64,000 bases of DNA from Castellaniella sp. MT123 (lineage in GTDB: Bacteria; Pseudomonadota; Gammaproteobacteria; Burkholderiales; Burkholderiaceae_B), in NCBI RefSeq assembly GCF_039614765.1, contig NZ_CP154879.1, positions 1,612,001 to 1,676,000 on the forward strand. Reading direction: 5' to 3'. Below are positions 1 to 64,000 of the stretch, one piece after another. Under the pieces are notes generated by a model, which searched no databases, had not been told where the DNA came from, and was given only the letters and a program-made list of their open reading frames with translations. Each line of letters starts with the position of its first letter. The first letter of the stretch is position 1. The position numbers and the translations under genes are program-made.

Positions 1-824
1 ACGCCAAGGGCGGGCGCATCTTCCTGCAGCTGTGGCACGTCGGGCGTGTATCGCATGTGGACCTTCAGGAAAACGGCGCCGCCCCGGTCGCGCCCTCGGC
101 CATTCGCGCCGTCACCAAGACCTTCGTGCACGACGCTTTCACGGCCGTCTCCGAGCCGCGCGCGCTGAGACTCGACGAGATTCCGGGCATCGTCGATGAC
201 TTCCGCAAGGCCGCCGCCAACGCGATCGTCGCCGGCTTCGACGGTGTGGAAATCCATGCCGCCAACGGCTATCTGCTGGACCAGTTCCTCAAGGACGGCG
301 CCAACGTACGCACCGACGCCTATGGCGGCTCCATCGAGAACCGCGCGCGGCTGACGCTGGAGGTCGCAGCCGCCGTGGTGAAGGAAATCGGCGCGGAGCG
401 CACAGGCATCCGTATCTCGCCCGCGTCTCCGTCCAATGGCGTCTCCAGCAGCGATCCGCAGGCGCAGTTCAACTATCTGGTCGCGCAGCTCGACGCCCTG
501 GGTCTGGTGTATCTGCATGTCATCGAAGGCACCACGGGTGGCCCGCGCGACGAGGCTCCGTTCGACTTCGACGCTTTGCGCCGGCTTTTCAAGCGCACTT
601 ACATCGCCAACAACGGCTACGACCTGGAACTGGCCAACGCGCGGCTCGCCGGCGGAAACGCGGACCTGTTCGCCTTTGGCCGTCCGTTCATCGCCAACCC
701 GGACCTGGTGGAACGCCTGAAGACAGGCGCGCCGCTGGCCAACCCTGACCGGGCCACGATGTATGGCGGTGGTGCGGCGGGATACATCGATTACCCGACG
801 CTGGCCACCGCCGACGCCAAATAA
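1..824 (+). CDS. Old Yellow Enzyme family NADH:flavin oxidoreductase, 5' end missing
   Basis: FMN-dependent ene-reductase of the OYE/NemA family. These cytoplasmic enzymes use NAD(P)H to reduce activated C=C bonds or nitro groups. The open frame runs in from the window edge (first full codon at base 3), so the N-terminal part of the TIM barrel is missing. Visible family features are FLQLWHVGR near the start, EIHAANGYLLDQFL (the His/Asn substrate-binding pair), the YGGSIENR signature, and FGRPFIANPDLVERL near the end, which is the phosphate-binding part of the barrel. About 273 residues are present of an expected 350-370. The GTG at 57 is not a credible start because homologous sequence continues upstream of it. 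The neighbouring hydratase gene converges on it. The natural substrate cannot be told from the sequence. Confidence 0.93.
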   Translation, partial: AKGGRIFLQLWHVGRVSHVDLQENGAAPVAPSAIRAVTKTFVHDAFTAVSEPRALRLDEIPGIVDDFRKAAANAIVAGFDGVEIHAANGYLLDQFLKDGANVRTDAYGGSIENRARLTLEVAAAVVKEIGAERTGIRISPASPSNGVSSSDPQAQFNYLVAQLDALGLVYLHVIEGTTGGPRDEAPFDFDALRRLFKRTYIANNGYDLELANARLAGGNADLFAFGRPFIANPDLVERLKTGAPLANPDRATMYGGGAAGYIDYPTLATADAK

Positions 825-847
825 GCGCAAAAGCCAAAGGCCGCTTT

Positions 848-1678
848 TTAACTGTCGTAACGCAGGCTGGCCTGATGCGCCAAGGTGCCGTCCTGCTCGG
901 CCCATAGCGTGGCCTCGCCATCCTGCTGAAGGCAGCCCCCGACCCGGAAAGGCTTGGGAGCAATCAGCGGCCGCACACCCCGATACGCCAGGGACCGAAC
1001 CCTGGCGCCCGGATGCGCCCGCAGAAACGCATGCGTCATCCAGGTGGCAATCAGCGGGCCATGCACAACCAAACCGGGGTAGCCCTCTACGTCTCGCGCA
1101 TAGGGTGCATCATAATGAATGCGATGGCCATTGAATGTTACGGCGGAATAGCGGAACAGCATGACGGAATCCAGTGACACGGTTTCCGACCACTGGGGCT
1201 CCGGGGCCGTCTGTGTGCCCACCAGGACGGGGGGCGAAGGTTGCCGATAGACGATATCCTGTTCTTCCGCGATACACAGCACATTGTCCTGGAAATAATG
1301 GTGCTCCACCGTGACGAACAGCAATTGCCCGGTGCGGCCGGTTTTTTCCATCACAGCTGCGATCCGGGAACGCCGCTCTCCCGGCACCCCCACCTGTAAT
1401 GGGTGATGAAATTCCAGCCGACCGCCGGCCCACATGCGATTGCGATCCGCTGCCGGCGGCAGAAACCCGCCACGCTGGGGGTGACCGTCCTCTCCCAAAC
1501 GGGCATACGGCTGGCCTTCGATAAAGAAGGCCCACTGCCACAGCAAGGGCAGATGTTCGCCAACTTGATCGGGGTCCGTGCTCAGGCTCAATGCCACCCG
1601 CCGGACATGTCCCGGATCCAAGGCGTCAACACAGGTTTCGGTGCGGCCGACCCAAGCAGCGGGATCATGATCAGACAT
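848..1678 (-). CDS. MaoC/HTD2-type acyl-CoA hydratase (FAS1-like dehydratase N-domain), copy 1
   Basis: Double hot-dog enoyl-CoA hydratase of the group that includes mesaconyl-C4-CoA hydratase and itaconyl-CoA hydratase. It would add water to, or remove it from, a CoA-bound unsaturated acid. It has 276 residues. The N-terminal half carries LPLLWQWAFF and GGFLPP. The C-terminal half carries the hydratase segment FNGHRIHYDAPYA followed by GYPGLVVHGPL. I chose the ATG at 1678 because GGAG lies six bases upstream and the product then aligns with the start of the paralogue at 11873-12703, which has exactly the same length. It stands alone, separated from the liv operon by an IS630 remnant. An itaconyl- or mesaconyl-CoA role is inferred from family and neighbourhood. 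Confidence 0.85.
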   Translation of the reverse strand: MSDHDPAAWVGRTETCVDALDPGHVRRVALSLSTDPDQVGEHLPLLWQWAFFIEGQPYARLGEDGHPQRGGFLPPAADRNRMWAGGRLEFHHPLQVGVPGERRSRIAAVMEKTGRTGQLLFVTVEHHYFQDNVLCIAEEQDIVYRQPSPPVLVGTQTAPEPQWSETVSLDSVMLFRYSAVTFNGHRIHYDAPYARDVEGYPGLVVHGPLIATWMTHAFLRAHPGARVRSLAYRGVRPLIAPKPFRVGGCLQQDGEATLWAEQDGTLAHQASLRYDS

Positions 1679-1775
1679 TTTCATCTCCATTCAGACTGGG
1701 CTCTAGGCTCAGCTCCGTCAGAATGACCCAGGGCCTTCCACTGAGCAGACTGTCCGAATTTCCGCCGCCACCTCT

Positions 1776-1985
1776 CTCAAAACCCAGCTTGCGAGACACC
1801 CACGCGTGAAGCTGCACTTCACGCCCACGAGTGCCTCGTGGCTGAACGCTCTCGAGCGATGGCCCGCAAGCCTTGAGCGCCAGGCTTTGTATCGGGGTGT
1901 CTTTGGCTGCGTGCAGGAACGGCGCGAGGCCACCCGCCAGTCTATCGATGCTCATAATGCGCATAGCGCCAAGCCATTCCGATGA
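1776..1985 (+). pseudogene. C-terminal remnant of an IS630-family transposase
   Basis: Reading the frame that ends in TGA at 1983-1985 gives LARHPRVKLHFTPTSASWLN, then ALERW, and a tail ending HNAHSAKPFR. This is the typical C-terminal end of an IS630/DDE_3 transposase, including the region of the last catalytic acidic residue (W-L-N-x-x-E). Only about 70 codons are recognisable. The N-terminal two-thirds and the terminal inverted repeats are not visible. It fills most of the 456-base gap between copy 1 of the hydratase and livF. The rest of that gap, to 2134, is AT-rich around 2045-2080 with no gene that I can support. It marks an old insertion or recombination point. Confidence 0.75.
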
Positions 1986-2134
1986 GCCAAGAGCGCCGAG
2001 GCCATCCTTGCAAAAATCACACGTGCAAGAACAGCCACAGCTTGATATGAATAATCATATTAATAAAAACACTATGCTAGGGATCCTTTGAACAACTTGA
2101 GGCCATGTGTGTCAAGGTATTCCGCTAAATGAAT

Positions 2135-2836
2135 TCAGTGTGAAAAGTAGCGCTGCTGCAATTCGGCCACATCCACGTCATGCGCGGCTTGCGACAGCAC
2201 CAGCTTACCGCTGCGCATGAGGTGAACCTGATCAGCCACCCGCACGGCTTTGTGGGTGTTCTGCTCGACCAACACAATGGTTCGGCCCTCCGCCTTAAGC
2301 CGCTGCAACGTATCGAACAGCTCATTGACGATGACTGGCGCCAACCCTAAGGATGGTTCGTCGATGAGCAGCACCTTAGGGTTCGACATCAGGCCGCGGC
2401 CCATGGCAAGCATCTGCGCCTCACCGCCCGACAATGTGCCGGCCATCTGCCGTCGACGTTCCTTGAGCCGCGGGAACATCTCGAAGGCCTGCTCACAATT
2501 AGCCGATACATCTCCCCGGCTCGCCTTGGGGAAAGCGCCGAGGATCAGGTTATCTTCAACCGACATGTCCTTGAAGATCATGCGCCCCTCGGGAATCATC
2601 GCGAGACCCCGACCTAACATTTCCCAGGTGGGCGTCTTTCCGAAAACCTGCCCCTGAAAGCGGATTTCACCCTGGCCCAAGGGCACCAGACCCATGATGG
2701 CGCGCAGCAGCGTGGTTTTGCCGGCCCCGTTCGGACCAATGATCGTAGTCAGTTGCCCCTCCGGGACCTGCATGGAGATGTCCCAGAGGATATTGATCAC
2801 GCCATAACCAGCCCGCACATTCGAGATTTCAAGCAT
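2135..2836 (-). CDS. livF: Branched-chain-type ABC transporter ATPase, LivF-like
   Basis: One of two cytoplasmic ATPases driving a LivHM-type importer. It has 233 residues, the usual size. Walker A is GPNGAGKTT near residue 36, the signature is LSGGEAQMLAMGRGL, and Walker B is VLLIDEPSLGLAP. A His switch residue is not obvious, and VLVEQN takes the usual place as in other LivF proteins. AGGGG lies six bases upstream of the ATG. Its start overlaps the end of livG by eight bases, and it is the last gene of the minus-strand operon. The substrate need not be leucine: next to CoA-ester genes such transporters often import aromatic or dicarboxylic acids. That is inference. Confidence 0.93.
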   Translation of the reverse strand: MLEISNVRAGYGVINILWDISMQVPEGQLTTIIGPNGAGKTTLLRAIMGLVPLGQGEIRFQGQVFGKTPTWEMLGRGLAMIPEGRMIFKDMSVEDNLILGAFPKASRGDVSANCEQAFEMFPRLKERRRQMAGTLSGGEAQMLAMGRGLMSNPKVLLIDEPSLGLAPVIVNELFDTLQRLKAEGRTIVLVEQNTHKAVRVADQVHLMRSGKLVLSQAAHDVDVAELQQRYFSH

Positions 2837-3542
2837 GATCGGCCCCTGTGTAGCTCTTGATCACCTCTGGATCACGAAACACTTCGTCAGGGATGCCGTC
2901 GGCAATCAGCTCCCCGTAATTCAGGACGGCGACCCGGTGACACAGATTGCTCACGGTTTCGATGTCGTGCTCGATGATGATGATGCTGAGTGAATAGCGT
3001 TGATGGAGATTTTGCAACATGACCATAAATCGTTGCTTGCCCGCGGTTTCGAGCCCCGCCAGCACCTCGTCGAGCATGAGCAGTTTGGGTTCCGTCACCA
3101 GCGCCTTGGCGACTTCCAGTGCCTTGAGCTCGGTTAGGGCGAGTTGCGTCGCCGCCTCAGAATCGGCCTTGTCGGCCAAATTCGTGAATGCCAGCACCTC
3201 GTCGAGCTTGTCGGCATCCATGTGTCCCGCCCCGAACCGCTGAGCCACCAGCAAGTTTTCACGCACGGTCAACGCTTGCATGGGTTGCGGCACCTGGAAG
3301 GTGCGCCCCACACCCAGCCGGGCACGGCGGTGCAGCGGCATATGCTCGATGCGTTCGGAATCGAACAGAATGTGCCCGCTCGTGGGCCGTACCAGTCCGG
3401 AGATGGCATTGAACAGGGTGGTCTTACCCGCGCCGTTCGGGCCCACGAGCCCCAGAATTTCGTGCGTATTGACCGACAGGCTCACCGAATTGACGGCGAT
3501 CAGGCCCCCGAAGCGCACTGTGAGGTTTTCAAGTTTAAGCAT
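2829..3542 (-). CDS. livG: Branched-chain-type ABC transporter ATPase, LivG-like
   Basis: Second ATPase of the Liv-type importer, 237 residues. Walker A GPNGAGKTT is near residue 36, Walker B is LLMLDEVLAGL and the switch region is IIIEHD. The ABC signature is unusual: where most LivG proteins have LSYGQQ or LSGGQ, this one reads LALTELKALEVAKAL. A similar LT-x4-KRLE variant occurs in a recognised LivG subgroup, so the gene is probably functional rather than decayed. It lies 22 bases after livM and overlaps livF. Confidence 0.92.
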   Translation of the reverse strand: MLKLENLTVRFGGLIAVNSVSLSVNTHEILGLVGPNGAGKTTLFNAISGLVRPTSGHILFDSERIEHMPLHRRARLGVGRTFQVPQPMQALTVRENLLVAQRFGAGHMDADKLDEVLAFTNLADKADSEAATQLALTELKALEVAKALVTEPKLLMLDEVLAGLETAGKQRFMVMLQNLHQRYSLSIIIIEHDIETVSNLCHRVAVLNYGELIADGIPDEVFRDPEVIKSYTGADHA

Positions 3543-3564
3543 AAATGTCCACTCTCATTGCTTA

Positions 3565-4521
3565 TCAGGGCAAGGCACGCGCCTGAAACCGCCGTCCCAC
3601 CAGGGGCACTAGACCGCTGGGGCTACCAATGATCATGACCACCAGCAAAGCCCCCAGCAGCAGTTGATGACCCACCGGGATGAAGTCCTTGAAAATCAAC
3701 TGGTCCACCAGATAAACCACCAGAGCTCCGACGATCGGCCCGCTGATAGTTCGATAGCCGCCAAAAATGGCAGCCACCACGGGCAGAATGACCCAGGTCC
3801 CGCTGAAGGCGTAGTCCGGCTCCAGAAAATTGATGTAATGCGCATTGAAGGCACCGATCACACCCGTCATGAAGGCCGAGACGAACAGCATCATCGCCTT
3901 GAGCAGAACGCTGTTGACGCCCACCACACGGGTGGCGTCCTCGCTGCCGTGTATGGCGCGCAACGCCATACCATAGTGGCTTGCCCAGATGAGCCGGTAG
4001 ACCACGGCAAACACGACCAGCAGCGTGAGAATCACCAAGTAGCTGCCGTCCCGGGTGGAGAGATCCACCCCCCACACCACGGGTAGGTGCGGCACACTGG
4101 ACAAACCCGCCGAACCGCCCGTCATGGATTCCCACTGAGTGGCAATCACGCGAAAGATGGTAGCGTACGCCAGAATTGCCAGCGCAAAATAGACCCCTCG
4201 CAAACGCAGTACGGGCAACATCGCCACCGAGGCCACCACGGCGCCCACCCCTCCGATCAGCATGGCGGGCATCACACCCACCCCTGCCTTCATGGTGAGC
4301 AGGGCTGACACATAGGCCCCCACCCCAAAGAACGCGGAATGGCCGAAACTGAGCATGCCGCCCAGATTGCTCAGCAACGCCCAAGCCAACGCAATACCGC
4401 CAATGATCAGGGCTGCTACAAGAAGGCTCATGACGTAGCTGTCGCCCAGCACCCACGGAATGACGACATACGCCACCAGCAGCAGCAGCGCCCAGAGCCC
4501 GACTCTTTTTGAATTCGACAC
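3565..4521 (-). CDS. livM: Branched-chain-type ABC transporter permease, LivM-like
   Basis: Inner-membrane permease of about 318 residues with eight to ten hydrophobic segments. It contains the LivM-type loop GGYRTISGPIVGALVVYL and, before it, LSNLGGMLSFGHSAFFGVGA, both typical of the family. I preferred the GTG at 4521 because AAGGGG sits six bases upstream. The TTG at 4527 would have no room for a ribosome-binding site. This leaves a two-base gap after the livH stop codon, so the two are very likely translated together. Confidence 0.92.
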   Translation of the reverse strand: MSNSKRVGLWALLLLVAYVVIPWVLGDSYVMSLLVAALIIGGIALAWALLSNLGGMLSFGHSAFFGVGAYVSALLTMKAGVGVMPAMLIGGVGAVVASVAMLPVLRLRGVYFALAILAYATIFRVIATQWESMTGGSAGLSSVPHLPVVWGVDLSTRDGSYLVILTLLVVFAVVYRLIWASHYGMALRAIHGSEDATRVVGVNSVLLKAMMLFVSAFMTGVIGAFNAHYINFLEPDYAFSGTWVILPVVAAIFGGYRTISGPIVGALVVYLVDQLIFKDFIPVGHQLLLGALLVVMIIGSPSGLVPLVGRRFQARALP

Positions 4522-4523
4522 AG

Positions 4524-5396
4524 TCAACCCCTTCTCGCCCGGAGACCAAACAGCCCATTGGGCATGAAGAACAGCACCAGCAGAAACAGCACCATCGCCA
4601 CCAGTTCCTGCAGCGCCGAGCTATACAGCGTGGCCGTCATCGCCTCGACCAACCCGAGCAGAATCCCGCCAATCAGCACGCCGGGGATAGACCCCAGACC
4701 GGCCAGTACAGTGATGATGAAGGCTTTGATGGTGAGCGACTCACCGATGGACGGCTGAATTACTTCATAGCTGAAGATGGCAACCCCCGCAAATGCCGCC
4801 AATATCCCAGCAATCAGGAAGGAAATGATTTCCGTGGCGTGCGGATTGATGCCCATGAGCGTGGCCGCTGCACGATTGCTGGCCACGGCCCGCACGGCCC
4901 GCCCATACCAGCTGCGCGACAACCACCACCAGAGCCCGACGAGCAAAATGGCGGCAATGACGAAGAACAGCACCTGCGCCTTCATGCTGAACAATGGCCC
5001 CACCACAACCGCATCCTGCAGCCAGGCTGAGCCCGTGGAATGAGGGTCAGCCTTCCAGATGAACAAGAAGGCGTTGGTCATGATCACGGCCACGCCATAA
5101 CTGAGAATCAACGAATTGAGTTCGCGGTCCGCGCGGATCAGGCTGATCAGCCAATAAATAAGGACAGAGCACAGGCAGACCAGCACCAGCGCCACCGGAA
5201 TCGCGAAGAGCGGGCTGATCCCCAGCTGGGTTTCAACCACGTAGGCCATGTACGCCGCCAGCAGGATCAGCTCGCCATGGGCAAAGTTGATGACGTTCAT
5301 CGTCCCGAAAACAAGCGCGAGCCCCAGGCCGATGAGCGCGTAAAGGCCACCCTGCAAGATCCCGGAATAAACGGACTGTAGGATAAGATCAATCAT
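4524..5396 (-). CDS. livH: Branched-chain-type ABC transporter permease, LivH-like
   Basis: Inner-membrane permease of 290 residues, the usual LivH size. It begins MIDLILQSVYSGILQGGLYA and contains GLALVFGTMNVINFAHGEL, the hallmark segment of LivH, and GSIPGVLIGGILLG near the C-terminus. The open frame extends further upstream, but the ATG at 5396 has AGGG about eight bases before it and matches the normal family start. It pairs with livM as the transmembrane part of the importer and follows the binding-protein gene after 84 bases. Confidence 0.93.
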   Translation of the reverse strand: MIDLILQSVYSGILQGGLYALIGLGLALVFGTMNVINFAHGELILLAAYMAYVVETQLGISPLFAIPVALVLVCLCSVLIYWLISLIRADRELNSLILSYGVAVIMTNAFLFIWKADPHSTGSAWLQDAVVVGPLFSMKAQVLFFVIAAILLVGLWWWLSRSWYGRAVRAVASNRAAATLMGINPHATEIISFLIAGILAAFAGVAIFSYEVIQPSIGESLTIKAFIITVLAGLGSIPGVLIGGILLGLVEAMTATLYSSALQELVAMVLFLLVLFFMPNGLFGLRARRG

Positions 5397-5480
5397 GAAA
5401 AAACCCTTATTGGATATGCAGCTCGCGCCTGCGGGGGCCGGGGCAGACTGCTGCCTCGCATCCCGCAGACGGTCAAGCAC

Positions 5481-6659
5481 CTACCACGGCAGACCCGGGT
5501 ACACCATTTTTCCGGTCGCCTGATCATCTGGCCAGACGATCACGACTTTCTTGCCCTGAATCTGGCCGATATGCTGCATGTACTCAGTGTTCAGGCCACC
5601 CGCATCAAAGCGGATCTTGCCCAGCACTGTGTCCTCGTCCGTCTTGGCAATGATGTCGCGCAGGCTGTCCCGCGAGGCCTTTTGGCCACTAGCCGTCGCT
5701 TTCAAGAGCGCATCGAAGACCACCTTGGCGCCCGCATAGCCGTATTCTTCGATATAGCCGAAGTCTTCACCCGGAAAGATCTTGCGGTGAATGGCGGAAA
5801 ACGTCTTGCCGTCCGGCGTCGGAAACTCGGCTGGGAAGCTCAGCAGCGACAGGCCAAAGACGTTCTGCACCAGATCCGGGTTTTCCGTGACCATCTCGGG
5901 GACCGCTACCTCGTACGTGCCCACGATGGTCTTGACGGCCGGCTTGAGCAGCTTGGCCGCCCGAAGGATACCGATCTCATCATTCTGATACCCCACCATC
6001 AGCAAGACGTCTGGCTTATCCTGCAGGCGCACCTTGTTCAGGATGGGCGTGAAACTGGTCGTACTGGGTTCGTACTGGTGCATCATGACCTTCAACCCGG
6101 CCGCCTCCAGCCCTTTCTGGGCATCCCTGGCCAGCGCCGAGGTCGATTCGGCCGTGCTGTAGACCAGCGAAACCGACTTGACCTTGAATGTCTTGATCAG
6201 CTCGATCACCGGCCTGGAATAACCTTCGGTATTCAGAATTTGGAAGTAATACTTCAGGCCGCGCTTGGTGAGACTATCGGCAATGGCGCCGCTGGACACA
6301 TACGGCACGCCCAGCTTGTTGGCTGCCTCGGAAGCCGGGCCCACCACGTTGGACCCATAGCCGCCCGTGATCGCAACCACGCCCTGGCTGGCCAGCTTTT
6401 CGACTGCGGCCACCGACTTGGCAGGCTGTGACTCGTTGTCGATGGTCACCAGCTTGATGCTGTCCTTGCCGCCCGATGCCTCTTTGAAGGCTTCGGCGGC
6501 GATCTTGATGCCGCGCATCTGGCCAATCCCCTGCTTGGCGAAGTGCCCGGTCAAGGGCAGGTCGACCCCGACGGTGAACTCTTCCGCGCTCGCGGGCCCG
6601 ACCTGAAAGCAGAGCGCGACCGCCCCCAGCGCCAGCATGCTGCTCAATTTTCGAACCAT
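5481..6659 (-). CDS. Liv-type ABC transporter periplasmic substrate-binding protein
   Basis: Periplasmic binding protein of the leucine/isoleucine/valine-binding type (periplasmic binding fold I), 392 residues. A signal peptide covers residues 1-25, with a hydrophobic core LALGAVALCF and an ASA cleavage site, followed by EEFTVGVDLPLTGHFAKQG, the usual start of the mature domain. The ATG at 6659 is preceded by AAGGAGAGA. It heads the transporter part of the operon and delivers ligand to LivHM. The ligand is unknown. The CoA-transferase and acyl-CoA dehydrogenase just upstream suggest an organic acid rather than an amino acid. Confidence 0.92.
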   Translation of the reverse strand: MVRKLSSMLALGAVALCFQVGPASAEEFTVGVDLPLTGHFAKQGIGQMRGIKIAAEAFKEASGGKDSIKLVTIDNESQPAKSVAAVEKLASQGVVAITGGYGSNVVGPASEAANKLGVPYVSSGAIADSLTKRGLKYYFQILNTEGYSRPVIELIKTFKVKSVSLVYSTAESTSALARDAQKGLEAAGLKVMMHQYEPSTTSFTPILNKVRLQDKPDVLLMVGYQNDEIGILRAAKLLKPAVKTIVGTYEVAVPEMVTENPDLVQNVFGLSLLSFPAEFPTPDGKTFSAIHRKIFPGEDFGYIEEYGYAGAKVVFDALLKATASGQKASRDSLRDIIAKTDEDTVLGKIRFDAGGLNTEYMQHIGQIQGKKVVIVWPDDQATGKMVYPGLPW

Positions 6660-6701
6660 TTTGTCTCTCCTTGATTTAACTGCCACAGACTTCGGTGGAA
6701 A

Positions 6702-6854
6702 CTACATTCTGCTTAGCCACGCATTGAGCGCTGGCATGGCCCGCACGATGCCAGCCTCGCACTGGGCCAATACCAGCTCGGGATAGCTCACCGTAAACAT
6801 GGGGGCTGCTACGACGGGCAATGCCGGGTTCCGCAGAATGGTTGGAACCGTCAT
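6702..6854 (-). pseudogene. N-terminal stub of a nitronate monooxygenase (2-nitropropane dioxygenase) gene
   Basis: A 50-codon reading frame starts with an ATG that overlaps the CoA-transferase stop as ATGA. It reads LRNPALPVVAAPMFTVSYPE and later GIVRAMPALNAW before a TAG. This is the conserved N-terminus of nitronate monooxygenases, with the A-P-M flavin-binding segment and the P-A-L-N stretch. Full-length enzymes have about 320-350 residues, so about 85% is missing. The surviving start is still positioned for translational coupling. The next gene downstream is the Liv binding protein, so the rest was probably replaced when the transporter genes were joined here. Confidence 0.8.
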
Positions 6855-8029
6855 ACAGCCCCCCCAGTGCGCAGATGCGCAATGGCATCAGATGTGAAAC
6901 CAAACTCGGCGAGAATGGCCTGCGTGTGTTCTCCCAGCGCGGGGATGGCGTCCATACGCACGTCGGCCGCGCCATCGATCCCCGGCGGCAGTAGGGCCGG
7001 CAGCTGGCCCACCGGGCTTGGTACGGAAACCCAGCGTTGGCGCGCCTGCAATTGCGGATGCTGCCACACGTCGGCCATGGTATTGAGGTGGCTGTTGGCA
7101 ATGCGGGCCGCGTCCAGCCGCGTCACGACTTCATCGGCCGTCAGCGACTCGAAACAGCTCAGAATGATCGTGCGTAAGGCTTCGCTGGAAGCCGATCGCC
7201 GCGAATTCGAAGAGAAGCGCTCATCATCCGCCAATGCGGGTTGCTGCAGCACCTGCTCGCAGAAGACACGCCACTCGCGCTCATTTTGCAGACCCAACAT
7301 CACTGTCTTGCCATCGCCCGCCGCGAACGGCCCATAAGGGTAGATAGTGGCATGCGACGCGCCATTACGCTGAGGCGGTGAGGCCCCGTCGAAGCCGTAA
7401 TACATCGGGTACCCCATCCACTCGACCATGCTCTCGAGCATGGACACGTCGATCCGGCGCCCCTCCCCCGTCTGGCCGCGCTGCAACAACGCCGCCAGAA
7501 TGTTCGAATATGCATACATGCCGGCGGCAATGTCGGCGATCGAGCATCCGGCCTTGGCCGGTTCGTCGCGAGAGCCCGTCACGGACAAGAAACCGGATTC
7601 GCTCTGGATGAGCAAATCGTAGGCTTTTTTATCCCGATAGGGACCTTGATTGCCGTAGCCTGAGATATTGCAGACGATGAGCCTGGGAAAGCGCTCATGC
7701 AGGGCCTCGAAGGACAGACCCAGACGATCCGCGGCGCCAGGAGCCAGGTTCTGCACCAAGACATCGGCCCGAGCCAGAAGGCGCTCGAGGATGTCGGCCG
7801 CCAACGCATGCTTCACGTCCAGGGTGAGGCTTTCCTTGGAGCGGTTGGTCCAGACGAAATGTGAGGACAAACCGCGCACGCGCTCGTCGTAGCCACGGGC
7901 GAAATCGCCACTGCCCGGGCGCTCGATCTTGATGACGCGGGCACCAAGATCGGCCAGCTGGCGCGTGCAAAACGGCGCTGCGATGGCCTGCTCGAGCGTC
8001 ACGACTGTCATGCCATTCAAAGGCAACAT
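6851..8029 (-). CDS. Class III (CaiB/BaiF) acyl-CoA transferase
   Basis: Moves CoA between carboxylic acids through an enzyme-bound aspartyl thioester; cytoplasmic, probably a dimer. It has 392 residues, the family norm. The N-terminus carries the CoA-binding region (LADLGARVIKIERPGSGDFA). The nucleophile is predicted to be Asp166 in IADIAAGMYAY, followed by TGEGRRIDVSM. It lies 12 bases after the acyl-CoA dehydrogenase gene, so both are probably one transcript. In Pseudomonas the itaconate CoA-transferase of the rip cluster belongs to this family and has a similar neighbourhood. That substrate is only a hypothesis here. Confidence 0.9.
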   Translation of the reverse strand: MLPLNGMTVVTLEQAIAAPFCTRQLADLGARVIKIERPGSGDFARGYDERVRGLSSHFVWTNRSKESLTLDVKHALAADILERLLARADVLVQNLAPGAADRLGLSFEALHERFPRLIVCNISGYGNQGPYRDKKAYDLLIQSESGFLSVTGSRDEPAKAGCSIADIAAGMYAYSNILAALLQRGQTGEGRRIDVSMLESMVEWMGYPMYYGFDGASPPQRNGASHATIYPYGPFAAGDGKTVMLGLQNEREWRVFCEQVLQQPALADDERFSSNSRRSASSEALRTIILSCFESLTADEVVTRLDAARIANSHLNTMADVWQHPQLQARQRWVSVPSPVGQLPALLPPGIDGAADVRMDAIPALGEHTQAILAEFGFTSDAIAHLRTGGAV

Positions 8030-8041
8030 ACTGGGGCCCCT

Positions 8042-9202
8042 TTAGAACGAACGCGGCATACCAAGGACATGCTGGCCCACATAAGACAAAATCAGATTGG
8101 TGGAAATCGGTGCGACCTGATAAAGGCGCGTCTCGCGAAACTTGCGCTCTACGTCGTATTCGCAGGCAAAACCAAAGCCGCCGTGCGACTGCAGGCAGGC
8201 ATTCGCCGCTTCCCAGGACGCATCGGCTGCCAAAAGCTTGGCCATATTGGCCTGGGCACCGCAATCCTGGTGCGCGTCAAAGAGTGCGCACGCCTGATAG
8301 CGCATCAGGCTGGCAGCCTCTACGTTGACGTAAGCACGGGCGATGGGGAACTGCACCCCCTGGTTCTGCCCGATCGGGCGCCCGAAGACCATGCGCTCAC
8401 CCACGTATTTGCGGGCACGATCCACGAACCAGTAGCCATCGCCGATGCATTCGGCGGCAATCAGTGTGCGCTCGGCGTTGAGCCCGTCCAGAATGTACTT
8501 GAAGCCCTTGCCTTCCTCTCCGATCAGGTTTTCTTCGGGAATTTCCAGATTCTCGAAGAAGAGCTCGTTGGTCTCGTGATTGACCATGTTCAGGATAGGC
8601 CGCACGGTGAGACCATGGCCGATGGCGTGGTGCAAATCCACCATGAAGATCGACATGCCGTCGGATTTTCGTTTCACCTGATCCAGCGGTGTCGTACGCG
8701 CCAGCAAAACCATCAGATCGGAATGCTGTACCCGCGAAATCCAGACCTTCTGGCCGTTGACGACATAGCGCCCATCCTTGTGCACGGCTGTCGTCTTCAG
8801 GCGGGTAGTGTCAGTACCCGTGGTGGGTTCGGTCACGGCCATGGACTGCAAGCGCAACTCGCCATTGGCGATCTTGGGCAGCCACTGCTGCTTCTGCGCT
8901 TCGGAACCATGGCGCAAGACTGTGCCCATGTTGTACATCTGACCGTGGCATGCACCCGAGTTCCCCCCCGCATGGTTGATCTCTTCCATGATGACGGAGG
9001 CCTCGGTCAGGCCCAACCCCGAGCCGCCATATTCCTGTGGGATCAGCGCGGCCAGCCACCCTGCCTTTGTCAGTGCGTCGACAAACTCGGCCGGGTAGCC
9101 GCGCTGCTCGTCAATACGCCGGAAATAATCGTCACCGAATTGAGAACACAAATCGCGAATCGCATCGCGAATGTCCTGAAATTGCTCCTGCGCCTTGACC
9201 AT
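8042..9202 (-). CDS. Acyl-CoA dehydrogenase family protein with atypical C-terminal active-site loop
   Basis: FAD flavoprotein of 386 residues expected to oxidise a CoA ester at C2-C3 and pass electrons to ETF. The flavin-binding motif is MAVTEPTTGTDTTRLKTTA and the C-terminal helical domain is present (ANACLQSHGGFGFACEYDVE). Where most members have YEGTSEIQ with the catalytic Glu, this one reads RLYQVAPISTNLILSY, so that Glu is absent and the base must lie elsewhere, as in some isovaleryl-CoA-type enzymes, or the chemistry differs. The start at 9202 follows GGAGG. It is the first gene of the minus operon. Confidence 0.88.
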   Translation of the reverse strand: MVKAQEQFQDIRDAIRDLCSQFGDDYFRRIDEQRGYPAEFVDALTKAGWLAALIPQEYGGSGLGLTEASVIMEEINHAGGNSGACHGQMYNMGTVLRHGSEAQKQQWLPKIANGELRLQSMAVTEPTTGTDTTRLKTTAVHKDGRYVVNGQKVWISRVQHSDLMVLLARTTPLDQVKRKSDGMSIFMVDLHHAIGHGLTVRPILNMVNHETNELFFENLEIPEENLIGEEGKGFKYILDGLNAERTLIAAECIGDGYWFVDRARKYVGERMVFGRPIGQNQGVQFPIARAYVNVEAASLMRYQACALFDAHQDCGAQANMAKLLAADASWEAANACLQSHGGFGFACEYDVERKFRETRLYQVAPISTNLILSYVGQHVLGMPRSF

Positions 9203-9387
9203 TGATCCTCCATCCACGAAAGCCGGTGCAGACGTTCGTGTTGTGCACTCTTCTAGGAACTCGTCGGATACGTTCGCAAGGCTCGGCCATTCAGTGGCGT
9301 ACGCTCGGGCTCAGAATCCGATTCGACTGGACGTTAGCGTGAAGGAATCTACCAGGCCTGACAATTCGGTTTTGACGAACGGAGGCT

Positions 9388-10326
9388 TTACACAATCTTA
9401 AGATCAGAGCTGTCATTGTGGCTTGCCTGCGCCGCATCCCGCATCAGCAAGTCCACCAGTTCTTGCGAGAATGCAGGCAATTCAGTCGCTGCAGGGATGC
9501 AGATGTGCAGCTGGCGCAACGCCCATTCGTCGGTGAGGTAGGTGATTTTCAGGGGCAACACCTGCACGTAACGCAGCGCAGCAGTTTCAGGGATAACCCC
9601 TATGCCGACCTGAGCCGCGATCAGGCGGCAGGCGGTTTCAAAGTTGCTGACTTCCACCCGCACGCGCAAGAACCGGCCACTGTCTTCGGCCGCCGTGAGA
9701 AGAAAGGAGTGGATGGCGCTGGACTCGGCCAGACTGATGAAGTCGTAATCCAACGTACCGGCAAAACTGTGGGGGCCTTGCGCGCGAGCCAGGGGATGGT
9801 CCCGGTGGGTCACCAGGACCAGGTGGTCGCTGCGGTAGGGCGTGAACTTGACCCCGGCTCCGCCGCTGCCCTGGGCTGTGATGCCGATGTCTGCGGCGCC
9901 CTCGGCCACCGCCTTCACGACCTGATAGCTGAGCCGCTCGCGCAACTCGATATTGACAGCGGGGTGACTGACCAGATAACGCTCCAGCGCCGCCGGGACG
10001 AATTCATTCATGGCCGTCGTATTAGCATACAGCCGCACGCGGCCCTTGACCCCTTGCGCATATTCCTGGATGTCGCCACGCAGATGCTGCAACTGATGCA
10101 GGACAATGCGCGCATGCCGCACGAAGGCCTCGCCCGCAGGCGTGAGAGTAACGCCCTGGCTATTGCGGTACAGCAGCGGGACGCCTAGGTAGCCTTCCAG
10201 GTTCTTCACCCGATTGCTGGCCGCGGGCAACGACAGAAAAGTGTGTTCCGCCGCCTTGGTCAGGCTCATGGCGCTGGCGACATTCACCAGCAACTGCATG
10301 TCGGTCAAATCGAAGTGTGAAGCCAT
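9388..10326 (-). CDS. LysR-family transcriptional regulator
   Basis: DNA-binding regulator of about 312 residues. The N-terminal winged helix is visible in LLVNVASAMSLTKAAEHTFL then SLPAASNRVKNLEGYLGVPL, followed by the effector-binding domain starting near KGRVRLYA. It is transcribed away from the adjacent MmgE/PrpD gene and towards the acyl-CoA dehydrogenase/CoA-transferase operon, the typical arrangement for a local activator responding to a pathway intermediate. The start is taken as the ATG at 10326. Upstream in-frame starts exist and the ribosome-binding site is weak. Confidence 0.9.
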   Translation of the reverse strand: MASHFDLTDMQLLVNVASAMSLTKAAEHTFLSLPAASNRVKNLEGYLGVPLLYRNSQGVTLTPAGEAFVRHARIVLHQLQHLRGDIQEYAQGVKGRVRLYANTTAMNEFVPAALERYLVSHPAVNIELRERLSYQVVKAVAEGAADIGITAQGSGGAGVKFTPYRSDHLVLVTHRDHPLARAQGPHSFAGTLDYDFISLAESSAIHSFLLTAAEDSGRFLRVRVEVSNFETACRLIAAQVGIGVIPETAALRYVQVLPLKITYLTDEWALRQLHICIPAATELPAFSQELVDLLMRDAAQASHNDSSDLKIV

Positions 10327-10359
10327 GACGATGCGAGATCCTCTGTCCAGCTTAAGCGG

Positions 10360-10370
10360 TTCTTCAAGAA
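10360..10370. promoter_or_regulatory. Candidate LysR operator in the divergent LysR-MmgE/PrpD intergenic region
   Basis: The 110 bases between the two divergent genes contain the perfect palindrome TTCTTCAAGAA, flanked by CTTAAG at 10351. LysR proteins commonly bind a short inverted repeat in such a divergent region. The assignment is positional inference only, and no clear -35/-10 pair can be fixed. Confidence 0.35.
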
Positions 10371-10436
10371 ACAAAAATAGGCAAAGCAGACGCGAGAGTG
10401 CAAAGTCGCAAGCTAGAACCCCCTCAAGGAGCCAAG

Positions 10437-11795
10437 ATGCGACACTTCAGCGCGGAACTCGCCCGATTCGCGGCCGAGCTGCAATTCAACGACATCCCTG
10501 AACCCGTTCTGCGGCGTACCGAAGATCTGCTGCTGGACTGTCTGGCATCTATTCTAGCGGGTTCCAGCGGCCGCCCCGTACTGGCGCTTCTGGCCTATGC
10601 CCTGGCCATGGGCCCTCGAGAGGGCGCTTCGGAAAATATCGTCAGCCGCCACACGACCAGCCCGGTGTTTGCCGCCATGGTGAATGCCGCTGCGGCACAC
10701 ATGGTGGAACAGGACGACGTGCACAACGGTGCCGTCTTTCATCCGGCCGCCGTGACTTTTCCGCCCGCCCTGGCCATCGCGCAGGCTCTGGGCAAATCTG
10801 GCCGGGATCTGCTGACTGCTTCTGTCGCAGGCTACGAAGTCGGGATCCGCGTGGGCGAATTCCTGGGCCGCTCTCATTACGCGGTGTTCCACACCACCGG
10901 GACGGCCGGCGCGCTGGCCTCGGCTGCGGCGGTGGGCCGCCTGCTGGACCTGGACACCCAGCAGATGCTGCACGCCCTGGGTTCCGCGGGGACACAGGCG
11001 GCCGGCCTCTGGGAATTCCTGCGCGACGGGGCGGATTCCAAACAGCTGCATACAGCCAAAGCGGCTGGCAATGGGCTCATGGCGGCCTGGCTCGCCCGCG
11101 ACGGGTTCACGGGTGCCAGTCACATCCTGGAGGGCGCTCAAGGCATGGCAGCCGGCATGTCCAAGGGCGATGCGGATCCGACCCGGCTGGTGGACGGCCT
11201 AGGCAGCCGGTGGGCCGTGATGGAAACGTCCTTTAAATACTATGCGTCCTGCCGCCATACTCACCCGGCCGCCGACGCGTTGCTGCGGGTCGTGCAGCGC
11301 CATGAACTGCAAATCGACAACATTGCATCTGTCGTGGCGCACGTGCACCAGGGAGCCATTGACGTCCTGGGCCCTGTCGTGGATCCGACCACCGTTCACC
11401 AGTCCAAGTTCTCGATGGGTACCGTGCTGGGGCTCATTGCGAAGTATCAGCGCGCCGGTCTGCCGGAATTCGACCAGGCACTCGCCGATCCCGAAATCCG
11501 CGACTTCCGTCGTCGCGTCACGATGAAACTCGACCCCGAGGTCGACGCCGCCTACCCCAAACAGTGGATCGGCAAGGTCACGGTCACGACCCGACGCGGA
11601 CTCACACTGGAGGGGCGCGTGGATTTCCCCAAGGGGGATCCCGAGAACACACTCACACGCCCTGAAATCGAAGACAAGGTACGGCGCCTGGGGGCCTACC
11701 AGAACGCGGCCACACCCGCCGAAGTCGACCGCCTGACCCAACGGATCTGGACGCTTGCCGACACGGCCGTGATTGGAAATCTTCTGCAGCCCTAG
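10437..11795 (+). CDS. MmgE/PrpD family protein, copy 1
   Basis: Member of the family of 2-methylcitrate dehydratase (PrpD), cis-aconitate decarboxylase and related enzymes acting on small tricarboxylic or dicarboxylic acids. It has 452 residues, the family norm. Conserved segments are [18 protein letters not shown] near residue 85, HTTGTAGALASAAAVGRLL and the active-site region [20 protein letters not shown] precedes the ATG at 10437 by five bases. Copy 2 at 26062 is clearly paralogous: long stretches are identical, roughly 70% by eye. Pseudomonas rip clusters for itaconate also carry an MmgE/PrpD gene of unclear function. Exact reaction unknown. Confidence 0.9.
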   Translation: MRHFSAELARFAAELQFNDIPEPVLRRTEDLLLDCLASILAGSSGRPVLALLAYALAMGPREGASENIVSRHTTSPVFAAMVNAAAAHMVEQDDVHNGAVFHPAAVTFPPALAIAQALGKSGRDLLTASVAGYEVGIRVGEFLGRSHYAVFHTTGTAGALASAAAVGRLLDLDTQQMLHALGSAGTQAAGLWEFLRDGADSKQLHTAKAAGNGLMAAWLARDGFTGASHILEGAQGMAAGMSKGDADPTRLVDGLGSRWAVMETSFKYYASCRHTHPAADALLRVVQRHELQIDNIASVVAHVHQGAIDVLGPVVDPTTVHQSKFSMGTVLGLIAKYQRAGLPEFDQALADPEIRDFRRRVTMKLDPEVDAAYPKQWIGKVTVTTRRGLTLEGRVDFPKGDPENTLTRPEIEDKVRRLGAYQNAATPAEVDRLTQRIWTLADTAVIGNLLQP

Positions 11796-11872
11796 GGCTC
11801 ACGGATCGCATGGGGAGGACGGGCCGTCGAACCGGCCTCCCGTGCGGGCTCAACCAGGTTCAGTGCGGCGCA

Positions 11873-12703
11873 TCAACCTTCAAAACCGATCTCGGCCCAA
11901 TGAGCCAGAGTGCCATCCTGGCCCGCCCACAACTGAGCGACCTGCGGGGCATCAGAGCGGCCCGCCACCTGAAACGTCCTGGGCGCGATGAGCGGACGCA
12001 TGCCGCGATACGATAGCGTCGTCACCCGCTGGCCAGGATGCGTACGCGTAAACGCCCGCATCATCAGGGTGGCGATCAACGGCCCATGCACGACCAGCCC
12101 GGGATACCCTTCGACCTCGCGCACATACGGCGCATCATAGTGAATTCGATGGCCATTAAAAGTCACGGCGGAATACCGAAACAGACGGACAGGGCTGGGC
12201 TCTATCGACTCGGACCATTGGGCTTGCGGCACAGGCCGGGTGCCCTCCAGCCTGGGTGGTGACGGCTCACGATAGACGATGTCCTGTTCTTCCGATATGC
12301 ACAGGGTGCCGCCCTGCAGGTACTCATGCGCCACCGTGACGAATAGCAGCTTGCCCGTGCGGCCCTCTTTCTCAACCACCCCACGAACCTCGGATCGGCG
12401 CTCGGCGGGCGCCCCGACACGCAACGGCTGCAGGAACTTGATGCGCCCCCCGGCCCACATGCGGTTGCGATGATCGGCCAGGGGCAGAAACCCGCCCCGG
12501 TGGGGGTGGCCATCCTCGCCCAACAGCTCATACGGCTGCGGCCGGACGAAAAAGGCCCAGTGCCACAGCAGCGGCAACGCATCGCCGACCACCGGGGCCG
12601 TGTCGTCCACACTCAGTGCCACCTGTTCGGCATGGCCCACGTCCAGGTTGTCGGGGCAACGCTCGGTGTGCCCCACCCAGTCTGTCGGATTGGAATTCGT
12701 CAT
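11873..12703 (-). CDS. MaoC/HTD2-type acyl-CoA hydratase, copy 2
   Basis: Second double hot-dog hydratase of the mesaconyl-C4-CoA/itaconyl-CoA hydratase type, 276 residues, the same length as copy 1 at 848-1678 and clearly paralogous. Shared segments are LPLLWHWAFF, GGFLPL, the hydratase motif FNGHRIHYDAPYV and GYPGLVVHGPLIAT. The true start is the ATG at 12703, with AGGAGC just upstream. The longer open frame upstream overlaps the preceding CoA-transferase gene and is not coding. It is the last gene of the operon that begins with the OB-fold protein and converges on MmgE/PrpD copy 1. Confidence 0.88.
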   Translation of the reverse strand: MTNSNPTDWVGHTERCPDNLDVGHAEQVALSVDDTAPVVGDALPLLWHWAFFVRPQPYELLGEDGHPHRGGFLPLADHRNRMWAGGRIKFLQPLRVGAPAERRSEVRGVVEKEGRTGKLLFVTVAHEYLQGGTLCISEEQDIVYREPSPPRLEGTRPVPQAQWSESIEPSPVRLFRYSAVTFNGHRIHYDAPYVREVEGYPGLVVHGPLIATLMMRAFTRTHPGQRVTTLSYRGMRPLIAPRTFQVAGRSDAPQVAQLWAGQDGTLAHWAEIGFEG

Positions 12704-12720
12704 TTTGCGCTCCTGTGCGA

Positions 12721-13947
12721 TCAAGACGTCTTGCCCGGCCCGATCGCTGCCTCGCTCGCGTGCAACCCGAATTCGGCCAGGATTTCTTGCGTGTGCTGGC
12801 CCAGCAAAGGCGGCGCAGCCCGATACTGTATGGGTGTCTCGGAAAAACACATGGGGCTGGCTGTCGTGGGTGTCTGCCCCGCCAGCGGATGGGGCAAGGT
12901 GCGCCAGATCTGACGATGCTTCACCTGCTCGTTGTCAAACACCTGACTGAGGTCATTGATGGGGCCACATGGCACACCGACCTTCTGCAGCGCGGCCACC
13001 CACTCGGTACGCGGCCGCGTGTGTATGCTGGCCTCAAGCTCGGCAATGAGGGCCACGCGGTTCTTGAGCCGCTGGCCGTTGTGGATGTAATCCGGATGCG
13101 TTCCCAGATCCGGGCGCCCGATGACGCCGCACAGGGCGCGATACTGGCCATCCGTGCCGGTAGCAACGATGAACTCGCCGTCACTGGCCTCGAAGACCTG
13201 ATACGGCACGACATTCTGGTGCGCATTGCCTGCCCGGCGCGGCGCCACGCCCGAAGTCATGTAGTTCAGGGTCTGGTTGGCAAGCATGGCCACGTGGCAA
13301 TCCAGCAGGGCCAGGTCAATCTGCTGGCCCTTGCCGCTGCGATTGCGCTCGTGCAGGGCCCCCAGGATGGCGACCGTCGCGTACATGCCAGTGATGATGT
13401 CCGTCACGGCGACGCCCGCCTTCTGCGGGCCGCCGCCCGGGCGGTCATCGCGCTCGCCAGTGATGCTCATGAGCCCGCCCATGCCCTGGATCACGAAATC
13501 GTAGCCAGGTAACGGCGCCATGGGCCCAGTCTGCCCAAACCCGGTGATGGAGCAGTAAATGAGGGCCGGATTGAGCGCCTTCAGGGTGTCATAATCCAGG
13601 CCGTATTTCTTCAGGCTGCCCACCTTGAAGTTCTCGACCACCACATCGCACTGAGCCGCCATCTGTCGCACCAGCTCGGCGCCCTCGGGGTTGCCGATGT
13701 CGATTGTGATGGAGCGCTTGTTGCGGTTGGCGCTCAGATAATAGGCAGCCTCGCTAGTGTCCCGGCCTTCGGCGTCCTTCAGATAGGGCGGGCCCCACTT
13801 CCGCGTATCGTCACCGCCCGCCGGGCGCTCGACCTTGATCACGTCGGCCCCCAGGTCGGCCAGATTCTGTGTGCACCAAGGGCCAGCCAGCACTCTGGAC
13901 AGATCCAGCACTTTGATCCCCGCAAGGGGCGCAATTCTTTCAGTCAT
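12721..13947 (-). CDS. Class III (CaiB/BaiF) CoA-transferase, succinyl-CoA:dicarboxylate type
   Basis: CoA-transferase of 408 residues that would activate an acid with a donor such as succinyl-CoA. It has CoA-contact sequence DLGADVIKVERPAGGDDTR, the segment GLMSITGERDDRPGGGPQKA, and the predicted nucleophile Asp183 in VTDIITGMYA. This central region looks closest to dicarboxylate CoA-transferases (succinyl-CoA:glutarate or mesaconate/itaconate type), a judgement made by eye. It is distinct from the other class III enzyme at 6851-8029. The start at 13947 has GGAG six bases upstream and overlaps the end of the ligase gene by eight bases. Confidence 0.9.
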   Translation of the reverse strand: MTERIAPLAGIKVLDLSRVLAGPWCTQNLADLGADVIKVERPAGGDDTRKWGPPYLKDAEGRDTSEAAYYLSANRNKRSITIDIGNPEGAELVRQMAAQCDVVVENFKVGSLKKYGLDYDTLKALNPALIYCSITGFGQTGPMAPLPGYDFVIQGMGGLMSITGERDDRPGGGPQKAGVAVTDIITGMYATVAILGALHERNRSGKGQQIDLALLDCHVAMLANQTLNYMTSGVAPRRAGNAHQNVVPYQVFEASDGEFIVATGTDGQYRALCGVIGRPDLGTHPDYIHNGQRLKNRVALIAELEASIHTRPRTEWVAALQKVGVPCGPINDLSQVFDNEQVKHRQIWRTLPHPLAGQTPTTASPMCFSETPIQYRAAPPLLGQHTQEILAEFGLHASEAAIGPGKTS

Positions 13948-15472
13948 TTCCTGCTCCTGCAGCCGCAAGCTCACGCAACGGCTGCTTCTTGATTTTTCCG
14001 CTGACGGTGGTCGGGATCACGTCAATCGGCACCAGGCGCGCCGGTACCTTATAGGGCGCGAGCTGTGTCCGCACGTGCGCCCGCAGCGCGTCTAGGTCCA
14101 CGGTACCCGCCTGCAGCGGCTCAAAAAAGGCGATCACCTCTTCATTGCCGTCCGCCGTGTCGCGCCCCACGACCGCCGAAAGCTTGATTCCCGGGAAAGT
14201 ATTGATGACGGCCTCGACTTCAAGCGGATACACATTGAAGCCCGACCGGATGATCATGTCTTTGGTGCGCCCCGTGATGAAGAGGGCGCCATCGGCACTC
14301 AGCCGCCCCAGATCACCCGTGCATAGCCACCCCCCCGGCAACAGCGCCTCGCGGGTGCGTTCAGGGTCTTTGTAATAACCCAGCATCACCCCAGGGCCCC
14401 GCACGTAGATGGCCCCTGACTCGCCCACTGGCACGGCGGGGGTGCCCGGAACCCCCAGGCGCAGCTCGACTCCCTCTAGCGGATACCCGGCACTGCAATC
14501 GCTGCGCGGCCTGTCCATGGGGGTGACGTAGAGCGACCCGGCATACTCTGTAATGCCATATCCATGGTGCATGGGCAGGTCAAAGTAATGCTCGACCTGC
14601 TGCTTGAGTGTCGGGTCCAGAGCCGAGCCGCCCGCATAGACATACCGCAGGCGCGGCGCCTTCACAGGCGCTGGGAAAGCAGCCAGAAGGCGACTGTACA
14701 TAGTCGGCACCCCCTGCAGAATGCTCAGTCCGGGCGACTGAAGGGACTTGAGCAGATCCGCGGGATCGAAGCGTCGCCGCACGACCAGGCTGGCACCCGC
14801 CTGCACGGTGGCCATGAGCACGGTGGCGATGCCGAAGATGTGTGACAGCGGCAGGGCCGCATAGCTGACGTCAGCCGCCGTCAGGCCACGCGAAGCCGAC
14901 GACATGCGCGCAAAATGCGCCAGCCCCTGATGGGGCACCATGACAGCCTTGGGCGCCCCGGTCGTCCCTGATGTGTAGATGAGGGTGGCCACCGCACCGG
15001 CCAACGGGCCGGTCTCGGCTTCTGGCTCGTCGGAGGCCGACGACCAGAGATTCCCCGCCCCCCAGACCGACGCATCCGCCGGACGCGCGGCGTACTGCGC
15101 CGCATGCTCGGCCGCCGTCGCCGACGTGCGGCTGAAGTACAGCGTCAGCACCGGCTGTGCATGCGCACGAACAGCCTCGATCTCGCGGTGGCTCAGGCGC
15201 GCATTCAGGCCAACTGCCCAGGCACCCAGCACACTGCAGGCAAATAGCACCTGGACCATCTCGGGGCAATTTTCGCCCACGATCATCACCCGATCGCCGA
15301 GCCTCGCCCCCTGCGCGGCCAGCCAGTCACTGGCCAGCTGCGCCCGCTGCCACATGTCGGCGTACGTCACGGTGCCGCCCTCTTCGAGATGCAGCAAGAT
15401 GGCCCCGGGCCGATCCAATGCCTGGCGTCGCAGCAAGTGATGAATGCGCTCGGACTGATTCACTTCACCCAC
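13940..15472 (-). CDS. AMP-forming acyl-CoA ligase
   Basis: ATP-dependent acid:CoA ligase of 510 residues. The ATP/AMP-binding motif is TLIYTSGTTGAPKAVM. Further motifs are GYGITEYAGS, GGWLCTGDLGRL, and the C-terminal lysine loop GKIKKQPLREL. I chose the GTG at 15472 because AAGGAG lies five bases upstream and the preceding 89 codons of the open frame do not resemble the family. With a class III CoA-transferase in the same operon, there are two alternative activation routes, perhaps for two related acids or for entry and a later intermediate. The substrate cannot be read from the sequence. Confidence 0.9.
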   Translation of the reverse strand: MGEVNQSERIHHLLRRQALDRPGAILLHLEEGGTVTYADMWQRAQLASDWLAAQGARLGDRVMIVGENCPEMVQVLFACSVLGAWAVGLNARLSHREIEAVRAHAQPVLTLYFSRTSATAAEHAAQYAARPADASVWGAGNLWSSASDEPEAETGPLAGAVATLIYTSGTTGAPKAVMVPHQGLAHFARMSSASRGLTAADVSYAALPLSHIFGIATVLMATVQAGASLVVRRRFDPADLLKSLQSPGLSILQGVPTMYSRLLAAFPAPVKAPRLRYVYAGGSALDPTLKQQVEHYFDLPMHHGYGITEYAGSLYVTPMDRPRSDCSAGYPLEGVELRLGVPGTPAVPVGESGAIYVRGPGVMLGYYKDPERTREALLPGGWLCTGDLGRLSADGALFITGRTKDMIIRSGFNVYPLEVEAVINTFPGIKLSAVVGRDTADGNEEVIAFFEPLQAGTVDLDALRAHVRTQLAPYKVPARLVPIDVIPTTVSGKIKKQPLRELAAAGAGND

Positions 15473-15564
15473 GATGTCTCCTTTTGATCCCAAGCCGGCC
15501 GCGCGCCTCAGCAAACCCGACAACCCTCGCGAGCCGACCGGCGGCCTTTGGCGCGCTGATCCGG

Positions 15565-16737
15565 CTACAAGGTGTCTTCTGTCCCCAGGATAGCCGTCGA
15601 TTGGCTGGACAAGGTGCCGCCGTTGCCGTTGACCAGCGCCAGCTGGGCCCCCTGCACCTGCCGCTCGCCACACTGCCCGCGCAACTGCCGGACAGCCTCG
15701 ATTGTGATGAAGATGCCATACATGCCCGGATGCAGACATGAGAGGCCGCCACCATTGGTGTTCACCGGAAAATGCCCGCCCGGCGCAATACCGCCGCCAC
15801 TGACGAAGTCTCCCCCCTCACCCTTCTTGCAAAACCCCAGGTCTTCAAGAAACAACAGCGTATTGATGCTGAATGCGTCATAGAGCTCGGCCACGTCGAT
15901 ATCGGACGGCTTGACCCCTGCCATCTCGAAGGCGATGCGCCCGGACTGCTGGGCTGCCGTTACGGTCAGATCAGCCATGGAAGAAATCTGCCGGTTCCAG
16001 CAGGCCGTCGAGTTCCCCAACACATAGACCGGCTTTTGCCTGAGCGAGCGGGCCCGGTCAGCCCGTACCAGGACATAAGCGCCAGCGCCGTCGTTTACCA
16101 GGCAGCAATCGCGGATAGTGAGCGGATCGGACACCATTCGCGCGGACAATACCTCGTCGAGGGTGAGCGGGTCGCGCATCAGAGCCTCGGGGTTAAGCTG
16201 CGCCCAGCGGCGCGCGGCCACCGCAACTTCGGCCAACTGCTCGCGCGTGGTGCCGTACTGGTGCATATGGCGGGCGGCCGCCAGCGCATAAGAGCTGAGC
16301 GGATTCAAAGGGTTGTACGGTGTCTCGTAAGGCTGCGGGTCCAGCCAGCGGCGCACACGGCCCACTTCGGCCCGGCTCAGGCTGGACGTGCGCTGCGTGC
16401 TTCCATAACACACCAGCACCGCATTGCATTGGCCTGATTCCAGCGCCTGAATGGCGGGCATGAGATGCGCCACAAAGCTGGAGCCGCCCAGCATGGTGCT
16501 TTCAATAAAGGTAGGCCGGATGCCCAGATGTTCGATCACCGGCATCACCCACATGGTGGCCGCAACGCTAGCCGTGCAGATCCCGTCGATGTCCTGCATC
16601 GTAAGACCGGCATCGGTCACTGCGCGATGTGAAGCCTGGGCCAGGATTTCGAGTTCTGAGTAGCCCGTGGCGAAGCCCAGACCCGCGTGCCCGACGCCCA
16701 CAATCGCTGTGGCGCCTCTCAATCGCTTGTCGATCAT
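15565..16737 (-). CDS. Thiolase-fold (SCP-x/Ltp-like) protein lacking both thiolase cysteines
   Basis: Thiolase-superfamily subunit of 390 residues. It starts with an ATG overlapping the OB-fold gene stop by four bases (ATGA). The site of the thiolase nucleophilic Cys, near residues 82-87, reads TMLGGSSFVAHL. The second catalytic Cys region near the C-terminus reads VNGNGGTLSSQST. Both cysteines are therefore absent, while SCLHPGMYG keeps the His region. This is the pattern of Ltp-type enzymes that work with a DUF35 partner and catalyse retro-aldol cleavage in steroid side-chain breakdown, so C-C cleavage by an aldolase mechanism is a reasonable prediction. A BbsAB-like thiolase role is the alternative. 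Confidence 0.85.
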   Translation of the reverse strand: MIDKRLRGATAIVGVGHAGLGFATGYSELEILAQASHRAVTDAGLTMQDIDGICTASVAATMWVMPVIEHLGIRPTFIESTMLGGSSFVAHLMPAIQALESGQCNAVLVCYGSTQRTSSLSRAEVGRVRRWLDPQPYETPYNPLNPLSSYALAAARHMHQYGTTREQLAEVAVAARRWAQLNPEALMRDPLTLDEVLSARMVSDPLTIRDCCLVNDGAGAYVLVRADRARSLRQKPVYVLGNSTACWNRQISSMADLTVTAAQQSGRIAFEMAGVKPSDIDVAELYDAFSINTLLFLEDLGFCKKGEGGDFVSGGGIAPGGHFPVNTNGGGLSCLHPGMYGIFITIEAVRQLRGQCGERQVQGAQLALVNGNGGTLSSQSTAILGTEDTL

Positions 16738-17150
16738 GACCGGCCCCCCGAAAGATTGAACACCACAAGTTTGCTGCCATCTGCATCCACCACCCGGGCC
16801 TTGACGGCCATGCCGATCTTCACATCGGCGGGGGCCAGCCCCTCGACGCGACTCATCATGCGCACCCCTTCTTTCAGGTCGATGAGCGCGACGTTGTAGT
16901 CCCCGCCCTGCTCTGCCTTGCGATGCACGACCGTCGTGGAATACACCACCCCTTCGCCCGAAGGGGAAAACCAGTCGAGACGGTCGCTGCCGCAGTGCGG
17001 GCAGATCATGCGCGGAAAAAATACGTTCCGCGAGCAGGCCGCGCAACGCTGGATCAGGAAATGCCCCTGGTCCAGCTGCGTCCTGTAATACAGGTCAGCG
17101 CCAACTTGCGAGGGCAACGGGTTGGCGGGAAGTTCAATTTTGTCAGACAT
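16734..17150 (-). CDS. DUF35 zinc-ribbon/OB-fold protein, partner of the thiolase-like subunit
   Basis: Small protein of 138 residues with an N-terminal rubredoxin-like zinc ribbon (CAAC and, 11 residues on, CPHC) and a C-terminal OB-fold (GVVYSTTVVHRKAEQGGDYN). Such DUF35 proteins bind CoA esters and form heteromers with thiolase-fold subunits (ChsH2-Ltp2, BbsA-BbsB). The ATG at 17150 has GAGGAGA just upstream. The longer frame runs into the promoter region and is not needed. It is the first gene of the minus operon. The four-base overlap with the next gene fits equimolar synthesis of a complex. Confidence 0.9.
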   Translation of the reverse strand: MSDKIELPANPLPSQVGADLYYRTQLDQGHFLIQRCAACSRNVFFPRMICPHCGSDRLDWFSPSGEGVVYSTTVVHRKAEQGGDYNVALIDLKEGVRMMSRVEGLAPADVKIGMAVKARVVDADGSKLVVFNLSGGRS

Positions 17151-17201
17151 GGGTCTCCTCGGTGAGCCTGGTCGGCTTGATGCGGGCGCCTTCAGCTTTA
17201 C

Positions 17202-17215
17202 GAACAGAAGTGTTC
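17202..17215. promoter_or_regulatory. Inverted repeat in the divergent OB-fold/enoyl-CoA hydratase promoter region
   Basis: The 139-base divergent region contains GAACA-GAAG-TGTTC, a perfect repeat with five-base arms and a four-base spacer. It sits between the two opposing operons and could be an operator controlling both. No regulator gene lies next to it, so the binding protein is unknown. Confidence 0.3.
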
Positions 17216-17289
17216 TGCAAATCAAGACCTCTGTGAATTCCATTTTGCTTAAATGACTGTTTCAGCCTTGCAAACCACGGAGCCTCTGC

Positions 17290-18087
17290 ATGGACCATAC
17301 CTACCAACACATCCAATTCTCCTACGACGGCGGAGTAGGCCACATCGTGCTCAACCGCCCCGACAGCCTGAACAGCATGACGGAAGCCATGCATGCCGAC
17401 ATCCGCGCCGCGCTGGACTTCCTGGAAGCCCGAGACGACCTGCGCGGCCTGATCCTGACAGGATCGGGCCGCGGCTTCTGTGCCGGGCAGGACCTCGGCG
17501 AACGCAAACCCCTCCCTCCCGGTGAAAAGCGCGATCTGTCGCGCGGCCTGCGAGAAAACTATGCGCCTCTGGTTCTACGTCTACGCGCATTGCCCGCACC
17601 CGTCGTCTGCTTCGTCAACGGCGTAGCAGCCGGAGCAGGCGTCAGCCTGGCGCTGGCCTGCGACCTGGTCTACGCCGTGCACTCGGCCCGATTCATCCAA
17701 GCCTTCGCCCGCATCGGCTTGATGCCCGACGCGGGTGGCACGCACGCGTGGCTGCAACGGGTAGGCCTGCAACGCGCCCTGGGTGCCTCACTGTTCGCCG
17801 AACCCGTCTCCGCCACGCTGGCCGAGCAGTGGGGCCTGATCTGGAAATGCATCCCAGACGAAGTGCTGAGCGACACCCTGCAATCCGTCAAGGCGCGCCT
17901 GGCAGCAGGGCCTACCCGCGCTTACGCCGCCACCAAACAAGCCCTGTACGCCGCAGCAAACCACACGTTGGCCGAACAGATGGACCTGGAAACCACTTTG
18001 CAAAAGGCCTTGGGCCTGACCAACGATTACCTGGAAGGCATGGAGGCCTTCGCCGAAAAACGCGCGCCCCGGTTCACGGGGAGGTAG
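17290..18087 (+). CDS. Enoyl-CoA hydratase/isomerase (crotonase) family, PaaG-like
   Basis: Crotonase-fold enzyme of 265 residues acting on a CoA ester. The oxyanion-hole segments are GRGFCAGQDLG near residue 61 and NGVAAGAGVSLALACD near residue 107. The usual second catalytic Glu is replaced by Asp in GLMPDAGGTHAWL, as in the PaaG isomerase group. GGAG lies seven bases before the ATG. It is the first gene on the plus side of the divergent region and may be separate from the SDR operon, since 171 bases follow it. Hydratase, isomerase or ring-opening hydrolase activity cannot be distinguished by eye. Confidence 0.88.
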   Translation: MDHTYQHIQFSYDGGVGHIVLNRPDSLNSMTEAMHADIRAALDFLEARDDLRGLILTGSGRGFCAGQDLGERKPLPPGEKRDLSRGLRENYAPLVLRLRALPAPVVCFVNGVAAGAGVSLALACDLVYAVHSARFIQAFARIGLMPDAGGTHAWLQRVGLQRALGASLFAEPVSATLAEQWGLIWKCIPDEVLSDTLQSVKARLAAGPTRAYAATKQALYAAANHTLAEQMDLETTLQKALGLTNDYLEGMEAFAEKRAPRFTGR

Positions 18088-18258
18088 CATCCCGTTGAGT
18101 GCCAAACGAACAAAAGCCGGCTAGACATAATCATAATGGTCACTCGTTAAGCGCTGATTAATGCTTGCTTTTGCAATTCGAAGTTGAGGCAGCTCGGCTT
18201 TTTCTCTATCGTGGACCGACTGCAGATTCCACGATTCAGACGACAGAGGAGCATGACA

Positions 18259-19146
18259 ATGAGCGAGTTGGTCAAGGGCAAGGTTGCTGTAGTGACCGGG
18301 TCAGGTGGCGGCATAGGCCGGGGAATTGCGTTGGCCATGGCGGCCAGCGGCGCTCAGGTCGTTGTCAACGACGTCAGCGCCGAGAACGCCCAGCATGTCG
18401 TCGACGAAATCAAGGTGGCTGGTGGTAGCGCCGTCGCGTGTACCGACAGTGTCTCGAGTGCCGCCAGTGCCGCAAAAATCATCCAGGCCGCGGTCGATTC
18501 CTTCGGCCATATCGACATCGTCGTGAACAATGCGGGCATTCTGCGCGACCGGCTGTTCCACAAGATGTCTGACGAAGAATGGTCGCAGGTGCTGGACGTG
18601 CACCTGAATGGCTCGTTCTTCGTGAGCCACGCGGCGGCGGCGTTCTTCCGCCAGCAAGAGTCGGGAGCCTACGTGCACATGACGTCCACATCGGGCCTGA
18701 TCGGCAACTTCGGACAAGCCAATTACTCATCGGCCAAAATGGGGATCGTGGGCTTGTCCAAGTCCATTGCATTGGACATGTCGCGATTCCACGTGCGGTC
18801 GAACTGCATCGCACCCTTTGCCTGGACCAGCATGACGAGCTCCATTCCCGCCAACACCCCGGAAGAAAAAGACCGGGTGAAGAAGCTGCAAAAGATGGAA
18901 GCCGGCAAGGTCGCCCCTCTGGTGGTGTATCTGGGCAGCGATGCCGCGCACGAAGTCACCGGGCAAATCTTTTCGGTCCGTGCCAACGAGATCATGCTCT
19001 TCAGCCAGCCGCGGCCCGTCCGTTCCGTGCACATGTCCGAAGGCTGGACACCAGAGTCGATTGCGCAGATCGCCATTCCGGCCATGCAGGGCAGCTTCTA
19101 CAAGCTAGAGCGATCACCCGACGTCATCAACTGGGACCCCATCTGA
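18259..19146 (+). CDS. Short-chain dehydrogenase/reductase, 3-hydroxyacyl-CoA dehydrogenase type
   Basis: NAD(P)-dependent SDR of 295 residues. The cofactor-binding glycine motif is TGSGGGIGRGIA near residue 13. NNAG follows, and the catalytic pair is in YSSAK. The C-terminal extension with SVRANEIMLFSQPRPVRSVH resembles the dehydrogenase part of peroxisomal multifunctional enzyme 2. The ATG at 18259 is preferred over the one at 18253 because AGGAG is then seven bases upstream. The MaoC hydratase gene follows after two bases, so hydration of an enoyl-CoA and oxidation of the hydroxyacyl-CoA are encoded side by side. Confidence 0.9.
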   Translation: MSELVKGKVAVVTGSGGGIGRGIALAMAASGAQVVVNDVSAENAQHVVDEIKVAGGSAVACTDSVSSAASAAKIIQAAVDSFGHIDIVVNNAGILRDRLFHKMSDEEWSQVLDVHLNGSFFVSHAAAAFFRQQESGAYVHMTSTSGLIGNFGQANYSSAKMGIVGLSKSIALDMSRFHVRSNCIAPFAWTSMTSSIPANTPEEKDRVKKLQKMEAGKVAPLVVYLGSDAAHEVTGQIFSVRANEIMLFSQPRPVRSVHMSEGWTPESIAQIAIPAMQGSFYKLERSPDVINWDPI

Positions 19147-19148
19147 TC

Positions 19149-20012
19149 ATGGCGCTCGATTATTCGCTCATCAAGCACTGGCCCTTCAAAGACCTGCGCC
19201 ATGCCTATACGCACAAAGACGTGATTCTGTATGCTCTGAGCATCGGGCTGGGACATAACCCCACCGACCCGCGCGAACTGCGATACGTCTACGAAGACGG
19301 GCTCAAGGTCTTTCCGTCCATGGCCGCCGTCATGGGATACCCAGGCTTCTGGATGAAAGACCCCAAGACCGGCGTCACCTGGACCAAGGTCGTGCATGGC
19401 GAACAACGCATGCATTTCCACGCGCCATTTCCGGCCCAGGGCGAGGTAATCGGGCGCAGCCGCATCACGCACGTGATCGACAAAGGCGCCGACAAGGGCG
19501 CGCTGGTCGTCACAGAGCGCAAAATCCACGATGCGGCGACCGACGCGCTGCTGGCCACCGTCGAGCAAGTCACCTTCTGCCGCGCCGACGGCGGGTTCGG
19601 CACCAGCGATGCCGCACTCGACCCCTTGCCCAAAGTGCCCGCCACACCGCCGGATGCCAGCTGCACGCTGACCACTCTGCCTCAGGCCGCACTGCTGTAC
19701 CGCCTCAATGGCGACTACAACCCCTTGCACGCCGACCCGGCCGTGGCCGCCAAGGCGGGATTTCCGCGGCCCATTCTGCATGGCCTCTGCACTTACGGAG
19801 TGGTCGCGCGCGCCGTGGTCAACATGCTGTGCGATGGCGAGGGCGACCGTCTGGCCTACCTGCACGGGCGCTTTTCCGCGCCGGTATTCCCCGGCGAAAC
19901 CCTGCAAATCGACATTTGGAAGTCCACCCACGGCACCGCACAGTTTCAGACCCGAGTGCCTGAGCGCGGCATCGTCGTCCTCGGCAACGGGGTGGCGGGT
20001 ATCCGCGCCTGA
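19149..20012 (+). CDS. MaoC-type 2-enoyl-CoA hydratase 2
   Basis: Double hot-dog hydratase of 287 residues, similar to the hydratase-2 domain of multifunctional enzyme 2. The catalytic hydratase motif is YRLNGDYNPLHADPAVA, with the Asp/His pair, followed by GFPRPILHGLCTYG. It probably hydrates trans-2-enoyl-CoA to the (R)-3-hydroxyacyl-CoA, which the SDR encoded two bases upstream would oxidise. A longer in-frame extension back to 18579 exists but overlaps the whole end of the SDR gene and is rejected. The acyl-CoA dehydrogenase follows after 72 bases. Confidence 0.92.
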   Translation: MALDYSLIKHWPFKDLRHAYTHKDVILYALSIGLGHNPTDPRELRYVYEDGLKVFPSMAAVMGYPGFWMKDPKTGVTWTKVVHGEQRMHFHAPFPAQGEVIGRSRITHVIDKGADKGALVVTERKIHDAATDALLATVEQVTFCRADGGFGTSDAALDPLPKVPATPPDASCTLTTLPQAALLYRLNGDYNPLHADPAVAAKAGFPRPILHGLCTYGVVARAVVNMLCDGEGDRLAYLHGRFSAPVFPGETLQIDIWKSTHGTAQFQTRVPERGIVVLGNGVAGIRA

Positions 20013-20084
20013 CACGTGTCTTTCCCGAGCGCCAACCAAGGCGCACCCCTGCCCGACGGGCACCGAATTTTTGACTGAGCCACC

Positions 20085-21236
20085 ATGATCAGAGATCAAG
20101 AAACCCTGAACCTCCTGCTGGACAATATCTCACGCTTCGTACGCGAGCGCCTGGTCCCCAACGAAGAACAAGTCGCGGAGTCCGACGAAATCCCGGACGA
20201 CATCGTCGAAGAAATGAAAGCCATCGGGCTGTTCGGGCTCACCATCCCGGAGCAATACGGCGGGCTTCAGCTGACAATGGAAGAAGAAGTGCTCGCCATG
20301 TTCGAGCTGGGCCACACGTCTCCGGCCTTTCGCTCCATCATTGGCACGACGGTCGGCATAGGTTCGCAAGGCATCGTGTTCGACGGCACCGACGAACAAA
20401 AGCAGCAATATCTGCCGCGCATGGCCACCGGGGACGTGATCGCATCCTTCGCGTTGACGGAGCCAGGCTCCGGGTCCGACGCCGGGTCTCTCAAGACGAC
20501 AGCACGGCGCGAGGGGGACCACTATGTGGTCAACGGCACCAAGCGTTTCATCACCAACGCGCCGCACGCAGGTATCTTCACCTTGATGGCGCGCACCGAC
20601 CCCAACATCAAAGGCTCCGCAGGCGTGTCAGCCTTCATCGTCGAAGCCAAGTCGCCTGGCATCACGCTGGGCAAGCGCGACCGCAAGATGGGGCAGCAAG
20701 GCGCCCATACCTGCGATGTGATCTTCGAGAACTGCAAAGTGCCAGCGGCCAACCTGATCGGCGGCATCGAAGGACGCGGCTTTAAGACCGCCATGAAAGT
20801 GCTCGACAAGGGCCGCATCCACATCGCCGCCATCTGCGTGGGCGTGGCCGAACGCATGCTGGCCGATGCCTTGAAATACGCCTCCGAACGCCATCAGTTC
20901 GGCAAGGCCATCGGCGAGTTCCAGCTCATCCAAGCCCTGCTGGCCGACAGCAAGGCTGAAATCTATGCCGCGCGCTGTATGGTGATCGATGCGGCCCGCA
21001 GGCGCGACGACGGCCTCCCCGTGAGCACCGAAGCATCCTGCGCCAAAATGTTTGCTTCCGAGATGTGCGGCCGCGTGGCCGACCGCGCGGTGCAGATTTT
21101 TGGTGGTGCTGGCTACATGAGCGAATACGGCATCGAGCGCTTCTACCGCGACGCGCGGCTGTTCCGTATCTACGAAGGTACGACCCAGATCCAGCAACTG
21201 ATCATTGCGCGCAACATGCTGCGTGAATTGGCTTAA
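20085..21236 (+). CDS. Acyl-CoA dehydrogenase
   Basis: FAD-dependent acyl-CoA dehydrogenase of 383 residues catalysing the first oxidation of a beta-oxidation round. The flavin motif is [19 protein letters not shown], the substrate-helix region is [19 protein letters not shown], and the catalytic Glu is in [11 protein letters not shown]. All key residues are canonical, unlike the dehydrogenase at 8042-9202. The electron-acceptor genes etfBA follow directly, so electrons go to the ETF pair of the same operon. Confidence 0.94.
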
Positions 21237-21255
21237 TTCGTTCCAGGAAAACAAA

Positions 21256-22008
21256 ATGAAGGTTTTGGTCCCGGTCAAGCGCGTAGTTGACTTCAACGTC
21301 AAGGTGCGCGTGAAATCCGATCAAACGGGGGTGGACGTGGGCAATGTGAAGATGTCCATGAATCCGTTTGATGAAATCGCGATGGAAGAAGCGGTGCGCC
21401 TCAAAGAGAAAGGCGTGGCCAGCGAGGTAGTGGCGATCTCCTGCGGGGTGGCGCAGTGCCAGGAGACATTGCGCACGGCGCTGGCCATCGGGGCCGACCG
21501 GGGAGTGCTGGTGCAAAGCGACGCCGAGCTGCAGCCGCTGGCGGTGGCCAAACTGCTTGCAGCGGTGGCAGGTCAGGAGTCGCCATCGCTGGTTATTTTG
21601 GGCAAGCAGGCGATCGACGACGATGCAAACCAGACAGGGCAGATGCTGGCGGCGCTGCTCGATTGGCCGCAGGCGACCAACGCAAGCAAGCTCGAGGTGC
21701 AAGGCGATCGGGTGCTGGTCACGCGTGAGGTCGATGGGGGACTCGAGACGGTAAGCCTCACGCTGCCTGCGGTGGTGACGACCGACCTGCGGCTCAACGA
21801 GCCGCGCTACGTGACGCTACCCAACATCATGAAGGCGAAGAAAAAGCCGCTCGAAACGGTGACACCCGAGGCGCTGGCCGTGGATGTGACCCCGCGCCTG
21901 AAGACGCTGAAGGTGACCGAGCCCGCGGCTCGCTCGGCGGGGGTGATCGTGCCTGATGTGGTGACGCTGGTCGATAAGCTGAAGAACGAAGCAAAGGTGG
22001 TGAAATGA
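21256..22008 (+). CDS. etfB: Electron transfer flavoprotein beta subunit
   Basis: Small subunit of the ETF heterodimer, 250 residues. It accepts electrons from acyl-CoA dehydrogenases and passes them towards ETF:ubiquinone oxidoreductase. It begins [20 protein letters not shown] and contains [18 protein letters not shown] and the ETF-beta signature region around [19 protein letters not shown] precedes the ATG at 21256. It overlaps etfA by four bases (ATGA), the usual coupling. Confidence 0.96.
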
Positions 22009-22940
22009 GCGTACTGGTCGTTGCGGAACACAACAATGTGGTGCTGAGCATCGCGACGCGCAATGCGGTAGCGGCGGCCCTTGCAATCGATGCCAAGGTG
22101 CACGTGCTGGTGGCGGGCTGTGGGGCGCAGGCTGTCGCCGAGCAGGCCGCGCAGGTCGCGGACGTCACCAAGGTGCTGCTGGCCGATGCGCCCCACCTGG
22201 CCGAGGGGCTGGCCGAGAACGTTGCTGCGCAGGTGCTGGCGGTGGCGGTGGCGGGCGACTACAGCCACGTCGTCTTTCCGGCGACGGCCAGTGGCAAGAA
22301 CGTGGCCCCGCGCGTAGCAGCCAAGCTCGATGTAGCGCAGGTCTCGGACATTGTGGCGGTGGTCTCGCCCGACACGTTCATACGGCCCATCTACGCAGGC
22401 AATGCGCTGGCGACGGTGCAAAGCGCCGAGGCGCGGCACGTGGTGACGGTGCGCACGACGGCCTTCGATGCGGTGCCAGCCATAGGCGGACAGGCGATGA
22501 TCGAACCCGTGGCGGCGGTGGCCGATGCGGGTCGCTCGGTCTTCGTGGGGCGAGAGGTCGCCAAAAACGACCGGCCCGAGCTCACGGCGGCACGCGTGGT
22601 AGTCTCGGGCGGGCGAGGGCTGGGCAGTGCGGAGAACTTCAAACTGCTCGAGCCGCTGGCCGACAAGCTGGGGGCGGCGTTGGGGGCCTCGCGCGCGGCG
22701 GTCGATGCGGGCTACGCCCCGAATGACTGGCAGGTAGGGCAGACGGGCAAGATCGTGGCCCCGCAGATGTATGTCGCTGTCGGCATCTCGGGGGCGATCC
22801 AGCACCTGGCGGGGATGAAGGATTCCAAGGTGATCGTGGCAATCAACAAGGACGCCGAGGCGCCGATTTTCGGAGTGGCCGACTATGGTCTGGCGGCCGA
22901 CCTCTTCGAGGCGGTACCCGAACTAGTCAAGGCTCTCTGA
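22005..22940 (+). CDS. etfA: Electron transfer flavoprotein alpha subunit
   Basis: FAD-binding subunit of ETF, 311 residues. The C-terminal FAD domain shows [14 protein letters not shown], then [20 protein letters not shown] and [18 protein letters not shown], all conserved in EtfA. It is the last gene of the SDR-MaoC-dehydrogenase-ETF operon and is followed by a strong terminator. Having a dedicated ETF suggests that the dehydrogenases of this cluster need a high electron-transfer capacity. Confidence 0.97.
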
Positions 22941-22953
22941 CCCCACCCACGAC

Positions 22954-22977
22954 ACGGACCCCTTCGGGTCCGTTTTT
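22954..22977 (+). terminator. Rho-independent terminator after etfA
   Basis: A seven-base perfect stem CGGACCC/GGGTCCG with a CTTC loop spans 22955-22972 and is followed by five T residues. It closes the plus-strand operon that ends with etfA. Confidence 0.88.
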
Positions 22978-23010
22978 GCATGAATCGCACCCTGAAAGAG
23001 GCCACCCAAA

Positions 23011-23691
23011 GTGATCAACAAAGTTTGTGCCACGCTGTCCGATGCCGTCTCGGACATTCAGGACGGGTCCACGCTTCTGATCGGTGGATTCGGACTAGCG
23101 GGAATGCCGGTCGAACTCATCGACGCTCTGCTGGAACAAGGCGCCAGCAATCTGACCCTGGTCAACAACAACGCAGGCAACGGCGACACCGGCGTGGCCG
23201 CGCTACTCAAGCACGGGCGAGTGCGCAAGGTCATCTGTTCCTTCCCGCGTCAGGTGGACTCTTACGTATTTGACGGCCTGTATCGGGCAGGCAAGATCGA
23301 ACTCGAACTCGTGCCGCAAGGCACCCTGGCCGAGCGCATGCGCGCGGCGGGCGCCGGCATCGGCGGCTTTTTCACGCCCACCGCGTATGGAACACAGCTT
23401 GCACAGGGTAAAGAAACCCGCGAAATCGACGGCAAGCACTACGTGTTCGAGAAGGCGCTGCACGCCGACTATGCCCTCATCAAGGCCTATCGCGGCGACC
23501 GCTGGGGCAATCTGGTCTACCGCAAATCGGCGCGCAACTTCACCCCTGTCATGGCCTCGGCGGCCACCTGCACCATTGCCCAAGTCCAGGAACTGGTGCC
23601 GCTGGGAGCACTGGACCCAGAGGCCATTGTCACGCCCAGCATCTTCGTTCACCGCATTGTCGAATGCCACGCCAGCCAGGAGGCCGCATGA
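23011..23691 (+). CDS. Class I 3-oxoacid CoA-transferase, subunit A
   Basis: Alpha subunit, 226 residues, of a heteromeric CoA-transferase such as 3-oxoadipate or acetoacetate:succinyl-CoA transferase. The glycine-rich CoA-binding loop is IGGFGLAGMPVELI near residue 26, and the family segment GTLAERMRAAGAGIGGFFTP is present. It starts with GTG at 23011 with AGAGG some ten bases upstream. It overlaps subunit B by four bases. In this setting it could recycle CoA from the last 3-oxoacyl-CoA or activate an incoming keto acid. The acid is unknown. Confidence 0.92.
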   Translation: MINKVCATLSDAVSDIQDGSTLLIGGFGLAGMPVELIDALLEQGASNLTLVNNNAGNGDTGVAALLKHGRVRKVICSFPRQVDSYVFDGLYRAGKIELELVPQGTLAERMRAAGAGIGGFFTPTAYGTQLAQGKETREIDGKHYVFEKALHADYALIKAYRGDRWGNLVYRKSARNFTPVMASAATCTIAQVQELVPLGALDPEAIVTPSIFVHRIVECHASQEAA

Positions 23692-24326
23692 ACCACCTCA
23701 CCCGCGAACAGGTTGCCCGGCGCATGGCGCACGACATCCCCGATGGGGCTTTCGTCAACCTGGGCATCGGCGCACCCACGCTGATCTCGGACTTTCTGCT
23801 GCCTGACCGCGAAGTCATCCTGCAAAGTGAAAACGGTATCCTGGGGATGGGCCCAGCGCCGGCACCAGGCGAGGAAGACCCGGAGCTCATCAATGCCGGC
23901 AAGCAGCCCACTACGCTGCTGGCGGGCGGAGCCTACTTCCACTCGGCGGATTCCTTCGGCATGATCCGCGGTGGGCATCTGGACATCTGCGTCCTGGGCG
24001 CCTTTCAGGTCTCGGCACGAGGAGATCTGGCCAACTGGAGCACCGGCGCGCCCGATGCCATTCCCGCCGTGGGTGGGGCCATGGACCTCGCCATAGGCGC
24101 CAAGCAGGTCTTCGTCATGATGGACCATCTGACCAAGCACGGAGAAAGCAAGATCGTGCCCGACTGCACGTACCCGATCACGGGCGTGGCTTGCGTCAAC
24201 CGCATCTATACCGATCTGGCCGTGCTCGACATCACCGCCCACGGAGTGGTGGTCCGTGAGATTCTGGCGGATATCTCCCTCGAGTCCCTGCAAGCCGCCA
24301 CCGCAGTCCGGCTGCTTGGACCGTAA
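23688..24326 (+). CDS. Class I 3-oxoacid CoA-transferase, subunit B
   Basis: Beta subunit, 212 residues, carrying the catalytic glutamate in LQSENGILGMGPAP, the SENG motif of class I CoA-transferases. NLGIGAPTLISDFL near the N-terminus and GGAMDLAIGAKQVFVMMDH in the middle are typical of the family. Translation starts at the ATGA overlap with subunit A. The orphan binding-protein gene follows after 89 bases in the same direction. Confidence 0.93.
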   Translation: MNHLTREQVARRMAHDIPDGAFVNLGIGAPTLISDFLLPDREVILQSENGILGMGPAPAPGEEDPELINAGKQPTTLLAGGAYFHSADSFGMIRGGHLDICVLGAFQVSARGDLANWSTGAPDAIPAVGGAMDLAIGAKQVFVMMDHLTKHGESKIVPDCTYPITGVACVNRIYTDLAVLDITAHGVVVREILADISLESLQAATAVRLLGP

Positions 24327-24415
24327 GCCGCGCCTCCTACCGCCCGCCGACACTTCCGCCGACAGGTCAACCCGAGCCCGCCCCGACAAAAACGGGCCAT
24401 TCCAGGAGACTTTTC

Positions 24416-25639
24416 ATGAAACTTCGCACTTTGACCGCTGCACTCCTCGCAGCGGGTGTGGGACTGGGCACCAGCGCTGCCACGCTGGCCGCCCAAGGCG
24501 TTTCAGACAACGTGGTCCGCATCGGCTTCATTGGGGACCTCTCCGGCCTGTATGCCGACGACGATGGGAACGCCGGCGCGGACATGATACGCCAGGCCAT
24601 CCAGAACTTCGGGGGCCAGGTGGACGGCAAGAAGATCGAGCTGCTGGTCGCCGACCACCAGAACAAGGCCGACGTCGCCGCTTCCCAGGCACGCGAGTGG
24701 TTCGACCAAGAGCACCTGGACATGCTGATCGGCGGCACGAACTCCGCCACCGCGCTGGCCATGGCGGGCATCGCCGCCGAGCACAAAAAGCCCTTCTTCG
24801 TGGTGGGCGCGGGCACTTCAGCGCTCATCAACGGACAATGCACCCCCTATACCATCCAGTACGCCTACAACACAGTGGCTCTGGCGCGCGGCACGGGCTC
24901 GGCCGTCGTGGCCCAGGGCGGCAAGTCGTGGTTCTTCCTGACGGCGGACTATGCCTTTGGCAAATCACTGGAAGAAGACGCCGCAAAGGTCGTGGAGCGA
25001 TCCGGCGGCAAAGTGCTGGGCAATGTCCGGGCGCCTCTGGCCACATCCGATTTTTCATCCTTCATGCTGCAGGCGCAGTCTTCCGGTGCCCAGGTCCTGG
25101 GCCTGGCCAACGCAGGGGGCGATTTCATCAACTCGGTCAAGGCTGCCAAAGAATTCGGCGTCTCCAAGACCATGAAGATCGCCGCGTTGCTGGCACTCAT
25201 CAACAGCATCCATACCCTGGGCCCGGACAACACGGCAGGCATGTACCTGACCATCGCCTGGTACTGGAACCAGGATGACGCATCGCGCGTCTGGGCCAAA
25301 CCCTTCTTCGACAAATACCATCGAGCGCCCTCCTTCCTTCAGGCGGGCGACTATTCGGCCACCATGGCCTACCTGAACGCCGTGAAGGCCGCTGGAACGG
25401 ATGACGGCGACACCATCATGAAATACATGAAGTCGCACAAGATCAATGACATGTTCGTGAAAAACGGCTACGTGCGCCCGGATGGGCTGATGATGCACGA
25501 CATGTTCCTCGCACAGGTGAAACAGTCCGGAGAATCCAGTATCCCCTGGGATTACTACACCATCCTGAAGCGCCTGCCCGCCCCATCCGTCTACGGCACG
25601 GAAGAGGAATCCACCTGCCAACTGGTGAAGCACGGCTAA
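24416..25639 (+). CDS. Liv-type periplasmic substrate-binding protein without adjacent permease genes
   Basis: Binding protein of fold type I, 407 residues, with a signal peptide (hydrophobic AALLAAGVGLGTSAATLAAQ) and the mature start NVVRIGFIGDLSGLYADDDG. Features such as GGTNSATALAMAGIAAEHKK and DYAFGKSLEED are common in Liv-type proteins found next to aromatic or acid catabolic genes. No permease or ATPase gene is near. It may share the LivHMGF transporter encoded at 2135-5396, or bind a different form of the substrate. Ligand unknown. Confidence 0.9.
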   Translation: MKLRTLTAALLAAGVGLGTSAATLAAQGVSDNVVRIGFIGDLSGLYADDDGNAGADMIRQAIQNFGGQVDGKKIELLVADHQNKADVAASQAREWFDQEHLDMLIGGTNSATALAMAGIAAEHKKPFFVVGAGTSALINGQCTPYTIQYAYNTVALARGTGSAVVAQGGKSWFFLTADYAFGKSLEEDAAKVVERSGGKVLGNVRAPLATSDFSSFMLQAQSSGAQVLGLANAGGDFINSVKAAKEFGVSKTMKIAALLALINSIHTLGPDNTAGMYLTIAWYWNQDDASRVWAKPFFDKYHRAPSFLQAGDYSATMAYLNAVKAAGTDDGDTIMKYMKSHKINDMFVKNGYVRPDGLMMHDMFLAQVKQSGESSIPWDYYTILKRLPAPSVYGTEEESTCQLVKHG

Positions 25640-25674
25640 GGCGCAAGCACGCCGCCCCGTCACTTGAGCAGCGC

Positions 25675-25785
25675 TCAGGTGGCGGCCGCCCGCAGCAGAT
25701 CGCGGGCGATGATGAGTTGCTGTACCTCGGTGGCCCCTTCGTAAATGTGCAAGACTCGAACCTCGCAGTACAGCTTGTCGGCATT
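25675..25785 (-). pseudogene. C-terminal remnant of an acyl-CoA dehydrogenase gene
   Basis: The minus strand ending at TGA 25675-25677 encodes [20 protein letters not shown], then IIARDLLR. This is the C-terminal catalytic-Glu region of acyl-CoA dehydrogenases. Upstream of about 25785 the same frame loses all resemblance, so roughly 90% of the gene is gone. It lies between the orphan binding protein and MmgE/PrpD copy 2 on the opposite strand. The remaining bases to 26061 hold no gene I can recognise. Confidence 0.75.
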
Positions 25786-26061
25786 GATGTGGTTAGCCGC
25801 CAGATTCGCGCCTGTGCCAACAACCTGGCCATAGGCCGCATTGGGACCACTGAGCGGGAACAGCGACCCATGACCACGTTGACCGCCTATGTGGGCACCG
25901 AGGCCATAGCCAGCACAGGCACGACCATCCTTCAAATTCGTAAAGTCTGTCTTAAGGAAACAATAATAGTCAAACCCTGCCTGGATCAAGCACAGTAATG
26001 CCCGGATCCCAACACTGGCCGCGTCAAACGCGATGCTTGGCCAGCCTTGACCAGGAATGCC

Positions 26062-27429
26062 ATGACACATCCTAGCGCCCTACTGTCCCAATTCGTCGCC
26101 GACCTGCGATATGAGGACATTCCCGCCCCCGTACTACGCCGCGCGGAAGACCTGCTGCTGGACTGCCTGGGGTCGATTCTAGCGGGCTCCAGCAGCCGGG
26201 CCGTCCAGATCCTGGTGAAGTATGCGCAGACCATGGGCCCCCTTGACGGCCCCGCCGAAAACATGGTCACCCGCGAAGGCACCAGCCCCTCATTTGCAGC
26301 CCTGTGCAATGCCGCCGCCGCGCATATGGTAGAGCAAGACGATGTCCATAACGGCTCGGTATTCCATCCCGGCGCCGTGGTGATCCCCCCTGTCCTCGCC
26401 ACCGCGCAGGCGCGCGGTGCCTCTGGTAAGGACGTACTGACCGCAATCGTCGCCGGGTACGAGTCCGGCATCCGCATCGGTGAGTTTCTAGGGCGTTCGC
26501 ACTACACCATTTTTCACACCACAGGCACCGCCGGGACACTGGCGGCCGCCATGGCAACCGGCAAGCTGCTGGGCCTGGACGCCACGCGAATGGGACATGC
26601 GCTCGGGTCCGCCGGTACCCAGGCTGCAGGCCTGTGGGAATTCCTGCGCGACGGCGCCGACTCTAAACAGTTGCACACCGCCCAGGCAGCCGCCAACGGC
26701 CTGATGGCGGCATGGCTGGCGGAAAGCGGCTTTACCGGCGCCTCGCACATCCTGGAAGGCCCCCAGGGAATGGCGGCCGGCATGTCAAGCGACGCCGACC
26801 CGAAACGGCTGACCGAGGGTCTAGGCACGCGCTGGGCGCTGTCGGAAACCTCGTTCAAATTCCATGCGTCCTGCCGCCACACGCATCCGGCGGCTGACGC
26901 CCTGCTCGGCCTCGTTCGCGAGCACCAATTATCGATCCACGACATCCAGTCCGTCACTGCCCATGTCCACCAGGGGGCCATCGACGTGCTGGGTCCCGTC
27001 GTCAATCCGACGACCGTACATCAATCGAAATTCTCCATGGGAACAGTCCTGGGACTGATCGCCAAACACCAACGGGCCGGCCTGCAGGAATTCGACGCTG
27101 CCCTGTCCGACTCGGACATCCGCGCCTTCCTGCCCCGCGTCGCGATGCAACTGGATGCGGAGGTCGATGCGGCTTATCCCAAACGCTGGATCGGCAAAGT
27201 CACGGTCACGACGCATCAAGGCCAGACACTGCATGGCCGCGTGGATACACCTAAAGGCGATCCGGACAATACACTGAGCCGTGCGGAGATCGAAGAAAAG
27301 GTCAGGCGCTTGGGCCGGTATCAGGATGCGGCATCCGACGCCCAGATCGACGCCTTGATCGCCCGAGTCTGGAGCCTGGCCGATATGCCATCCATCGAAC
27401 GCCTTCTCGAAAGCCGGGGCACCCGATGA
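26062..27429 (+). CDS. MmgE/PrpD family protein, copy 2
   Basis: Paralogue of the MmgE/PrpD protein at 10437-11795, 455 residues. Shared stretches include [49 protein letters not shown] and [13 protein letters not shown]. The family acts on citrate-like or itaconate-like acids. The ATG at 26062 has AGGA five bases upstream. The TTG at 26047 is less likely. Its stop overlaps the CitE-like gene by four bases, so these two proteins are made together, as in Pseudomonas rip clusters, where an MmgE/PrpD gene, a CoA-transferase gene and a CitE gene adjoin. Confidence 0.9.
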
Positions 27430-28283
27430 CCCGGGACGCCACGCAGCCCCTGAACACGGCCCGCACCTTTCTGTTCGTCCCCGGCAACCGCCCGGACCGT
27501 TTCGACAAGGCAATGCGTAGCGGTGCGGATGCCGTCGTGCTCGATTTGGAAGACGCCGTTCCCCCGGCCGAAAAACAGACTGCCCGTGACGCCATCGCGG
27601 CCGCTTGGCAGCACCTGCGAACCATCCGCACCCCGATTGTCATCCGCATCAACTCACCTGAGCTGCCGGACGGAGCCACAGACCTGGCATGGCTGACGTG
27701 CCTGGACCATCCGCCTGCTGGCCTGATGATTCCCAAGGCAGAATCACCCACCGTCCTGGCAACCGTCCACGCCGCACAGCCCGGCATCGCTCTGCTGCCT
27801 CTGATCGAAAGCGCCGCGGGTTACGACGCCCTGGCGGACATCGCCGGCTGCGGTGGCGTCGCGCGCCTGGTGCTGGGACACATCGACTTCATGGCCGACA
27901 CCGGCATCCAGTGTTCGGAAGACAAAACCGAGCTCGACCCCTTGCGATTCGCCCTCACGATAGCGGGCCGCCGCCATCACTTGGCGCCTGCGGTGGATGG
28001 CGTCACCGTTGAATTACAGGATGATGACCGCCTGCGACTGGATACGCTGCAGTCGCTGCGCTTCGGGTTCGGCGCCAAGTTGTGCATCCATCCGCGCCAG
28101 GTGCCTGTCATTCACCAGGCGCTTCACCCCAGCCCCGACGAGATATCCTGGGCGCAGCGAGTGCTGGATGCTGACGCTGCGGCGAACGGACAAGCAGTCC
28201 AGCTGGACGGCCGGATGATCGACCGTCCTGTGGTCCTGCATGCCCAACAGCTACTGGCGCGCGCCCGGCCCGGCGCACACTGA
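27426..28283 (+). CDS. CitE-like HpcH/HpaI family CoA-ester lyase
   Basis: Mg-dependent lyase of 285 residues with a TIM-barrel fold, related to CitE, malyl-CoA lyase and (S)-citramalyl-CoA lyase. Motifs are FLFVPGNRPDRFDKA, the metal/substrate segment VVLDLEDAV, LIESAAGYD, LGHIDF and GAKLCIHPRQVPV. Together with the HTD2-type hydratases and class III CoA-transferases, it could cleave citramalyl-CoA to pyruvate and acetyl-CoA at the end of an itaconate-type pathway. That assignment is inference. It overlaps MmgE/PrpD copy 2 by four bases and precedes the MFS gene by 11. Confidence 0.88.
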   Translation: MTRDATQPLNTARTFLFVPGNRPDRFDKAMRSGADAVVLDLEDAVPPAEKQTARDAIAAAWQHLRTIRTPIVIRINSPELPDGATDLAWLTCLDHPPAGLMIPKAESPTVLATVHAAQPGIALLPLIESAAGYDALADIAGCGGVARLVLGHIDFMADTGIQCSEDKTELDPLRFALTIAGRRHHLAPAVDGVTVELQDDDRLRLDTLQSLRFGFGAKLCIHPRQVPVIHQALHPSPDEISWAQRVLDADAAANGQAVQLDGRMIDRPVVLHAQQLLARARPGAH

Positions 28284-28294
28284 CGAACCGCGCC

Positions 28295-29500
28295 ATGCGA
28301 AGCCCGCCGATCGAGTCCTCAACGATCACGCTTGCTGCCACACTGACCATCCAGTCCCTGGCGTCGATGTCGCTGCTGACGCTGCCGGCCATTGCCCCCC
28401 TCATTTCCGACCTGCTCGGTATCCCGACGGCCTATGTCGGCACCTACGTCGCCATCGCCTACGTAGGCGCGATCATCACCAGTCTGCTGGCGGGGTCCAC
28501 AATACGCCGCTTCGGTGCCATCCGCGCCAGCCAGGCCGGCCTGCTCACGTGCGCACTGGGTCTGGCGCTGTGCACCGTCGAATCGATCCCGGCGATGGCG
28601 GCCGGTGCGCTGCTGGTTGGCCTGGGCTATGGTCCTATCACCCCTGCCAGTTCTCATCTGCTTGCCCGGACCACACCCGCCCACCGCATGTCATTCGTCT
28701 TCTCCATCAAACAGACTGGCGTACCGATGGGCGGTGTCCTGGCGGGACTGATCGTGCCCGGCCTGGCCCAATGGATAGGCTGGCGAGAGGCCTTTCTGGC
28801 CGTCGCCGCCGCGAATCTCTGCTGTGCCCTGGCCATCCAGCCGCTGTGCGCCCCCCTGGACGCCGACCGTGACCCAACTTGCAAGCTATCCGCCGGTAAC
28901 GGGCTGATTGGACCACTCCGGCTGGTCTTCAGCCAGCGGAGCCTGGCCGTGCTCGCCGGGGTGTCATTCCTGTTTTCCATTGCCCAGTTGTCCTTGACCT
29001 CGTACCTGGTTGCCTTTCTACACCAGGATCTGAGCCTGGAGCTGGTCGCGGCCGGCTTCATGCTGGCTGCGTCCCAGGCGGCAGGGGTGTGCGGACGTCT
29101 GCTGTGGGGCTACGTGTCTGATCATTACTTGAACGCTGTCCGCACCCTGATGGGCTTGTCGCTGTTGATCGCGCTCTGCGCACTGGCAACGCCCCTGCTG
29201 TCAGTCATCGACTCCAGCCTCACGACCCTGATCGTGCTTTGCCTGTTCGGCGGCTGTGCCATCGGCTGGAATGGCGTGTACCTGGCGGAAGTTGCCCGTC
29301 AGGCGCCGCCTGGGCAAGCCAGCATCGCCACGGGCGGTACCTTGTCCATGACCTTTCTGGGTGTCGTCATCGGTCCGCCCATCTTCGGCTCCATCGCGTC
29401 ATTTTCCGGCAGCTATGGCCTCGCCTACGCCACGCTGATCGTACCCGCCGGCCTCTGTCTGATTCTGCTGTGGCGGAATCGGGACGCGTTTACGCGCTAG
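28295..29500 (+). CDS. Major facilitator superfamily transporter
   Basis: Inner-membrane secondary transporter of 401 residues with about twelve hydrophobic segments. The cytoplasmic loop after helix 2 reads LAGSTIRRFGAIRASQ, and the equivalent loop in the second half is LLWGYVSDHYLNAVRTLMG. Both are MFS-type. It is co-directional and 11 bases downstream of the CitE-like gene, so it likely imports the substrate (or exports a product) of the MmgE/PrpD-CitE pair, plausibly a small carboxylate. Confidence 0.9.
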   Translation: MRSPPIESSTITLAATLTIQSLASMSLLTLPAIAPLISDLLGIPTAYVGTYVAIAYVGAIITSLLAGSTIRRFGAIRASQAGLLTCALGLALCTVESIPAMAAGALLVGLGYGPITPASSHLLARTTPAHRMSFVFSIKQTGVPMGGVLAGLIVPGLAQWIGWREAFLAVAAANLCCALAIQPLCAPLDADRDPTCKLSAGNGLIGPLRLVFSQRSLAVLAGVSFLFSIAQLSLTSYLVAFLHQDLSLELVAAGFMLAASQAAGVCGRLLWGYVSDHYLNAVRTLMGLSLLIALCALATPLLSVIDSSLTTLIVLCLFGGCAIGWNGVYLAEVARQAPPGQASIATGGTLSMTFLGVVIGPPIFGSIASFSGSYGLAYATLIVPAGLCLILLWRNRDAFTR

Positions 29501-29701
29501 GAGTGCGGGAGCGCTGTATTATGCCCTTTACACGGTCTTCGGGTCCTATGCCGCCCCACCCGCTTGCCGCTCGGCGCATTGGGTACTGGACCGCGCCAAT
29601 TACAGGGTAATGACCTCACCCCGAAAAAGTGGTCAACTCAAAATCGAAAAGTCCGGCCCCTTTTTGAATCCGAAACGGAAAACGAAACTTGCACCGGACC
29701 G

Positions 29702-29726
29702 GCATCCGGGGCGCCTTCCCGGATGC
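29702..29726 (+). promoter_or_regulatory. Perfect hairpin in the leader of the flavoprotein-patatin gene
   Basis: GCATCCGGG and CCCGGATGC form a nine-base perfect stem with a seven-base loop, ending 20 bases before the start codon. It has no T tract, so it is not a simple terminator. It may be an operator or an mRNA element. The rest of the 246-base gap after the MFS gene (29501-29746) holds nothing I recognise. Confidence 0.4.
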
Positions 29727-29746
29727 GGCATGACCAGGAACACTGC

Positions 29747-32038
29747 ATGGCAACCCAGCACATCGACTTCCTTCTGATCGGCGGCGGCCTGGCCAGTGCC
29801 CAGGCTGCCCAAACCTTGCGGCAGGAAGGCACCACAGGCTCGATCCTGATCCTCTCGGCCGAACCGAATCTTCCCTACCATCGGCCGTTCCTGTCGAAAG
29901 CTCGCCTGCTGGGCACGGCGGATGAGGCACGCACCCTGGTCCACCCGGAATCGTTCTACCGGGACCAGCGGATCGACGTGGCGCTGGACACCAGGGCCGT
30001 CGCGGTCGATACCGCGGAACAGTGGGTCGAGACATCGGCGGGGTCGCGGATCCACTACGGCAAGCTGCTGATCGCTACCGGAGCCTGCGCCCGGCAATTG
30101 GACGTTCCGGGGGCATCGCTCGGCGGCATCCATGTGCTGAGGACCCAGGCCGACGCCGACGTGATCCGGCAGGCGGCCGCCAAAGCCAGGCGGGTCGTGG
30201 TCGTCGGCGGCAGCTTCCTCGGCATGGAAGTCGCCGTCACGCTGCGCCAGCTCGGGCTGGACGTCGCCGTCATCGAAATCGGAGACCGCATCCTCAGGCG
30301 CCTGGAATCGGCCATGCTCTCGGACTTCCTTCAGCGCCACGTCGAACAGGACAAGGGCATCGCCATCGTGCCCAACGCGTCGGTCGTCGCGTTCCATGGC
30401 CGGGGCAAGGTCAAAGAGGTGGAAATCTCCAGCGGCGCAAAGATCTCCTGCGACCTGGTCGTCGTATGCATCGGCATCGCACCCGCGACACAGTTCCTGA
30501 ACGGGAGCGGGGTCAAGCTCGAAGACGGCTTCGTCGAGGTCGACGACCGGCTGCAGGCCAGCGCCCCGAACGTCTTTGCGGCAGGTGACGTGGCGAGCTT
30601 CCTCGATCCGGTGTTCTCGCGCCGACGGCACGTCGAGCACTGGGACAACGCGATCAAGCAGGGCCAACTCGCCGCACGCAACATGCTGGAGCGCCGGCGG
30701 CGCTACGACACCGTGTCCTACTTCTTCTGCGAGGTCGGCGACTTCGGGTTCAACTTCCTGGGCGATCCCACGGGCACCCACGAGCGCATTGCCCAGGGCT
30801 CGTTGCAGGAACGCGCTTTCTCCCTGCTCTACCTGAGCCAGGACATACTGCACGCCGTCTTCACCCTCGGCCGCACGGCCGACGAGGTGCGTGCCGCCGA
30901 AAGCCTGATCCGCTACCGCACCAGCCTGCGCAAAGACAAGCACCGGCTGAAGGACCCCACCTTCGCTCTGAACACACTGCCGATGCAGAACGTGCTGATT
31001 CTGCAGGGCGGCGGCGCGCTGGGGGCCTTCGAATGCGGCGTGATCAAAGCACTGGAGGAACGCGGCATCTTCCCCGATATCGTCGCCGGCATCTCGATCG
31101 GCGCCTTCAACGGCGCGATCGTCGCCAGCCACCCCGGACACGCGACGGAGGCACTGGAATCGTTCTGGGCAGACATCGAGGTCGCCACCCTGCCCGGCCC
31201 GAACGAGCCGGCACGGCGCGCGGCCACCGCCGCGCGGATCATGAGCTTTGGCGTCGAGAAGTTCTTCCGCCCGCGCTGGATCCCGTCATTCGACGCACCG
31301 TGGGAGCCGCCATGGAGCTGGACCGGCCTCTACGACACCTCGCCCATGCGCCGGCTGCTGGAGCAGTACGTGGACTTCCCGGCGCTCAAAAGCAGCCCGG
31401 TGCGCCTGCTCGTGAGCGCGGTCAACGTGCTGAGCGCGGAACTGGAGACCTTCGACAGCTACGTCGACGACTTCACGCCCGAGCACATCCTGGCCAGCGG
31501 CAGCCTGCCGCCCGGCTTCTCCTGGACCTGGGTGGATGGCAAACCGTACTGGGATGGCGGCGTCGTCAGCAATGCACCGCTGGACTTGGTGATCGACCGC
31601 TGCGGGCCGGACGGCAAGCGCGTCTTTATGGTGGACCTCTTCTCCAACCAGAAGGCGCTGCCGGGCAACATCACCGAAGTCATGGCGCGACGTGACGAGA
31701 TCGTCTATGCCCAGCGTGTGCGCAGCGACCTGCACCTGCGCGAGCAGGCCGACGCCTACCGCGGCCTGATCGCCCACCTGATGCAGGAGATCGAGCCCGC
31801 CCTGCAGGACAAGATCAGGCGCCTGCCGCGCTACATCCAGCTCATGGGCAACGGCATTGGCACGCGGATCACCCGCTTTACGCGTAAGCCGCCTCCCGAG
31901 GAGCTGCCCTCACGCGACTACGACTTTTCCGACGTAGCCATCCGCGGCAACCAGGCGCAGGGCTACGCACTCGCGCAGGCCGTGCTGGCATCGTGCGATC
32001 CGGCTGGGGGAATCGGACCCGCGAGCCCCGCAGGATGA
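29747..32038 (+). CDS. Fusion of an FAD/NAD-dependent oxidoreductase with a patatin-like phospholipase
   Basis: A 763-residue protein of two parts. Residues 1 to about 405 are a pyridine-nucleotide reductase of the AIF/ferredoxin-reductase type. They have a first FAD glycine motif LLIGGGLASAQAA, NAD motif VVVVGGSFLGMEVA, and FAD-closing motif NVFAAGDVASF. Residues about 415-763 are a patatin domain with oxyanion loop GGGALGAFECG (near 420), nucleophile Ser450 in GISIG, and Asp603 in DGG, so the Ser-Asp dyad is intact. No signal peptide or membrane span is visible. AGGA is seven bases before the ATG at 29747. The linker shows no stop or frameshift, so it is a genuine single frame. The role is unknown; redox-controlled lipid hydrolysis is a guess. 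Confidence 0.88.
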   Translation: MATQHIDFLLIGGGLASAQAAQTLRQEGTTGSILILSAEPNLPYHRPFLSKARLLGTADEARTLVHPESFYRDQRIDVALDTRAVAVDTAEQWVETSAGSRIHYGKLLIATGACARQLDVPGASLGGIHVLRTQADADVIRQAAAKARRVVVVGGSFLGMEVAVTLRQLGLDVAVIEIGDRILRRLESAMLSDFLQRHVEQDKGIAIVPNASVVAFHGRGKVKEVEISSGAKISCDLVVVCIGIAPATQFLNGSGVKLEDGFVEVDDRLQASAPNVFAAGDVASFLDPVFSRRRHVEHWDNAIKQGQLAARNMLERRRRYDTVSYFFCEVGDFGFNFLGDPTGTHERIAQGSLQERAFSLLYLSQDILHAVFTLGRTADEVRAAESLIRYRTSLRKDKHRLKDPTFALNTLPMQNVLILQGGGALGAFECGVIKALEERGIFPDIVAGISIGAFNGAIVASHPGHATEALESFWADIEVATLPGPNEPARRAATAARIMSFGVEKFFRPRWIPSFDAPWEPPWSWTGLYDTSPMRRLLEQYVDFPALKSSPVRLLVSAVNVLSAELETFDSYVDDFTPEHILASGSLPPGFSWTWVDGKPYWDGGVVSNAPLDLVIDRCGPDGKRVFMVDLFSNQKALPGNITEVMARRDEIVYAQRVRSDLHLREQADAYRGLIAHLMQEIEPALQDKIRRLPRYIQLMGNGIGTRITRFTRKPPPEELPSRDYDFSDVAIRGNQAQGYALAQAVLASCDPAGGIGPASPAG

Positions 32039-32120
32039 AGGTAAGCATCCGGCCTGGGCCGTGTTGAGGAAGCCATCGATGATGGGCAAGGCATGGTAGT
32101 CCTCCCGAGCACAACGATTG

Positions 32121-32441
32121 TCACAGGCCAAAATCGTCTCTGAATCGGTCAATCTGGTGCATCCGCGTGTGCAAGATCGTCACGATACCGATGTCGTTGC
32201 TCGATAGCCGGCGCCAGTAGACAAAGTGTTGTTCGTAGCGAAAGAAATAGCCGTCAATACCGAACTCGGCGGGGATGGGGCGTGATGGCGTCCGGCGACT
32301 CTCGATCCCGTCGAAAGCCTCGAACAAGCCGGTGATATAGCGGTCGGCCTGTTGCGTTCCCCAATGGTCCCGTGTGTACCGATAGATCTCGTCGAGCCGG
32401 AAAGAGGCTGCCTCCTGAACTCGGATTTGTATCTTCGCCAC
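32121..32441 (-). CDS. ParE/RelE-family toxin
   Basis: Small basic protein of about 106 residues with the ParE/RelE fold pattern: KIQIRVQEAASFRLDEIYRY at the N-terminus, a helical hairpin, and the C-terminal strands GYFFRYEQHFVYWRRL and IVTILHTRMHQIDRF. ParE toxins inhibit DNA gyrase and RelE toxins cleave mRNA; the sequence looks more ParE-like. The GTG at 32441 is the most likely start, four bases after the antitoxin stop. A TTG at 32465 would overlap the antitoxin. It is the downstream gene of a two-gene operon. Confidence 0.85.
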   Translation of the reverse strand: MAKIQIRVQEAASFRLDEIYRYTRDHWGTQQADRYITGLFEAFDGIESRRTPSRPIPAEFGIDGYFFRYEQHFVYWRRLSSNDIGIVTILHTRMHQIDRFRDDFGL

Positions 32442-32445
32442 GCGA

Positions 32446-32706
32446 TCAAGTCCGGTTGCGTGCAATCACGTCGGCCGCTGTTAATGGCAGGTACGAAGAC
32501 TCCGGGGCTGCGTAAGCATGGGTCAGTTCCGTCTTCAACCGGTCGAATGCTTCCCGCTCGATACGCTCCTTGTCCCGGCGGATCAGGTCGCGTATGTACT
32601 CGCTGACGTTTTCGTAGGCACCGTGCTCTCCCACGTTGGCGGCAACGAAGTCGCTGAGGGTGCTGCTGAGACGGACCGTCATGGTCGTGGTGGTTGCTCT
32701 AGACAT
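32446..32706 (-). CDS. ParD-like ribbon-helix-helix antitoxin
   Basis: Antitoxin of 86 residues that should neutralise the adjacent toxin and repress their joint promoter. The N-terminal ribbon-helix-helix reads TTMTVRLSSTLSDFVAANV, followed by YENVSEYIRDLIRRDKER, as in ParD. The C-terminal part is the toxin-binding tail. AGGAA lies six bases before the ATG at 32706. The AT-rich stretch just upstream (32725-32760) is a suitable autoregulated promoter. Confidence 0.87.
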   Translation of the reverse strand: MSRATTTTMTVRLSSTLSDFVAANVGEHGAYENVSEYIRDLIRRDKERIEREAFDRLKTELTHAYAAPESSYLPLTAADVIARNRT

Positions 32707-32786
32707 GGCTTGTTCCTGCTGATGGATGTATTCAATATAATTAAAGTTGAATACATCTGCAAGGCGCAAGAAGGTGCTTGGTTCAA

Positions 32787-32957
32787 CTATTGCCTACCCA
32801 GTGACATGCATTTCTGCGTGGCCTGCCAATAGTAGCGAAAGTGCCACGACTTGCGGCCCTGCGCCGAGATCGCCAAAGACAAGCCGTCCGAATCGCCAAG
32901 CGTGTAAGGGCGGCCGGTGGCTTTTGCCTGCCGTACCGCGAAATCCGTAAGTCCCAT
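32787..32957 (-). pseudogene. N-terminal stub of a tyrosine-recombinase integrase (DUF4102 type)
   Basis: A 56-codon frame starts MGLTDFAVRQAKATGRPYTL and contains GLSLAISAQGRKSWHFRYY, the typical DUF4102 arm-binding domain of P4-type integrases. It ends at a TAG right after MSLGRQ, where functional proteins continue for over 300 residues with the catalytic R-H-R-Y domain. It begins 237 bases from the 3' end of tRNA-Gly and points away from it, the standard position of an integrase gene in a tRNA-targeted element. It is a scar of such an element. Confidence 0.85.
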
Positions 32958-33113
32958 GCATCCATCCAGAACAAAAGGCCTGGATTGAAACATCTATGCG
33001 GATCGACTGCTTGAAAGCCAGTCCATCAGTCCGCGAGTTCGGCTCAAAAATGGACTCAAAAATGGCCTTAAATCGCGTGGCTGTAGGCGGACGCCAGTAG
33101 ACGACTCTGGACG

Positions 33114-33150
33114 AAAAAAAGGCCGAAAAACAAAGTTTCCGGCCTTTTTT
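33114..33150 (-). terminator. Terminator downstream of tRNA-Gly
   Basis: An A-tract, GGCCG, a 14-base loop region, then CGGCC and a T-tract form a strong stem that works on both strands. On the minus strand it lies about 43 bases beyond the tRNA-Gly 3' end and is the likely terminator of that transcript. On the plus strand it would shield the tRNA from transcription coming from the left. Confidence 0.8.
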
Positions 33151-33193
33151 CAATCATCTATGGACGTTGGTGGATGTCCATGGACGAAAATCT

Positions 33194-33269
33194 TGGAGCG
33201 GGAAACGAGTCTCGAACTCGCGACCTCAACCTTGGCAAGGTTGCGCTCTACCAACTGAGCTATTCCCGC
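33194..33269 (-). tRNA. glyT: tRNA-Gly (anticodon GCC)
   Basis: The minus strand folds as a 76-base tRNA with encoded CCA. The acceptor stem is GCGGGAA/TTCCCGC, the D-loop has AGCTCAGTTGGTAGAGC, the anticodon arm is CAACCTTGCCAAGGTTG with GCC, and the T-arm contains GTTCGAGAC. It decodes GGC/GGU. A perfect promoter precedes it. The integrase stub downstream shows that its 3' end has served as an integration site. The symbol is generic; I cannot tell which tRNA-Gly copy this is. Confidence 0.97.
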
Positions 33270-33270
33270 G

Positions 33271-33290
33271 TTAGCTAGCAAACTAGCTAA
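33271..33290. repeat. Palindrome in the tRNA-Gly 5' leader
   Basis: TTAGCTAG-CAAA-CTAGCTAA, perfect eight-base arms, lies between the predicted transcription start and the mature 5' end of tRNA-Gly. It would form a hairpin in the precursor leader next to the RNase P cut, or mark an old recombination site. Confidence 0.5.
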
Positions 33291-33297
33291 GCCATGC

Positions 33298-33326
33298 ATT
33301 GTATGCCGTATTTTTTTGTCCGTCAA
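33298..33326 (-). promoter_or_regulatory. Sigma-70 promoter of tRNA-Gly
   Basis: On the minus strand, TTGACG (33321-33326) and TACAAT (33298-33303) are separated by exactly 17 bases, close to the consensus. Transcription would start about 20 bases before the tRNA. The spacing and the lack of another gene in range make the assignment firm. Confidence 0.85.
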
Positions 33327-33572
33327 ATCGACAAGGATTTCAACTGACCTTCAAGGCGTCCCATTTGGTCCGCCCTGCCGATACGGAATCAAGCAGGAGC
33401 CGAACTATAAGGCACGAATCAGCGTCATGTCAAATGAAAGTCGCGGCCGATTCAGATCGTATGCCAGGACGCCGGGGGCGAACTTCGAGTCCCGCCACGC
33501 CACGGACCGACTGTCCATAAAAGCGAACTTGGGCATGTCATCAGGAGCCATCCTTGCACCCTCCAGGAGATT
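33327..33572. other. Intergenic stretch between the tRNA-Gly promoter and the TSUP gene
   Basis: Together with the tRNA promoter and leader, about 300 bases here have no protein gene. I see no convincing reading frame with a ribosome-binding site, no tRNA-like fold and no mobile-element remnant in this stretch. Confidence 0.5.
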
Positions 33573-34322
33573 TCAGCCGTAGGCCCGCACAAAAAACGTG
33601 ATCGTGATGAAAAGCGTCAGTGTCAGCGTGCCGAAACGGATGATCGGCGCCGGGATCCGCTTGCCCAGCAAGGCCCCCAGATAGCCGCCCAGGCTGGCCG
33701 TCAGCAGCATGACAACCGCCGCGCGCCACTGCACGGCGCCAGCGACGATGAAGATGACGACCGCCATGGTGTTGGCCACCGTCACCATCATGACACGCGG
33801 ACCGGCCATGCGCTTGAGATCATGCGACCCCAGCAGCCCCCAGACGGCGACCATCATGATGCCGACTGCCCCGCCAAAATATCCGCCATAGATTCCCAGC
33901 CCGAACTGCAGGATCATCACCACGAACGGGCGGACGCGGCAATGCGCCCGCACCCATTCGCCGCCCTGTCGGCCGAACGCCAGGGCCAGCATGGCCACCA
34001 GCAGCAGCCAGGGCAGGACGAAATCGAACGCGCGCGACGAGGTAAACAACAGCAACAACGCCCCGATGCTGCCGCCCAGCAGGGTAACCAGAAAGAGCTT
34101 TTTCAGTGGAACATCGCCGACCCCGCCCAGGCTGTCACGATACGCCCAGGCGCTGGCCATGCTGCCCGGATACAGGGCCACCGTGCTGGACGTGTTGGCG
34201 AGCACCGGCGGGACGCCGGCGGCAATCAGCGCCGGCAGGCTGACGAACGAGCCGCCGCCCGCCAGGGCATTCATCGCGCCAGCCAGCACGCCCGCGCCGG
34301 CCACCAAAATCAGGGGGTCCAT
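33573..34322 (-). CDS. TSUP (TauE/SafE) family membrane permease
   Basis: Inner-membrane protein of 249 residues with seven to eight hydrophobic segments, of the family that moves sulfite, sulfoacetate or other organosulfur anions. The two repeat motifs are visible as GVLAGAMNALAGGGSFVSLP near the N-terminus and LGIYGGYFGGAVGIMMV in the middle. The ATG at 34322 has GAGGAG eight bases upstream; the GTG three codons earlier does not fit that site. It is a single gene, so the substrate is unknown. Confidence 0.9.
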   Translation of the reverse strand: MDPLILVAGAGVLAGAMNALAGGGSFVSLPALIAAGVPPVLANTSSTVALYPGSMASAWAYRDSLGGVGDVPLKKLFLVTLLGGSIGALLLLFTSSRAFDFVLPWLLLVAMLALAFGRQGGEWVRAHCRVRPFVVMILQFGLGIYGGYFGGAVGIMMVAVWGLLGSHDLKRMAGPRVMMVTVANTMAVVIFIVAGAVQWRAAVVMLLTASLGGYLGALLGKRIPAPIIRFGTLTLTLFITITFFVRAYG

Positions 34323-34435
34323 CGATACCACTCCTCATGATCGAGGCGCCATCATAATCCGCCTGAATGCTTTTCCCAGACAGGACTTATTTCAGGCACG
34401 GGACATGAGCCGCCAGCCCGTACGCCTCGCCGAGA

Positions 34436-35569
34436 TTACTGCGCGCGCAGCACGATCTGTGCGATCTCCGAGGGCTTGCCCAAACGAATTGCCAGCCCGT
34501 TCCACAGGCCGGCGCAATGACTGACGTACAGGGTCATGGCCCCCACCTGATACAGCCCGGACACGAAACCGCCATTGGCCCATCGAGTCAGCAGATGCGG
34601 TCCCAGGATCTGTCCGCCATGGGTATGGCCGGACAACTGCAATGCCACACCCGACCGTGCATTGGCCACGGCGTTGCCGGGACGATGATCCAGCAAGATG
34701 ACGGGCACGCCCGACGGCACGCCCTGCAAAGCCAGCTCCCGATCCGGCGCCGGCTGGCCGAACGACACCGCTTGCCGATCGGTCAGTCCGGCCACGGCCA
34801 GTGGCGATCCGTCCCGATGGATCAGGACATGGGCGTTTTCCAGCATGGTCAGACCCAGCGCCCGATATGCCTTCATCCAGCTCGCGTAATCCGCGTAGTA
34901 CTCGTGATTGCCCGGGATCGCCAGCACGCCGTCGCGCGCGCGCAGATCCTTCAGCGGCCGGACGTCGTCCGCCCGCGCCTGGGTCGTGCCGTCGGCAAGA
35001 TCCCCTGTGAGCACGATCAGATCCGGATCCAGCTGATTGGTTCGTGCGACCACGGCCGCCAGCCAGGACCCCGGGAGCAGCCTGCTGACATGCGTGTCCG
35101 TCAGTTGCGCGATGCGATACCCGTCGAAGGCGGCAGGCAGCCCCGGGATCGTGACCATCACCGTCTTCACGGGCGGCACCCGGATCGCCTGCCAGACCCC
35201 GATAGCCGACAGCACCAGGGCCAGGCCGCCGATCGACAGCAGCAAGACCTGACCCTGCAGGATCGCCCGGCCGGCGCTTCGCAGCGGCAGCCAGACCAGT
35301 ACACCGATCACGTCGCGCACCAGCAGCAGCAAAGCCAGCAGCAGGACGACACCAAAGGCCCAGGCCAGAACGATCAGGACGGCCTGAGGCAATTCCGGCG
35401 AGGCCAGCGACCCAAAGAAACGGCTGGTGAACTGGTGGTACTGGCTTATCAGCAGCAGGACCACGGCCAGCGCGAGCCGGGTTCCGACCCCCCAGGGCAG
35501 AGGCCAGACAAAACGCCACAGCACATACAGCCAGATGACACCAGTCACGAACGGAAGCACGGTTCCCAT
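34436..35569 (-). CDS. Membrane-anchored metallophosphoesterase
   Basis: A protein of about 377 residues with four to five N-terminal membrane spans (to about residue 140) followed by a calcineurin-like phosphoesterase domain. Metal-binding motifs are LTDTHVSRLL, LTGDLADG, IPGNHEYY and SGHTHGGQ, all intact. It belongs with YkuE/YaeI-type enzymes, which act on membrane lipids such as UDP-diacylglucosamine or other phosphoesters. The start is uncertain: the ATG at 35569 gives a normal membrane N-terminus, while ATG codons further upstream add a polar extension. A 65-base piece of this gene, coding for GGLALVLSAIGVWQAIRVPP, is copied into the neighbouring pseudogene. Confidence 0.88.
   Translation of the reverse strand: MGTVLPFVTGVIWLYVLWRFVWPLPWGVGTRLALAVVLLLISQYHQFTSRFFGSLASPELPQAVLIVLAWAFGVVLLLALLLLVRDVIGVLVWLPLRSAGRAILQGQVLLLSIGGLALVLSAIGVWQAIRVPPVKTVMVTIPGLPAAFDGYRIAQLTDTHVSRLLPGSWLAAVVARTNQLDPDLIVLTGDLADGTTQARADDVRPLKDLRARDGVLAIPGNHEYYADYASWMKAYRALGLTMLENAHVLIHRDGSPLAVAGLTDRQAVSFGQPAPDRELALQGVPSGVPVILLDHRPGNAVANARSGVALQLSGHTHGGQILGPHLLTRWANGGFVSGLYQVGAMTLYVSHCAGLWNGLAIRLGKPSEIAQIVLRAQ
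35167..35231 (-). repeat. 65-bp inverted repeat, source copy inside the metallophosphoesterase gene
   Basis: These 65 bases, read on the minus strand, match 36308-36372 on the plus strand without a mismatch. Here the sequence is in frame within an intact gene, so this is the original copy. Confidence 0.93.
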
Positions 35570-35766
35570 AATGAAGCCCGAATCGATACCCGACCATGTT
35601 ACCAAGCCATCGAACACAGGCGCCCGCACCGTGTCCCACCCGCTGGGTCTCCGGCGGACCGCCCGCATGAACCCCGGATGAACACCCACTTCACAAACGG
35701 TTCACGCAGCCCGGAACATACTGCCCTCCATCGCCGATCGAGATCGACCCGGCAGGGAGAAGCACA

Positions 35767-36622
35767 ATGAAGATCCGCCATATCCTGATCACCTTCCTGG
35801 GCATCCTGACCCTGGCCTGGGCCTGGGACGTCTTCGTCCTGAATCCCATGCCCGGCGATGCCATCTGGGTCGCCCGCAAACAGGGCATCTACCTGACCGG
35901 CGTCTGGGCCATGGGCCTGATGTCCCTGACCATGATCCTGGCCACCCGCCCGGTCTGGCTGGAACCCGTCCTGGGCGGCATGGACCGCATCTACCACCTG
36001 CACAAGTGGGCCGGCATCCTGGCGGTCAGCGCGGGAATCACGCACTGGCTGCTGGAACTCGGCGGCGACACCCTGCGCAGCCTGATCGGCCGCGCCGTCA
36101 ACAAGCCTCCCCGTGTGGCCGTGCTGGACATCCTGCAATCCAGCCGCGGACTGGCCGAAGACGTCGGCGAGTGGGCGATCTACGCGCTCATCGCCACTCT
36201 GCTCATCACCCTGTGGAAGGCCTTCCCCTATAAATCCTGGCGGATCCTGCACCGCGTCATGCCTGTCCTGTATCTGGCCCTGGTGTTCCACAGCGTCGCA
36301 CTGACCCCGGCGGCCTGGCCCTGGTGCTGTCGGCTATCGGGGTCTGGCAGGCGATCCGGGTGCCGCCCGTGACCCCTTCATCGCCCGGCTGCGCACCCTG
36401 TGCGCCCCGCTGCCGGGCATCACCCTGCACGTGCACGACGCCAGCGCCGGGCAACGCCTGGACGCCGAGATCCTGCGACGGGAAAGCGGGGTTCAGGTCG
36501 GGGAAGCCATGGACGTCTGGTTCTGCGGCCCGGCCGGCCTGGCCCGGCAGCTGGAATCGGGCCTGCAGTCCCTGGGACTGAAGGACGTGCCAGTGCATCG
36601 GGAAGCGTTCGAAATGCGATAA
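35767..36622 (+). pseudogene. Ferric reductase-like flavohaem protein gene, centre lost and replaced by 65 bp of the neighbouring gene
   Basis: The first 180 codons encode a ferric-reductase-like membrane domain (MKIRHILITFLGILTLAWAW, haem-ligand context IYHLHKWAGILAVSAGITHW and LHRVMPVLYLALVFHSVALT). The last 83 codons, in a different frame from 36371 on, encode the C-terminus of the NAD-binding domain (MDVWFCGPAGLARQLESGLQ). The FAD-binding FR domain and most of the NAD domain, some 180-200 residues, are missing. In their place is a 65-bp inverted copy of the adjacent metallophosphoesterase gene, which also shifts the frame to a TGA at 36370. The product would be a membrane stub without redox domains. 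A sequencing or assembly error is the main alternative. Confidence 0.88.
36308..36372 (+). repeat. 65-bp inverted repeat, inserted copy in the ferric-reductase pseudogene
   Basis: Exact reverse-complement copy of 35167-35231, sitting precisely where the ferric-reductase coding sequence loses its central domains. It joins codons for the membrane domain to codons for the extreme C-terminus. Confidence 0.93.
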
Positions 36623-36639
36623 AAAATTTATCGTATAAT
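36617..36639 (+). promoter_or_regulatory. tRNA-Cys promoter -10 element with an upstream palindrome
   Basis: TATAAT at 36634-36639 is a perfect -10 box about 40 bases before tRNA-Cys. Directly before it, filling the usual spacer, is the palindrome CGATAAA-AAA-TTTATCG (36617-36633). No good -35 hexamer is visible at 17 bases. The palindrome overlaps the stop codon of the ferric-reductase pseudogene. Confidence 0.6.
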
Positions 36640-36678
36640 GCTGGACTTGGCCGGGTGATTCCGGCCATTGACATCACA

Positions 36679-36752
36679 GGCGCAATGACAGAGTGGTTAT
36701 GTAGCGGACTGCAAATCCGTCAACGTCGGTTCGATTCCGGCTTGCGCCTCCA
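36679..36752 (+). tRNA. cysT: tRNA-Cys (anticodon GCA)
   Basis: A 74-base cloverleaf with encoded CCA. The acceptor stem is GGCGCAA/TTGCGCC, the D-arm region is GACAGAGTGGTTATGTAGC, the anticodon arm contains GACTGCAAATC with GCA, and the T-arm contains GGTTCGATTCC. It decodes UGC/UGU. Confidence 0.97.
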
Positions 36753-36762
36753 GATTGGAAAA

Positions 36763-36777
36763 GGGCCTCAGAGGCCC
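36763..36777 (+). terminator. Short GC hairpin between tRNA-Cys and alkB
   Basis: GGGCCTC-A-GAGGCCC is a perfect seven-base inverted repeat ending two bases before the predicted alkB ATG. It could end the tRNA-Cys transcript, though it has no T tract, and it would occupy the place of an alkB ribosome-binding site. Confidence 0.4.
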
Positions 36778-36779
36778 CG

Positions 36780-37430
36780 ATGACCACGCTCGATCTGTTT
36801 GACGATGCGATGCCTGGCGAACGCCAGCGCATGGGCACGAATGCCCTCGTACTGCGCGGTTTTGCACTGCCCTGCGTGGATGCGCTGCTGTGTGCCATCG
36901 ACGACATCGATACGCGTTCCCCTTTTCGCCATATGCTCACGCCAGGGGGCCTGACCATGTCGGTGGCCCTGACCAATTGTGGCACGCTCGGCTGGACGAG
37001 CGACCGGCACGGCTACCGCTACAGCCGGGTCGACCCCGGACACGGCCAGCCCTGGCCAGCCATGCCTGCCGTGTTCAGCCAACTGGCGCGCGAGGCAGCC
37101 GCAGCCGCCGGGTTCTCAGGTTTCGAACCGGATGCCTGCCTGATCAACCGCTATCTAACCGGCTCACGGCTGTCGCTGCACCAGGACAAGAACGAACGCG
37201 ACTTCAGTGCGCCGGTCGTTTCCGTCTCGCTGGGCATGAGCGCCGTGTTTCTCTTTGGCGGACTGGCGCGCACGGACAAGGCCTTCCGGGTGCCGCTGCA
37301 TCATGGGGACGTCGCCGTCTGGGGCGGCAAAGACCGCTTGCGATACCACGGCATCCTGCCGCTGGCAGGCCCGCCGCATGAACGGCTGGGCAGCCGGCGC
37401 ATCAACGTCACGTTTCGCAAGGCCGGATAA
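36780..37430 (+). CDS. alkB: AlkB-type 2-oxoglutarate/Fe(II)-dependent DNA dealkylase
   Basis: Repairs 1-methyladenine and 3-methylcytosine by oxidative demethylation. It has 216 residues, equal to E. coli AlkB. The substrate and fold region TMSVALTNCGTLGWTSD, the iron ligands in SLHQDKNERD (H-x-D) and RYHGILPL (distal His), and the 2-oxoglutarate-binding RRINVTFR are all present. The start is uncertain: the ATG at 36780 follows a hairpin with no ribosome-binding site, and ATG codons at 36810 or 36831 are possible. It may be translated from a leaderless or alternative start. Confidence 0.92.
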   Translation: MTTLDLFDDAMPGERQRMGTNALVLRGFALPCVDALLCAIDDIDTRSPFRHMLTPGGLTMSVALTNCGTLGWTSDRHGYRYSRVDPGHGQPWPAMPAVFSQLAREAAAAAGFSGFEPDACLINRYLTGSRLSLHQDKNERDFSAPVVSVSLGMSAVFLFGGLARTDKAFRVPLHHGDVAVWGGKDRLRYHGILPLAGPPHERLGSRRINVTFRKAG

Positions 37431-37445
37431 CCACGCCGGCCAATG

Positions 37446-38915
37446 TCAGGCCGGCATCGCCGCCAGCGTCTGCGCCACCGACGCCGTCAATCGCTTGGCG
37501 TAAGCAATGTGCAGGAATTCGTTGGGACCATGGGCATTGGATTGGGGCCCCAGCACCCCGCACACCATGAACTGCGCATCGGGAAACCCCTGCAGCAGCA
37601 GATTCATCAGCGGGATGGTGCCCCCTTGCCCGATATAGCCGCAGGCTGCGCCGAAATACTGCCGCGATGCGGCGTCCAGGGCTGCCAGCAGCCAAGGAGC
37701 GGATCGGGGCGCGTTCCAGCCGCTGGCTACCCCGGGATCCGGCTGGAACAGCACGCGGGCCTGATAAGGAGCGTCCTGTTCCAGCAGCGATTTCAGCGCC
37801 TGAGCCGCCGTCGCGCCGTCCACCAGAGGCGGAAGCCGCAGAGACAGCTTGAAGGCTGTGCGTGGCCGCAGGACGTTGCCGGCGCTGGCCAGGGGCGGCA
37901 ACCCCTCGGCCCCGGTGACTGACAAGGCCGGCCGCCAGGTACGGTTCAGCAAGACCTGCTGAGGATCGCGCACCATCGGCAGGACGAAGCCGCCATCCTG
38001 ACCGCAGGCCCAGGGAAAACGCTTCCAGACTTCGTCGCCCAGGGCGTGTGCTGCTTCGCGTACCTGCTCGAGGCGCTCCGCCGGCACGTCGCAATGAAAG
38101 ATGTCCGGCAGCACGCGCCCCGAGCCGCTGTCCTCCAGACGGTCCAGCAGATGACGCAGAATCCGGAAACTGGACGGCACCACGCCGCTGGAGTCCCCGG
38201 AATGCACGCCCTCGTCCAGAACCTGGACTTCCAACGTGCCCGTGACCAGCCCGCGCAGCGAATTCGTCATCCAGAGCTGATCGTAATTGCCCGCCCCCGA
38301 ATCCAGACACACCACCAGCGCCACGCGCCCCAGGCGATCCCGCAAGGCATCGACATAGGGCAGCAGGTCATAGCTGCCGGATTCTTCGCAGGTCTCGATC
38401 AGCCCCACGCAGCGCGGGCGCGGCACGCCCTGGCGGTCCAGCGCCTCGATGGCCGTCAGGGACGCATACACGGCATAGCCGTCATCGGCGCCCCCTCGGC
38501 CATAGAGCTTGCCATCCTGGATCACCGGTTGCCAGGGACCAAGGCCCGCGCGCCAGCCGGAAAACTCGGGCTGCTTGTCCAGATGGCCGTACATCAGCAC
38601 GGCATCGCCGCCATCGGCCCGGGTGGCCGGCGCCTCGAAAAACAGCACCGGTGTGCGGCCCGGCAGGCGCAGGATCTCGACCTTCAGTCCAGCCACCGGG
38701 CGGGATTCCAGCCACTGCGCCGCATCGCGCACCACCTGATCGATATGGCCGTGTTGCACCCAGTCGGAATCGAACGCCGGACTTTTAGCCGGGATCGCGA
38801 TGTATCGTTCCAGGGCGGGGATGATTTCCCGGTCCCACTGATCCTCGACGAAACCCCACAAGGCATGGGGATCAGGACTGACGGACGGGGTTTCATCGGT
38901 CAACGGCACATTCAC
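37446..38915 (-). CDS. M20-family dipeptidase/peptidase
   Basis: Zinc peptidase of 489 residues related to carnosinase-type dipeptidases. Metal-site segments are VLMYGHLDKQPE (His, with Asp after it), GRGGADDGYAVYAS, LIETCEESGS (Glu-Glu) and, near the end, GVLGPQSNAHGPNEFLHI with the last His. A lid domain lies between. The GTG at 38915 has GAGGAG five bases upstream, and upstream codons do not resemble the family. It converges on alkB. Substrate specificity is unknown. Confidence 0.92.
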   Translation of the reverse strand: MNVPLTDETPSVSPDPHALWGFVEDQWDREIIPALERYIAIPAKSPAFDSDWVQHGHIDQVVRDAAQWLESRPVAGLKVEILRLPGRTPVLFFEAPATRADGGDAVLMYGHLDKQPEFSGWRAGLGPWQPVIQDGKLYGRGGADDGYAVYASLTAIEALDRQGVPRPRCVGLIETCEESGSYDLLPYVDALRDRLGRVALVVCLDSGAGNYDQLWMTNSLRGLVTGTLEVQVLDEGVHSGDSSGVVPSSFRILRHLLDRLEDSGSGRVLPDIFHCDVPAERLEQVREAAHALGDEVWKRFPWACGQDGGFVLPMVRDPQQVLLNRTWRPALSVTGAEGLPPLASAGNVLRPRTAFKLSLRLPPLVDGATAAQALKSLLEQDAPYQARVLFQPDPGVASGWNAPRSAPWLLAALDAASRQYFGAACGYIGQGGTIPLMNLLLQGFPDAQFMVCGVLGPQSNAHGPNEFLHIAYAKRLTASVAQTLAAMPA

Positions 38916-39020
38916 GGCAACTCCTCGATCGGTTTCACGAGTCGATTCTACTGCTGGGGATGCGGCCCGACCGTTTTCATGCCATCCTTGCGGAACAACC
39001 CCTTGACCGGAGGACATCCC

Positions 39021-39248
39021 ATGGCAGACACCTGGCTCACCACACTCATCACCGCGACGCCTCAGGAAGGCTTCGAGCTGGCCATCAAGCTGGCCCGCAT
39101 GGGCGTCAAATACACGCAACCCTCCGCCGAGGTTCGCGACAAGCTGCGGCCCATCTACGGCGAGGATGCCAACGCGCTGATCGCCTCGTCCCAGGTGGTC
39201 GCGACCAATTTCCAGACCATCGCTGCCGCCAACAGCTACTGGAAGTAA
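39021..39248 (+). CDS. Small conserved protein of unknown function
   Basis: A 75-residue protein with an excellent ribosome-binding site (CCGGAGG) seven bases before the ATG. It starts MADTWLTTLITATPQEGFEL and is mostly helical and soluble, with no membrane span or known motif that I recognise. Its TAA overlaps the ATG of the next gene, so the two are coupled. Good translation signals and the coupling make it a real gene, but no function can be given. Confidence 0.75.
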   Translation: MADTWLTTLITATPQEGFELAIKLARMGVKYTQPSAEVRDKLRPIYGEDANALIASSQVVATNFQTIAAANSYWK

Positions 39249-39853
39249 TGGACGATCAGGTTCTGGCGGCCATGGCCCGCTGGCCCAACGTGCCGGCGGT
39301 GCATGGCTGGCTGTCGCTGTCGGCGCGCGGGCAATGGCGCCTGCATCCCCACGGGCAAGGCTGGGGGGCCGCCCCCGAGGAGCCCGGCGAAGCCATCACC
39401 AACCCACAAATTCTGGCTTTCATCGGCCGCAATTATCTGCCCGACGGCGACGGTCGCTGGTTCTTCCAGAACGGCCCGCAGCGTGTCTACGTGCGCCTGG
39501 ATGGCGCCCCGTGGATCCTGCGTACTGAACCGGATACCGACGGGCGGTCGCACCTGCTGACCCACACCGATCAACCCTACGGTCCGGTCACGCACTGGTG
39601 GCTGGATGCGGAAGGCCGCCTGTATACCCAATCCGCTTGCGGCGCCGGCCTAGTGACGGACCGGGATCTGGCCCAGATGGTCGACATGCTGCGCACGCCG
39701 GACGGTCAACCGCTGAGCGCCTGGCTCGAGCAGGCCGATCTGGCGAAAGCCGGCACCATCACGCATCTGACCGGCGGCACCACCAGAGCCCCCTTCAGCC
39801 TGCTGGGCACCGATGCGGTTGAAGCCACACTCGGATTCATCCGCAGGCCGTGA
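39248..39853 (+). CDS. Conserved protein of unknown function, DUF2946-like
   Basis: A 201-residue soluble protein starting MDDQVLAAMARWPNVPAVHG and containing GRNYLPDGDGRWFFQNGPQR and YVRLDGAPWILRTEPDTDGR. The W-F-F-Q-N-G-P-Q-R-V-Y-V segment is characteristic of a small Burkholderiales family annotated only as a domain of unknown function; the exact DUF number is from memory and may be wrong. It is translationally coupled to the 75-residue gene before it and converges on aspA. Confidence 0.8.
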   Translation: MDDQVLAAMARWPNVPAVHGWLSLSARGQWRLHPHGQGWGAAPEEPGEAITNPQILAFIGRNYLPDGDGRWFFQNGPQRVYVRLDGAPWILRTEPDTDGRSHLLTHTDQPYGPVTHWWLDAEGRLYTQSACGAGLVTDRDLAQMVDMLRTPDGQPLSAWLEQADLAKAGTITHLTGGTTRAPFSLLGTDAVEATLGFIRRP

Positions 39854-39871
39854 ACGGCCCCAAACAGTACC

Positions 39872-41287
39872 CTACTGAAATCGAACCGAATACGTAAGTG
39901 TCCGCAGATCCAGTGCCCGCTCGATCGTCTCATGGGACAAGTCCGGCTGCTGTGCGAGCACCTCCTTCAAGGTCTTACCCGAAACCAGCGCCTCCTTGGC
40001 GAGTACGGCAGCGCGTCCATACCCGATGACCGGGGTCAACGCCGTTGCCCCCGCCATGCTAGATTCCAAATGCCCCTTGCAGACCTGAATATTGGCGGAG
40101 ATGCCGGAAACGCACTTGGAGCTGAGCGTGGAAATCGCACTCGTGAGTAATCGCATCGACTGGAGAATATTGAACACGATGACAGGTTCCATTGCATTGA
40201 GCTGCAACTGCCCACTCTCCGCCGCAAGGGTCACGGTAAGATCATTGCCGATCACCTGGAATGCCACCTGATTCACCACCTCGGGGATCACAGGATTGAC
40301 CTTACCCGGCATGATCGACGAGCCGGCCTGCATCGGCGGCAGATCAATCTCACCTAATCCGCCCCTCGGACCGCTGGACAGCAGCCGCAAGTCATTGCAG
40401 ATCTTGGATAGCCTCACGGCAAACCGCTTCAACGCGCCGGATACCGTGACGAATGCGTCCGTATCCCAGCATGCCTCAACAAGATTATCGGCCGGTACGA
40501 AAGATATCCCGGTCACCTTGCGCAGTTCTTCAATAACCGCCTCTTGATAGTCTCTTGTGGCATTGATACCCGTCCCGATCGCGGTGCCGCCCAAGCAGAC
40601 CTTGAAACAGGCGGACGCGACATCGCCTAGAGACAAGACGCTTTCCCGGATAGCCACCGAAAAAGCCATGAATTCCTGGCCCAGTGTCATCGGCACAGCA
40701 TCCTGCAGCTGCGTTCGACCCAGCTTGATCACGTCGGCAAACCGCTCCGACCTTTCTTCAAACGCATCGGCGAGTTCCGCCATCGCGCGCGTGAGTTGCG
40801 GTACAGTCAACAAAATTGCCAGGCGTATCGCGGTCGGATACACATCATTGGTCGACTGCGACAGGTTGACATCGTTGTTCGGATGAAGCCGGTCATACTG
40901 TCCACGGGGTAGCCCCATGATCTCCAGACCGCGGTTCGCAATCACCTCATTGATGTTCATATTGGCCGAAGTGCCCGCGCCGCCCTGATAGACATCGATC
41001 GGAAATTCGCTCAGATGCTGGCCCGACAGGATCTCCCAGCACACCTTGTCGATGGCCGCAGCCTTGTTCTGATCCAGAATGCCCAGACGGGCATTCGCAC
41101 GAGCGGCTGCCAGTTTCACATAGGCCAGGGCCTGAAGGAAGGCTGGAAACTGATTGATCTGGACATCGGATATCTGGAAATTCAAGACTGCTCGGGTCGT
41201 CTCGGCCCCATAGTATGCGCCCGCCGGAATGGCGACCACCCCCATCGAACTATCCTCGAGACGATCCTCCGCGGAAGGATTCTGCAT
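39872..41287 (-). CDS. aspA: Aspartate ammonia-lyase (aspartase)
   Basis: Converts L-aspartate to fumarate and ammonia; cytoplasmic homotetramer of the fumarase/aspartase superfamily. It has 471 residues, the normal size. Superfamily regions are visible: region 1 GGAGTSANMNINEVIANRG, region 2 KLGRTQLQDAVPMTLGQEF, and the mobile loop signature AGSSIMPGKVNPV. NNDVNLSQSTNDVYPTAIR is typical of aspartase. The ATG at 41287 is favoured because AGGA is five bases upstream; 41320 is possible. It is the last gene of an operon with an amino-acid ABC transporter and receives aspartate from asparaginase. Confidence 0.94.
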   Translation of the reverse strand: MQNPSAEDRLEDSSMGVVAIPAGAYYGAETTRAVLNFQISDVQINQFPAFLQALAYVKLAAARANARLGILDQNKAAAIDKVCWEILSGQHLSEFPIDVYQGGAGTSANMNINEVIANRGLEIMGLPRGQYDRLHPNNDVNLSQSTNDVYPTAIRLAILLTVPQLTRAMAELADAFEERSERFADVIKLGRTQLQDAVPMTLGQEFMAFSVAIRESVLSLGDVASACFKVCLGGTAIGTGINATRDYQEAVIEELRKVTGISFVPADNLVEACWDTDAFVTVSGALKRFAVRLSKICNDLRLLSSGPRGGLGEIDLPPMQAGSSIMPGKVNPVIPEVVNQVAFQVIGNDLTVTLAAESGQLQLNAMEPVIVFNILQSMRLLTSAISTLSSKCVSGISANIQVCKGHLESSMAGATALTPVIGYGRAAVLAKEALVSGKTLKEVLAQQPDLSHETIERALDLRTLTYSVRFQ

Positions 41288-41328
41288 GACGTTCCTGGTG
41301 GATACTGGTTCTGAGGCCATCGCTGGTC

Positions 41329-42057
41329 TCAATGATTGAGGATCTTGGACAGGAAGCATTTCGCGCGTTCGGAGGAGTTTCCCGAAAAAAAATCTGTGGA
41401 TGGTGTGTCGTCGATGATTTCACCGCTTTCCATGAAGATCACACGATCGGATACCTTCCTCGCAAACCCCATTTCGTGGGTGACGACCATCATCGTCATA
41501 CCCTCTTGCGCCAGCTCCGTCATGACTTCCAGCACCTCGCTGATCATTTCCGGATCGAGAGCCGATGTCGGTTCATCAAACAACATGATGTGCGGGTCCA
41601 TGCACAAGGACCGCGCAATCGCTACCCGCTGCTTTTGCCCGCCGGACAATTCCGACGGGTATTTGTCGGCGTGATCCGACAGGCCCACACGCTTGAGCAA
41701 CGCATAACCTTTGTCTTCTGCTTCCCGCTTCGATCGCCTCAATACCTTGGTTTGAGCAATCGTCAGATTCCTGATGATGCTCAGGTGCGGGAAAAGCTCG
41801 AAATGTTGAAACACCATGCCCACGCGGGAGCGCAGCTTCGCCAGATCCGTCCTGGGATTCTTGATCGATACCCCTTCGACACGTATATCACCTTCCTGGA
41901 TCGTTTCCAGACCGTTGACTGTCTTGATGAAGGTTGACTTCCCGGATCCGGAAGGCCCGCACACCACGACAATGTCACCCTTGTTGATTTTCGCAGAACA
42001 GTTCTTGAGGGCATGGTAATCACCATACCACTTGTTGATTCCGGCAATCTCGATCAT
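41329..42057 (-). CDS. Polar amino-acid ABC transporter ATPase, GlnQ-like
   Basis: Cytoplasmic ATPase of 242 residues for a polar amino-acid importer. Walker A is [13 protein letters not shown], the Q-loop is [11 protein letters not shown], the signature is [15 protein letters not shown], Walker B is [13 protein letters not shown], and the His switch is VVTHEMGFA. The ATG at 42057 has GGAG six bases upstream; ATGs at 42069 and 42075 are alternatives. It lies in one operon with its binding protein and two permeases but, unusually, after the ureohydrolase gene. Confidence 0.94.
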
Positions 42058-42144
42058 TGATGTCTCCATACCCATCTTCCTGAAAAGCAGATGGAAAATT
42101 GCTTCTGGCCAAAGGTCTTTCGTCAGCCGAAAGCCTTGCTCATG

Positions 42145-43107
42145 TTATTTATGATCAAAATACCCGGCTCGAATCGTCGAGCCGATCAGGTTGACGATGA
42201 ACCTGCCCGCAGTAACGCACGTCAGCTGGCAGGCCAAGTCCTTTCCCGGCTGGATTTCGACGATGTCCATCCCAACCACACGACCTTTCTTCACAAGGCC
42301 ATGAATGAGCTGACGCGCCTGAACATAGGTCACACCGCCGGGTGCGGGCCCCGCGACCGCGGGCATGATGCTCGGGTCGATACCGTCCGCGTCGATACTC
42401 AGGTAGTAGTTACCACCATCCGGGATACGATCCAGAATGGCCTTCATGCCGACCTCGTGCAGTTCGTAGGCACTCACGATCTGCGCCCCATAGGCTTTGG
42501 CCGCCTCGTACTCTTCGGTCCGTGCGCTGCCCTGTGCTCTCAGGCCAATCTGCACGATGTCCTTCACATGCGCCATCTCGGAGGCCCGGCGAATCGGGCT
42601 CGACAGACCTTCCTTGATCCCGTCGACCTCATCACGCCAATCCAGATGCGCATCGACATGCACCAGCGTAATGGGCGCCAGGCTGTCGAATGCCCGCAGG
42701 ATCGGCGTCGTGATTCCGTGGTCCCCTCCCAGGACGATTGGCAGCGCCCCGGCTTTTAGAATCTGACGCACCGCCAACTCCGCCTTGCGATAATGGTCGC
42801 CTGGCTTGCCAAGGTCGGGCAGCACGTCTCCGCAGTCGACGAACCGAATGTCTTCGCGTCCCTGAAGCAAGGGTCCGTCAATATCAAAATCGTAATGATC
42901 GGGTTCACGAACGATGCGGTCACTGATGTCACGCATCGTCTGCGGCGTATGGCTTTGATCATTAGTGAATGATCGGGGGCTGTAAGCTGCGCCAAATGGC
43001 ATACCCAGTATGGCAATGTCGGCCTCAAGGTTTTCCAGGTCGCGAGCAGGCTCGGAATACAGGAGCGTCTTGTGCGCGGCACGAGGGGGTACGGTCAGTT
43101 GTTCCAT
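42145..43107 (-). CDS. Ureohydrolase (agmatinase/guanidino-acid hydrolase family)
   Basis: Manganese enzyme of 320 residues that hydrolyses a guanidino group to urea. Metal-binding motifs are GGDHG, VHVDAHLDWR and SIDADGIDPSI, with the conserved Glu in DIVEIQPGKD. All ligands are intact. The length and order fit agmatinase or guanidinobutyrase/guanidinopropionase rather than arginase; specificity cannot be decided by eye. Because it is embedded in an amino-acid ABC operon, the transporter may import a guanidino compound or arginine derivative as well as acidic amino acids. Confidence 0.9.
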   Translation of the reverse strand: MEQLTVPPRAAHKTLLYSEPARDLENLEADIAILGMPFGAAYSPRSFTNDQSHTPQTMRDISDRIVREPDHYDFDIDGPLLQGREDIRFVDCGDVLPDLGKPGDHYRKAELAVRQILKAGALPIVLGGDHGITTPILRAFDSLAPITLVHVDAHLDWRDEVDGIKEGLSSPIRRASEMAHVKDIVQIGLRAQGSARTEEYEAAKAYGAQIVSAYELHEVGMKAILDRIPDGGNYYLSIDADGIDPSIMPAVAGPAPGGVTYVQARQLIHGLVKKGRVVGMDIVEIQPGKDLACQLTCVTAGRFIVNLIGSTIRAGYFDHK

Positions 43108-43160
43108 GGTGGTTCCTCGGGATTAATCCGTTCAATGGTCAAGTTCAGTTGATTGGGTAT

Positions 43161-43823
43161 TCATTTCATGCTCCATTTCTCGACATGGCGCTCAAGATGA
43201 TTACCGGTGACGTCGAGCACGAGACTGCAGAGCCAATACAGGAGCGCAGCCATGCCGAACACCTCGACATAAGCAAAAGTGGTGGATGACAGGAGATTGC
43301 TCTGGTAGGTCAATTCTTTCAGCGCCACCACCGAGAGAATGGATGTTTCCTTGAACATCATGATCACCAGGCTGGTGGTGGGCGGCAATAAAAATGACAG
43401 CAATTGCGGAATGACGATGTGCCACTGCACCGCCAGCGGACGCATCCCAAGCGAGACGGAAGCTTGCGTCTGTCCCTTCGGAACGCTGTGCAGGGCGGCC
43501 CGCATCACTTCACAAAAGTACCCCCCGGTATAAAACGCTACCGTGATCAGCCCAACGTGAAGATCCGACATCACGACGCCGATCTTTGGCAAGCCGAAAT
43601 AGGACAGGTACACGATAATCAGAAATGGGATGTTCCTGACGACCTCCACATACGACTTGGAAAAAAGCCTGAGAAACGAAACCCGGCTTTCAGCCGCATA
43701 GGCCAGCAGCGCGCCGATGAAAATCCCCGTGGGTATCCCGATCACGCTGACCAGGGCCGTGATTTTCAAGCCGCTGAGCAGAATCGGCAGCGATTCGCGA
43801 ATGGCATCGAGATCAACGAGCAT
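43161..43823 (-). CDS. Polar amino-acid ABC transporter permease 2
   Basis: Inner-membrane permease of the His/Glu/Gln/Arg family, 220 residues, with five predicted spans. The EAA-like loop reads ALHSVPKGQTQASVSLGM, and VRNIPFLIIVYLSYFGLP is the typical third-helix region. The ATG at 43823 is used; the longer frame upstream overlaps permease 1 extensively. The 11-base overlap with permease 1 shows coupling. Confidence 0.92.
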   Translation of the reverse strand: MLVDLDAIRESLPILLSGLKITALVSVIGIPTGIFIGALLAYAAESRVSFLRLFSKSYVEVVRNIPFLIIVYLSYFGLPKIGVVMSDLHVGLITVAFYTGGYFCEVMRAALHSVPKGQTQASVSLGMRPLAVQWHIVIPQLLSFLLPPTTSLVIMMFKETSILSVVALKELTYQSNLLSSTTFAYVEVFGMAALLYWLCSLVLDVTGNHLERHVEKWSMK

Positions 43824-44493
43824 TTGGCAACACCCTTGCAATCCGTCGCTCCACCAGACGCGAAATGGAAGATGCACAAAAGAGAATGATGAAATACACG
43901 GCAGCTGTCGCAATGAATACCTGCAAAGGAAGGTTGCTTTGCAAGTTCGCATCCCGTGCCAACGCGGACAACTCAGCCACTGAAATGATCGACAGCAAAG
44001 ACGATGCTTTCAGCAGGATCGTGAACTCGTTGGTCAGCGGTGGAAGCGACCGGTGGAAAACCTGGGGCAACAGGATGTACAGCCAGGTCACCCCTTGCTT
44101 CATCCCCAGGGCGCTGGCGGCGGCACCTTGCCCACGTGGAATCGTGGTCAGAGCTCCACGCAGGATCTCGCTGATGTAAGCCGCCGTGTTGCATGACATG
44201 GCCAAGATGCCGGCCTCAATCGGGCTGAGCTCCAGGCCCAGCACCGAAGGAATCACGTAATACGCAATCAGCAGCTGGATCAGCAAAGGAGTGCCCCGCA
44301 TGACGCTGACGTACAGCCGCGCCAGCATCCTGACGGGGGTCGCGGCCTTGACCCGCGCAAGCAGCAAGAGGGTGCCTAGGAGCAATCCGATGCAGAACGC
44401 CACGACACTCGCGAGAATCGTCGCCCCGGATGCCCGCAGGACCCCTGTGTAAAACGGATCGAGCGCCCCATGGACTGTCAGAAGGTCGATCAT
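43813..44493 (-). CDS. Polar amino-acid ABC transporter permease 1
   Basis: Inner-membrane permease of 226 residues. RGTPLLIQLLIAYYVIP is the family-typical segment after the second span, and the EAA loop is ALTTIPRGQGAAASALGMKQ. It forms a heterodimer with the permease encoded next and works with the ATPase at 41329-42057. It follows the binding-protein gene after 25 bases. Confidence 0.93.
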   Translation of the reverse strand: MIDLLTVHGALDPFYTGVLRASGATILASVVAFCIGLLLGTLLLLARVKAATPVRMLARLYVSVMRGTPLLIQLLIAYYVIPSVLGLELSPIEAGILAMSCNTAAYISEILRGALTTIPRGQGAAASALGMKQGVTWLYILLPQVFHRSLPPLTNEFTILLKASSLLSIISVAELSALARDANLQSNLPLQVFIATAAVYFIILFCASSISRLVERRIARVLPNAR

Positions 44494-44518
44494 CGAACGA
44501 CTCCTTCAGAAGAAAGGG

Positions 44519-45367
44519 CTAAAGAGCACCTGCAGGCAGGTAATCTTTGGTCGGCAGATCCATAGTCTGGCCAAACCATTTCTCCTGCAGCTTGGCAAGA
44601 GTGCCGTTGGCTCGCATCTCGTTCAGCGTGTCATTAATGAACGCGCGAATCTCCGGATCCTTAGGGTTGGTCACCCAGGCCAGCAAGCGGCGCTCACCCA
44701 CCTCGCCCACGATACGGTAGGCATCCGGCTTTTGCTTCATTTCAAGCGTCAACACATTTGAGGGCAGGACGCCCACGTCGATCGTCCCGTTCAGCAAGGC
44801 CACGGAGACGTCTGGATAGGACTGAAAAAGCTTCAGATCCGCGTAACCTTTTTTCCCTTCCTTCTTCAGCTCCTTGTTGTAGTCCTCGATGGCAGGCTGG
44901 GCCAGGGACCCCATTTGCGTTCCGACGATCTTGCCGACGATATCGCTGTCATTCTTGATGGCGCCATTGTCTTTTTTGACGACCAGTACGGAGCGCACCT
45001 CACCGACAGGCTCGGTGAATGCCACTTTTGCGGCACGTGCCTTCGTGATGCCGACGCTAGTCGCCACAAAGTCGAATTTTCTGGCCAAGACTCCGGGTAA
45101 AAGGCCTTGAAACGGCTGGTTGAGCTGGTTCAACTTGACACCTAGCTTCTTCACCATATAGTCAAGGATATCCTTGCCGTAACCGACGATCTTGTCGTTT
45201 TGGACAAACTCGTAGGGTTCATAAGCCGCCTCGGTACCAACCGTCAGCTGGCCGCGGGCCTTGATATCGGCAATCGTTCCTCCTGCTGCCGCATACGCGA
45301 CTCCACAGGAAAACACGCTCGCCGCGAGTGCAAGCCCGGTCAGGGCCTTTTTGCCGAAGGCATTCAT
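44519..45367 (-). CDS. Polar amino-acid ABC transporter periplasmic binding protein
   Basis: Family 3 solute-binding protein of 282 residues. The signal peptide has core LTGLALAASVFSCGVAYA and an A-A-A cleavage region. The mature part begins around GTIADIKARGQLTVGTEAAY and includes RKFDFVATSVGITKARAAKV. The ATG at 45367 has AAGGA seven bases upstream. It is the first gene of the operon and lies opposite the LysR gene. Ligand unknown: the operon context points to acidic amino acids or a guanidino compound. Confidence 0.92.
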   Translation of the reverse strand: MNAFGKKALTGLALAASVFSCGVAYAAAGGTIADIKARGQLTVGTEAAYEPYEFVQNDKIVGYGKDILDYMVKKLGVKLNQLNQPFQGLLPGVLARKFDFVATSVGITKARAAKVAFTEPVGEVRSVLVVKKDNGAIKNDSDIVGKIVGTQMGSLAQPAIEDYNKELKKEGKKGYADLKLFQSYPDVSVALLNGTIDVGVLPSNVLTLEMKQKPDAYRIVGEVGERRLLAWVTNPKDPEIRAFINDTLNEMRANGTLAKLQEKWFGQTMDLPTKDYLPAGAL

Positions 45368-45446
45368 TTGTCTCATCCTTGTTGTCATGTAAGGTGCGGA
45401 TAGGCTATCGTGCATATCGTCTCCAAGAAAGCGATTTTTTCAGGAC

Positions 45447-46343
45447 ATGGTATTGGAAAACAAGACCTTTCCCGGAAGCGACCATCATAGGCCCCTGACC
45501 GAACGCGACCTCAAGTCCCTGCGTGTTTTCTGCGCAGCAGTTCAGGCCAGCGGCTTTACTGCCGCCGGGGACACGCTGCATATATCGAAGGCTTCAGTCA
45601 GTCGACACATCCGGGAAGTGGAAGATCGGCTCGGGGTAAAATTGTGCGAACGCGGACCAGGTGGCTTCAAGCTGACGTCCGCAGGGGCCGTTGCGCTCGA
45701 TGTGACGACACGCGCCCTACGGGCACTGGACCGGATCCAGCCTGACATCGATGCGGTCAGGGGTGTGCTGAGCGGGCCGTTGACGATCGGCCTGGTCGAG
45801 CACATCCTAATCGATCCGGCTTGTACCCTACCTGCCGCACTCAATGAGCTGAGTCAGCGGGCGCCGAAGGTGCATCCGGAAATCATCGTCATGACGCACT
45901 CCCAGTTGAATCAGGCGCTGCGCGAACGGCGTGTGCAGATCGCAATACGAGGGCAATACCAGAAGGATCGGACTTTCAACTACCAACCCTTGTTCGAGGA
46001 ATATCACAGACTCTACGTCGCCCGGCACGTGACACCCGAAGCGGCAAGGAAACTACCCCTGGTCTACCGATCTCATCCCTTCGTCGACAAGATCATGGCT
46101 ACGGGAAAATTCAGACGTGGGCCAGACGCCGGCGGGCTCGAAGCCATCGCAACATTCATCGCTACAGGCAACTTCGTTGGCCTGCTGACGGAGCATTACG
46201 CCGACCTGATCAACGTACGCCATCCCCTCAGGCAACTGGATGGCAGCCCCGAATTCCGCAACCGGATTTGTGCGATTACTGAAGCTTCCCGGCCACTGCC
46301 GGCCAGCGCTGAGCTATTCCTGGAAATCCTGCGATCTCAATAG
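45447..46343 (+). CDS. LysR-family transcriptional regulator
   Basis: Regulator of 298 residues. The helix-turn-helix region is FCAAVQASGFTAAGDTLHIS, then KASVSRHIREVEDRLGVKL. The effector-binding domain follows from about residue 95 (LSGPLTIGLVEHIL). It is divergent from the amino-acid ABC/aspartase operon, 79 bases apart, and likely controls it. Its end overlaps the convergent asparaginase gene by seven bases. Confidence 0.92.
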   Translation: MVLENKTFPGSDHHRPLTERDLKSLRVFCAAVQASGFTAAGDTLHISKASVSRHIREVEDRLGVKLCERGPGGFKLTSAGAVALDVTTRALRALDRIQPDIDAVRGVLSGPLTIGLVEHILIDPACTLPAALNELSQRAPKVHPEIIVMTHSQLNQALRERRVQIAIRGQYQKDRTFNYQPLFEEYHRLYVARHVTPEAARKLPLVYRSHPFVDKIMATGKFRRGPDAGGLEAIATFIATGNFVGLLTEHYADLINVRHPLRQLDGSPEFRNRICAITEASRPLPASAELFLEILRSQ

Positions 46344-47326
46344 CGGTCGAAATAGTCCTGGATCCGGGTGCGATCGGTCGTTTGGGTCAGAGCCAGCATC
46401 AGCAGGATCCGGGCCTTTTGCGGATTGAGTGAGTTGCTGGCGATCAGACCGTGCGGCTCGTCGTGCTGGCTGCGCGTCACGATTCCGGTGGGGACCCGGC
46501 TGCTACGCACGCAGACGATGCCTTTACCCACCGCACGCGACAAGCCTTCTTCGGCATTCGGCGACAGGCTGCCATTGCCGCACGCTGCCACCACGATCCC
46601 CCCCACTCCGGCCTTGATCGAGGCCAGATAATGGTGCATTCCCGCGCTCTGGTGGTCGTAGACGATATCCACGGAAGGAAGGACACCCAGATCGTCCAGG
46701 CTGAAATCTGTCTTCTCGGTATGGACACAGGCCGGCGCCTGAAACAGGTGCACGCGACCCTGGCAGATCGCCCCCAGACTGCCCTGGTCCGGCGCATCGA
46801 AAGCCTCGACCCGAGTCGTATTCATCTTGGTGACGAACCGCGCGGCGAAGAAGCGGTCATTGAGCATGACCAGGACACCCAGGCCTCTGGCCTCCCGGCT
46901 GGCGGCCAGCAGAATGGCGTTATAGAGATTCAGTGCGCCATCCGCACTGATGGCCGATCCCGGGCGCATGGACCCTACGAACACCACAGGCTTGCGGCTC
47001 TTCAGCACCAGGTTCAGGAAGTAGGCGGATTCTTCCAGCGTATCCGTGCCGTGCGTGATCACCACCCCATCGACTTTCGGGTCGTCCAGCAGGTCCTGGA
47101 CCTGAGTCGCCAGCCGAACCAGCATCCCGTTGGTGATTTCCCGGCTGTCCACGTTGAATACCTGCTGGTAACCGAGGCGGGCGACCTGCTCGATGCCGGG
47201 GATGCCCGCGAGCAGGGCGTCCACATTTTCGGTCACGGAATAATCGGACAGGGTTGTGGCGTCGGACGCGGTGGACGCAATCGTTCCACCGGTTCCAAGC
47301 AAGACGAGGCGAGGCAATCGTTTCAT
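46337..47326 (-). CDS. L-asparaginase
   Basis: Hydrolyses L-asparagine to aspartate and ammonia. It has 329 residues. The first catalytic Thr is in LLGTGGTIAST and the second in VITHGTDTLEESAYF, with SMRPGSAISADGALNL typical of bacterial asparaginases. No signal peptide is seen, so the enzyme is probably cytoplasmic. Aspartate formed here can feed the aspartase at 39872-41287. The ATG at 47326 gives the standard N-terminus; the longer frame upstream is not coding. Confidence 0.93.
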   Translation of the reverse strand: MKRLPRLVLLGTGGTIASTASDATTLSDYSVTENVDALLAGIPGIEQVARLGYQQVFNVDSREITNGMLVRLATQVQDLLDDPKVDGVVITHGTDTLEESAYFLNLVLKSRKPVVFVGSMRPGSAISADGALNLYNAILLAASREARGLGVLVMLNDRFFAARFVTKMNTTRVEAFDAPDQGSLGAICQGRVHLFQAPACVHTEKTDFSLDDLGVLPSVDIVYDHQSAGMHHYLASIKAGVGGIVVAACGNGSLSPNAEEGLSRAVGKGIVCVRSSRVPTGIVTRSQHDEPHGLIASNSLNPQKARILLMLALTQTTDRTRIQDYFDRY

Positions 47327-47364
47327 GCGCTCAGATTCTACCCGACTCAAAGTAAAATCAAGAC

Positions 47365-47952
47365 ATGAACCCGTCCGATCCTGCCTTCTACCATCCAGCC
47401 CCGCGCACCCAGCAGTTCTGCTCACAATGCGGCCATGCCCTCACGCGGGAAATCCCGCCCGACGATACCCGCATCCGCGATTTGTGCACACATTGCGGCG
47501 CGGTGCACTACCAGAATCCCCGCAATGTCGTGGGCGTGGTGCCGATCCTGGGCGACCAGGTGCTGCTGTGCCGGCGCGCGATCGAACCACGCCACGGCAA
47601 ATGGACGCTGCCGGCCGGATTCATGGAACTGGGCGAGACCTCCGAACAGGGTGCGGCGCGCGAGAACCAGGAAGAATCCGGGGCGCGAATCCGCATCCAG
47701 TCGCTGCTGACGGTGATCGACGTGCCCTCTGTCAACCAGGTCCACCTGTACTACCTGGCCGAGGCCCTGGGGCCGCACCTGGCGCCGGGCCCGGAAACCC
47801 TGGAAGCCGCATTTTTCGATCTGGACGAGATCCCCTGGGGCGAACTGGCCTTCCGCACCGTCAGCACCACCCTGGAACACTACCTGCAAGACCGCCGCCA
47901 GGGCGTGTTTCCCACCCACCACTACGCGATCGATCTGCGGTTTCCCGATTAG
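47365..47952 (+). CDS. Nudix hydrolase with N-terminal zinc ribbon
   Basis: Pyrophosphohydrolase of 195 residues for a nucleoside diphosphate derivative. The N-terminal zinc ribbon has CSQCGH and CTHCGA about 20 residues apart. The Nudix box is GFMELGETSEQGAARENQEE plus SGA, matching G-x5-E-x7-REUxEExGU. ADP-ribose or NADH-type substrates are common in this subgroup, but the sequence does not decide. It lies 38 bases from the divergent asparaginase start and 17 bases before aat. Confidence 0.92.
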   Translation: MNPSDPAFYHPAPRTQQFCSQCGHALTREIPPDDTRIRDLCTHCGAVHYQNPRNVVGVVPILGDQVLLCRRAIEPRHGKWTLPAGFMELGETSEQGAARENQEESGARIRIQSLLTVIDVPSVNQVHLYYLAEALGPHLAPGPETLEAAFFDLDEIPWGELAFRTVSTTLEHYLQDRRQGVFPTHHYAIDLRFPD

Positions 47953-47969
47953 TGTGAACAGGCCCTAAC

Positions 47970-48764
47970 ATGCCGATCGTCTGGGTCGAAACCGACACGC
48001 CGCTGCCCGACGCCGGTCAGGCGCTGCCGGGCGGCCTGGTCGCCGCCGGCATGGACCTGTCCCCCGCACGGCTGCACGAAGCCTATTCCAAAGGCCTGTT
48101 CCCCTGGTACAGCCCCGGCGACCCGGTCCTGTGGTGGAGCCCGGACCCCCGCATGGTGCTGCGCTGCGAGGATCTGCGCATCAGCCGGTCGCTGGCCAAA
48201 CGCATCCGTCAGTTCGGGCGTGAACCAGTCGCCATCGGCGGGCTATGTGTCACCTTGAACAGGGCATTCCCTCAGGTCATCGCCCACTGCGCCGACCGGG
48301 GCACCCCCAGGATTTCCGTGGGTGCTGCACGATCCGGACAGCACTGGGCCGCCCCGGAATCCGCCGAGGGGCGCGACAGCACGTGGATCACGCCCGACAT
48401 CATCCAGGTCTACACGGACTGGCATGCGCAGGGTCATGTACACAGTGTGGAAACCTGGATCGACGGCCGGTTGGCGGGTGGTCTGTACGGCGTCAGCCTG
48501 GGCCGCTGCTTTTTCGGCGAATCGATGTTCAGCCTGGCGGCGGACACCAGCAAGATCGCCCTGGCCTATCTGGTGCGTTACCTGCAGGCCCAGGGCGTTC
48601 CCTGGATCGACTGCCAGCAGGAAACCCCGCATCTGGCCAGCCTGGGTGCCCGCCCGATACCGCGCGGGCAATTTATGGCGTTGCTGGCGGCCGGGCGCAA
48701 TGCCGGGGGCCCGCACTGGGGATGCGGCCGTCTGATGGCGGACGGCCAGCTCAGGCATTTCTGA
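47970..48764 (+). CDS. aat: Leucyl/phenylalanyl-tRNA--protein transferase
   Basis: Adds Leu or Phe from aminoacyl-tRNA to proteins with N-terminal Lys or Arg, marking them for ClpAP. It has 264 residues. Typical segments are GLVAAGMDLSPARLHEAYSK, then GLFPWYSPGDPVLWWSPDPR, and CFFGESMFSLAADTSKIAL. It is near bpt, the second N-end-rule transferase, and pyrD, a neighbourhood shared by many Betaproteobacteria. Confidence 0.97.
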   Translation: MPIVWVETDTPLPDAGQALPGGLVAAGMDLSPARLHEAYSKGLFPWYSPGDPVLWWSPDPRMVLRCEDLRISRSLAKRIRQFGREPVAIGGLCVTLNRAFPQVIAHCADRGTPRISVGAARSGQHWAAPESAEGRDSTWITPDIIQVYTDWHAQGHVHSVETWIDGRLAGGLYGVSLGRCFFGESMFSLAADTSKIALAYLVRYLQAQGVPWIDCQQETPHLASLGARPIPRGQFMALLAAGRNAGGPHWGCGRLMADGQLRHF

Positions 48765-48809
48765 TCCGCCCCCGGGCGTCCAGGTCCGATCGGACCCGCA
48801 CAGGATCCC

Positions 48810-49769
48810 TTACGACGAAACCACCGGCGTCAGCAGACGCCCCGTCTGTTGCCAGGCGATCAGGTTGTCCACCACCAGCTGGGACATTTTTCCGGCGGTT
48901 TCACGGGTGCCACTGGCCGCATGCGGCATGAGCACCGTGCGATCGATGGCCATCAACGCCTCCGGCGCGCCCGGTTCGTGTTCGAACACATCCAGCCCCG
49001 CGCCGCCCAGTTCTCCGGACTGCAACAGCGGAATCAGAGCCGACTCGTCGACCACGGAACCCCGCGCGATATTGATGAGCATGCCCTGCGGCCCCAACGC
49101 CCGCAATACCGGGGCATCGACCAGATGCCGGGTTGCCGCGCCGCCGGGGCAGGCCACGACCAGGAAGTCCGCCCATCGGGCCAGTTCGACCAGGGAAGGT
49201 TCATAACCATAGGCCGGCATATCGGTGCGCGCGTGCCGATTGTGATACCGCACCGTCATGCCGAACCCCTGGCCCCGCCGCGCGACGGCTTCGCCGATAC
49301 GCCCCATGCCCAGAACCCCCAGGCGTTTGCCCCAGACCTGAGTGGACAACGGAAATTTGCCCTGCGCGACCCAGCGGCCGGAACGCACGTAGCGGTCGCC
49401 TTCCGGGATCTGCCGGGCGCAGGCCAGCAACAGCCCCCAGGCCATGTCGGCCACGCATTCGCTGAGCACGTCGGGCGTGTTGCTGACCGCGATCCCGCGT
49501 GTCCGGGCCGCCGCCAGCGGCAAGGCATCGCACCCCACCCCCCAACTGCAGATCGCCCGCACCTGCGGCAGCACCTGTAAAGTATCCGCATTCAGGCCCA
49601 CCCGCGCCGAAGTGACGACCAGGCCGACGTCGGGCGCGAGCGACTTCAGACGGGCCTCGGGCTGATCTTCCCGATATAGCGGCAACACCCGCCAGCGGGC
49701 TGCCAACGCCGCATCGTAACTGGCCCCCAGGGATACCAGCTGAGCAAGTTCGAGGCCTGCGTCTTCCAT
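48810..49769 (-). CDS. D-isomer-specific 2-hydroxyacid dehydrogenase (glyoxylate/hydroxypyruvate reductase-like)
   Basis: NAD(P)H-dependent oxidoreductase of 319 residues. The cofactor motif is VLGMGRIGEAVARRGQGFGM, followed about 20 residues on by HNRHART, which suggests NADPH preference. Catalytic Arg is in INIARGSVVDE, Glu in DVFEHEPG and His in MPHAASGT. The ATG at 49769 has GGAG six bases upstream. It is a single gene on the minus strand between aat and bpt. Confidence 0.92.
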   Translation of the reverse strand: MEDAGLELAQLVSLGASYDAALAARWRVLPLYREDQPEARLKSLAPDVGLVVTSARVGLNADTLQVLPQVRAICSWGVGCDALPLAAARTRGIAVSNTPDVLSECVADMAWGLLLACARQIPEGDRYVRSGRWVAQGKFPLSTQVWGKRLGVLGMGRIGEAVARRGQGFGMTVRYHNRHARTDMPAYGYEPSLVELARWADFLVVACPGGAATRHLVDAPVLRALGPQGMLINIARGSVVDESALIPLLQSGELGGAGLDVFEHEPGAPEALMAIDRTVLMPHAASGTRETAGKMSQLVVDNLIAWQQTGRLLTPVVSS

Positions 49770-49920
49770 GTCTTTCTCCAGTCTCATCATCGCCCGAATA
49801 TCGATATTCAGGTCACTTGAATGACATCATACCTCGCATGGAATCCGCATCTTCCCGGACGCTGGTCTTCGTCCGCCACCGGTGTCACAATGAACCGACA
49901 GGATTTGGTGCCTTCCGGCC

Positions 49921-50652
49921 ATGAGCAAACCCAGCGAATCGATCTTCCGCCGACTGCAGTTCTATACCACGGCCGCCTATCCGTGCAGCTACCTGCCCGG
50001 CCGCATGGCACGATCCGAGGTCGCGGCACCCGCCCATCTGGTGGATGACGCCGCCTATTCACGTCTGATCGAACAGGGTTTTCGCCGCAGCGGCCTGTTC
50101 ACCTACCGTCCCGCCTGCGACGGCTGCCAGGCTTGCATCCCGCTGCGTGTCGATACGCGCAGATTCCAGCGCGACCGCACCCAGCAAAAACTGTGGCACC
50201 GCATGCAGGCCACCCTGAGCGCCGGAATCGCCCCCCTGCACTGGGACGCGCGGCATTTCGAACTCTATCTGCGCTACCAGCGCCAGCGCCATCCCGGCGC
50301 CGGGATGGATCAGGACGATCAGGCGCAATATACACAGTTTCTGCTGACCAGCCGGGTCCACACCGAAATGGCCGAATTCCACGACCCGGACGGTACCCTG
50401 CGCATGGTGTCCATCATGGACCGCATCGACCATGGCATCTCCGCCGTCTACACTTTCTACGATCCCGACTGGCACGGCAGCCTGGGGACGTACGGCATCC
50501 TGTGGCAACTGGACTACTGCCGGCGCCTGGGCCTGCCCTGGCTGTATCTGGGCTACTGGATCGAGGAAAGCCGTAAAATGGCATATAAATCGCGGTTTCG
50601 CCCGCACCAGATTCTGCGCGGCGGGGTCTGGATCGAACCTGCCAGCAACTGA
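49921..50652 (+). CDS. bpt: Aspartate/glutamate leucyltransferase (Ate1-type N-end-rule transferase)
   Basis: Transfers Leu from Leu-tRNA to proteins with N-terminal Asp or Glu. It has 243 residues. The N-terminal Cys-rich part is visible (PCSYLPGR and [13 protein letters not shown]), and the GNAT-like C-terminal part includes [20 protein letters not shown] and [16 protein letters not shown]. It is followed after 27 bases by pyrD. Confidence 0.96.
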
Positions 50653-50679
50653 CCCGCGGCCTACGCCCCCTACGCCTTC

Positions 50680-51726
50680 ATGTCCCTTCTGTTTCGCACC
50701 TACCCTCTGGCCCGTCAAGCCCTGTTTTCCATGGACCCCGAGCAGGCGCACGAATGGACGCTGCGCGCCCTGCAACGCAGCTACGACTGCGCGGTCACCC
50801 GGATGCTGACATCATCCCCCCAACCCACGCTGCCGCGCACGATCATGGGCCTGCCCCTGCGCAACCCGGTGGGCCTGGCGGCGGGGCTCGACAAGAACGG
50901 CGCCTACATCGATGCCCTGGCCACCCTGGGGTTCGGCTTCATCGAGGTCGGCACGGTCACCCCGCGCGCGCAGCCCGGCAATCCGAAACCCCGCATGTTT
51001 CGCCTGCCGCGCGCCCGCAGCCTGATCAACCGCATGGGCTTCAACAACGACGGCCTGGACACCTTCATCGCCAACGTCCAGCGCAGCCAATGGCGCCGCC
51101 AGGGCGGGATCCTGGGATTGAACATCGGCAAGAACGCCGCCACACCGATCGAGCACGCCGTGGACGACTATCTGCGCGGCCTGGAAGGCGTCTATCCCCA
51201 CGCCGACTACATCACGGTGAACATCTCCTCGCCGAACACCCATAACCTGCGCAGTCTGCAAAGCTCCGACGCCCTGGATGCGCTGCTGTCGGCGCTGCAG
51301 GCGCGCCGCCAGGATCTGGCCGACCAGCATGGTCACCGCACTCCCCTGGTGGTCAAGATCGCGCCGGATCTCCAGCCCGAGGAAATCGACGCGGTGGCCG
51401 ACCTGATCCCGCACCATGGCATCGATGGCATCATCGCCACCAACACCACACTGTCACGCGATGCCGTCCATGGCCTGCCCTACGAGGACGAGGCTGGCGG
51501 TCTGTCGGGCCCACCGGTGCACGAATTGTCGCTATCCGTGATCCGCCGGCTGCGCGAACGCCTGGGGCGCGACACCGCCATCATCGGCGTGGGCGGCATC
51601 GACTCCGGTCGCCAGGCCCTGGAAAAGATCCAGGCCGGTGCCGACGCGGTGCAGCTGTACACCGGGCTGATCTATCACGGGCCGGCACTGATCGGGGAAT
51701 GCGTGCAGGCGCTGGAAGGCGCCTGA
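50680..51726 (+). CDS. pyrD: Dihydroorotate dehydrogenase, class 2 (quinone)
   Basis: Membrane-associated FMN enzyme that oxidises dihydroorotate to orotate with quinone in pyrimidine synthesis. It has 348 residues including the amphipathic N-terminal extension that marks class 2 ([20 protein letters not shown]). Motifs are [20 protein letters not shown], the substrate-binding NRMGFNNDG, the catalytic-Ser region [13 protein letters not shown], and the FMN phosphate region [14 protein letters not shown] then [13 protein letters not shown]. Confidence 0.97.
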
Positions 51727-51828
51727 ATCAGCGGCTCAGGAAGCACCGCATCGGGCATGTCCTGATTCGCCAATCCGCAGTTGGCCCACGACCCACATCA
51801 CGCGTCAGCCGTCGCCAAAGCCTAAAAA

Positions 51829-52770
51829 TCAATGGGCCAGCGATTGCTCGCGCACGGCCCGGATGAAAAGCTCGGCGACGGCCGTCGGCATACCCCCCTT
51901 GCGCGTGACGATCCCAAACGTATTGGCCGGAATTTTCAGCGCGACCGGCAGGATCCGGATCAGCCCCGCCTGGGCGAACATCCGTGCCACGTCGGTTGGT
52001 AGAAGCGCCACAACATCGATGCTTTTGTGCAGAATCGCAATGGTCGCGAAAGTCGAACCCGTCTCGATGACATTGACCGGCGACGGCAGGCCCGCCAGAT
52101 CCATTTCCTTTTCCAGCAGGACGCGCAACGGCATTTTCTTTGGGTAGACGATCCAGCGATGATCCGCCAGCGACTCGAACGCCATGCCTTCCGCTGCGCC
52201 AGGATAATTCCGGCCTGCGACGACCGATATGGGTTCCTCGCCGATTGGAAAATAATTGTATTCATACGGTTCCGCGCTCACACCCGAACGGCCAATCACG
52301 AGATCGAGCTGCCCGTCATCCAGCAAATCCAGCAGATGCCGGCTCGTACCCTCGACGACTTCCACCGCCAGATGAGGGTGCGCGGTACGAATCCAATTCA
52401 GGGCGGAGATCAGGATTTCGGGAATCGCCCCCATGATCGTTCCAACCGCCAGCCGCCCACCCGCCCCTGATTGAATATCGGACACCTCGCGACAGAAATT
52501 ACCCAGTTCGGTGGTAATGAGTTTGGCGTAGCGAATGGCGCAATGCCCCATGGCATTGGGCACCAATCCGACCTTGGTGCGGTCGAACAGAGTCACTTCC
52601 AGCATTCCCTCGATTTCCTGCAATGCCTTGCTGGCGGCCGACTGCGTGAGAAACATGACCGTCGCCGCCTTGTGCAGCGATTTATGCTCGCTGAGCGCGA
52701 TCAATAACTGCAGCTGTTTGATCCGCAATTTACCAATCACCATCTTCACTGTTTGATCCGCAGGATTCAT
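51829..52770 (-). CDS. LysR-family transcriptional regulator
   Basis: Regulator of about 313 residues. The DNA-binding part reads LLIALSEHKSLHKAATVMFL, then TQSAASKALQEIEGMLEVTL; the effector domain begins near GRLAVGTIMGA. It resembles the CbhR/GalR-type LysR group that controls sugar or sugar-acid genes. It is divergent from the AraD1-like gene and ABC operon and is their probable regulator. The start is uncertain, with in-frame ATGs at 52800, 52779, 52770 and 52743 and no strong ribosome-binding site. Confidence 0.9.
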   Translation of the reverse strand: MNPADQTVKMVIGKLRIKQLQLLIALSEHKSLHKAATVMFLTQSAASKALQEIEGMLEVTLFDRTKVGLVPNAMGHCAIRYAKLITTELGNFCREVSDIQSGAGGRLAVGTIMGAIPEILISALNWIRTAHPHLAVEVVEGTSRHLLDLLDDGQLDLVIGRSGVSAEPYEYNYFPIGEEPISVVAGRNYPGAAEGMAFESLADHRWIVYPKKMPLRVLLEKEMDLAGLPSPVNVIETGSTFATIAILHKSIDVVALLPTDVARMFAQAGLIRILPVALKIPANTFGIVTRKGGMPTAVAELFIRAVREQSLAH

Positions 52771-52803
52771 GATATTCATCACCACATGCAAATTATTCAC
52801 TCA

Positions 52804-52842
52804 CGATAATATCGCGACATCCCTACAATCTCTCTCGAGATT
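52804..52842. promoter_or_regulatory. Candidate operators in the divergent LysR-AraD1 region
   Basis: Two inverted repeats lie in the 88-base divergent gap: CGATA-A-TATCG at 52804-52814 and AATCTC-TCTC-GAGATT at 52827-52842. Either may be the binding site of the adjacent LysR protein. No definite -35/-10 pair is claimed. Confidence 0.4.
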
Positions 52843-52858
52843 TAATCCCGGGGGAAAA

Positions 52859-53860
52859 ATGCGCCTTATTCAATTCACCGACACGACAGGCCAGCGCCAG
52901 GTCGGCATGCTGGGCACGGATGACCAGCAAGTCAACATCATCCAGGGGGTCTCGTCCACCTACGACCTGGCCATGGCCGCCATCCGCGCCGGGCGCAGCC
53001 TGGCGGAAGAAGTGGCCCGTCATGATCTGACGCCCGCGCGTGAGTCCTGCGCCACCCTGCTGGCGGACCGCCGGGTGCTGGTACCTCTGGACCACGAAAC
53101 CCCCGCGAACTGCCTCGTGACCGGCACGGGGCTGACCCATCTGGGCAGCGCCGCGACACGCGACAAGATGCACGCGGACCAATCCACCGTGGAAAGCATG
53201 ACCGACTCGATGCGCATGTTCCGCTGGGGCCTGAAGGGCGGCCAACCCGAGCGCGGCGCGCCCGGTGTGCAGCCGGAATGGTTCTACAAAGGGGACGGCG
53301 ATATTGTGGTGGCGCCCGGACATCCGATCCCATATCCCGAATTCGCGGAAGATGCCGGAGAAGAGCCGGAGATCGTCGGACTTTACCTGATCGGCGATGA
53401 CCGTCACCCCTATCGCCTGGGGTTTGCCATCGGCAATGAATTCTCGGATCATGTCATGGAACGCAGAAATTATCTGTATCTCGCCCACTCCAAGCTGAGA
53501 TTCTGTTCCTTCGGGCCCGAACTGCGGGTCGGAAAATTGCCCGACCACATCCAGGGCACGAGCCGCATCCTGCGCGATGGCAAGCCGCTTTGGGAAAAAC
53601 CTTTCCTTTCGGGCGAAAAGAACATGAGCCATACGCTGGAAAACCTAGAATATCACCATTTCAAATATATGCAATTCCTGCGTCCAGGCAGTGTGCATAT
53701 CCATTTCTTCGGAACGGCCACCCTGTCATTCGCTGACGGCATCCAGACGCGTCCGGGCGACGAGTTCGAGATTCAAGCGCCGGAATTCGGCGCCGCGCTG
53801 CGCAATCCGATCGCGCCAGCGCGCACACCCTATTCCCCCGGCAAAACCATTCAGCTCTGA
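52859..53860 (+). CDS. AraD1-type fumarylacetoacetase-fold protein
   Basis: A 333-residue member of the FAH superfamily of the AraD1/GguC type, thought from genome context in related bacteria to act on 2-keto-3-deoxy sugar acids. Metal and fold segments are EPEIVGLYLIGDD, RLGFAIGNEFSDHVMERRNY and LAHSKLRFCSFGPELR, followed by HFFGTATLSFADG. A G-rich ribosome-binding site (GGGGG) precedes the ATG at 52859. It is adjacent to a keto-acid dehydratase-like gene in the same module, which supports a sugar-acid role. The reaction is not established by sequence. Confidence 0.85.
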   Translation: MRLIQFTDTTGQRQVGMLGTDDQQVNIIQGVSSTYDLAMAAIRAGRSLAEEVARHDLTPARESCATLLADRRVLVPLDHETPANCLVTGTGLTHLGSAATRDKMHADQSTVESMTDSMRMFRWGLKGGQPERGAPGVQPEWFYKGDGDIVVAPGHPIPYPEFAEDAGEEPEIVGLYLIGDDRHPYRLGFAIGNEFSDHVMERRNYLYLAHSKLRFCSFGPELRVGKLPDHIQGTSRILRDGKPLWEKPFLSGEKNMSHTLENLEYHHFKYMQFLRPGSVHIHFFGTATLSFADGIQTRPGDEFEIQAPEFGAALRNPIAPARTPYSPGKTIQL

Positions 53861-54010
53861 GCCGGTTTTGTCCGCCTGACGCCGCAAGGCCCGGTCCCCG
53901 GTGTCCCGAAAAGCGCCCGATGATGATTATGGTTTTCCCTGATCCTCGTCGGGTGTTTTCTTTTCCTGCCCGCCATCCCCACTCGGAGGCAGCGCAGACA
54001 TTCCAAAAAC

Positions 54011-54024
54011 TGTTCGGTTGAACA
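54011..54024. promoter_or_regulatory. Inverted repeat upstream of the sugar-acid ABC operon
   Basis: TGTTC-GGTT-GAACA is a perfect 14-base inverted repeat about 90 bases before the first permease gene. The 250-base gap from 53861 holds no gene and is AT-rich after 54000, so a separate promoter for the transporter genes is likely here and this may be its operator. Confidence 0.4.
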
Positions 54025-54110
54025 CAATTATTCAATAGACGCAAAAACAGGTGTCATGGACACTGTGCGCCAGCGAGGCAGACAAACGCAAACCAACAAA
54101 ATCATTCAAT

Positions 54111-54860
54111 ATGGATTACGGATTCGATTTCAGCTTCATCGGCGAATTCTGGCCGAGCCTGCTCGAAGGCCTGTGGGTCTCGACCAGGATGGCGGCCGTT
54201 TCGTTGACCGGAGGCTTCATCCTGGGCGTGCTGCTGGCCGTCGCAAGAAGCCAAGACTCCGGTCTGATACGCCGCCTGGCGGGTGGCTTCGTCGATCTGA
54301 CGCGCAACACGCCACTGATCGTACAAACCTTCTGGCTGTTCTTCGGCCTTTCCGCCCTGGAGATTCGCGTGCCGGCATTCTATGCCGCCGTCATCGCCCT
54401 GGCGATCAACACGTCCGGCTACACCTGCGAAATCGTGCGCGCCGGCATGGATTCGGTGCATCACGGCCAGAAAGAAGCGGCCGCCTGCCTGGGCCTGAGC
54501 AAGGCCCGAATCCTGCGCCACGTCGTGCTGCCCCAGGCCATCGAGAAGATGTATCCGTCGCTGATCAGTCAGTTTGTACTGATGATGCTGGCCACCTCGA
54601 TCATGTCGGAGATTTCCGTCGAGGAATTGACAGCCATCGGCTACCAGATCCAGAGTCAGACCTTCCGCGGATTCGAAGCCTACCTCGTGATCGCAGCGAT
54701 CTATCTGGCGATGTCCTGGCTGCTGAGAGTGGTCATGACACTCTGCTACAACGTCGCCTTTCCCAAGCAGCGCCATATTGACCAGGCCAGGTCCGCCGGA
54801 TCCCGGCAGGCCCGCGACAAAGCCCTGTCCGGCACGGCCATGAACGGAGCCAAATCATGA
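54111..54860 (+). CDS. Polar amino-acid-type ABC transporter permease
   Basis: Inner-membrane permease of about 249 residues. It has the segment DLTRNTPLIVQTFWLFFGLS and the EAA loop MDSVHHGQKEAAACLGLSKA. The start at 54111 gives a normal N-terminus but lacks a good ribosome-binding site; a GTG at 54051 is the alternative. A positively charged tail of about 30 residues follows the last span. It overlaps the second permease by four bases. The family carries amino acids, yet the neighbours are sugar-acid enzymes. Confidence 0.9.
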   Translation: MDYGFDFSFIGEFWPSLLEGLWVSTRMAAVSLTGGFILGVLLAVARSQDSGLIRRLAGGFVDLTRNTPLIVQTFWLFFGLSALEIRVPAFYAAVIALAINTSGYTCEIVRAGMDSVHHGQKEAAACLGLSKARILRHVVLPQAIEKMYPSLISQFVLMMLATSIMSEISVEELTAIGYQIQSQTFRGFEAYLVIAAIYLAMSWLLRVVMTLCYNVAFPKQRHIDQARSAGSRQARDKALSGTAMNGAKS

Positions 54861-55510
54861 TGTTCGGAGTCTCCTACAGCCAATGGATGTTCATCCTGAC
54901 GGGGGCCGGCTGGACCCTGATCCTCTCGGTCCTGGGTTTCCTGGGCGGCACGGTGGTCGGCCTGCCCGTTGCCATCGGGCGCGCGTCCAAAAGCCGTTTT
55001 CCCAGGTTCCTGACGGCCGCTTACGTCAAGCTGATCCAGGGCATCCCGCTGCCGGTGGTCATGTTCATCGTCTATTTCGGTATCAGCATCGCCGGCTATG
55101 AGCTGCCGGCGCTGGTTGCCGCCGGCATCGCCATGACGTTGTATTCCAGTGCCTTCCTGGGAGAGATCTGGCGTGGATGCATCGAGGCCATTCCCCCGAC
55201 CCAATGGGAAGCCTCCGAATGCCTGGCCCTCAACAAGGTGCAGACACTGGCGCACGTGGTCCTGCCGCAGGCCTTCCGGATCGCCATCCCCCCCACCGTG
55301 GGCTTTCTGGTCCAGATCGTGAAGAACACGTCGTACGCGGTGGTGATCGGATTCTTCGATCTCACGTATTCCGCGCGCGTCATCAACAACTCGACCTTCA
55401 AGCCCTTCGTCGTGTTCACCGTCGCGGCGCTGATCTACTTCGCCATGTGCTATCCGCTTTCCATTCTGTCGTATCGACTGGAACGCAGGCTCAAGCGCCA
55501 TTCCCGATAA
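54857..55510 (+). CDS. Polar amino-acid-type ABC transporter permease
   Basis: Second permease, 217 residues, starting at an ATGA overlap. Family features are VKLIQGIPLPVVMFIVYFGI and the EAA loop CIEAIPPTQWEASECLALNK. It pairs with the preceding permease and is followed after 11 bases by the ATPase gene. Confidence 0.92.
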   Translation: MMFGVSYSQWMFILTGAGWTLILSVLGFLGGTVVGLPVAIGRASKSRFPRFLTAAYVKLIQGIPLPVVMFIVYFGISIAGYELPALVAAGIAMTLYSSAFLGEIWRGCIEAIPPTQWEASECLALNKVQTLAHVVLPQAFRIAIPPTVGFLVQIVKNTSYAVVIGFFDLTYSARVINNSTFKPFVVFTVAALIYFAMCYPLSILSYRLERRLKRHSR

Positions 55511-55521
55511 TGGAGAACCCC

Positions 55522-56250
55522 ATGAATCCACGCGTCCGGTTCCGGAACGTCAGAAAATCCTATGGCGACACGGAAGTGCTGAAGGGCATTTCGTTCGATG
55601 TCTTCAAGGGCAACGTCGTCGCACTCATCGGCCAGAGCGGTTCGGGCAAGAGCACAGCGCTGCGGTGCATCAACGGTCTGGAGGAGATCAACGCCGGGGA
55701 ACTCCACGTCTGCGGCCGCGAAGTGCACAAAAAGGGCTGTGACATCTCCGCGCTTCGGCTCCAGGTCGGGATCGTCTTCCAGAGCTACAACCTGTTCCCG
55801 CACCTGACGGTGGAGAAGAACATCACCCTGGCGCCCCGCAAGGTCAAGCACATCAGCCAGAAGGAAGCCCGGGAACAGGCGATGCACGTGCTGGGACAAG
55901 TCGGCCTGGCCGACAAGGCGCAATCCTACCCGGAGCAGCTGTCCGGCGGACAACAACAGCGCGTCGCAATCGCCCGGTCGCTGGCCATGCAGCCGGAACT
56001 GATGCTGTTCGACGAAGTGACGTCGGCGCTCGATCCGCAGATCACCGGCGAGGTCCTCAAGGTCATCGAGGGTCTGGCGCGCGACGGTATGACCATGGTT
56101 CTGGTCACTCACGAAATGGGATTCGCCACAGCGGTCGCCGACCAAATCCTCTATATGCGGGACGGCATCGTCTGGGAGACCGGCGACGGCAATCTGTTGA
56201 AGGATCCTCAAACCCCGGAGCTGCGGCAGTTCATCAGCAACGGGCTGTAA
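55522..56250 (+). CDS. Polar amino-acid-type ABC transporter ATPase
   Basis: ATPase of 242 residues. Walker A is GQSGSGKSTALRC, the Q-loop is IVFQSYNLFPH, the signature is [15 protein letters not shown], Walker B is LMLFDEVTSALDP (Val where Pro is usual), and the switch is [12 protein letters not shown] lies six bases before the ATG at 55522. An upstream open frame overlaps the permease gene and is not coding. Confidence 0.94.
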   Translation: MNPRVRFRNVRKSYGDTEVLKGISFDVFKGNVVALIGQSGSGKSTALRCINGLEEINAGELHVCGREVHKKGCDISALRLQVGIVFQSYNLFPHLTVEKNITLAPRKVKHISQKEAREQAMHVLGQVGLADKAQSYPEQLSGGQQQRVAIARSLAMQPELMLFDEVTSALDPQITGEVLKVIEGLARDGMTMVLVTHEMGFATAVADQILYMRDGIVWETGDGNLLKDPQTPELRQFISNGL

Positions 56251-56294
56251 TACGCAACCCACCCTCATCACCACACAACAAGCTGGAGAGACAC

Positions 56295-57095
56295 ATGCAA
56301 ATTTCCCGACACTTCCCGAAACTGGCAATCCTGGCCCTGGCGGCGGCATACACGATCGGCGCGCAGGCCAACCAGCTGGAGGACATCCAGAAAAAGGGGG
56401 AGATCACGATTGGCGTCGATATCAGCGCTCCCCCTTACGGGATGGTCGATGAAAACGCGAAGCAGACGGGCTTCGACATCGATTCCGCCCATCTGCTGGC
56501 GGACGCCCTCGGAGTGAAGCTCACGGTCGTTCCGGTGACGGGTCCGACCCGGGTCCAGTTCCTGCGCACCAAGAAGGTCGACCTCATCATGGCGTCTTTC
56601 TCGATCACCGACGAGCGCAAGAAAGTCATCGACTTCTCGCAGCCATACGGCGTCGTGCCGGTCGTCGTGGGCGGCCCTGAAAAAGTGAAGGTCGCGGGCC
56701 CGGCGGATCTGGCGGGGAAAGCCATCGCAGTGACCCGCGGCACCACCAGCGACAAGGCCATCACCGACAGCACCAAGGGCATCTCCGGCGTGTCCATCGT
56801 CCGGTACCAGGATGACGCCACCACCAATACGGCGGTCATGACCGGCCAGCAACAATACATCGTCGCCGCAAGCAGTGTGCTGCCGGAAATCAAGAAGACC
56901 AGCCCCAAGACCGACATAGGCTACAAATACACGGCTGTCAGCTTCCCGATGGGCGTCGGCATCCGCCAGAACGAGCCCGAACTCAAGGCGCGGATCAACC
57001 AATGGGTCGAGACCAACCTGAAGAACGGCAAGCTCAACGCGATCTACAAGACGTATTTCTTCGGCCAGTCGCTGCCCGAGGCCATGTTGAAGTAG
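56295..57095 (+). CDS. ABC transporter periplasmic binding protein, family 3
   Basis: Periplasmic solute-binding protein of 266 residues. A signal peptide of about 25 residues (LAILALAAAYTIGAQA) is followed by EDIQKKGEITIGVDISAPPY. FLRTKKVDLIMASFSITDER is typical of amino-acid-type binding proteins. It closes the transporter operon and precedes the UxaA-type gene after a hairpin-containing 60-base gap. Ligand unknown; a sugar acid or a hydroxylated amino acid would fit the context. Confidence 0.92.
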   Translation: MQISRHFPKLAILALAAAYTIGAQANQLEDIQKKGEITIGVDISAPPYGMVDENAKQTGFDIDSAHLLADALGVKLTVVPVTGPTRVQFLRTKKVDLIMASFSITDERKKVIDFSQPYGVVPVVVGGPEKVKVAGPADLAGKAIAVTRGTTSDKAITDSTKGISGVSIVRYQDDATTNTAVMTGQQQYIVAASSVLPEIKKTSPKTDIGYKYTAVSFPMGVGIRQNEPELKARINQWVETNLKNGKLNAIYKTYFFGQSLPEAMLK

Positions 57096-57108
57096 GAATC
57101 ACCCGGAC

Positions 57109-57135
57109 GGTGGCGTCCGCGCTCGCGGCGCCACC
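57109..57135 (+). promoter_or_regulatory. Long GC hairpin between the binding-protein and UxaA genes
   Basis: GGTGGCG and CGCCACC enclose CCGC-GCTC-GCGG, giving an eleven-base stem with one bulged T. It lies 14 bases after the binding-protein stop, with no T tract. It may stabilise the upstream mRNA end so that the binding protein is made in excess. Confidence 0.5.
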
Positions 57136-57155
57136 ACCATCATGAGATCGAGGTC

Positions 57156-58682
57156 ATGTCAAAAAGCGTTCCATTTCTAATCCTCAACCCCGCGGACGAC
57201 GTCATGATCGCCCTGCGGGACCTGAGCCAGGGCGATTGCATCAACGGCGTCACGTTGCTGGACGCCATCCCGTCCGGGCACAAAATCGCCATCAAGCCCA
57301 TTGCCAAGGGGCAGCCCATCCGCCGTTATGGGCAGGTCATCGGGTTTGCCACCCAGGACGTCGCGATGGGGCGGCACGTGCATGTGCACAACCTCGCAAT
57401 CGGCGAATTCGAGAAGGACTACCGTTTCTCCCAGGACTATGCCCCGACCGACCGGGTCGACACACCCGACACGTTCATGGGCATCGTCCGTCCGGACGGA
57501 CAGGTTGCCACCCGCAACTACATCGGCATCCTGACCTCGGTCAACTGCTCGGCCACGGTGGCCCGCGCCGTCGCGGACCAGTTCCGCCGCGAGATCCGCC
57601 CCGAAGCCCTGGAGCCCTATCCCAACGTCGACGGCGTCGTCGCCCTGACCCACGGCACGGGCTGCGCCATCGATTCCACGGGCGAAGGATTGAAGATCCT
57701 GCAGCGGACCATTGCCGGTTACGTGCGCCATCCAAATTTCGCGGGGCTGCTGATCATCGGCCTGGGCTGCGAGACCAACCAGATTTCCGCCCTGATGAAG
57801 GCGCAGGCCCTGGAAGAAGGCCGCAACCTGCACACTTTCAACATTCAGGACGCTGGCGGAACTCCCAAGAGCATCGCCAAGGGCGTGGAAATCGTCCAGG
57901 GGATGCTCGAAGAGGCCAACCGGATCGAACGCCGGCCAGTGCCGGTCAGCCACCTGAAGATCGGCCTGCAGTGCGGCGGCTCGGACGGCTACTCGGGAAT
58001 CACCGCCAATCCGGTGCTGGGCGCGGCCATGGACATTCTGGTGCGCAACGGCGGCACGGCGATCCTGTCCGAAACCCCCGAAATCTATGGCGCGGAGCAC
58101 CTGCTGACCTGCAGGGCCGCCACACCCGCGATCGGCCGCAAACTGGTCGACATCATCGACTGGTGGAAGGACCTGTGCGCACGCAACAACGCCTCGCTGG
58201 ATAACAACCCGTCGTCGGGCAACAAGGCGGGCGGCCTGACGACTGTCCTGGAGAAATCCCTGGGCGGGGTCGCCAAAGGCGGCACTACCGGCATGATGGA
58301 GGTCTACCAGTATGCCGAGCCGGTCGAAGCCCAAGGCCTGGTGTTCATGAACACGCCGGGCTATGACCCGATGTCCGCCACCGGCCAGGTCGCAGGCGGC
58401 GCCAACATGATCTGCTTTACGACCGGGCGAGGCTCCGCATACGGTTGCGCACCCGCCCCCTCGTTGAAGCTGTCGACCAACACGGCATTGTGGGTCCGCC
58501 AGCAGGACGACATCGACATGAACTGCGGCTCCGTCGTCGACGAAGGCGCCAACATCGGCCAGCTGGGGCGCGAGTTCTACGACATGATGATCCGCTGCGC
58601 GTCGGGCGAACGCTCGAAGAGCGAGCAATACGGCTATGGCCAGAACGAGTTCGTGCCGTGGCAATTGAGCGTCGTGACCTGA
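57156..58682 (+). CDS. UxaA/GarD-family sugar-acid dehydratase
   Basis: Hydro-lyase of 508 residues with an N-terminal SAF domain (about 1-95) and a large catalytic domain. This is the fused form seen in altronate and galactarate dehydratases. Family segments are TRNYIGILTSVNCSATVARA, then THGTGCAIDSTGEGLKILQR, LKIGLQCGGSDGYSGITANP, and AILSETPEIYGAEH. It would convert an aldonic or aldaric acid to its 2-keto-3-deoxy acid. Because a 2-keto-3-deoxyarabonate dehydratase-like gene follows, a pentonate such as arabinonate or lyxonate is a plausible substrate; altronate or galactarate is the alternative. Confidence 0.9.
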   Translation: MSKSVPFLILNPADDVMIALRDLSQGDCINGVTLLDAIPSGHKIAIKPIAKGQPIRRYGQVIGFATQDVAMGRHVHVHNLAIGEFEKDYRFSQDYAPTDRVDTPDTFMGIVRPDGQVATRNYIGILTSVNCSATVARAVADQFRREIRPEALEPYPNVDGVVALTHGTGCAIDSTGEGLKILQRTIAGYVRHPNFAGLLIIGLGCETNQISALMKAQALEEGRNLHTFNIQDAGGTPKSIAKGVEIVQGMLEEANRIERRPVPVSHLKIGLQCGGSDGYSGITANPVLGAAMDILVRNGGTAILSETPEIYGAEHLLTCRAATPAIGRKLVDIIDWWKDLCARNNASLDNNPSSGNKAGGLTTVLEKSLGGVAKGGTTGMMEVYQYAEPVEAQGLVFMNTPGYDPMSATGQVAGGANMICFTTGRGSAYGCAPAPSLKLSTNTALWVRQQDDIDMNCGSVVDEGANIGQLGREFYDMMIRCASGERSKSEQYGYGQNEFVPWQLSVVT

Positions 58683-58758
58683 TCAGGTCATGCGGCCGCG
58701 GCCGTCCCCACCGCTGCGGCCGTCCTCCCCGTCATTCGTTTTCCAGGTATTCAATATC

Positions 58759-59691
58759 ATGTCCACCCGCTACCACGCAGCCCGCTACAAGGGCGTCTAT
58801 CCCGTCGTCCCGACCATCTTCAAGGATGACGCCACCATCGACCTGGACGGTCAACGCCGCTGCGTCGATTTCATGATCGATGCAGGCTCCGACGGCCTGA
58901 GCCTGCTGGCGAATTTCTCCGAGCAGTTTTCGCTCACCGACGAGGAACGCAGGATTCTGACGGAAACCATCCTGACGCACGTGAACGGGCGCGTCCCGGT
59001 CATCGTCACCACCTCGCACTACAGCACCGACATCTGCATCCAGCGCAACCAGCATGCCAGCGACTTCGGCGCCGCCATGGTGATGGTGCTGCCCCCATAC
59101 CACGGCGCGACCATCCGCTGCGACGAAGCTCGCGCCCACCAATACTTCAACCGTCTGTCCGACGCCAGCGACATCCCAATCATGGTCCAGGATGCACCGA
59201 TCAGCGGCACCCAGCTGTCCGCCGCAGCCCTGGCCGGAATGGCCAGGACGATCGAGCAGGTGCGGTACTTCAAGATCGAAAGCGCGGGGGTCGCCACCAA
59301 ACTGCGCGCGCTGCTGGAGCTTGGCGGCGACGCCATCGAAGGCCCCTGGGACGGAGAGGAATCCATCACCCTGCTGCCGGACCTGGACGCCGGCGCCACC
59401 GGCGCCATGACGGGGGGTGGCTACCCCGACGGCATCAAGGCCATCTTCGATGCCCATATCTCGGGGGACCGGGAAAAAGCGGTTTCCCTCTACCAGCAAT
59501 GGCTGCCGCTCATCAACTACGAAAACCGCCAGACCGGCATCCAGACGGCCAAGATCCTGATGAAGGAAGGCGGGATCATCGGCTCGGACCATACGCGCCA
59601 TCCGTTTCCGGCAGCAATCCCAGAAATCCGGGCCGGGCTGATCGAAACCGCCCGCAGACTCGATCCGCTGGTGCTGCGCTGGGCACGATGA
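58759..59691 (+). CDS. L-2-keto-3-deoxyarabonate dehydratase-like protein (DapA/NAL superfamily)
   Basis: TIM-barrel Schiff-base enzyme of 310 residues. Lys172 in RYFKIESAG is the predicted imine-forming residue. The usual GTTGE loop of dihydrodipicolinate synthase is replaced by GLSLLANFSEQFSLTDEER, and the catalytic Tyr loop by IMVQDAPISGT. Both, with AIEGPWDGEESITLL and GATGAMTGGGYPDGI, match the L-2-keto-3-deoxyarabonate dehydratase group as I remember it. The product would be 2-oxoglutarate semialdehyde, for which no dehydrogenase gene is visible in the window. It follows the UxaA-type gene after 76 bases. Confidence 0.87.
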   Translation: MSTRYHAARYKGVYPVVPTIFKDDATIDLDGQRRCVDFMIDAGSDGLSLLANFSEQFSLTDEERRILTETILTHVNGRVPVIVTTSHYSTDICIQRNQHASDFGAAMVMVLPPYHGATIRCDEARAHQYFNRLSDASDIPIMVQDAPISGTQLSAAALAGMARTIEQVRYFKIESAGVATKLRALLELGGDAIEGPWDGEESITLLPDLDAGATGAMTGGGYPDGIKAIFDAHISGDREKAVSLYQQWLPLINYENRQTGIQTAKILMKEGGIIGSDHTRHPFPAAIPEIRAGLIETARRLDPLVLRWAR

Positions 59692-59821
59692 CGCCCGTCG
59701 CAATGGAACCTCGCGCCACGGCACCAGAGTGGATGTGGCTGCGGATGGCTTAGAATGTCCGGCGTCGGTCGGCACGCGCAACCATCGTTCGCGAAACGCG
59801 ACACCACCAACGCAGGGGCAT

Positions 59822-60595
59822 ATGCAGAAGTCCGAAGACGAGACGGCGCACAGACAGACCACCGCAAGCCAGACCCTCGTCCGGGGTCTCGAGGTCATCG
59901 AGGCCGTCTCGAAGGGCGGCGCCCATGACATCGGCGTCATCGCCGAACGGACGGGGATGACCTACAGCACAGCGCACCGCATCGTGTCGGTGCTGGTGCA
60001 GCGTCAGTATCTGAAACGGGTGCCCGGGAAGGGATACCAGCTGGGCCGGAAACTGCTGGCCCTGGGATTCCAGGCGTACAGCCAGGTCGAACTCACGCCG
60101 GTCGCCCGGCCATTGCTCGAACGGCTGGCGGCCCAGACCAGCGACACCGTGCACCTGGCCTGCGAAGAACTGGGCGCCGTGTTCTACCTCGACAAGATCG
60201 CCAGCCGCCGGCCGGTAGAAATCAGTTCCCGCGTCGGCGGCATGAAGCCTCTGATCACCACCGGCGTGGGCAAGGCGCTGCTGCTGGACGGGTCGCCCGC
60301 ATCCTGGGGGGCCCTCTATGACACCGATGCCGGGCAGCTGGGGCTTGCCGCCACCCGCGAGGAATGGCTCGACATGATGCGGCATTACGCATCATGCGGC
60401 TACACCTACGACCTGGGCGAGGACGAGCCATCGATCCGCTGCGTTGCCGCGCCGGTCCGGGATGCCAGCCATGCGATCGTCGCCGCCATCAGCGTCTCCA
60501 GCACGACCGATTACATGCCGCCCTTGCGCATGCGGGAGCTCGTGCCGCTCGTGCTGGAAACGGCGCGCCAGATCAGCGCCGAACTCGGAAACTAG
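59822..60595 (+). CDS. IclR-family transcriptional regulator
   Basis: Regulator of 257 residues with an N-terminal winged helix (TLVRGLEVIEAVSKGGAHDI, then IAERTGMTYSTAHRIVSVLV) and a C-terminal effector domain (HLACEELGAVFYLDKI, ISSRVGGMKPLITTGVGKAL). AGGGG lies just before the ATG at 59822. It is in line with the sugar-acid genes and its stop overlaps the convergent FAD-oxidase gene by four bases. It may control the UxaA/dehydratase genes or the oxidase and TRAP genes beyond. Confidence 0.92.
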   Translation: MQKSEDETAHRQTTASQTLVRGLEVIEAVSKGGAHDIGVIAERTGMTYSTAHRIVSVLVQRQYLKRVPGKGYQLGRKLLALGFQAYSQVELTPVARPLLERLAAQTSDTVHLACEELGAVFYLDKIASRRPVEISSRVGGMKPLITTGVGKALLLDGSPASWGALYDTDAGQLGLAATREEWLDMMRHYASCGYTYDLGEDEPSIRCVAAPVRDASHAIVAAISVSSTTDYMPPLRMRELVPLVLETARQISAELGN

Positions 60596-62025
60596 GACTC
60601 GAGGATCTTTCCAGGGTTCATGATCCCCTGCGGGTCCAGCGCCTGTTTCAGTGTCCGCATCAGCTGGATCTCCGCCGGGCTGCGGCTGTATTCGAGCCAG
60701 GGCCGCTTATGCAGACCGATGCCGTGCTCGGCGGACACCGAACCGGACAGGTCGCGGACGATCGTATAGAACGCCTCTTCGATCCCGTGCTCGGTCAGGC
60801 CGCCATCCGCGGGCAACGGCCCCGCAACGATATGCACGTTGCCGTCCCCGACATGGCCGAAATACATGTGCGCAATCCCCGGAAACCCGCTCTCCATCGC
60901 GGCCCGCATCCGTTCCACACACGTACCGATGCGGGAGATCGGCACGGACACATCGAAATTGAGGGTCGGCGCCAGCTTGGGAAGCATTTCCGCGACGCTG
61001 TCGCGCAAAGCCCAGAATGCCTCGGCATCGCCATGAGACTGCGCAATCGCCGCATCCTGCGCCCACCCCTGTTCCAGGGCATGCTCCAGCACGCCCTGGA
61101 ACCGGGCGGCATCGTCCTGGGGACGGGGGCTCTGCATGTCCAGAAGGACATACAGGGGATAATCGGCGGCCAAAGGCGCACGTGCGCCCTCCAGGCTGGT
61201 GGCCGCCTGGTAATAATCCCGCCACATGACCTCGAACGCGCTGACCTGGCCCGACAGGGCCTGGCGAGCATGACGCAGCAGCTTCAGGGCGGAATCGAAC
61301 CCATCCAGTGCGACCAGTGCCGTATTGGCACCCGAGATTCCGGGGTGCAGGCGCAACACCGCGCGCGTCACGACGCCCAGGGTGCCTTCGCTGCCAATGA
61401 ACAGCTGCTTCAGATCGATACCGGTATTGTTCTTGCCCATCTGGTTCATCATGGACAGGACCGTGCCGTCGGGCAGCACCGCCTCCAGGCCCAGCACCAG
61501 ATCCCTCGTCATGCCATAGCGGATGACCCGGTTGCCGCCCGCATTGGTGGAAATATTGCCGCCGATCTGGCATGAACCCCGGGCCCCCAGATCCAGCCCA
61601 CAGAGAAAGCCGGCCGCCTGCGCCGCCTCCTGGATGGCCTGCAAGGGCACACCTGCCTGAACGGTCAACGTGGCCGAATCGGCATCCAGGCATTCGATGC
61701 GGTTCAGTCGCTCAAGGGACAGAACCACCGCGCCCTCGTCGGGAACCGCGCCGCCCGCCAAACCGGTCAGGCCGCCTTGCGGCACGACCGGGCGCCGCAA
61801 GGCATGACACGCGGCCAGGGCCCGGGATACATCCTCCGTACTGCGCGGCAGGACCAACACGGCCGGCCGGCCTCTTCGCTCGGTGCTCCAGTCGCCCAGA
61901 TAGCGGTCGCTGATCGCCTCCCCGGTACGCACCTGATCATCTCCCAGGGCTGCACGCAGCCGGGTGGCGAGCATCTCATCGTCGCCTCGGATGTCACTTA
62001 CCACTTCCACGTCAATCTCCAACAT
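60592..62025 (-). CDS. FAD-linked 2-hydroxyacid oxidase/dehydrogenase, GlcD/D-lactate dehydrogenase type
   Basis: Flavoprotein of 477 residues of the vanillyl-alcohol oxidase superfamily, oxidising a D-2-hydroxy acid such as D-lactate, D-2-hydroxyglutarate or glycolate. The FAD-binding part shows VVPQGGLTGLAGGAVPDEGA, then GSCQIGGNISTNAGGNRVIR and FIGSEGTLGVVTRA. The metal/substrate His pair is in MYFGHVGDGNVHI, and GSVSAEHGIGLHKRPWL is at the C-terminus. It is divergent from the TRAP transporter genes, which probably import its hydroxy-acid substrate. Confidence 0.92.
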   Translation of the reverse strand: MLEIDVEVVSDIRGDDEMLATRLRAALGDDQVRTGEAISDRYLGDWSTERRGRPAVLVLPRSTEDVSRALAACHALRRPVVPQGGLTGLAGGAVPDEGAVVLSLERLNRIECLDADSATLTVQAGVPLQAIQEAAQAAGFLCGLDLGARGSCQIGGNISTNAGGNRVIRYGMTRDLVLGLEAVLPDGTVLSMMNQMGKNNTGIDLKQLFIGSEGTLGVVTRAVLRLHPGISGANTALVALDGFDSALKLLRHARQALSGQVSAFEVMWRDYYQAATSLEGARAPLAADYPLYVLLDMQSPRPQDDAARFQGVLEHALEQGWAQDAAIAQSHGDAEAFWALRDSVAEMLPKLAPTLNFDVSVPISRIGTCVERMRAAMESGFPGIAHMYFGHVGDGNVHIVAGPLPADGGLTEHGIEEAFYTIVRDLSGSVSAEHGIGLHKRPWLEYSRSPAEIQLMRTLKQALDPQGIMNPGKILES

Positions 62026-62032
62026 AATTATT

Positions 62033-62056
62033 TCTCAATATGTGAGATTACATCTC
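62033..62056. promoter_or_regulatory. Overlapping TCTCA/TGAGA inverted repeats upstream of the FAD-oxidase gene
   Basis: TCTCA-ATATG-TGAGA (62033-62047) overlaps GAGAT-TAC-ATCTC (62044-62056), giving three alternating half-sites in a very AT-rich stretch only 8-31 bases before the oxidase start. This looks like an operator covering the promoter or the ribosome-binding site. The regulator could be the IclR protein or a GntR protein outside the window. Confidence 0.5.
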
Positions 62057-62191
62057 ATCTATTGAAAAAATTTTATCACCAATCTAGAATTACTCCGTGC
62101 CCAAACGGGACACTCAAGCCAGCTCTGCCTGGGCTGATCACAATGAATCAACAGTCCGGCTCCGGATGACACAACCGGACCGGACACTAGA

Positions 62192-62211
62192 CCCTGATCG
62201 ATGGATCAGGG
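62192..62211 (+). promoter_or_regulatory. Perfect hairpin in the dctP leader
   Basis: CCCTGATC-GATG-GATCAGGG, an eight-base perfect stem, ends 17 bases before the dctP ATG. It leaves the ribosome-binding site GGAG free. It may be an operator or an mRNA element. The rest of the 203-base divergent gap contains GTCCGG/CCGGAC repeats around 62154-62185. Confidence 0.4.
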
Positions 62212-62228
62212 CAGTTCTCGGAGAAGAC

Positions 62229-63248
62229 ATGAACACACTCAAGACGTATGCCGGACACTTCGCGCGCAAGACCTTCCTGATGCCAGGACTGGTCGCGCTG
62301 GCGCTCGGGCTGAGTGCGCAGGCGCCAGCCGCAGCGCAGACCGTCCTGAAAGCCGCTCACTCGTCGGCCACGTCCAGCACGGGTCACCAGGCATTCGAAT
62401 ACATGGCCCAGCAGCTGAAGCAAAAAACCGACGGCCGCATCACCATGCAGATCTTCCCCAGCTCGCAGCTGGGCAGCGAACGCGAACAGATCGAAAGCAT
62501 TCAGCTGGGCAACCTGGACATGTCCTTCGTGTCTTCAGCGGTCCTGGGTGCCTTCAACCCGCAGTTCTTCGCCCTGGACATCCCCTTCATGTTCAAGGAC
62601 CGCGCCGGCGTCTATCGCGTCCTGGACGGAAAAATCGGCACCCAGCTGATGGCCAGCCTGGACAAGGTCGGCATCAAGGGCCTGGCGTACTGGGAAAACG
62701 GCTTTCGCCAGCTGACCAACAACGTGCGCCCGATCCGCAGTCCGAAGGACCTCGAAGGCATGAAGATGCGCACCATGGAAAACGAAGTGCACATCGCCGC
62801 CTGGAAAGCCGAAGGCGCCAACCCCGCGCCGCTGGCATTCGGCGAACTGTTTACGGCGCTTCAGCAGGGCACGTTCGACGCCCAGGAAGGCCCGATCAAC
62901 CTGTTCTACGACATGAAGTTCTACGAGGTGCAGAAATACATCACGCGCACGAACCACGTGTATTCGCCCTGGCCCCTGCTGATCAATCCTGACGTCTACA
63001 ACAGCTTCAGCGCCAAGGACCGCGAAATTTTCGACCAGGTCGTCAAAGACACCACCCAATACCAGCGCACGCTGGCACAAAAGGCGGATGACAAGGCGGC
63101 CGCCGCCATGCCTCAGGTCCAGATCATCGACCTGACGCCGGAAGAGCACACCGCTTTTGCCAGCCGCATGGGCCCCATCCGGGAAATGGTCAAGAAAAAG
63201 GTCGGCGCCCAGATCGTGGACGCGATCGACGCCGAGGTCAACCGCTAA
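62229..63248 (+). CDS. dctP: TRAP transporter periplasmic binding protein, DctP-like
   Basis: Binding protein of 339 residues for a tripartite ATP-independent transporter of organic acids. The signal peptide is about 33 residues (LVALALGLSAQAPAAAQ). The mature start is VLKAAHSSATSSTGHQAFEY, and GLAYWENGFRQLTNNVRPIR carries the conserved Arg/Asn ligand region. PINLFYDMKFYEVQKYI is typical of DctP proteins. GGAG lies five bases before the ATG at 62229. Together with the FAD oxidase, a 2-hydroxy or sugar-derived acid is a likely ligand. Confidence 0.94.
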   Translation: MNTLKTYAGHFARKTFLMPGLVALALGLSAQAPAAAQTVLKAAHSSATSSTGHQAFEYMAQQLKQKTDGRITMQIFPSSQLGSEREQIESIQLGNLDMSFVSSAVLGAFNPQFFALDIPFMFKDRAGVYRVLDGKIGTQLMASLDKVGIKGLAYWENGFRQLTNNVRPIRSPKDLEGMKMRTMENEVHIAAWKAEGANPAPLAFGELFTALQQGTFDAQEGPINLFYDMKFYEVQKYITRTNHVYSPWPLLINPDVYNSFSAKDREIFDQVVKDTTQYQRTLAQKADDKAAAAMPQVQIIDLTPEEHTAFASRMGPIREMVKKKVGAQIVDAIDAEVNR

Positions 63249-63262
63249 CAGCCCCTCAGGCT

Positions 63263-63289
63263 CGGGTGCCGGACGCCGGCACCCGTTTT
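63263..63289 (+). terminator. Hairpin/attenuator between dctP and dctQ
   Basis: A ten-base perfect stem CGGGTGCCGG/CCGGCACCCG with an ACG loop is followed by TTTT. It would end or stabilise most transcripts after dctP, so that the binding protein exceeds the membrane subunits. Confidence 0.75.
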
Positions 63290-63356
63290 CCATCCCGGGC
63301 CGCCGCCATCCCGCGCATGCCGGCGCGGCTCCGAATCCATGCTCCGGAACACTACG

Positions 63357-63833
63357 ATGCTCAAGTGGATCGATGATCACTTCGAGGAAGCCCTGCTCGT
63401 CTTCCTGCTTTCCGCCATGTCCCTCCTGATCGGCGGCCAGGTCTTCATGCGGTATGTCATGATGAACTCGCTGGCCTGGTCCGAGGAACTGGCCCGCTAC
63501 TGTTTCATCTGGGCCACCTATCTTGGCGTCAGCTACGGCGTCAAACGCAAAGCCCACATTTGCGTCACCGCCGTCAGCGAACGCCTGTCGGGCAACCCGC
63601 AGCGCTATCTGCATATTTTCGCCTACCTGATCTTCGGCCTGTTCGCCTTCCTGGTCATGAAAGAAGGCTGGGCGCTGGCGATGAAGATCTTCCGCTTCGG
63701 ACAGAAATCGTCTTCCCTGGGGATCTACATGGGCTGGATCTACCTGGCACCGACCATCAGTTTCGGGTTGGTCGTCCTGCGTCTGCTGCAGGCGATCGGC
63801 CACGAAGTCCGCGCCATCCGTCAGGGAGCCTGA
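63357..63833 (+). CDS. dctQ: TRAP transporter small membrane subunit, DctQ-like
   Basis: Four-span membrane protein of 158 residues. Typical segments are VFMRYVMMNSLAWSEELARY and CFIWATYLGVSYGVKRKAHI. The ATG at 63357 matches the family start; an ATG at 63339 is possible. It works with the large subunit encoded three bases downstream. Confidence 0.92.
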   Translation: MLKWIDDHFEEALLVFLLSAMSLLIGGQVFMRYVMMNSLAWSEELARYCFIWATYLGVSYGVKRKAHICVTAVSERLSGNPQRYLHIFAYLIFGLFAFLVMKEGWALAMKIFRFGQKSSSLGIYMGWIYLAPTISFGLVVLRLLQAIGHEVRAIRQGA

Positions 63834-63836
63834 ACC

Positions 63837-64000
63837 ATGGTCTCGCTTCTTCTTTTCGGCACCTTCGTCCTCCTGCTCATTGCCGCCGTCCCGGTGGCGA
63901 TTTCCCTGGGCCTGGCCTCCGCGTTCGCGCTGCTCTACAGCGGCAAGGTCAGCAGCAGCTTCATCGCTCAGGGACTGGTGACCTCGATCGACTCGTTCCC
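63837..64000 (+). CDS. dctM: TRAP transporter large membrane subunit, DctM-like, 3' end missing
   Basis: The first 54 codons of the large permease subunit are present and then cut by the window edge. They read MVSLLLFGTFVLLLIAAVPV and continue with AISLGLASAFALLYSG, the usual DctM N-terminal membrane segment. Full-length proteins have about 425-430 residues. The start lies three bases after the dctQ stop. Confidence 0.93.
   Translation, partial: MVSLLLFGTFVLLLIAAVPVAISLGLASAFALLYSGKVSSSFIAQGLVTSIDSF

Follow-up and report, generated by a model that had tools for sequence, protein, structure and literature searches.

A ferric-reductase-like gene of Castellaniella sp. MT123 interrupted by an exact inverted copy of its neighbour, probably through replication template switching

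In a stretch of 64,000 nucleotides from Castellaniella sp. MT123 (contig NZ_CP154879.1, positions 1,612,001 to 1,676,000; hereafter the window), a ferric-reductase-like gene was found to stop matching its intact relatives at the point where a 65-bp sequence of the neighbouring metallophosphoesterase gene is present in inverted orientation. This raises the question of whether the junction is a real mutation and, if so, by what process part of one gene came to be replaced by a short reversed piece of the next.

String comparison of positions 36308-36372 (plus strand) with positions 35167-35231 showed identity at 65 of 65 bases as reverse complement, with 1076 nt between the two 65-nt arms; the perfect copy from about 1.1 kb away that the earlier note had reported at the gap is therefore exact. 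An exact inverted match of a 65-mer is expected by chance in 64 kb at approximately 1e-30 (arithmetic, equal base use). Within 464,000 bases of the genome, which consists of one contig of 3.37 Mb (sampled as the window and twenty evenly spaced stretches of 20 kb), this was the sole exact inverted pair whose arms were 20 bp or longer and lay 50 to approximately 5000 bp apart. A whole-genome search with positions 34400-36700 as the query returned, besides the query itself, only two reciprocal 65-bp matches. The same scan for inverted pairs, applied to 487,975 bases of the loci of 80 relatives, gave two positives, namely the same event in the sister strain (L060) and one 22-bp pair (L081). Exact direct repeats within the same limits of size and spacing were identified in six of the 21 stretches of the genome sample. 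Among the six blocks listed for one locus (L155 6588-9068; G000:C1:2190588-2193068), exact direct repeats of up to 96 bp lie approximately 1.9 kb apart, and these probably represent a duplicated gene.

The donor segment (35167-35231, minus strand) was located by repeat pairing and Pfam inside the metallophosphoesterase gene (34436-35689, minus strand, start codon not settled), whose frame is open and which matched PF00149, the donor thus being intact in its own place as a template switch would leave it. This gene and the reductase gene stand head to head in the window, and they are head-to-head neighbours in C. caeni (G004, L061) also, whereas in C. defragrans (G001, L062), the second of the relatives used to examine the anatomy of the junction, another ORF intervenes between them. 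A segment homologous to the donor was found by DNA search in six of eight other genomes of the genus, with the gene around it present in the same six.

What is left of the reductase gene at its 5' side is an ORF of 201 amino acids (35767-36372, plus strand), comprising approximately 184 native residues and approximately 17 derived from the inverted copy. PF01794 (Ferric_reduct) was matched at residues 44-173 over the full profile (1-121), the membrane domain thus being complete, in agreement with the earlier note. The ORF ends at a TGA codon within the junction (36370-36372), and alignment to the relatives placed the last 82-83 codons of the gene directly behind it (36373-36622, plus strand), out of frame with the ORF, the change in length at the junction not being divisible by three. 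The 83 codons that were said to have been kept are thus retained as DNA, but not as part of the reading frame. Pfam identified only PF01794 in the truncated ORF and no family in the 3' remnant, with neither a FAD nor a NAD domain recovered; membrane, FAD and NAD domains do not occur in one frame in this gene, while all three do so in the proteins of C. caeni (441 amino acids) and C. defragrans (442 amino acids). In coordinates of the C. caeni protein the loss extends from about residue 185 to about residue 355, so that the FAD match (245-307) lies wholly inside it, while the NAD match (321-419) has 35 of its 99 residues deleted as DNA. The earlier note had the gene lacking its FAD domain and most of its NAD domain; this holds for all of the former, but only about a third of the NAD match was deleted, the rest being out of frame, and it is only from the translated product that the whole NAD domain is missing.

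Given the frameshift and the immediate stop, what remains is very probably a pseudogene that the cell tolerates. Near position 2,490,441 the same genome has another reductase-like gene of full length (42% identical, 444 amino acids from its ATG), with PF01794 above the Pfam cut-off and the FAD and NAD matches just below it. Retention of the truncated ORF as a functional short membrane protein was also considered. The only difference between the two strains inside this ORF alters residue 77, which is H in the strain of the window and R in 79 of the 80 relatives, sister strain included (78 found by pattern matching and L133 by eye), with H also present in L094; this change hints at relaxed constraint, a single change deciding nothing.

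Comparison with the locus of close relatives, which the earlier note had proposed, showed the gene to be intact in both C. caeni and C. defragrans, the window being without 513 nt (relative to C. caeni) and 519 nt (relative to C. defragrans) between the points of leaving and rejoining. The upstream part of the gene is 82% and 80% identical to that of these relatives, and a tRNA-Cys gene (36679-36752, plus strand), found with the same sequence after the reductase gene in both, anchors the synteny. Among named relatives (the best 80 of 220), the frame stays open for 380 codons or more, counted from the start of the match, in 76. The four below this length were the same-species MAG (201), L097 (292, cut by a contig end), L111 (148, with an in-frame stop) and L129 (376, where the match begins at residue 18). 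In the case of L111, a MAG of Candidatus Accumulibacter, one in-frame stop follows 148 codons of the matched stretch and the remaining frame is open, representing either a different disruption of the reductase family or a sequencing error. A membrane-domain match (E 0.001 or better) was absent from four of ten genomes of the genus, two of which are less than 95% complete, and the reductase gene is not universal in the genus.

The junction itself was found again in a second assembly of the same species (G061, 89% complete; taken to be the MAG of Castellaniella sp. isolate DR_1_1.49, contig JAHRWZ010000016.1, length 124,721), which has an identical truncated ORF, an identical junction and both 65-bp copies. 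The window and this assembly differ at 87 of 18,001 aligned bases without gaps, and both 65-bp copies and the 3' remnant are free of differences. The junction is thus a real, inherited mutation. Its age was described in the earlier note as very recent, which is acceptable in a loose sense. The event is younger than the split from C. caeni, in which the gene is intact, and predates the split of the two strains, which differ at eight of 10,662 sites in the adjoining stretch (35642-46303), unless recombination passed it between them. The absence of mismatches in 65 bp places divergence between the two copies below approximately 4.6% (rule of three, arithmetic). Long decay of the 3' remnant is not indicated, since 63 of its 81 residues are identical in C. 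defragrans, a similarity on a par with that of the intact C. caeni gene (54 of 82).

Two clusters of strain differences were observed in the same comparison. Positions 28303-31353 hold 57 of the 87 differences, which suggests that a segment was exchanged by recombination, one border of it lying near 31.35 kb. Within the metallophosphoesterase gene, positions 35447-35641 hold 17 differences (14 of them in 35447-35510) that cause seven amino-acid changes, and this cluster is probably an imported homologous tract unrelated to the junction. A second template switch at 35447-35510 was considered and rejected: a search of eight genomes with the sister-strain version of this segment recovered the homologous gene in four of them (G061, G000, G004 and G005), all other matches being short and weaker (the best with E 7e-4 over 31 bases), with no copy found that could have templated it.

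The edges of the inverted copy were then compared by eye with the relatives. At the left joint (36308-36318, plus strand), C. caeni agrees with the window at ten of 11 positions, nine of them contiguous, and at no position do both C. caeni and C. defragrans differ from it. The right joint (36362-36372, plus strand) contains the TGA codon; here C. caeni agrees at ten of 11 positions, eight of them contiguous, and C. defragrans at eight of 11; the T at 36370 has no match in either relative, so the right-hand match may be 8 nt long or may carry one mismatch. Between the joints lie 43 nt (36319-36361, plus strand) with no counterpart in the reductase gene of the relatives. The 65-bp block, which had been read as a 65-bp insertion, is an exact copy over its whole length, but probably consists of only 43 nt of new inverted DNA flanked on each side by up to 11 nt of microhomology already shared by the two genes; the 11-nt figures derive from relatives, the pre-event reductase sequence of this species being that of an unobserved ancestor. 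With the C. caeni reductase gene as a stand-in for the lost sequence against the inverted donor gene of the window, random pairs of breakpoints gave runs of at least 9 nt in 5.6e-5 and of at least 8 nt in 3.45e-4 of 2,000,000 trials, a rarity that counts in favour of microhomology-primed switching. Against it, the gene pair shares 62 exact words of at least 8 nt in inverted orientation, so that matches of such size exist at many places in it, and three of these words, of 10-11 nt, were not used. A conserved hot spot was rejected as an explanation: by eye, the matching stretches are not shared by the gene pairs of C. caeni or C. defragrans themselves, which argues against a conserved predisposing repeat.

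The earlier note had considered a replication template switch or a fold-back repair event combining a deletion with a short inverted insertion. Such a deletion with a short inverted templated insertion is what was found, and the template switch is the better of the two mechanisms, strengthened by the putative microhomology at both joints. The junction was probably produced in a single replication (or replication-restart) event by two microhomology-primed template switches, with the metallophosphoesterase gene as inverted template. While paused within the reductase gene, the growing strand would have annealed by its 3' end, through up to approximately 11 nt of microhomology, to metallophosphoesterase sequence of opposite sense 1.1 kb away. 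After approximately 43 nt had been copied from this inverted template, the strand would have returned to the reductase gene at a point further along, pairing there by another match (up to approximately 11 nt) and skipping approximately 513-519 nt. If the other strand was the one growing, the same steps would have taken place in reversed order. Either a leading strand may have jumped to exposed lagging template ahead of it, or the end of a lagging strand to sequence already behind it. The short, perfect inverted copy would thereby have replaced the whole FAD domain and some of the NAD domain, shifting the frame and bringing the ORF to an end at once. The insert is, as such a switch predicts, the exact reverse complement of nearby sequence, and a donor within 1.2 kb favours a local switch, as a random donor in a 3.37-Mb genome would fall within that distance approximately 0.07% of the time (arithmetic). 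Against it count the distance of 1.1 kb, which exceeds the classic hairpin range, and the fact that one event and two successive events would leave the same product.

With dnaA at 2.506 Mb, a single dif-like site (three mismatches) at 0.851 Mb and the locus at 1.648 Mb, together with negative GC skew in 29 of 31 4-kb windows, the fork at this locus most likely runs towards lower coordinates. An effect of the replication terminus or of fork fusion was rejected, the locus being mid-arm by the positions of dnaA and the dif-like site. Insertion of a mobile element was rejected also. The junction consists of reductase and inverted neighbour sequence only, with no transposon, as had been noted before, and in the window no exact direct repeat was found in a scan that covered copies of at least 20 bp with 50-5000 bp between them.

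The foremost alternative to template switching is that a single-stranded fragment of metallophosphoesterase DNA was captured and annealed by both ends at a fork, replacing the stretch between them, for which the short-patch double illegitimate recombination described for Acinetobacter is a model. A patch of tens of bases between two microhomologies, with loss of the stretch replaced, is the product expected of this process, and the junction resembles short-patch double illegitimate recombination in Acinetobacter baylyi in this respect. A ComEC-type competence protein is encoded by the genome, which adds little, as ten of 14 control genomes, E. coli included, also gave a match. Donors in A. baylyi are not known to be limited to a neighbouring gene. 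Against capture, an adjacent donor would here be a coincidence of approximately 0.07% (arithmetic) unless single strands were made locally. The loss of 513-519 nt is also large relative to the patch, and fragment capture is considered unlikely.

Less probable again, and rated a poor prospect, is alternative end joining with a templated insertion after a double-strand break within the reductase gene. The broken end, once resected, would have folded back or reached into the adjacent gene by error, copied a short stretch and then been linked to the other end by way of microhomology. A deletion with filler and microhomology fits this reading, and foldback templated inverted insertions at breaks in yeast, mostly of approximately 5-34 bp, are described in the portion of PMC11724301 consulted. 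No match to PF02735 (Ku) was found in the genome (G000), B. subtilis being the only match among 14 controls, and this counts against Ku-dependent end joining, though alternative end joining needs no Ku. Priming accounts better for microhomology of such length at the two joints. That two or more separate mutations were involved, the reductase gene first undergoing a simple deletion and then, at the scar, an inverted insertion, or the reverse, would be compatible with the end product and with two strains identical at the junction. It is highly improbable, however, as both edges of the loss are also both edges of the copy, with a match at each, and independent events would have had to meet exactly. 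An assembly artefact, which the earlier note had left as an alternative and by which chimeric reads can yield perfect inverted copies, is very unlikely, to the point of being negligible, because assemblies of two different strains, distinguished by the differences given above, have one and the same junction.

In E. coli, imperfect inverted repeats are an established site of template switching (PMC7202029, in part). As in quasipalindrome mutation described there, inverted neighbouring sequence would here have been used as a template and then left, and the resulting repeat is perfect. Quasipalindromes are imperfect repeats that form hairpins, whereas the present case has two short putative matches, separated by over 1 kb of loop, together with a loss of approximately 513-519 nt. 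Quasipalindrome mutation in a hairpin was accordingly rejected, close imperfect arms being absent. For short-range template switches in great apes, the consulted part of PMC7954356 gives a median copied length of 12 nt with a maximum of 128, and 29.5% of these switches shorten the sequence. The template switching proposed here follows the four-point model of that work, in which the strand leaves at point 1, copies from 2 to 3 in reverse and returns at 4, with one fork assumed, but the host, the distance of the donor and the size of the loss differ, as does the copied length from the median of 12 nt. Junctions of lac amplification in E. coli were described with microhomologies of 2-15 bp, some inverted repeats and complex structures (PMC2621351, in part). 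The microhomology at the joints and the inverted piece are in line with FoSTeS / MMBIR, proposed earlier for that amplification in the same source; the contiguous matches to C. caeni are 9 and 8 nt at the two joints, or putatively up to 11 nt at each in this species, the T at 36370 having no match in the relatives. FoSTeS / MMBIR events are duplications and amplifications, unlike the half-kilobase loss with a 43-nt inverted filler found here. The term short-patch recombination does not occur in the portions of PMC8116780 and PMC5312590 consulted. A literature search limited to titles and the openings of abstracts found no bacterial case of exactly such form, and absence from print is not claimed.

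The mutation is thus of a known kind, its reach being unusual and its junction clean. Donor and acceptor are known, as are the two joints, and a sister strain as well as intact relatives are available for comparison, so that the locus preserves a complex replication error in a bacterium as a clean natural fossil. It suggests that a gene can be destroyed outright by a single event of this type and that the result can be inherited. Ordinary annotation would show just a short ferric-reductase-like protein. The broader proposition, that a wild bacterium inherited a strand jump of kilobase range with two switches whose only cues were two inverted matches of 8-11 nt, is doubtful and is put forward tentatively. 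If it is true, bacteria may lose genes by an overlooked route, that of long-reach inverted templated indels, which differs from quasipalindrome mutation in hairpins. The pattern, a deletion with an exact inverted copy of neighbouring sequence and microhomology at both joints, could be counted across bacterial genomes.

At lower coordinates than the metallophosphoesterase gene, a tRNA-Gly gene (33194-33269, minus strand) was identified by tRNA calling, and Pfam identified an N-terminal fragment of integrase type (Arm-DNA-bind_3, 32787-32993) and a ParE-like toxin gene (32121-32465). The ORF beside the latter (32446-32769) matched no Pfam family and may encode an antitoxin. Judged by this gene content, the region 32121-33269 looks like the remains of an integrated element.
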